IMG/VR virus record: IMGVR_UViG_3300049482_000109
Span: 1 to 21,040 of that record
DNA from: a virus
Direction: 5' to 3' (one strand)
DNA: 21,040 nucleotides
Made by a program: the position numbers and the translations under genes. Of the stretch, positions 1 through 21,040 are shown piece after piece; the first letter of the stretch is position 1; every line of letters begins with the position of its first letter. The notes beneath the pieces are model-generated. The model saw only the letters and a list, made by a program, of their open reading frames with translations. It had not been told where the DNA came from and did no database searches.

Positions 1-587
1 CTTGCTATGTGTCTAAATGAAGGAACATTGGTTTGTGCAAGATGTATAACGCTTTTGATAAGCGCCATATCAGCGGCTTCGTCAATAGATTTATCCATTG
101 ATATAGGCTCAACAAGTGTAGCGTTGTTTGCCGGAGTGAAGGTAAGTGCCACTGAGTGTATCTTTGTGCGAGCTAAAAGAGTAGGGTCTGCTAAACCACG
201 AGACAATACCCCACCTTCAACCGAAGCTTTGAGCTTAAGTGGAGTGTCTGCTTTATGTATGTTTCTTAGAATAGCTGCTGCTGCTTTAGCATTCGGATGA
301 TCTTCGTCAGAGTACAGGTAACCAGCACAGTATAAATATGGAGCTTTAATCTTTTCCCAGTAATAGCGATGGCGATCATTTTCACAGTCTTCAGCTTTAA
401 AGATTTTCTTTGCTGTTGTGATACGACCAATAGAGTTAAAGAAACCCTTTCCATGGTTATCATTAAAGCGACCCTTACCGGCAACTAAGTCAGAAATATC
501 AGCGCCTTCAACAGACAGCATTTCGCCTTGTGTGTCTCGTAAGGCACTTCCAGCACACATATCGATTTCAAGAGGTTTCTTAGCCAT
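1..587 (-). CDS. Prohead (capsid maturation) protease, 3' end beyond the window
   Basis: This is probably the protease that digests the scaffold inside the prohead before DNA is packaged, analogous to T4 gp21. The open frame runs from ATG at 587 without a stop to the left edge, giving 195 residues. Two motifs typical of herpes/phage assembly-type serine proteases are visible: a histidine in NDNHGKGFFNSIGRI (His45) and a serine in LKASVEGGVLSR (Ser122), followed by a beta-rich stretch (HSVALTFTPAN, about 144-154). The catalytic assignment is by family analogy. Position supports it: portal, then accessory genes, then protease is the usual head-gene order, so scaffold and major capsid genes would be expected past the left edge. 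There is no clear Shine-Dalgarno site. A TGGTATAAT element ends 8 bases before the ATG, so the message may be leaderless. The family call is confident; the exact start is fairly sure. Confidence 0.85.
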   Translation of the reverse strand, partial: MAKKPLEIDMCAGSALRDTQGEMLSVEGADISDLVAGKGRFNDNHGKGFFNSIGRITTAKKIFKAEDCENDRHRYYWEKIKAPYLYCAGYLYSDEDHPNAKAAAAILRNIHKADTPLKLKASVEGGVLSRGLADPTLLARTKIHSVALTFTPANNATLVEPISMDKSIDEAADMALIKSVIHLAQTNVPSFRHIA

Positions 588-595
588 TAAGGCTG

Positions 596-604
596 ATTAT
601 ACCA
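596..604 (-). promoter_or_regulatory. Extended -10 promoter (TGGTATAAT) before the prohead protease
   Basis: The minus strand reads TGGTATAAT, an extended -10 element with perfect TATAAT. No good -35 is seen 16-18 bases upstream, which is common for extended -10 promoters. The heptamer TTAAGTG occurs twice just upstream (613-619 and 603-609, 10 bases apart). The predicted +1 is near 589, about two bases before the ATG at 587, which would give a leaderless mRNA. This is a sequence match only. Confidence 0.55.
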
Positions 605-625
605 CTTAAATACACTTAATTGTGA

Positions 626-1042
626 TCAGCGGTATATCTTATAGTCGTCGTCTGATGGGTGTTCATTGACTATGCTTTCACCAGCCATAGCTTCTTTAAG
701 ATCCTTAAACTCTTCTGTATCTCTAATTTTATTCAGGGCAAGCTTTTCGGTCTTCTTAACCGTATCTACCGATATACCGTTTAAAGATGCTATCTCGACG
801 TCTGATGGTGGTTTATCGGCAGCGTATTCCTTTATATATTTAAAAAAGCAATAATTAGCCAGTTGATGATTAACGGCCCAAGGACAACCAGGAAGCTTGG
901 ATTCTTCGTCTTCAGTCAGCTCTCGTCCAGCTGTACGAATAGCCTTGAGCCGCATCACTGCTAATGGACAAAAACTATTAGGAAAGCATTCTAGAGCCCT
1001 AGGGCATCTGCTATCCATTGAGTTTTCTTTATCGTCGCTCAC
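626..1042 (-). CDS. Cys/His-rich protein with a sigma-region-4-like helix-turn-helix
   Basis: I do not recognise the family. The 138-residue product has two parts. The N-terminal part holds two copies of a spaced motif: C13-x5-C19-x5-C25 (CPRALECFPNSFC) and C53-x5-H59-x5-C65 (CPWAVNHQLANYC), which suggests a metal or Fe-S site built from a duplicated unit. The C-terminal part (about 79-108, SDVEIASLNGISVDTVKKTE then LALNKIR) resembles the helix-turn-helix of sigma-70 region 4, including the xIxxxExxALxKLR-like ending. A role as a DNA-binding transcription factor is inferred. The start is GTG at 1042, supported by a GAAGGA ribosome site and a GTGA overlap with the preceding gene's stop, so translation is probably coupled. 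It lies directly before the prohead protease and its promoter. A terminase- or packaging-related DNA-binding role is another possibility. Confidence 0.75.
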   Translation of the reverse strand: MSDDKENSMDSRCPRALECFPNSFCPLAVMRLKAIRTAGRELTEDEESKLPGCPWAVNHQLANYCFFKYIKEYAADKPPSDVEIASLNGISVDTVKKTEKLALNKIRDTEEFKDLKEAMAGESIVNEHPSDDDYKIYR

Positions 1043-1635
1043 GCATTTCCTTCAACTGGTGCAGAAGCGGTATCAGCTGTCTGTGGAACTTCTTCTGCTT
1101 TAGGTGGTTGGCGGATAGCGAGAAGCTCGATTTCATGCTCAATACCATTTAACTGAACTATGGCTTTAGCTCCAACTTCACGACCTTCAAAAGCCTTAAT
1201 GAGATCAGGCACGCCGCATTCAGATAGCTTTAACTTAGAACGAAAGATACCTTTGTCAATATCTTCGGTCTTAGAAGTTAAGATGACTGTACTGTCTGCA
1301 TCAACTGTTGTTCCTACAGTAAAACCATCTTTAGCATCTTCTTTATCGGACGCCTCGTTAAAATCTTTTAAACGAAGTTCGTCAGCAATAGCGGCAAGTT
1401 GAGCATTATCAAGACCAGTTAGTCGCTGTACACCAAGAATCTTATATTGAAGCTCATTGATAAGTCCCATAGCAGAACCTAAATCTTGTTGCATGCGCTG
1501 ATTGTTCTGCATGATCTGCTGAGTCATCATCTGACTGATACGAGCAGCCATCTGCATATTTTTCAATTCTACTTCTAGACCTTGAAGACGCTCTTTACGG
1601 GAACTCTGTGGTTGTTGTCTAAAGCCATTTTTCAT
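1039..1635 (-). CDS. Unknown protein with Met/Gln-rich coiled coil; possible prohead core component
   Basis: The 198-residue protein has no family I recognise. Residues about 15-70 are predicted coiled coil, very rich in Met and Gln (for example MMTQQIMQNNQRMQQ). A middle acidic segment (about 88-125) and a beta-strand-like C-terminal domain (about 125-180, KAIVQLNGIEHEIELLAI) follow, then a Pro/Ala-rich tail. The start is well supported: AAGGAG lies 8 bases upstream of the ATG, and the ATG shares its A with the TAA of the kinase gene (TAATG), which implies translational coupling. Being encoded between portal and prohead protease, it could be an internal prohead or scaffold-core protein, since T4 places small core proteins there. 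That is inference from position only. Confidence 0.75.
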   Translation of the reverse strand: MKNGFRQQPQSSRKERLQGLEVELKNMQMAARISQMMTQQIMQNNQRMQQDLGSAMGLINELQYKILGVQRLTGLDNAQLAAIADELRLKDFNEASDKEDAKDGFTVGTTVDADSTVILTSKTEDIDKGIFRSKLKLSECGVPDLIKAFEGREVGAKAIVQLNGIEHEIELLAIRQPPKAEEVPQTADTASAPVEGNA

Positions 1636-2444
1636 TATTCATTCTCCTTGGATTTTAATCGTTGACAGAAAAACTTAAGTAATTGTACTTCATCAATAGA
1701 AAACTCACCTTTATTAGGTTGAGATTGTCCGAATAGTTTACCTAGCTCGATATTTAAAAAACCTCTTACAGAGCGCTCTAGATCATCATACATAGGGCCT
1801 TTACCCTTAATAATACGTCTTGCTAAAACCTCGTTGATAGCATTTGCTCTATCGAGCTTTATCTGCTGTGGTGTCCTGTTATCAGCTTCTCCAGTAGGTT
1901 GTGTAGGCGATTCAGTGCCCGTTGCTGGTGCCACACTATCTGTGGCGGGCGATGCGGGCGCCACTTGAGATGAGAGTGCTTTAGCTTCTGGAAAATCATC
2001 AAGAGTCTTTCTTTTGAAACCATATTTATCTGCCATTGCTGAGTATAGATTTCTTGCTTTAATAAACTGAACCTTAGTAAGTGGTTCTTTATTATCTACA
2101 CATCGTTTCCAGTGAGCTTCTGAATTAGGATCATGCATTAAAATGCGATTGACTTCTAGTGAATCCTCTATCTCACGAAGAACTTCCATATCATCATCCG
2201 TTAAAAGAGGAGCACGACCATATACAGTAGGCCAAATAAGTTCGCCATAGTGAGAGCGATCAAGTACTACATCACGACCTGCAAAAGAAGTAAGAAGATC
2301 GATCATCTCACCCATGTATGTATCTGGTGCTATACCTTTAGGTGGAGCACTCATATGAATAAGTTCAAAACCTTTATCTTGGAAATAAGAGGCGACAGAA
2401 CTTTTACCTGTTCTATCTAAGCCTTCAAGGATAATTAGTGCCAT
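1635..2444 (-). CDS. P-loop nucleotide kinase (thymidylate/dNMP kinase-like) with an extra C-terminal domain
   Basis: The first ~150 of 269 residues look like a deoxynucleoside monophosphate kinase, which phosphorylates dNMPs to feed DNA synthesis. A P-loop EGLDRTGKSS sits at 7-16 and a DRSHYGELIWP segment at 62-72 resembles the thymidylate-kinase DR motif. A Pro/Ala/Thr/Ser-rich linker (about 157-192) then joins a helical C-terminal domain of about 75 residues (193-269) that I do not recognise. The start ATG at 2444 has GGAG 5-8 bases upstream and a TATAAT element at 2475-2480. Its location inside the head-gene cluster, between portal and protease, is unusual for a nucleotide-metabolism enzyme, and the extra domain may tie it to something else. 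The substrate cannot be read from the sequence; a related P-loop kinase is possible. Confidence 0.75.
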   Translation of the reverse strand: MALIILEGLDRTGKSSVASYFQDKGFELIHMSAPPKGIAPDTYMGEMIDLLTSFAGRDVVLDRSHYGELIWPTVYGRAPLLTDDDMEVLREIEDSLEVNRILMHDPNSEAHWKRCVDNKEPLTKVQFIKARNLYSAMADKYGFKRKTLDDFPEAKALSSQVAPASPATDSVAPATGTESPTQPTGEADNRTPQQIKLDRANAINEVLARRIIKGKGPMYDDLERSVRGFLNIELGKLFGQSQPNKGEFSIDEVQLLKFFCQRLKSKENE

Positions 2445-2474
2445 AAAACTCCATCATGATTGTTAATCAAAATG

Positions 2475-2480
2475 ATTATA
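2475..2480 (-). promoter_or_regulatory. -10 element (TATAAT) before the kinase gene
   Basis: A perfect TATAAT lies 30 bases upstream of the kinase ATG. Predicted +1 is near 2468, leaving a leader of about 24 bases that contains the GGAG ribosome site. There is no TG extension and no clear -35. It overlaps the stop codon of the 53-aa ORF (GTATAA). Confidence 0.4.
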
Positions 2481-2637
2481 CAAACAATGATTGAAACGTA
2501 GCGAAAACGTCTAAGACTTGTTTTTCTGAGACTATATCTAGTCTATATAGCAATTTAAGTAACTTTATCACCGAATCTCGGTATTCTTGAGTTACAATTT
2601 GACCAGTATCTGACCTAACAAACAGATCACTCTGCAT
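2476..2637 (-). CDS. Possible 53-residue protein after the portal gene
   Basis: An open frame of 53 residues begins at ATG 2637, overlapping the last 11 bases of the portal gene in another frame, and ends with TAA at 2476-2478. It fills most of the 182-base gap between the portal and kinase genes. The product is helix-like, with an amphipathic segment YRDSVIKLLKLLYRLDIVSE, and matches no family I know. There is no strong Shine-Dalgarno site, so expression would rely on coupling to portal translation. The evidence is the open frame filling the gap and sensible composition; it could be chance. Confidence 0.4.
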   Translation of the reverse strand: MQSDLFVRSDTGQIVTQEYRDSVIKLLKLLYRLDIVSEKQVLDVFATFQSLFV

Positions 2638-4597
2638 CGCCAATACTATTTATTGGATTAGCAGTGACCTTACCGCCTACATTGGTTGCTTTAGAAGCCC
2701 CAAATTCTTTAGCGGTATCACGAAGTGGATTGCCAGACTTAACGGCATCATACGCAGCCTGAGCATGAGCTTGCTCCATCTCCATATTGTGCTTTTCTTC
2801 GTCGCGTGAATGAGCAGCTTCAGCATGTTTATGCTTTTGAGCTTCTATCTGTTGTTTTTGTTGTTCCTGTGTCTGCTGGGCTTCCATTGCTTGAGCCTGC
2901 TGCTCTTTTTGGTCCTTAACATTATCCATCGTAACTAATAGTTGTTGCCATGCAAGGAATGCTTGATCGCCGGGTATATATTGAAGCTCGCGTCTAGATG
3001 CAGCCCCGACATCTCCAAAGAACTTCTCGCGGATTTCTCCACGTGTCATATTCTTTTCAATTAATGCCCAGAAAGCCTGGTTCATCGGAAGATCTGCGAC
3101 CTTCTCGTTGATCTTGTCTTTTTGAGATTGTTGGAGCAAGTCGTTCATAGACTTGTAAACAGTCATCTCAGCTTGCATCTGAGCAATCTCAGTCTGAGGA
3201 GTCTCGTCTGTATAGCCAGTAAATAAGAACTTATATTTATGACCAAATGCCTTATCGATAGCTGGAATAACTTCGCCGTTGATCAGATCTTCTACATACA
3301 TTAGTAAAGGAATAAGACCACGTTCACGAGAATAAGCGATCTTATATTCATTATTAGCTTGCTGCATTGGAGCCTTACCAGTGCCGCTAATAAGATAATC
3401 CAAACCAAGCTCCATGGGGTCAATCTGGAACTGTGCGCAGAGAATTCGCATCAAATGATTGTTGAAATTAATATATTCCATCTCGCGAGCAGATGCTGAC
3501 ATAGGTACCCATTGGACTTCGTCAAGACCAGCAACGATTGGGGTTCTCCATGAATGTTGAGTTCCAGATATAGAGTTATAAAAAGTACGACGAAAGTTAG
3601 CTAATGATTGCTGAGTTACAGTACCCTTTAAATGGAGTACCCCTCTAGCAGCATAACCATGCGTAAAAAAGTTTGAATTATAGTTCTCAACGTTCATATG
3701 ATTAGTGACGTTAATAATGGCAAGCTCTAATGGAGAAAAACAATAACCCTGGGAATCCGCAAAATTCTGGGGATTAAATAGCTTAAAGATCATATCCTCG
3801 TCGCCGAAGGTAGCAAGAGGGCGGTTATCGTAGGAGACTTGGACGTATTTCAAGTAGTCGTTATCAACTTGATTTGTCTTCTGATCTTTCTTAGGGTCAT
3901 TGTCGCTTTTAGCTTGCAGCAGCGAATTAGGTGTTACACCTGACTCAACTTGTTTGCGCGATAAGTTCTTATTGATCAGGTAAACTGACTCAGCAGGAAG
4001 AGGTCTGAAGCGATGTAATCCACCACTACGAGTCTTAATTTTTTCAACTGCTGTATGACCAAAAGTAAGTGCATCACGACCAATTAACTTTAAAAATTCA
4101 CCAAACAACATCTTATCGTCGCCTGGCGTTTTTTCCTTACGGCCACAGTGATAGATGAAATCTTCGATAGCCGCAATCTCTTTGCGCTCTTCTTCTGTGT
4201 AATGAGAATTGTGGTCTTTTTTAAGGACACGAAACCCAGGTTCTAACTTACGGTGCTCTGGACGAGAAAATCTAAGAAGAGTATCTACACGGCATTGAAT
4301 GATAGCAGAAACCAGCCAATCACGAACTGAGACATCCTTAAGCGTCTTATTAGAAATACGAGTTAACTTGTGTTTAAAGTTAACTTGGGTCCCCATAAGA
4401 TCAAAATATGGATCATCAATGATTGACTTACGACCAATTTGAGTATCAGCATCATGGCCTTCTTCGGGTGAATCTGGCAATGTATCAGCAGTCGCATTCG
4501 GTGTTATGCCGACAGGCGATGAAACTCCGTCAGCCTTAAGCATCTCGTCAATTTCGCCTCTGATGTTCTTTTTAAGCCAGTCATCCCATATTGCCAT
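2627..4597 (-). CDS. Portal protein
   Basis: The 656-residue product fits the dodecameric portal, the ring at one vertex through which DNA enters and leaves the head and on which the prohead assembles. The call rests on size, on the position directly after the large terminase, and on portal-like core features: RDWLVSAIIQCRVDTLLRFS (about 93-112), the FSPLELAIINVTNHMNVENY helix, the THGYAARGVLHLKG strand region, and LMRILCAQFQIDPMELGL, a segment typical of phage portals. The C-terminus (about 560-620) is a long Gln/Glu/His-rich coiled coil. The N-terminal ~60 residues look disordered. The ATG at 4597 lacks a well-spaced ribosome site (AAGG is 12 bases away), and a GGTATAAT element ends 6 bases before it. 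Confidence 0.88.
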   Translation of the reverse strand: MAIWDDWLKKNIRGEIDEMLKADGVSSPVGITPNATADTLPDSPEEGHDADTQIGRKSIIDDPYFDLMGTQVNFKHKLTRISNKTLKDVSVRDWLVSAIIQCRVDTLLRFSRPEHRKLEPGFRVLKKDHNSHYTEEERKEIAAIEDFIYHCGRKEKTPGDDKMLFGEFLKLIGRDALTFGHTAVEKIKTRSGGLHRFRPLPAESVYLINKNLSRKQVESGVTPNSLLQAKSDNDPKKDQKTNQVDNDYLKYVQVSYDNRPLATFGDEDMIFKLFNPQNFADSQGYCFSPLELAIINVTNHMNVENYNSNFFTHGYAARGVLHLKGTVTQQSLANFRRTFYNSISGTQHSWRTPIVAGLDEVQWVPMSASAREMEYINFNNHLMRILCAQFQIDPMELGLDYLISGTGKAPMQQANNEYKIAYSRERGLIPLLMYVEDLINGEVIPAIDKAFGHKYKFLFTGYTDETPQTEIAQMQAEMTVYKSMNDLLQQSQKDKINEKVADLPMNQAFWALIEKNMTRGEIREKFFGDVGAASRRELQYIPGDQAFLAWQQLLVTMDNVKDQKEQQAQAMEAQQTQEQQKQQIEAQKHKHAEAAHSRDEEKHNMEMEQAHAQAAYDAVKSGNPLRDTAKEFGASKATNVGGKVTANPINSIGDAE

Positions 4598-4603
4598 AAT
4601 TAT

Positions 4604-4612
4604 ATTATACCT
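4604..4612 (-). promoter_or_regulatory. -10 promoter element (AGGTATAAT) abutting the portal start
   Basis: AGGTATAAT ends 6 bases before the portal ATG, so the predicted +1 falls on or very near the A of the ATG (4597). A second overlapping TATAAT lies at 4599-4604. It shares the GGTATAAT core with the elements at 596, 7198 and 7987. If active, it makes a leaderless message. Alternatively the AAGG within it could be a distant ribosome site. Confidence 0.45.
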
Positions 4613-4624
4613 TAACTAGGCTCA

Positions 4625-6568
4625 TTAAAAGGACCAGAGAAATCCGCCCTCACCGCCAGAATTGTCGTCGTCACCTGGATCATCTAGATCTGATTTCTTA
4701 CCTATCTTACCCAGCTTAGAAACATCTGGCTGTTCTGACGACATCATGACCCCTTGAGTCATTAGGTGTTCAGCAGGAGTGGGCATGCGGGTATAGTTGC
4801 CAGACTTATCTTGTAAACCATCTGTAGAGTCAAATTCTAGACCCCCACCTAAAACAATGTTAGATTTACCATAAAGTAAGGTCATTGGATATCTAAAAGC
4901 ATCAATCCAATGGTCAAACTCTGAATCTGGGTCGTCAGTGATCATCCCAGCAGCATCCATTTTAAAGTGATACATAGTGAATTCATTTATTAATGGCTGG
5001 CAAGTTTCCCTAGCGATAAATAACTTAGTATCCATAGACCCAGGGATCTTCATGAATTTCTTGATAACTTGGATACCCGTATTGATTTGCCCCTTATCCA
5101 TCACGTTCGCAACAGGTAGACCAGCTTTTTGCATCTCTTGGATAGCCCCCTGATCTGCTGCATCAGGAACATAGAGTTGGCAGCGGTACTTTGTGTGATA
5201 TTTAGTCTTTATGTGATGAATCCAGCCTGGGGACGATATATATGTCATACCGTCACACTTAACAACATATACGTTGTCTCGCTTATCTATAAAGAAATAA
5301 ACAACCGTATTTGGAGCTGAGAATCCCCAGTCAATACCTGCATAGCAAGGAAGTTGTAGTTCATGGCATTTTTTGACAAAAATATCATGAGTACATTCGC
5401 CTGGAAATTCCTTACCAGTTAATGTGAACCACATTTGATTCCACTCACGGACATGAATCTTGTCGTCGAACTCACGAAATATAATGCCTTCTACAGAAGG
5501 TTTTAAGTTCATGAGCTGCGCTAATGCCCAATCTGCACCTTCAGAGCGAACTTTTTGAATTAGTTCGTCTAAAGTTTTTAACATTGGAGAAGTTGAAGTC
5601 TGTTTCTTCGCATCTGATAAACAGATAGCAAAAAGAGGGCACTTGCCACATTTGTCTAATCCAGCATACTGAACGTACTCTTTCTGCTTATTGCGATCCT
5701 TCTTTGCAAAGTCTTCTTCGGTAAGGGTCTCCATCTTGTCCTGGTTAACCCAGTACTGAGTAGGAATAGTGCCGGAACGAGCATCAGAACAACGCTCGGT
5801 GAATTCAAAAGCAGTCCAACGGCGGACAGCGCGAGACTTATCCGGAGCAGATTCCATCTCTTCGATCTTCTGGTTCATCAAACCGTAGCGAGACTTACGA
5901 GTTGAGATACCGACACGAAGAGCCTTACGACCACCCTTAGAATCTAACATACCGGATATTTCTTTAAAGGCCTTAACACCTTCACCGGAAACCGTATCAA
6001 TCTCATCAACAACTACTAGTGGAACGTGAGGTCCATTACACGCCTTGAGAGTACAAGGTAGCACTTCAAGAGTCACCTTATCATGTCCAACATTAAATAT
6101 AGACTTAGACATATTAGCCTTCTCAAGAATTCGTTGGTCTTCTGGAATATCTGAGGGCATTACAATAGGTTTTAGTTTGCGGTTATAGAGGAAGTTCTTC
6201 TGATAGGCATAGCAACGTTCAGCCTGGTTCTGAATAGCTCCAACGTGGACAACGTCACGCTGATCATGAAGCAGAATCATGAGTTCAGCAATAGCCATGC
6301 CTAAAGTCTTTCCAGATCCTCGACCAGCAACATATAGAAGATCGATAATATTATCTGGGTTTATACGAAGTACGCAAATACGATACACTTCCCAAATTAC
6401 GTCAAGGGGATTAGTATCAGAATACCTAGAAACTGTTATATCTGGCAATTCTAAACCTAAATGATATTTGATCCAGTTCTTGAGCTCTTGACGAGTCTTG
6501 CAAGGCGTGAGAAGAAGTTTCTTCTGCTGGTCAAATGTTAATTTCTTACTAGCCGGTTTAACTGCCAT
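4625..6568 (-). CDS. terL: Terminase large subunit (ATPase-nuclease)
   Basis: This 647-residue motor packages DNA into the prohead and cuts the concatemer. The ATPase domain has Walker A AGRGSGKT (81-88), Walker B VVVDEID (185-191) and a coupling motif GISTR (220-224). The RNase H-like nuclease domain has acidic residues at Asp413 (AGIDWG), Asp469 (PDAADQ) and Asp552/Asp556 (FDHWIDAFRY). Between the domains is a Cys cluster, Cys260 plus C307-x2-C310-x5-C316 (KCGKCPLFAIC), that could bind a metal and is not part of the textbook T4 gp17 core. The C-terminal tail is acidic and Gly-rich. The gene overlaps the preceding likely small-subunit gene by 11 bases, the usual terS-terL arrangement, and the portal gene follows. 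Confidence 0.95.
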   Translation of the reverse strand: MAVKPASKKLTFDQQKKLLLTPCKTRQELKNWIKYHLGLELPDITVSRYSDTNPLDVIWEVYRICVLRINPDNIIDLLYVAGRGSGKTLGMAIAELMILLHDQRDVVHVGAIQNQAERCYAYQKNFLYNRKLKPIVMPSDIPEDQRILEKANMSKSIFNVGHDKVTLEVLPCTLKACNGPHVPLVVVDEIDTVSGEGVKAFKEISGMLDSKGGRKALRVGISTRKSRYGLMNQKIEEMESAPDKSRAVRRWTAFEFTERCSDARSGTIPTQYWVNQDKMETLTEEDFAKKDRNKQKEYVQYAGLDKCGKCPLFAICLSDAKKQTSTSPMLKTLDELIQKVRSEGADWALAQLMNLKPSVEGIIFREFDDKIHVREWNQMWFTLTGKEFPGECTHDIFVKKCHELQLPCYAGIDWGFSAPNTVVYFFIDKRDNVYVVKCDGMTYISSPGWIHHIKTKYHTKYRCQLYVPDAADQGAIQEMQKAGLPVANVMDKGQINTGIQVIKKFMKIPGSMDTKLFIARETCQPLINEFTMYHFKMDAAGMITDDPDSEFDHWIDAFRYPMTLLYGKSNIVLGGGLEFDSTDGLQDKSGNYTRMPTPAEHLMTQGVMMSSEQPDVSKLGKIGKKSDLDDPGDDDNSGGEGGFLWSF

Positions 6569-7178
6569 TGTTTGCTAATTGCCCTAGTAATGTTGCGGTC
6601 GAAGCTTCTTCAGCTTCTTCTTGATGCTCAACTTTTTTAGGTATCGGAGTCAAGGCATCAAACATAGGTGATGCTTTCTTATCTTTACCTGCAGGAGTTG
6701 CACCAGCTACAATCTTATAAAGAGTCTCAGCAACATCTTTATATTCTTTAATGTTAGTTACACGAAGCTGTGGCTTTGGATTATTAATGGGATCTTGACA
6801 ATATTTAACCATGACTTCCAGATGTTCAGCATTAGCAACTGCCATCATCGCAGTAAGGAAATCAACTTGTTCAAGAACTGATTTAACAACTTTAGCCTTA
6901 ACTCTATCCTGAAGAGTATGCATCATGCGGTCACGATCGTAACTCCAACCACGTAGAGCAGCAGTAAGAGCAATTTGTCCCATAGAGTATTGAGAAAACT
7001 GCTGGGCGATCTTTGAAAGAGATTCTCCTAAAAGATACAACTCAAAAAGTTTAGCTGCTTCTAGTTCTTTTAGAGCACCTGCAGTCTTATGTTTACGTAG
7101 GTATTTTTCAGCCAGCTTAGTTTCTTCTTCACTAAGTCCGTATTTTTCTTGCTGTGTTAGACGTCTCTTTAATGCCAT
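6558..7178 (-). CDS. Probable terminase small subunit
   Basis: This 206-residue protein is probably the DNA-recognition subunit of the packaging terminase. A helix-turn-helix-like segment lies at about 45-78 (LFELYLLGESLSKIAQQFSQ then YSMGQIALTAALRGW), followed by long helices (about 85-125) that could oligomerise and a charged C-terminal tail, a layout typical of small terminases. It sits immediately upstream of terL with an 11-base overlap. I chose ATG 7178 because GGAG lies 8 bases upstream; an ATG at 7211 would lack a site and precede the predicted transcription start. The gene also overlaps the 3' end of the preceding HTH gene by 47 bases. The family assignment rests on context and architecture, since small terminases are poorly conserved. 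Confidence 0.65.
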   Translation of the reverse strand: MALKRRLTQQEKYGLSEEETKLAEKYLRKHKTAGALKELEAAKLFELYLLGESLSKIAQQFSQYSMGQIALTAALRGWSYDRDRMMHTLQDRVKAKVVKSVLEQVDFLTAMMAVANAEHLEVMVKYCQDPINNPKPQLRVTNIKEYKDVAETLYKIVAGATPAGKDKKASPMFDALTPIPKKVEHQEEAEEASTATLLGQLANNGS

Positions 7179-7551
7179 ATAGTTCGCTCCATACACCATT
7201 ATACCTAACAACTTGTATCACTTGCCTAATGCGTACCTCACTAATACCTTTATAGATCGATATCTGATCTATGGTACAGCCAAGGGCTAGAAGAGCAACT
7301 ATAGATTGCTCTATTTGACTAAAACGACTAAGAAGTTCATGAAATTTTTCAGAGGGAGGGTTTTTAGTAATTTGCCGAAGAAGAGTCTGAATTTCAGATT
7401 CTATATATAATTCTTTATTTATCTGAGCAAAATAAGACGCAAGAGAAGACTCAGCATTACCACTTAAGTAATAAGCCCAAAGCTCTTGTTGCTGATCTTC
7501 ATCATTAGTCAGGTCGCTTATCAGCTGACTGACTTGATCCGTCGTTCTCAC
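7132..7551 (-). CDS. Helix-turn-helix protein upstream of the terminase genes
   Basis: The 139-residue product has a C-terminal helix-turn-helix-like segment at about 84-113 (IVALLALGCTIDQISIYKGI then SEVRIRQVI), similar in shape to sigma-region-4 or LuxR-type DNA-binding helices. The N-terminal ~80 residues are helical and acidic with no known motif. I chose GTG at 7551 because GGAGAT lies just upstream at ideal spacing; the frame stays open to an ATG at 7602 with no such site. With that start it overlaps the preceding gene by 47 bases and the next gene by 47 bases. It may be a transcription regulator, or a DNA-recognition protein working with the terminase; the sequence does not decide. Confidence 0.65.
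   Translation of the reverse strand: MRTTDQVSQLISDLTNDEDQQQELWAYYLSGNAESSLASYFAQINKELYIESEIQTLLRQITKNPPSEKFHELLSRFSQIEQSIVALLALGCTIDQISIYKGISEVRIRQVIQVVRYNGVWSELYGIKETSNTARKIRT
7198..7206 (-). promoter_or_regulatory. -10 promoter element (AGGTATAAT) before terS-terL
   Basis: AGGTATAAT lies inside the 3' part of the preceding gene. Predicted +1 is near 7191, directly before the GGAG ribosome site (7187-7190) of the gene starting at 7178. No convincing -35 is seen. The shared GGTATAAT form supports a family of promoters in this phage. Confidence 0.5.
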
Positions 7552-7954
7552 TTTTATCTCCGATGTTATCAACATACACATCGAAGTCAGCGACAGTAAC
7601 ATTAGCGACCCACTTAGGTCCGCAATAGTCCGTCACAAACTTATTAAGGATTTGAGGAAGATCAAGAGCACCATTCTTTTTAAGAAAGCGCTTGAACTTC
7701 CACATTCCATATAATGATGTGGCGGTGGATAATTTTTTGTAGATTTCTATTTTATTGAGCAATTGCTTGTCAACATAAATAGTATATTCAACTACCTTCT
7801 TCTCGGGATGAATATCTAACTCTACGGCCTGCACGTCGGTATGAACAATGGAACCACAGAAAAATAGCTGATTCTTAACTGAGTCTGTCAACAGACCGTT
7901 ATTAAGAAGCCATCTTTCTTGATCTAAGAACTGTTCTAGTTCCTTCTTTTCCAT
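7505..7954 (-). CDS. Unknown 149-residue protein
   Basis: No family is recognised. The protein is a soluble alpha/beta mix: a charged N-terminal helix (MEKKELEQFLDQERWLL), a strand-rich centre (about 30-70, VVEYTIYVDKQLL), a basic stretch (WKFKRFLKKNG) and a disordered acidic/Ser-rich tail (DKSENDGSSQSADKRPD). The ATG at 7954 has a strong AGGAG site 5 bases upstream. It is the first gene after a TGGTATAAT promoter and so may open the packaging operon. Its 3' end overlaps the next gene by 47 bases. Confidence 0.75.
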   Translation of the reverse strand: MEKKELEQFLDQERWLLNNGLLTDSVKNQLFFCGSIVHTDVQAVELDIHPEKKVVEYTIYVDKQLLNKIEIYKKLSTATSLYGMWKFKRFLKKNGALDLPQILNKFVTDYCGPKWVANVTVADFDVYVDNIGDKSENDGSSQSADKRPD

Positions 7955-7964
7955 TTACACTCCT

Positions 7965-7999
7965 AGGTGGCATCCACCTGATAACTATTATACCAGGTG
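7965..7999 (-). promoter_or_regulatory. Promoter with symmetric repeats: possible operator and 5'-end hairpin
   Basis: An extended -10 element TGGTATAAT (7987-7995) lies within an inverted repeat, CACCTG (7994-7999 on the minus strand) and CAGGTG (7975-7980), separated by 13 bases and centred on the -10. A third arm, CCACCT (7965-7970), pairs with AGGTGG (7974-7979) around a 3-base loop. Predicted +1 is near 7980, so that hairpin would form the very 5' end of the mRNA, just before the AGGAG site. It could be a repressor site, an RNA stabiliser or both. The symmetry is seen; the function is inferred. Confidence 0.5.
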
Positions 8000-8005
8000 A
8001 AAACT

Positions 8006-9040
8006 CTACTCACTTAATTTTGAATCGTTTAGAACAGACTTAGCAACATCAAATAGCTTAGTTTTATCTAAGGATCCGCTATACACTTTAACTATGTAAT
8101 CTGATATGATGGATTCCATCGACTTTGCCTCAATAGCAACGTTACGCTTCTCTTTATCTGTAAAGGTTGTCTTTACTTTTACATCTACGTCTTTCACTGC
8201 ATTTTTATACTCTTTAGATCCAAGATAGCCAATAAGTTCTGCTTTAGGCCCTTCTAGTTCTACTACCCAATGATCTTTGCTTCCCTTTACATCTTGTTCG
8301 ACCATCTGATGGACATGTTCTAACGTCGTTTGCTGAGATACCACGACGTGTAGTCTGCGCCACGATGGAAGCGGAGCTTGATAAAAGGTTTCCCCATACG
8401 TAGTGCTGTCAAAGATGGTGATACCTTTGACTTGATCAACGTCTGATGCAGACTGACTAAACGGAGAACCGACATATAGCACCTCAGGTCCTGATCCTCC
8501 ATTTGGAAGCACCCGCTGTTTAGTGTGAATATGCCCGGATATAATGATTTCGCATCCCTTAATGCTGCTCGGAGCAACCCCGTCATTTGCTCTGATAGCG
8601 CCATAATCTGCTCCTAACATTGTTTGGTGAGCAATACATATAGGAAGAGTATTGCGTGGAAAAGTATCTGGATTGTGCTGATACGGAACGAACGTCATAC
8701 CAAACAACTCTTGGATTTCGTCTACAACATGGAAATCTTTAATTCGGTTCTTGAAAGGCTTCAGAGCATGGTACTGAGCGTCATTGGGTTTGTACATATC
8801 ATGGTTGCCGAGAAGATAGACGTACGGGATACCTAGTTTCAAGACCACATCTACATGGTTCATGAATTCACAAAGAACCTCTGATCGAACGATTGCATGA
8901 GTATCAAACGTGTCCCCGAGATTAACAACGATGTCTGGTTTCACTTCAGTAATAGTTTTGTCAAGCCAAGCCAGGAATTGGGTTGCTAGTTCAAAACGAT
9001 TGATCTTAAGGTGGGGATCTCCAATCAGGAGTATCTTCAT
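8006..9040 (-). CDS. Mre11/SbcD-type recombination nuclease (T4 gp47-like)
   Basis: This 344-residue protein is a calcineurin-like nuclease that, with the Rad50-like ATPase, processes DNA ends for recombination-dependent replication. All phosphoesterase motifs are visible: GDPHL (Asp8, His10), NLGDTFD (Asp43), LGNHDM (Asn79, His80), AHQ (His138) and SGHIHTKQ (His170, His172), then GSPFSQSASD, typical of SbcD/Mre11. The C-terminal ~130 residues would be the capping and partner-binding region. The ATG at 9040 follows the phosphoesterase gene's stop by 4 bases and has only a weak ribosome site (GAGTAG). Unusually, the Rad50 partner lies about 10 kb upstream rather than adjacent. Confidence 0.92.
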   Translation of the reverse strand: MKILLIGDPHLKINRFELATQFLAWLDKTITEVKPDIVVNLGDTFDTHAIVRSEVLCEFMNHVDVVLKLGIPYVYLLGNHDMYKPNDAQYHALKPFKNRIKDFHVVDEIQELFGMTFVPYQHNPDTFPRNTLPICIAHQTMLGADYGAIRANDGVAPSSIKGCEIIISGHIHTKQRVLPNGGSGPEVLYVGSPFSQSASDVDQVKGITIFDSTTYGETFYQAPLPSWRRLHVVVSQQTTLEHVHQMVEQDVKGSKDHWVVELEGPKAELIGYLGSKEYKNAVKDVDVKVKTTFTDKEKRNVAIEAKSMESIISDYIVKVYSGSLDKTKLFDVAKSVLNDSKLSE

Positions 9041-9044
9041 GGAA

Positions 9045-9650
9045 CTACTCTATTGAGTTTTCTACATTGGATCTGCATATAATCTTCTCAATCTCTGTAA
9101 TTGGTACAGGGCGAAAATTCCATTGATCTACGCCCACATTGATCATTCTACCGACGACCTTCCACTTCTCATGAACGTGACCACAGAGCAGCCACCTACC
9201 GTCGTCTTTAGGTCTCCAACGTTCATACTTATCATCGTGGTGGTCACCATCAACGAATTTATAAGGATGATGGCACATCTGGACATTAGCTACTCCAGGA
9301 ATATTTAGTGAGGTTTGCTCGGGGAGAACTGTCCATCCAAGATCTTCATAAGTTTTAATCCATTTAGTTCTGTTCTCAGTATTACGAGACTTCTTGTGAT
9401 AGGAATGACAGAAGTCGTGGTTACCTGGGACTAGGAATTTCTTACCATTTAGTCTAGACGTAAAGGTCTCAACTGGCCTAAAAGACATGCTGAAGTCACC
9501 TAGACAGTACACAGTATCATCTGGACCTACAGTTTCGTTCCAATACTTGACAAGCATCTCGTTCATGGTCTCAACAGAATCAAATGGTCTATTGCAGTAT
9601 TTGATGACATTTGCATGCCAAATGTGAAGGTCCGAAGTGAAGAAGATCAT
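9045..9650 (-). CDS. Calcineurin-like metallophosphoesterase
   Basis: This 201-residue protein is a compact phosphoesterase with a two-metal site: SDLHIWH (Asp7, His9), CLGDFS (Asp52), PGNHD (Asn77, His78), MCHHP (His127/128) and CGHVHEKW (His158, His160). It belongs to the small single-domain group often annotated as phage metallophosphoesterases; the substrate could be a phosphoester, cyclic nucleotide or nucleic acid end. Its ATG overlaps the aldolase-like gene's stop (ATGA), so the two are translationally coupled, and Mre11 follows 4 bases later. It is a separate protein from Mre11: shorter, with a different spacing and no capping domain. A second phosphoesterase so close could be a duplicate or serve another pathway. 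Confidence 0.88.
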   Translation of the reverse strand: MIFFTSDLHIWHANVIKYCNRPFDSVETMNEMLVKYWNETVGPDDTVYCLGDFSMSFRPVETFTSRLNGKKFLVPGNHDFCHSYHKKSRNTENRTKWIKTYEDLGWTVLPEQTSLNIPGVANVQMCHHPYKFVDGDHHDDKYERWRPKDDGRWLLCGHVHEKWKVVGRMINVGVDQWNFRPVPITEIEKIICRSNVENSIE

Positions 9651-10267
9651 GTAGGCTTTACTCCGCTTTTAAGAGCAATCTCACAAATATGGTCCAAACG
9701 TTCTACATGCTCGTAGGCACTCCATGGATCTGGTGCTACTGCACAAACACCGTGGTTAGCCTGTCCTACGATGTCTTTAGTTAGACAATCAATCGGGGCA
9801 GAACTATAAAGATTAGGGCTTCCATCACAGAGGGCGAAGTATGTAGCATTAGCGAGATCTTTAGAAACAGCTGGTAAATTAGGGACATTTGGACCTACCT
9901 TTGTGTAGCGATGAATTTCTGGAAATTGAGCGGCAAGAGCTGGCAGATCCCAGCCTGCATACATAGCGGCTATAACATGAGTTGGATGAACATGTAGAAC
10001 AGCTCTAGTGTTAACTGCGTTCCTTAACAGGAACAAGTGCATGTCAAGTTCACCTGAGGGTTGTATACCTTCAGGGATAACAAGTCCACCATTATCTATC
10101 TTCATCTTGATAACAGATTCAACTTCAATCTTATTTTTTCTAACGCCAGATGGTGTTATATATATAAACTTGCTATCTTTACGACGAAGACTAGCATTAC
10201 CGTCCCTGGTTGTAATCCAGCCTCTATCGTAACATTGCCTCATCACATCGCCGATAGCAGTAATCAT
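9647..10267 (-). CDS. Class II aldolase/adducin-family protein
   Basis: The 206-residue product matches class II aldolases such as L-fuculose-phosphate aldolase, zinc enzymes that cleave or rearrange phosphorylated sugars. Visible features are RDGNASLR (21-28, phosphate-binding GN-S loop), PSGELDMH (70-77, with Glu73 in the catalytic position), LHVHPTH (91-97, zinc ligands His92 and His94) and NHGVCAV (171-177, third zinc ligand His172). The site therefore looks intact. The length is normal for the family. Its ATG overlaps the lipoprotein stop (ATGA), and its own stop overlaps the phosphoesterase ATG (ATGA). Such an enzyme inside a recombination operon is unexpected; it could be metabolic or a host-defence countermeasure. 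The family is sure, the substrate unknown. Related MtnB-type dehydratases are an alternative. Confidence 0.9.
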   Translation of the reverse strand: MITAIGDVMRQCYDRGWITTRDGNASLRRKDSKFIYITPSGVRKNKIEVESVIKMKIDNGGLVIPEGIQPSGELDMHLFLLRNAVNTRAVLHVHPTHVIAAMYAGWDLPALAAQFPEIHRYTKVGPNVPNLPAVSKDLANATYFALCDGSPNLYSSAPIDCLTKDIVGQANHGVCAVAPDPWSAYEHVERLDHICEIALKSGVKPT

Positions 10268-10587
10268 TCGTCTTCACCATGAATGTTAGTGTTGCCGCTT
10301 GCTAGTCCCTCGAAATCGAGGGTTACCCGTTGACCGTTAATGGTACACTTAGCCTTAGCGCGAATAAACCAACCATAACAACTTGAATCACCGAAGTTTA
10401 ATCTACCGCCGCATAAACTGTGATGATGCTCAGTAAGCTCCATCCATGTATCTGCGAGATCTGGTTTATCACACACTTTCACGAGATTATTTTTAATGAA
10501 ATCTGGTGGAGCAACGTTGATTCTTGTAATAACGTCCTTAGTAGAGCATCCAGTTAAAAGAACCAAAGACAGCATTAAGCACTTCAT
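10264..10587 (-). CDS. Small predicted lipoprotein with conserved-looking cysteines
   Basis: The 107-residue product starts with a short hydrophobic signal (MKCLMLSLVLLTGC) ending in a lipobox, LTGC, so Cys14 would be lipidated and the protein anchored in a membrane. The mature part has four more cysteines (39, 59, 70, 81), suggesting disulfides in the periplasm or on the surface, and an HHH run at 54-56. The signal is shorter than usual. The ATG shares its A with the recA stop (TAATG) and has AGGTGA upstream, so it is coupled to the recombinase. Phage lipoproteins often act in superinfection exclusion or as outer spanins, but no partner spanin is seen and the acidic C-terminus is not spanin-like. 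The function is unknown. Confidence 0.75.
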   Translation of the reverse strand: MKCLMLSLVLLTGCSTKDVITRINVAPPDFIKNNLVKVCDKPDLADTWMELTEHHHSLCGGRLNFGDSSCYGWFIRAKAKCTINGQRVTLDFEGLASGNTNIHGEDE

Positions 10588-11696
10588 TAATCACCTAAGT
10601 CTACGGTTACAGCTCCATCTTCAATAACTACGCCAGCAGCATCGAGCTGAACTGCAGCGTCTTTATGCTCATAACAAGAGGTCAGAATCTCATTCTGCAT
10701 CTTAACAGAGCCGAGAACCACATTAAGCATATTAGCTTCTCCCTTGACAGGAGGATTATTAGCAAATTGCCACATCATATTATTCTCTTTACCAGTCTCT
10801 GCGTTCTTAGGGTGGAAAATAACCCCGAGAGATTTACCTAGCTCAAAGATTTCTGTAGCGGTGTCAATGATGCCTTTATCATAATGGTAAGTAAACTGTG
10901 CAGTACGAGCTGGAGCTCCAAGACGGTTTTTCTTAACTTTAACACGCACCTTGTGACCAGTCTGCTGAGCGCCTCCGTGGATATTTTCGCCAGACTCAAC
11001 AACGCCTGCCTTAGTATCTAACTTCACGATTTCAAGCATTAAGTCAGCAGCATGCTTCAACGCACGGCCTTCAGTGATCACATATGGGTTACGAAGAGCC
11101 TTCATTGGATCAATTTCCATAGTAACTTGCTGAATAAAGAAAGTCAATAGCTTATGCTCTGCAATCACTGGGACAACAAGTTTTAGGGTTGAAGGAAGGT
11201 AGCTGGCACCAGTTCCGCCCATCTTCTGATCAGTCGTTTGCTTCATATTCGTTTCTTTAGGATAACGAATTGCTTTAATAGAGTCAATTACAATACCCTT
11301 AATTGGAGCCCCTTCTTGAAGGGCTTCAAGCATCTCTCCACCGATATAGTCAAAGATCTTAAGTGGATCATTGCTCTTACGTACGATAAGACGCTCTGAA
11401 TCTCCACCAACCTTGATAAAGAGAGGGAGGTTAAAAGAGAACTCAGCATCGAACCATATAAAGATTGCTTCACTATCTTTTTTCTGAGCATCAGCAACTG
11501 CCATCATAGCAAGAAGAGATTTACCAGAAGATTCTGGACCATATAAAACAGAGATCTTTCCTGGCTGAAATCCGCCGATAGAAGTAGCCCAGTTAAGTGA
11601 AGGCGAACGAGACGGAACCACTGGCGGGAGATCTTTGTTAAGAGTTGAAGCCACAGTACCGAAATCACTAGTTAATTTAGAAAGCCATTTACTCAT
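10587..11696 (-). CDS. uvsX: RecA/UvsX-like recombinase
   Basis: This 369-residue protein is a strand-exchange ATPase that forms filaments on single-stranded DNA. Walker A GPESSGKS (53-60) is RecA-like. An acidic strand WFDAEFSF (81-88) carries the catalytic glutamate, Walker B GIVIDSI is at 134-140, and the L2-type region is around FFIQQVTMEID (186-196). The C-terminal part (about 225-369) is acidic. The ATG at 11696 has AAGGA upstream with good spacing. It follows the SSB and a putative mediator gene and is coupled to the lipoprotein gene by TAATG. It could be named RecA or UvsX; the gp32/46/47-like context favours the phage name. Confidence 0.92.
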   Translation of the reverse strand: MSKWLSKLTSDFGTVASTLNKDLPPVVPSRSPSLNWATSIGGFQPGKISVLYGPESSGKSLLAMMAVADAQKKDSEAIFIWFDAEFSFNLPLFIKVGGDSERLIVRKSNDPLKIFDYIGGEMLEALQEGAPIKGIVIDSIKAIRYPKETNMKQTTDQKMGGTGASYLPSTLKLVVPVIAEHKLLTFFIQQVTMEIDPMKALRNPYVITEGRALKHAADLMLEIVKLDTKAGVVESGENIHGGAQQTGHKVRVKVKKNRLGAPARTAQFTYHYDKGIIDTATEIFELGKSLGVIFHPKNAETGKENNMMWQFANNPPVKGEANMLNVVLGSVKMQNEILTSCYEHKDAAVQLDAAGVVIEDGAVTVDLGD

Positions 11697-11698
11697 AT

Positions 11699-12148
11699 TT
11701 ACATTCCTTCATATGAAGTCATATTTTGATCACCATAAGCAATCTTTTTCAAATCGTCATGTGCCTGGCGCAATTGAGAAAGTTTGCTCTTTAATAATGA
11801 TACCAAGGCCTCAGAACGGGCTCTGTTATCTTTAGCAGCAAGTACATCTATATCAATATTGACATATTGTTTTCTTGCTTCGCTGGTATCTTTAATCTGT
11901 TTAGATTCTAGGTATTCACGAGCTTTCTCTAAATAAGCGATAGCTTCGGCCTGTTCGACCTTAGCTTTAGCTCTAGAGTCTGCTTGCATTGCTTTTGCTA
12001 GAAGATTAGCAGCCACATCTTGCCCCATAATGTAATCACGAAGATATACAGGAGCCATCATCTTTGAAACAGATGAAAGCTCCTGTATCTTGTTTACATA
12101 TTCAGCAAGTTGAGTGACGTCTAACCCTCTTGAGATTAGTTCACTCAT
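11699..12148 (-). CDS. Unknown helical protein, possible UvsY-like recombination mediator
   Basis: The 149-residue protein is almost entirely helical and charged, with no catalytic motif. Residues about 60-95 (ADSRAKAKVEQAEAIAYLEK then AREYLESK) and 110-140 (RSEALVSLLKSKLSQLRQAH) form long helices. Its size, the order SSB, this gene, recombinase, and the C-terminal helix pattern resemble T4 UvsY (137 aa), which loads UvsX onto gp32-coated DNA. That is inference from context and architecture; sequence identity is not evident to me. The ATG at 12148 is 3 bases after the SSB stop, with a weak GGA site. Confidence 0.7.
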   Translation of the reverse strand: MSELISRGLDVTQLAEYVNKIQELSSVSKMMAPVYLRDYIMGQDVAANLLAKAMQADSRAKAKVEQAEAIAYLEKAREYLESKQIKDTSEARKQYVNIDIDVLAAKDNRARSEALVSLLKSKLSQLRQAHDDLKKIAYGDQNMTSYEGM

Positions 12149-12151
12149 GTA

Positions 12152-13198
12152 TTATCCGTTTAAGATTGCGTCAGCTTCTGCCATGAAATCATCGCCGGAA
12201 GCCAGTGTTGAAACAGGTTTTTTGGCGGTTTGAGCAGTTGTTGTTGGACGAGCTACCTGCGTCTCTACTGGAAGATCATCTTCTGAATCGTCTAAGTTAA
12301 GAGCAATAGTTTTTGTTCCCGTTGAAACAGGCTTACTATTTGTGGTAGTTTGTGCGGCCGTTGTACTCTTAACAGTAGAGTTACCATTAAGATCAATAGC
12401 TGCACTTAGATTAGCTTCTGGCACCATCTGGACAATGCCATCCATATTTGCTGCAAGAATATCTGAAAGCTCGTCAAACGTCTTAATCTGATAAACAGAA
12501 GTAAGATCATAAGCAAGGTTATCGTAATTCTCAATTACAGAATCAGGAAGCGCAGATCTGTCGTCAACAAACGATAGTGCAGCACCGTTTTTAACACGAG
12601 TCTGACATTTATTAACAGCATATTCAGTATCTCGACCTAAACCTTGACGAGTAATATCGAACCAAACCCCAGAATCATCATCAGCACTATTAAGTGATGT
12701 AGGATCTTGATTATAGTCTTGGATATATTGATTCATCTTGGTTTTCATGTCTTTATGAGCAGTACTTTTTAGCTCGAGTAGACCAACTTCGCCCGCTTTA
12801 TCAGCTGCATTATAGATATAAATGGTCTTAGGAGAAAGGTCATTGATTAGTTCTCTTAGATCTTTAAGGCGATCAGTTACTGCATCTTTATCAGCACCAG
12901 ATGCTTTTAATTTAGCTTCAATTTCATCAGCACGCTTTTTTAGTTCATTAACATATTCTGTGACAGGGCAACGCTTTTCGCTTGTCATAGATGAAGCAAA
13001 TGGACGAGCACGGCCAGACTCGGGATCAGTAAGACCCCAGATAATTTGCCATTTGCGGTAAGGGTATCCATTGGAAGCTTCACCGAATGGTGGCAAGATG
13101 CGGAATACGTTGTGTCCATCTTTGACTTTGTGACGTTTCCATTCGCGGCGGGACTTGAGTGAGTCCATATTGAGCTTGATTTTTGAATTATTAGACAT
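12152..13198 (-). CDS. Single-stranded DNA-binding protein (T4 gp32-like)
   Basis: The 348-residue product looks like a phage helix-destabilising protein: a short basic N-terminus, then REWKRHKVKDGHNVFRILPP (18-37) and NGYPYRKWQIIWGL (43-56), which match the OB-fold opening of gp32-type proteins, and an acidic C-terminal tail (NLDDSEDDLP and a final DDFMAEADAILNG) of the kind that contacts replication partners. The gp32 zinc knuckle is not evident: only single cysteines (KRCPV, NKCQ) are present. A Lys/Glu-rich helical insertion lies at about 80-120. I chose ATG 13198 because GGAG lies 9 bases upstream; the ATG at 13213 has none. It has its own promoter (13255-13263), fitting the need for large amounts. 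Confidence 0.82.
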   Translation of the reverse strand: MSNNSKIKLNMDSLKSRREWKRHKVKDGHNVFRILPPFGEASNGYPYRKWQIIWGLTDPESGRARPFASSMTSEKRCPVTEYVNELKKRADEIEAKLKASGADKDAVTDRLKDLRELINDLSPKTIYIYNAADKAGEVGLLELKSTAHKDMKTKMNQYIQDYNQDPTSLNSADDDSGVWFDITRQGLGRDTEYAVNKCQTRVKNGAALSFVDDRSALPDSVIENYDNLAYDLTSVYQIKTFDELSDILAANMDGIVQMVPEANLSAAIDLNGNSTVKSTTAAQTTTNSKPVSTGTKTIALNLDDSEDDLPVETQVARPTTTAQTAKKPVSTLASGDDFMAEADAILNG

Positions 13199-13254
13199 GT
13201 TATTTTTCTCCATAGGTTATTACTGTTCAATTCGGCCATAATTGGCGTACTTCT

Positions 13255-13263
13255 ATTATATCA
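13255..13263 (-). promoter_or_regulatory. Extended -10 promoter (TGATATAAT) before the SSB gene
   Basis: TGATATAAT is an extended -10 element with perfect TATAAT; the -35 region 17 bases upstream (TACACG) matches poorly. Predicted +1 is near 13248, giving a leader of about 50 bases before ATG 13198. It lies in the gap between the zinc-finger and SSB genes. Confidence 0.55.
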
Positions 13264-13283
13264 CAGATTTATACTTGCGTGTA

Positions 13284-13460
13284 TTAATCTCTGTCTTCTT
13301 CAAGTTCTGCATCTTCAATTGCGTGGTCATCTAAGTGATCATCACAGCATGCTTCACATATATATTCTGAGCACCGATGACAAGTATTTTTAGTCCAGTT
13401 CTCACAGAATATACACAGCTTATTAAACTTCTTTAAAAAGTCACTCAGAGCTTTGTTCAT
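13284..13460 (-). CDS. Small zinc-finger protein (58 residues)
   Basis: An open frame from ATG 13460 to TAA 13284 encodes 58 residues with a clear metal-site pattern: C16-x2-C19, C27-x2-C30, C35-x2-C38 (and C39), then H42 and H46. The spacing resembles cross-brace or B-box-type zinc fingers, which bind protein or nucleic acid. The N-terminus is basic (FLKKFNK) and the C-terminus strongly acidic (AELEEDRD). The frame starts 20 bases inside the end of the preceding gene and fills the gap before the SSB promoter. There is no strong Shine-Dalgarno site, so coupling is likely. The regular Cys pairs make chance unlikely; the family name is not certain. Confidence 0.7.
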   Translation of the reverse strand: MNKALSDFLKKFNKLCIFCENWTKNTCHRCSEYICEACCDDHLDDHAIEDAELEEDRD

Positions 13461-13965
13461 TTTTAAGCTGTGCTTCTTCCTTAGTTACTGCAGGCTTACC
13501 AACAACCTTTTTAGGTTTGCCTGTGATATAAGACTCAATGTCTTTTTCATCTAAAAGATCAATTCCATTTTTATAGAATGGTCCAGTTGACGTGAAAGGT
13601 CCTGTATAATACACTAACTTAGTATTCATCGGGCGAGTTTTAATTTTCTTATCAAGAAAAGCATCTAGTGTCTCTGGACGCTCTGCCGCTAGAATCCTAA
13701 GAATAATAGAGTTCAACTCTAAGTTATTAGAATAAGCTAGTCCTTCATAATTAACTAAGCGAAATTTCATCACATTCATTTCAGGATCATAGGTTTGAGC
13801 AATAGAGTTCAAGATCTCACGGAGATGATTAATAGCCGTTTGTTTTCGCTTTGGTTCCTTACGAACATTAGCTTCAATTTCAGTTAAGAACGAAGGTGAA
13901 TTAATTACAATTTCACCTTTATCTAGGGTGGTCGGTGCTTCTTTAACTACTACGTATTTTGCCAT
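13441..13965 (-). CDS. Unknown 174-residue protein next to the DNA polymerase
   Basis: No family is recognised. It appears alpha/beta, with an N-terminal strand (MAKYVVVKEAP), a basic stretch (RKEPKRKQ), a central helical region (about 40-105) and a Lys-rich tail (GKPKKVVGKPAVTKEEAQLK). A duplicated-looking GPFTSTGPFYKNG lies near residue 122. The ATG at 13965 has a strong AGGAG site and follows the polymerase stop by 22 bases, so it is in the polymerase operon. A polymerase accessory role is possible on position alone; no sliding-clamp or exonuclease motif is seen. Confidence 0.75.
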   Translation of the reverse strand: MAKYVVVKEAPTTLDKGEIVINSPSFLTEIEANVRKEPKRKQTAINHLREILNSIAQTYDPEMNVMKFRLVNYEGLAYSNNLELNSIILRILAAERPETLDAFLDKKIKTRPMNTKLVYYTGPFTSTGPFYKNGIDLLDEKDIESYITGKPKKVVGKPAVTKEEAQLKNEQSSE

Positions 13966-13987
13966 ATGTATCTCTCCTTATATGATA

Positions 13988-16900
13988 TTACTCAATGCAT
14001 TCAATCTCTTCGATTTGTAAGTTAACTGGAGTTTTCCAGCCAGCCTTTAAAGTGCCACGAACATAAACAATAGAATTCTTACTCCAACCAAGGGCAGCTT
14101 TGCGATCCCATTCTATGCATTCCATGGTAGCAAAACCATCAGATAAGAAAACTGAAACCTTCTTCCACTCACGACCAGATTTCTTTGATATGCCTCTAGC
14201 AAACTCAGAACTTTCATAAAGAAGAATCATGCCTACTTCACGAGAATAGCCGCCCTTAAGTAGAACTTCAGCATCTTTCACAGATGCTATAACAGGAACA
14301 TCACCCATTTTAAGAGGTAGATTTTTTCTTCCAGTTACAGATAAAGCTGGCCAACGTCCCTTAATAGTCTTAAGGACCTCAGAGTCGGATAAAAGATGCT
14401 TGTTAAAAGCTCTATTAAATTCTTTTTCCATTAAGAAAATACTCAATGGATCATATTTAAATACGTCTTCTTGAAGTTTAATTGTCTTACCACGCAGCAA
14501 TGTATATTGCGCAATAAAGGCTTTGCGGCGCTCGGAATAATCTACAATAGACATATCCATCATGTCATCTGCAGCTCTTCCCTTAATAAGATAGGATATA
14601 CCACCTGAGTTAACTCGAGCATGGTCAATTCTTTTAACAAAGTCCTCTACAGAAGGAAAAGGTCCCTTAGAGCATAACTCTTTGACTACTGCTGGTCCAA
14701 CACCTTTAATAGCAGAAATAGGGGTTACAATCCTTTTAACTCCGTTAATTTCACGAACCTCAAAAAGAGCTGAAGGATACTTTAAAGACGGAGGGTGTAC
14801 TATATCGCCCAACTTAGCAATAGATTTGCGCATCTTATCTTCATCGTCAATAGCTAAATTTAAGATAGAAGCCCACCACTCTAAGGGGTGGTGGTGTTTA
14901 AGATACATGGTTATATATCCTAGTTCAGCATAAGCATGAGAATGGCTTCTATTAAAGCTATATCTACTAAAAGCTTCAACCATTTTACATAGTTGATCAG
15001 CTTCATGTTCAGTCCAATTGCGCTTAATAGCATTTTCTCTTAACTTAGTAAATGTCGATTGAATGACATCTTTTTTCTTTTTAGCAATAGCAGAACGAAT
15101 CATATCTGATTCTTCTCCAGAAAAGTCCCCAATGTCCTTAAGAATAGCCATGATCTGCTCTTGATAAACAGCCACAGAATAGGTTTCACTTAAAATTGGT
15201 TCTAAATCTTTATGTATTAGTTGTGGCTGAAGTTCACCATTTTTGACCTTCATGTACAATTCAGCTGCAGACATCTCTTCTTGATTTAGAAGCTTTCCAT
15301 CTTTAGACATAGTTCCACCGATTTCAATCTGAAAATCTAGTGCTCCAGGTCTAGCTAATGCGGTAAAATCGGCTAAGTGCTTTCTATTAGTCGGACAGAA
15401 TTCTTGCACCATACCCTTAATCAACTCGGTATTAAATTGAAAAGACGAATCTGTGTCTTTATTATAAAAGTCAGTATAAACGCCAGGATCTTCAGGCAGC
15501 CTATAAATGTAGGGAACACCGGTTTCTTCTTCTAGATAGTTGGTGCCGTTAGCTTTTTTAATTAAAGCCACACAGTCAGAGACAGCGGTAAGGGTCTTAA
15601 TTCCAAGAATATCTGCTTTAACAAGGCCGCATTTTTCAACCATACCAGCATCATATTGAGTACAAGTTAGATCGCCTAGTTCTTTATCCTTCATCACCAT
15701 CGTTGGTACACGTTCTGCAGATAAATCTAAGGTTGATATAACAAAAGCAGAAGCATGTCTAGACCAACCTCGAATAGTGCCAATAAGCTTATTAACCATC
15801 TTCTCTACATCTGGGTATGTAGCAAAGAAGTTCGCTAACTGTTTATTTAACTCAACTTGACCAGCATTGTAGTTACCTTCATTATCAGTGTAGCCATATA
15901 AAAAATCATGTTCATCTACACCTTGCTGCGAGTCTTCAATAGAATCACAGAGAGCCTTAATCTCAGCATCGTTACGATTACGGCCATAAAGAGCAAACAT
16001 AGCATCTTTGATTGCATTTTTGGTCTTCATCTTTTGAAAGGTAGCAATCTGAGCAAATCCTAACTTATACTTCTCACGGAGATAGTTCATAATAAGAGAG
16101 CGAGCACGATCACCGATGTCTGCATCGATATCTGGAAAGGATCCAGCACGAATACGGGCATGTGAAAGGAATCGTTCAAAGGGTAGGTTAGCCTTAATAG
16201 GATCTACGTGAATAATTTTGAGGTAGTAACTCAGAAGAGATCCGCCAGCAGAACCACGAGCAATACCTTGTAAAATGCCCTGTGAACGTGCAAATCTACC
16301 AATATCTTCGTATACTAGGAAGTACGGAATGAAATTAAGTGTAGCGTTCTTCATGATAACATCAAGCTCTTGCTTGAATCTAGCAACATAGACCGGATCG
16401 TCTTTCCAGCGTCCGTGCTCGTTGATAAGTCTCATCATGAAGTAATAAGTTTGTAGATTATAATCTGGAGTTTTAGCCGCGATTTCTGCTGGGATGTCAA
16501 CCCTTGGAAGGTGGTAATCATACTTAACAGAGATATCCTTAGCGGCGTCTGAGACTTCATAGGTATTTCTGATCCAAGTTCTAAACTTGTCCTCTGTAAG
16601 CCAGTCACCGAGGTGAACGCGTAGCTTATCGAACATTGTATCGGCTCGCAGCTGGTGATATGACTCGTAAAAATACCATCCATTGCTATTCCCGTTTTTA
16701 AGCAAGCAGTCTTGGATAATTTTGTCTTCGGGCATAATGAAATGGGCATCTGTAACCGGAATGCATTTACCGCCATGCTTATCTACCATGTCCTTTAAAA
16801 AAAGGTTATATCCTTTTTGTTTATTTCCGTCGCAACTACATTCATCAGCTGGAATAGGATCAAAGCTTCCGGTATTTTTATTGAAGTTATGTGTTACATC

Positions 16901-17503
16901 ATTACAGTGAAATTCAACATAAAGATTATCACCAAACATCTCTTTATACATCAAGAAGCGTTCTTCTGCTAGGGTCTTATTGCCTTCCCAAAAGGCCTTA
17001 CCAATTGGGCCAGCAATACAGCCAGTCCCGAACTTAATGCCTTTCTTGTATTCATTAATCTGATCAAATGTTACACGTGCCTTGACTGAACCAAAAAATG
17101 AAACAGTATCATTGTATGCTAATGATGACAATTTCATTAAATTATGGTAACCTTCAGTTGAAGCAGCCCATGCTGTAATGTGAAAATGAGACTTGTCTTC
17201 AGCATTTAACTTACAATATAATTCAACAGCGGGGACTAGATGGCATGCATCTAGCGGATGATTGGTCCCATGTTTTTTATTATAGTTCTTAATGAACTCT
17301 TTAGCCTTAAGAGCGTCATACATACTAATCGCAGTACCATGATCTGTAACTGCTAGAGCAGGCGTACCGGTCTCTAAACACCAACCAACCCATTCTTCTG
17401 GCGAAGGAACAGCATCGAGAAGTGAATATTTGCTATGGTTGTGGAGCTGAGCTGGTTCTGTGAAACGCGTCATGCCCTCTTTATACAAAATAAAAAGGCC
17501 CAT
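13988..17503 (-). CDS. dnaE: DNA polymerase III alpha subunit (DnaE-like, C-family)
   Basis: This 1171-residue replicative polymerase is of the bacterial C family. An N-terminal PHP domain has LHNHSKYSLLD (His21, His23, Asp30), VTDHG (His55), PAVELY (Glu94), HFH (His106/108), GTGCIAG (Cys162) and TDAHF (Asp252, His254). Polymerase motifs are RGSAGGSLL, PDIDADI (Asp458, Asp460), KADILGIKTLT (Asp631), VYQEQIMAIL and NRSHSHAYAELGYITMYLKH. A helix-hairpin-helix IKGVGPAVVKEL and a C-terminal OB domain follow. The length is standard for DnaE. The start is uncertain: ATG 17503 has AGGG five bases upstream but lies in a terminator-like hairpin; ATG 17473 (MTRFTEPAQ) escapes the hairpin but its GAGG is too close. 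Residue numbers use 17503. Confidence 0.96.
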   Translation of the reverse strand: MGLFILYKEGMTRFTEPAQLHNHSKYSLLDAVPSPEEWVGWCLETGTPALAVTDHGTAISMYDALKAKEFIKNYNKKHGTNHPLDACHLVPAVELYCKLNAEDKSHFHITAWAASTEGYHNLMKLSSLAYNDTVSFFGSVKARVTFDQINEYKKGIKFGTGCIAGPIGKAFWEGNKTLAEERFLMYKEMFGDNLYVEFHCNDVTHNFNKNTGSFDPIPADECSCDGNKQKGYNLFLKDMVDKHGGKCIPVTDAHFIMPEDKIIQDCLLKNGNSNGWYFYESYHQLRADTMFDKLRVHLGDWLTEDKFRTWIRNTYEVSDAAKDISVKYDYHLPRVDIPAEIAAKTPDYNLQTYYFMMRLINEHGRWKDDPVYVARFKQELDVIMKNATLNFIPYFLVYEDIGRFARSQGILQGIARGSAGGSLLSYYLKIIHVDPIKANLPFERFLSHARIRAGSFPDIDADIGDRARSLIMNYLREKYKLGFAQIATFQKMKTKNAIKDAMFALYGRNRNDAEIKALCDSIEDSQQGVDEHDFLYGYTDNEGNYNAGQVELNKQLANFFATYPDVEKMVNKLIGTIRGWSRHASAFVISTLDLSAERVPTMVMKDKELGDLTCTQYDAGMVEKCGLVKADILGIKTLTAVSDCVALIKKANGTNYLEEETGVPYIYRLPEDPGVYTDFYNKDTDSSFQFNTELIKGMVQEFCPTNRKHLADFTALARPGALDFQIEIGGTMSKDGKLLNQEEMSAAELYMKVKNGELQPQLIHKDLEPILSETYSVAVYQEQIMAILKDIGDFSGEESDMIRSAIAKKKKDVIQSTFTKLRENAIKRNWTEHEADQLCKMVEAFSRYSFNRSHSHAYAELGYITMYLKHHHPLEWWASILNLAIDDEDKMRKSIAKLGDIVHPPSLKYPSALFEVREINGVKRIVTPISAIKGVGPAVVKELCSKGPFPSVEDFVKRIDHARVNSGGISYLIKGRAADDMMDMSIVDYSERRKAFIAQYTLLRGKTIKLQEDVFKYDPLSIFLMEKEFNRAFNKHLLSDSEVLKTIKGRWPALSVTGRKNLPLKMGDVPVIASVKDAEVLLKGGYSREVGMILLYESSEFARGISKKSGREWKKVSVFLSDGFATMECIEWDRKAALGWSKNSIVYVRGTLKAGWKTPVNLQIEEIECIE

Positions 17504-17524
17504 GGTTTCCCTATGGGCCTTTTT
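17485..17524 (-). terminator. Strong hairpin terminator or attenuator before/over the DNA polymerase start
   Basis: AAAAAGGCCCAT (17492-17503) and its exact reverse complement (17513-17524) form a 12-bp perfect stem around a 9-base loop, with T-runs on the 3' side (TTTTTATTTTG), the signature of a factor-independent terminator. The flanking A and T runs make it work in either direction. It lies after the 120-residue gene and overlaps the possible polymerase start: AGGG in the loop, ATG in the stem. Confidence 0.85.
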
Positions 17525-17549
17525 ATAGCGAGACTGTATTTAAAAGAGA

Positions 17550-17912
17550 TTACGTAGTCTGAAAATTGAAATTAAAATCTACTTTAGTATCTACGCTATC
17601 AGAAATATTTAGCGACAATGTACATTCGTAGTTATAAATATCTTGGGCAGCTAAACCATCTTGAATTCCAGCAAAGAAAGCCTTTAAGAGCAGATTATCG
17701 CCCTTATTGGCTCGAAGATAGCCGGCATTAAGAGCGCCAGTGCCAGGAGTTGTTACAGTGAACTTGGTTTTACCCTGAGCAGCTGCATCGATAAGAGCAG
17801 CACTTAAAGTACTAACGTTTGTAGTAACATAATCAGTGCCTTCATCAAAGGCGTCATTTAATTTGGTTTGAAGGCCTGTAGCACCATCAAAAAAGTCGGT
17901 TTTTAAACTCAT
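17550..17912 (-). CDS. Unknown 120-residue protein
   Basis: I do not know its function. Small, Thr/Ala/Asp-rich and soluble-looking, it starts MSLKTDFFDGATGLQTKLND and has an Ala-rich helix (STLSAALIDAAAQGKTKFTV) followed by alternating strands (CTLSLNISDSVDTKVDFNFN), which would suit a virion or assembly protein. The ATG at 17912 has an excellent AAGGAG site. It is the last gene before the terminator, so it closes a transcription unit. Composition differs from the replication genes around it. Confidence 0.75.
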   Translation of the reverse strand: MSLKTDFFDGATGLQTKLNDAFDEGTDYVTTNVSTLSAALIDAAAQGKTKFTVTTPGTGALNAGYLRANKGDNLLLKAFFAGIQDGLAAQDIYNYECTLSLNISDSVDTKVDFNFNFQTT

Positions 17913-17943
17913 ATAATCTCCTTAAGATATCGCTCTAAATATA

Positions 17944-18243
17944 TCAGGTATTTGCACCTGAACTAGGGTTAACTTCACCAGATTCAATCTCTGCGATCTT
18001 CTCAAGCAAGAAGTCAATCTTTGCTTGTTCATATTTAATAGTGCTGGCATATGCTGAATTTAGATCTTTTACAATCTGCTTAGCTTGAGCTAGTTTCTGA
18101 TCTGCGGCCCGCTCTTCACGAATCTCACGAATCTTTTGACTAGATTTAACTACAAGTTCAGAGGCTACATCAGCATTAACATTTTCATGGTTATCGACAA
18201 ATGACTTACTAAGTACTTTCTTAACAGATTCTAATTTAGACAC
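17944..18243 (-). CDS. Small coiled-coil protein
   Basis: The 99-residue product is highly helical and charged (KIREIREERAADQKLAQAK, then KYEQAKIDFLLEKIAEIES), consistent with a coiled coil, ending in a short disordered tail. No family is recognised. The start is GTG at 18243, marked by AGGAGA whose first bases overlap the HNH gene's TAG stop. It sits between the HNH nuclease and a small unknown gene, in the same operon. Confidence 0.72.
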   Translation of the reverse strand: MSKLESVKKVLSKSFVDNHENVNADVASELVVKSSQKIREIREERAADQKLAQAKQIVKDLNSAYASTIKYEQAKIDFLLEKIAEIESGEVNPSSGANT

Positions 18244-18251
18244 AGTATCTC

Positions 18252-18815
18252 CTATTTTAATTGATCTTTCAGTCTCTGGGCTCTTTGTACTATTAATTGT
18301 AAACCGATGGTCTTCTTCTTAGCGGTATACTTAGAAAGCATCTTCCTAAGATCTTTAGAGTTATATTGATTAGATAATATAGTTTTCTCTATGCTGTCAA
18401 GTTCTCCTGTGTACTGCTTTGTAAGTCTAGCAATACGTTCAGCGTTTGTCTTAATATCATGACAAGGATCACAAATTCGCTGAAGATTTGCCTTATCACA
18501 CCATAGACGCTTGAGGAATAAAGTTATGCGGTCCCACATATCAAAGGTAGCTGGAAATCCTTCTGGAGGAACAACAGGGTCGATATGATCGATAGCGATT
18601 TTAGTGCTGCCTACCCATTCATTACAGACTTCACATTGACGACGGACCCAAGGCTTCTTAGCCAAGGTTCCGTCTTTCTTATAGCGCGGAAATTCTTGGC
18701 GAGACTCCTCTTTCTTTTCAACAACAATTGGACTACGTGCAAATAGTCGCCTATTTGTTCCGCGTATCGCCATTTCCTGGTTGAAGGGTGGTTTCTTTTT
18801 CTTAACAGTCGCCAT
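18252..18815 (-). CDS. HNH endonuclease
   Basis: The 187-residue protein contains a zinc-stabilised HNH nuclease fold that cuts DNA with one catalytic metal. Cys61-x2-Cys64 (CEVC) and Cys115-x2-Cys118 (CDPC) form the zinc site. The HNH residues are His77 in DHIDP, Asn110 in KANLQRIC and His119 in PCHDIKTN. The N-terminus is basic (MATVKKKK) and may bind DNA; the C-terminus is a charged helix. I chose ATG 18815 over the TTG just before it. Such proteins occur as free-standing homing endonucleases or as packaging helpers near terminases; here it is distant from terL and not inside an interrupted gene, so its role is open. Confidence 0.88.
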   Translation of the reverse strand: MATVKKKKPPFNQEMAIRGTNRRLFARSPIVVEKKEESRQEFPRYKKDGTLAKKPWVRRQCEVCNEWVGSTKIAIDHIDPVVPPEGFPATFDMWDRITLFLKRLWCDKANLQRICDPCHDIKTNAERIARLTKQYTGELDSIEKTILSNQYNSKDLRKMLSKYTAKKKTIGLQLIVQRAQRLKDQLK

Positions 18816-18830
18816 CAAGCATTATTGTAC

Positions 18831-19415
18831 TTAATTACCTTCGCCGCCAAAACTATAGTGAGCCTTATTGTCTATATGGAGTTTATCTAATGCTTTTGTC
18901 GATTTTATCTCACCATTGTACCCATGTATCCTAGGATGCAGGTTTTCGCCAAAAGAATGTTTTAAATGCGGGTTATCATGCATAATAGCTCTGTGAACCT
19001 TATCATGCCAATCAAATGCGGCATCGACGTACTTACTAAATTCAGGAGAACCAGGTTTTGCTGAATGGCCCATTTGAGCTATGTGAGAAGGCAAGTATGC
19101 ATGTATTTGCACTGGATTTTCGTCTTCGTCTTTCTCAAGGCTCCACTGCCCATTAGCAGCAGTCTTCATTACCTCAATCTTTGGCTTTATTGGACGTGGA
19201 TTTTTAAGTTGAGTAGCTACTGCCTTTGGATCCTTATTAGAAGTTATAGCAGCTCCAGGAAGTTTGGTAGGCGCCTTACCAGTAGTTGAAGGCATAGAAA
19301 GAGGCTTTGGAGCTGGAATCTTTAATGCTGGAACAAGACTAGATTGTCCTGGTTTCGCTAATAAGGACTTAGCAAGGTCTCTTACAGTAGCGATCTTTTT
19401 CATTAGTTCATCCAT
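18831..19415 (-). CDS. Unknown protein with Pro/Lys-rich N-terminal half
   Basis: This 194-residue protein matches no family I know. After a short helix (MDELMKKIATVRDLAKSLLA), residues 22-85 are low-complexity, rich in Pro, Lys, Ala and Thr, and likely disordered. The C-terminal half (about 90-194) has a compact, His-rich composition (DWHDKVHRAIMHDNPHLKHS), suggesting a small folded domain that could bind metal. It starts 12 bases after the Rad50-like gene's stop with no clear ribosome site, so translation may depend on that gene. Confidence 0.68.
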   Translation of the reverse strand: MDELMKKIATVRDLAKSLLAKPGQSSLVPALKIPAPKPLSMPSTTGKAPTKLPGAAITSNKDPKAVATQLKNPRPIKPKIEVMKTAANGQWSLEKDEDENPVQIHAYLPSHIAQMGHSAKPGSPEFSKYVDAAFDWHDKVHRAIMHDNPHLKHSFGENLHPRIHGYNGEIKSTKALDKLHIDNKAHYSFGGEGN

Positions 19416-19427
19416 TGCTTAATAATA

Positions 19428-21040
19428 TCAGACTTCTAGGCTTACTGAGGATACTCCAGATCTTTTCTCTACTAGTAAAGTCTTTGAAAACATTGACTTT
19501 ACTTCGCTAGCATGATCTACTACCACGATGTGCCTATCGGCGGCAATTGCTCCTAGAAGCTCAATCAACAGTTCTCGCCCTTCGCTATCTAAACCGTCAA
19601 ATGGCTCATCTAGGATGATCGGGGACACATATATACCGAACTTCTTCTCCATGACATCAACAAGGGCAAAATCTACACATAGAGACAGTGCTCGATATTC
19701 GCCACCTGAAAGGGAGCCAATCGATATCTCTTTTCCATCTACAGTTAGAATTTCTGAGAACTTAGCAGTCATATCTCCTGCTCCATTTTCCTTATAAGAG
19801 AGAAGTTCATAGGTTCCGGTTGACCATAAAAGTTTTATATATTCTTTAATGCTGTCGTTGAATGATTCTACAACAGAATCAAGCACATAGGCTTGGGCCC
19901 CAGTAGGTGAATACATGGCTGAAACTGTTTTATAAAACTCTATTTTGCTTTGAGTATCACCTACTAGCTCTGTAAGTTTAGCCCTTGTGTTCTTTAAGAT
20001 ATTAATCTTATTAAGTAATTCAAAATTATTTTGAAGTTTTAAATTCAAATTTTTAAGCTCTTGTTGCTGATTTTGTATCTTATGGCGTAAATCTATGGCT
20101 AAAAGATTCGCAGCATCATACTCTTCACTGTCTGCTCTTTTCTTGTCTTTGATCTTTCCAGATAGGTCCGCCAACTGTCTCTCTCTAAGGAGAGCATCAT
20201 CGAAAGTATCAATTCTGGATTTAGTGTCGCGGAGTTCAATACTTCGTTCTTCCACTTCTTTGGCATGAGCAGCTTTAGCAGCAGTAATATCAAGCGCACT
20301 TCCGCAGGCTTTACAACTGTCTGCGCCAGCATACGGGGTTTGCCTAGAACTGAGTTTACGGAAGTGTTCATGTAACATCTCTCTCTGAGTTTTAACTTTT
20401 ACCATTTCTTGCTTCTTAACAGCAAGTTCATCTTCTAATTTTTGATACTTTGAAAGATCTGGTTTTACAACACTTTGAGCAACCAAAAGACTCAACTTTA
20501 AGTTAGAAATAGATTGATTAGCTAAAGCTATATGATGATTTATATCATTTTCATCTATAAGTGACTCTTGATAAGCGTCAACCTTAGAATCAATTGAATT
20601 CATCTTATTCTGATAACCATCCTTCTCAATTGTGAAAGATTTGACCTTTTCATCGGAAAATTTCTTAGCAGAAGTAAAGCTATCTAGGTCTAGGAGTTGG
20701 AGCAAGAACTTTTTCTTATCTGCATCATTTACAGACAAGAAGCGGGTTGTTGTACTTTGAGCACAATAAGCAATCATCATGAACTGAGTATAGTTCAATT
20801 TTAACTTAGCTTCCCATTCTTCCTGACCTATACTGATAGGTTCTTTATTATTTCCAAAGAATGATACTCCCTTAGGTCTGGCTCGCACGACAGTATACTT
20901 ATCAGTTCCAACCGCCAACTCAACTTCCACTGATCCCGTTTTAGATCCCCTACGTAGAATCTCCGTTGCAGTAACTTTTCTAGGCAGTTTATCATACAAA
21001 GCGAAGCTAATTGCATTGAAAATTGCTGTCTTGCCTGCTC
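19428..21040 (-). CDS. Rad50/SbcC-type recombination ATPase (T4 gp46-like), 5' end beyond the window
   Basis: This is the ATPase partner of the Mre11-like nuclease in DNA-end processing and recombination-dependent replication. The frame is open to the right edge, where AGKTAIFNAISFALYD shows the end of Walker A (GKT), so the true start lies outside. Two long coiled-coil stretches flank a zinc hook CKAC (20304-20315). The C-terminal lobe has the ABC signature LSGGEYRALSL (about 19694-19714), Walker B IILDEPFDGLD (about 19588-19623) and a switch His (VVVDHASE). Only the hook-containing coiled coil of modest length is present, as in phage gp46, shorter than cellular Rad50. The nuclease gene lies about 10 kb downstream in the same orientation. 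Confidence 0.94.
   Translation of the reverse strand, partial: AGKTAIFNAISFALYDKLPRKVTATEILRRGSKTGSVEVELAVGTDKYTVVRARPKGVSFFGNNKEPISIGQEEWEAKLKLNYTQFMMIAYCAQSTTTRFLSVNDADKKKFLLQLLDLDSFTSAKKFSDEKVKSFTIEKDGYQNKMNSIDSKVDAYQESLIDENDINHHIALANQSISNLKLSLLVAQSVVKPDLSKYQKLEDELAVKKQEMVKVKTQREMLHEHFRKLSSRQTPYAGADSCKACGSALDITAAKAAHAKEVEERSIELRDTKSRIDTFDDALLRERQLADLSGKIKDKKRADSEEYDAANLLAIDLRHKIQNQQQELKNLNLKLQNNFELLNKINILKNTRAKLTELVGDTQSKIEFYKTVSAMYSPTGAQAYVLDSVVESFNDSIKEYIKLLWSTGTYELLSYKENGAGDMTAKFSEILTVDGKEISIGSLSGGEYRALSLCVDFALVDVMEKKFGIYVSPIILDEPFDGLDSEGRELLIELLGAIAADRHIVVVDHASEVKSMFSKTLLVEKRSGVSSVSLEV

Follow-up and report, generated by a model that had tools for sequence, protein, structure and literature searches.

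Late promoters of phage T4 carry the -10 consensus TATAAATA and lack a -35 element, and both gp55 and gp33 of T4 are middle proteins. The late sigma factor gp34 of phage SPO1 pairs with gp33. WhiB-type (Wbl) Fe-S proteins bind region 4 of sigma-A and have the cluster motif C-xn-C-x2-C-x5-C. T4 gp55 and gp33 together have been described as a split sigma factor acting at -35-less promoters (PMC2988020), and gp33 is described as having no structural relationship with sigma region 4 (PMC7892883). For SPO1, gp28 and gp34 have been cited as indispensable (PMC9429907). A bacterial counterpart is found in Bacillus subtilis, with SigO as sigma region 4 and RsoA as sigma region 2 (PMC10028694). One member of the protein family described here is already in databases as A0A6J5KXK5 from an uncultured Caudovirales phage, under the name 'RNA polymerase sigma-70 region 4'; the searchable literature returned no functional work, partner or promoter description for it beyond this database name. 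Here we analyzed a window of 21,040 nucleotides of viral DNA (IMG/VR record IMGVR_UViG_3300049482_000109) encoding a 138-aa relative with four conserved cysteines and a sigma region-4-like helix-turn-helix (HTH), hereafter the Cys4/sigma-4 protein. We put at about even the chance that this protein supplies region 4 in a two-part phage sigma factor that steers host RNA polymerase to phage genes.

The ORF named in the preliminary description was present at 626..1042 on the minus strand. Its GTG start lies inside a GTGA overlap with the stop codon of a 198-aa gene directly upstream (1039..1635, minus strand), an order also seen in relative G001, and an alternative start at M9 would agree with several homologues. 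The gene is flanked on one side by the portal gene (2627..4597, minus strand; PF04860 1e-15, phrog_12 7.7e-35), a thymidylate-kinase-like gene and the 198-aa gene, and on the other by the head maturation protease gene (3..587, minus strand; phrog_1028 6.4e-11), of which only the start is present before it runs off the window. The order in G001 was terminase, portal, kinase-like protein, 61-aa and 214-aa proteins, Cys4/sigma-4 protein and protease, followed further on by a 482-aa protein, likely the capsid judging by its position, and later by an ORF with sigma region 2. The 138-aa gene is real and conserved.

Scans of viral contigs and one scan of prokaryote genomes yielded 168 related loci, many of them overlapping records. 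Some of the search patterns contained the cysteines, and cysteine-free patterns (DDKENSMD, IKEYAADK, RDTEEFKD and SDDDYKIY) were also used. The closest relative of the window protein, with 86% identity, was found on a 27-kb contig (L002, the same as G028), and records of the group reach about 177 kb. Searches of named phage genomes by tblastn gave no relatives when queried with the window protein or either of two divergent members, and chance-level matches only with a third divergent member. The prokaryote-genome scan found relatives on three contigs in Bacteroidota metagenome bins, one of which (146,658 bases) was equal in length to a phage contig already found. These contigs were taken as phage DNA and are too weak a basis for a host call.

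Conservation was counted over 84 distinct homologues, themselves chosen by the cysteine pattern, and C13, C25, C53 and C65 were each present in 84/84. The invariant pattern is C13-x11-C25-x27-C53-x11-C65 followed by the HTH, with the 27-residue gap kept in nearly all members. Across the loci, C-x11-C ... C-x11-C-F-F was found in 167 of 168, the sole exception (L041) being cut by a contig end. The first pair (968..1006, minus strand) reads RCPRxLxxxPxx[WFY]C and the second (848..886, minus strand) reads GCPWAVNHQLANYCFF. The preliminary description had read these segments as two ligand triads, C13/C19/C25 and C53/H59/C65, each opening with CPxA, and had staked its reading on conservation of the cysteines and H59. 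The spacing and the CPxA openings were found in the window protein, but position 19 was Cys in only 14/84 homologues and position 59 was His in 71/84 (Ser in nine, Asp in two, Asn in two). This variability rules out C-x5-C-x5-C and C-x5-H-x5-C as ligand triads; since the four outer cysteines were kept throughout, the conserved unit is C-x11-C twice, and a four-cysteine version of the proposal survives. Proline followed the first cysteine of each pair in 82/84 and 76/84 homologues, and CPxA was found in the first motif of only 13/84. The pseudo-repeat C-P-x-x-[LVI]-x6-aromatic-C thus holds in outline, without its middle ligands.

Judged from this conservation, the likeliest role of the four cysteines is to bind a structural Zn2+ or an Fe-S cluster. 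CxxC pairs of the kind seen in zinc ribbons or treble-clef knuckles were absent from the conserved C-x11-C-x27-C-x11-C, which also departs from the Wbl motif in its spacing. The likeness to WhiB lies in a cysteine-cluster domain placed beside sigma region 4 and the β-flap, with both in one chain in the phage protein. Structural matches to WhiB entries either aligned to the sigma-A region-4 chain or were poor. The whole-protein model gave no separate fold match for the N-terminal cysteine domain, and matches of the cysteine region to alpha-amylase inhibitors were dropped as chance-level.

The HTH (residues 80–107; 722..805, minus strand) matched PF04545 (Sigma70_r4) at E ≤ 0.01 in 46/84 members, with a best value of 1.5e-6, compared with a LuxR/GerE family match in 1/84. 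The window protein alone scored E 0.051 and 13.5 bits, under the Pfam cut-off of 24.1 bits, and one relative (G014) passed the curated cut-off. Among profile matches to solved structures, sigma factors predominated, with E values no lower than 0.02, and LuxR-type regulators also appeared. An AlphaFold2 (AF2) model from 84 sequences (pLDDT 73) superseded one from 29 sequences (pLDDT 63). Residues 76–120 superposed on region 4 of sigma-A and sigma-70 with Z up to 4.0 and an rmsd of 2.2 over 44 residues, a weak score by itself, and a Foldseek search of the model against the PDB gave matches at E > 1 only. The best viral structural match (BFVD) was A0A6J5KXK5, with 52% identity over most of the model and E 2.5e-11. 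A85, S91 and K96 are the conserved core residues of the HTH. Sequence and structure together make a sigma region-4-like HTH the best reading. Conservation, family matches and predicted fold back the earlier idea of a small transcription factor with such an HTH and a probable metal site in the head cluster.

Fourteen records of relatives were searched with sigma families, and 33 gene-bearing records with a six-sequence region-2 profile. Relatives encode separate proteins with sigma region 2 but without region 4. Stand-alone proteins of 131, 164 and 145 aa were found in G008, G007 and G006, whereas most relatives carry the domain towards the C-terminus of an acidic ORF of 500–650 aa. PF04542 was over its cut-off in separate proteins of G008 (1.3e-9), G009 (3.4e-6) and G004 (4.7e-6). 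With the six-sequence profile, region 2 was detected in 18/33 gene-bearing records, among them the closest relative's contig and several of the shorter records. It was found in all eleven gene-bearing records of at least 125 kb and in G013 (108 kb), giving 12/14 of those of at least 108 kb; the profile found no match in G011, which is divergent, or G012, both over 100 kb. The region-2 gene usually lies 10–16 kb downstream of the Cys4/sigma-4 gene on the same strand. In the reverse direction, 19 of the 22 contigs fetched by the region-2 profile alone carried the Cys4/sigma-4 gene, one of them truncated, and the other three end at or near its expected position. Because the window ends before the expected position of a region-2 gene, the partner of the window phage is presumed from its relatives.

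Region-2 ORFs (L184:14237-15745, L206:2624-4579 and L216:8714-10474, among others) often open with MPxF[IV]K[TN]xxDExRWxKAK, an N-terminal module of the head cluster to which the sigma domain is joined. The two gut phage records inspected among the matches to the region-2 query were rejected, as their sigma factors are of the ordinary kind that has region 4 on the same polypeptide. G006 (L210:1726-2418) and G008 (L200:14428-15120) also encode a 231-aa sigma-70 in which the stop codon directly follows region 4.1 (REEKxLRxxFG) and the 4.2 HTH is lacking, and a 236-aa ORF of G007 may be a counterpart; the Cys4/sigma-4 protein might supply the absent 4.2 part in these genomes.

This arrangement resembles SigO–RsoA, in which both subunits are needed, in that sigma-4-like and sigma-2-like domains are on separate polypeptides encoded in the same genome. 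It differs in that SigO and RsoA are host rather than phage genes and in that the phage region 2 usually forms part of a large head-cluster protein. We know of no four-cysteine domain in SigO–RsoA, and such a domain on the region-4 half would be unusual. The near-complete co-occurrence follows a clade, may stem from shared ancestry within one phage group, and is no proof of interaction. It nevertheless bears on a rival reading, in which the protein has no connection with the region-2 protein and is a stand-alone DNA-binding activator or repressor with a metal-stabilized N-terminus and a sigma-4/LuxR-type HTH, binding an operator of its own within the head cluster. The fold of sigma-4 HTHs resembles that of LuxR/GerE HTHs, the fold and profile matches included archaeal and LuxR-type regulators, and the small size and conserved lysine-rich recognition helix suit DNA binding. 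Such a regulator leaves the co-occurrence with region 2 unexplained, sits poorly with the 46-to-one excess of Sigma70_r4 over GerE likeness, and has no shared operator-like element around the gene except the -10-like RGTATAAT. We regard it as unlikely; half of a split sigma is more likely than a free-standing activator.

The window contains four promoter-like GGTATAAT sites, each on the coding (minus) strand, against 0.59 expected; one of 100 shuffles reached four. The first (596..603) lies directly after the Cys4/sigma-4 gene, as the preliminary description had reported, and 8 nt before the protease ATG, and so sits in the position of a protease promoter. The second (4604..4611) is exactly 6 nt before the portal ATG, a leaderless spacing. 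The third (7198..7205) is at the start of ORF 6558..7211, which precedes the gene for the terminase large subunit, and the fourth (7987..7994) precedes ORF 7505..7954. All further promoter statistics come from relatives, four of which (G001, G003, G004 and G008) were read piecewise.

RGTATAAT was among the strongest 8-mers of upstream regions in all four genomes. TATAAT stood exactly 6 nt before start codons 11, 19, 17 and 8 times in the four genomes (55 sites pooled), compared with means of 1.3, 1.4, 0.5 and 1.9 when its letters were permuted. The pooled sites had T at -15 in 32, R at -14 in 39 and G at -13 in 43. No -35 element was found at these sites, where a match of at least 4/6 to TTGACA occurred in 8/55 compared with 12.6 in shuffles, and classical TTGACA/TATAAT pairs were not enriched over shuffles. 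Transcription starts six bases after the -10 hexamer, so an mRNA from a TATAAT 6 nt before a start codon should begin at that codon and be leaderless. Sites with longer leaders and Shine-Dalgarno sequences also occurred. Near the 3' end of the Cys4/sigma-4 gene, RGTATAAT was found in 26/87 relatives against a background of 1.7%, and upstream of it in 2/87 only; the gene is therefore probably transcribed from upstream and is not a typical leaderless gene. In G008 (L197–L205), regions upstream of ORFs showed an enrichment of about 8- to 9-fold for a ACCGATTCGAAA-like motif, a second element resembling a promoter or operator.

The GGTATAAT promoters postulated before head genes are thus a genuine genome-wide element in the relatives. 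The suggestion that the Cys4/sigma-4 protein activates them held for the element and lost support for direct recognition. A -10 element is read by sigma region 2 and not by the region-4 HTH, which makes direct reading of GGTATAAT by this protein unlikely and suits a separate region-2 protein. Our leading hypothesis, drawn from these sequence comparisons, is that the Cys4/sigma-4 protein helps transcription from RGTATAAT promoters. The promoter class is not that of T4 late genes: the absence of a -35 is shared, but the phage element is RGTATAAT and often lies 6 nt from the start codon.

For a host housekeeping sigma factor, too, GGTATAAT makes a good extended -10 element. The Cys4/sigma-4 protein could accordingly take the β-flap from host region 4 and leave host region 2 to use an extended -10 (TGGTATAAT) without a -35, with the phage region 2 otherwise employed. 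The resemblance of TGG/TRG-TATAAT to an extended -10 and the absence of -35 boxes fit such remodeling of the host sigma, and T4 gp33 offers a precedent as a protein that clamps the β-flap while structurally unrelated to sigma region 4 (PMC7892883). The base preferences point elsewhere, as the strongest additional base is G at -13 and A is as frequent as G at -14 (20 vs 19), unlike TG at -15/-14. Sigma-type region-2 domains are, moreover, separately encoded in nearly all long relatives. Remodeling of host sigma is therefore considered a minority possibility.

For the two-part phage sigma that we favor, the following mechanism is proposed. The C-terminal HTH (residues about 76–120) would dock on the β-flap of host RNA polymerase, and a putative metal site in the four-cysteine N-terminal half would keep this region-4 subunit in shape. 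The separate region-2 domain would bind the β' clamp and open the -10 element. Both halves together would redirect the polymerase to (T)RG-TATAAT promoters without a -35 box, and at many of these transcription would start at the A of the ATG, giving leaderless mRNA. Use of the host enzyme is probable since no multisubunit RNA polymerase gene was found in the phages. The Cys4/sigma-4 gene lies among the head genes, in contrast to T4, where gp55 and gp33 are middle proteins; the pair may therefore be late-acting or carried over.

Fusion of region 2 to a head-cluster protein may reflect late self-reinforcement, virion packaging or loss of sigma function, and the long acidic protein, encoded in the structural cluster, may belong to the virion and have recruited a sigma fold. 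That the Cys4/sigma-4 protein is itself a head-morphogenesis or virion protein with an inherited HTH and no transcription role is very improbable: its gene does lie between portal and protease and region 2 also occurs in a structural-cluster protein, but sigma 2 and 4 are retained together and the HTH core A85, S91 and K96 is kept, which is hard to explain without RNA polymerase, and in G006–G008 region 2 is a small stand-alone gene distant from the Cys4/sigma-4 gene. In a bolder extension of the two-part sigma, region 4 is a subunit with a cysteine cluster, possibly gated by redox state or metal, and region 2 is part of a head protein, an arrangement that would package promoter specificity in the virion, deliver it with the DNA and drive leaderless mRNAs from -35-less RGTATAAT promoters; this is quite improbable.

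The proposed system shares with T4 gp55/gp33 the division of sigma 2 and sigma 4 jobs between two phage proteins, -10-only promoters and host RNA polymerase, and gp32-like, SbcCD-like and T4-type terminase genes are likewise present in the window. It differs from gp33 as described in that the window protein is sigma-4-like by sequence, and weakly so by model, and has a Cys4 domain. A PF02768 search found no credible beta-type sliding clamp in the phages. SPO1 gp34 is alike as a late sigma function encoded by a large phage. If the two-part sigma reading is true, a widespread environmental phage group reprograms host RNA polymerase with its own two-part sigma factor, in parallel to gp55/gp33 but with a true region-4 relative and an added cysteine domain as the sigma-4 part. 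The promoter TRG-TATAAT-N6-ATG can be tested on genes of these phages, which otherwise lack annotation, and points to a considerable leaderless share in the group's mRNA.

Other genes of the window were also recorded. A class II aldolase/adducin-domain gene (9647..10267, minus strand; PF00596 1.1e-27), an unusual metabolic gene for a phage, lies in the replication cluster. Between it and a RecA gene (10587..11696) is a small lipoprotein gene (10264..10587, minus strand) with Rz1-like LysC resemblance (PF23793 1.9e-4, under the cut-off). Two calcineurin-type phosphoesterases are adjacent at 8006..9040, an SbcD-like nuclease, and 9045..9650 (minus strand), and an SbcC-like ATPase runs from 19428 to the window end. 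A gp32-like SSB (12152..13213) scored just under the cut-off of PF08804. A bacterial-type DNA polymerase III alpha of 1171 aa with a PHP domain is encoded at 13988..17503 (minus strand). Two small proteins had no Pfam match: one of 58 aa (13284..13460, minus strand) with CxxC-type cysteines and His is zinc-finger-like, and one of 188 aa (18252..18818, minus strand) carries CxxC and an 'IDHIDP' HNH-like motif.
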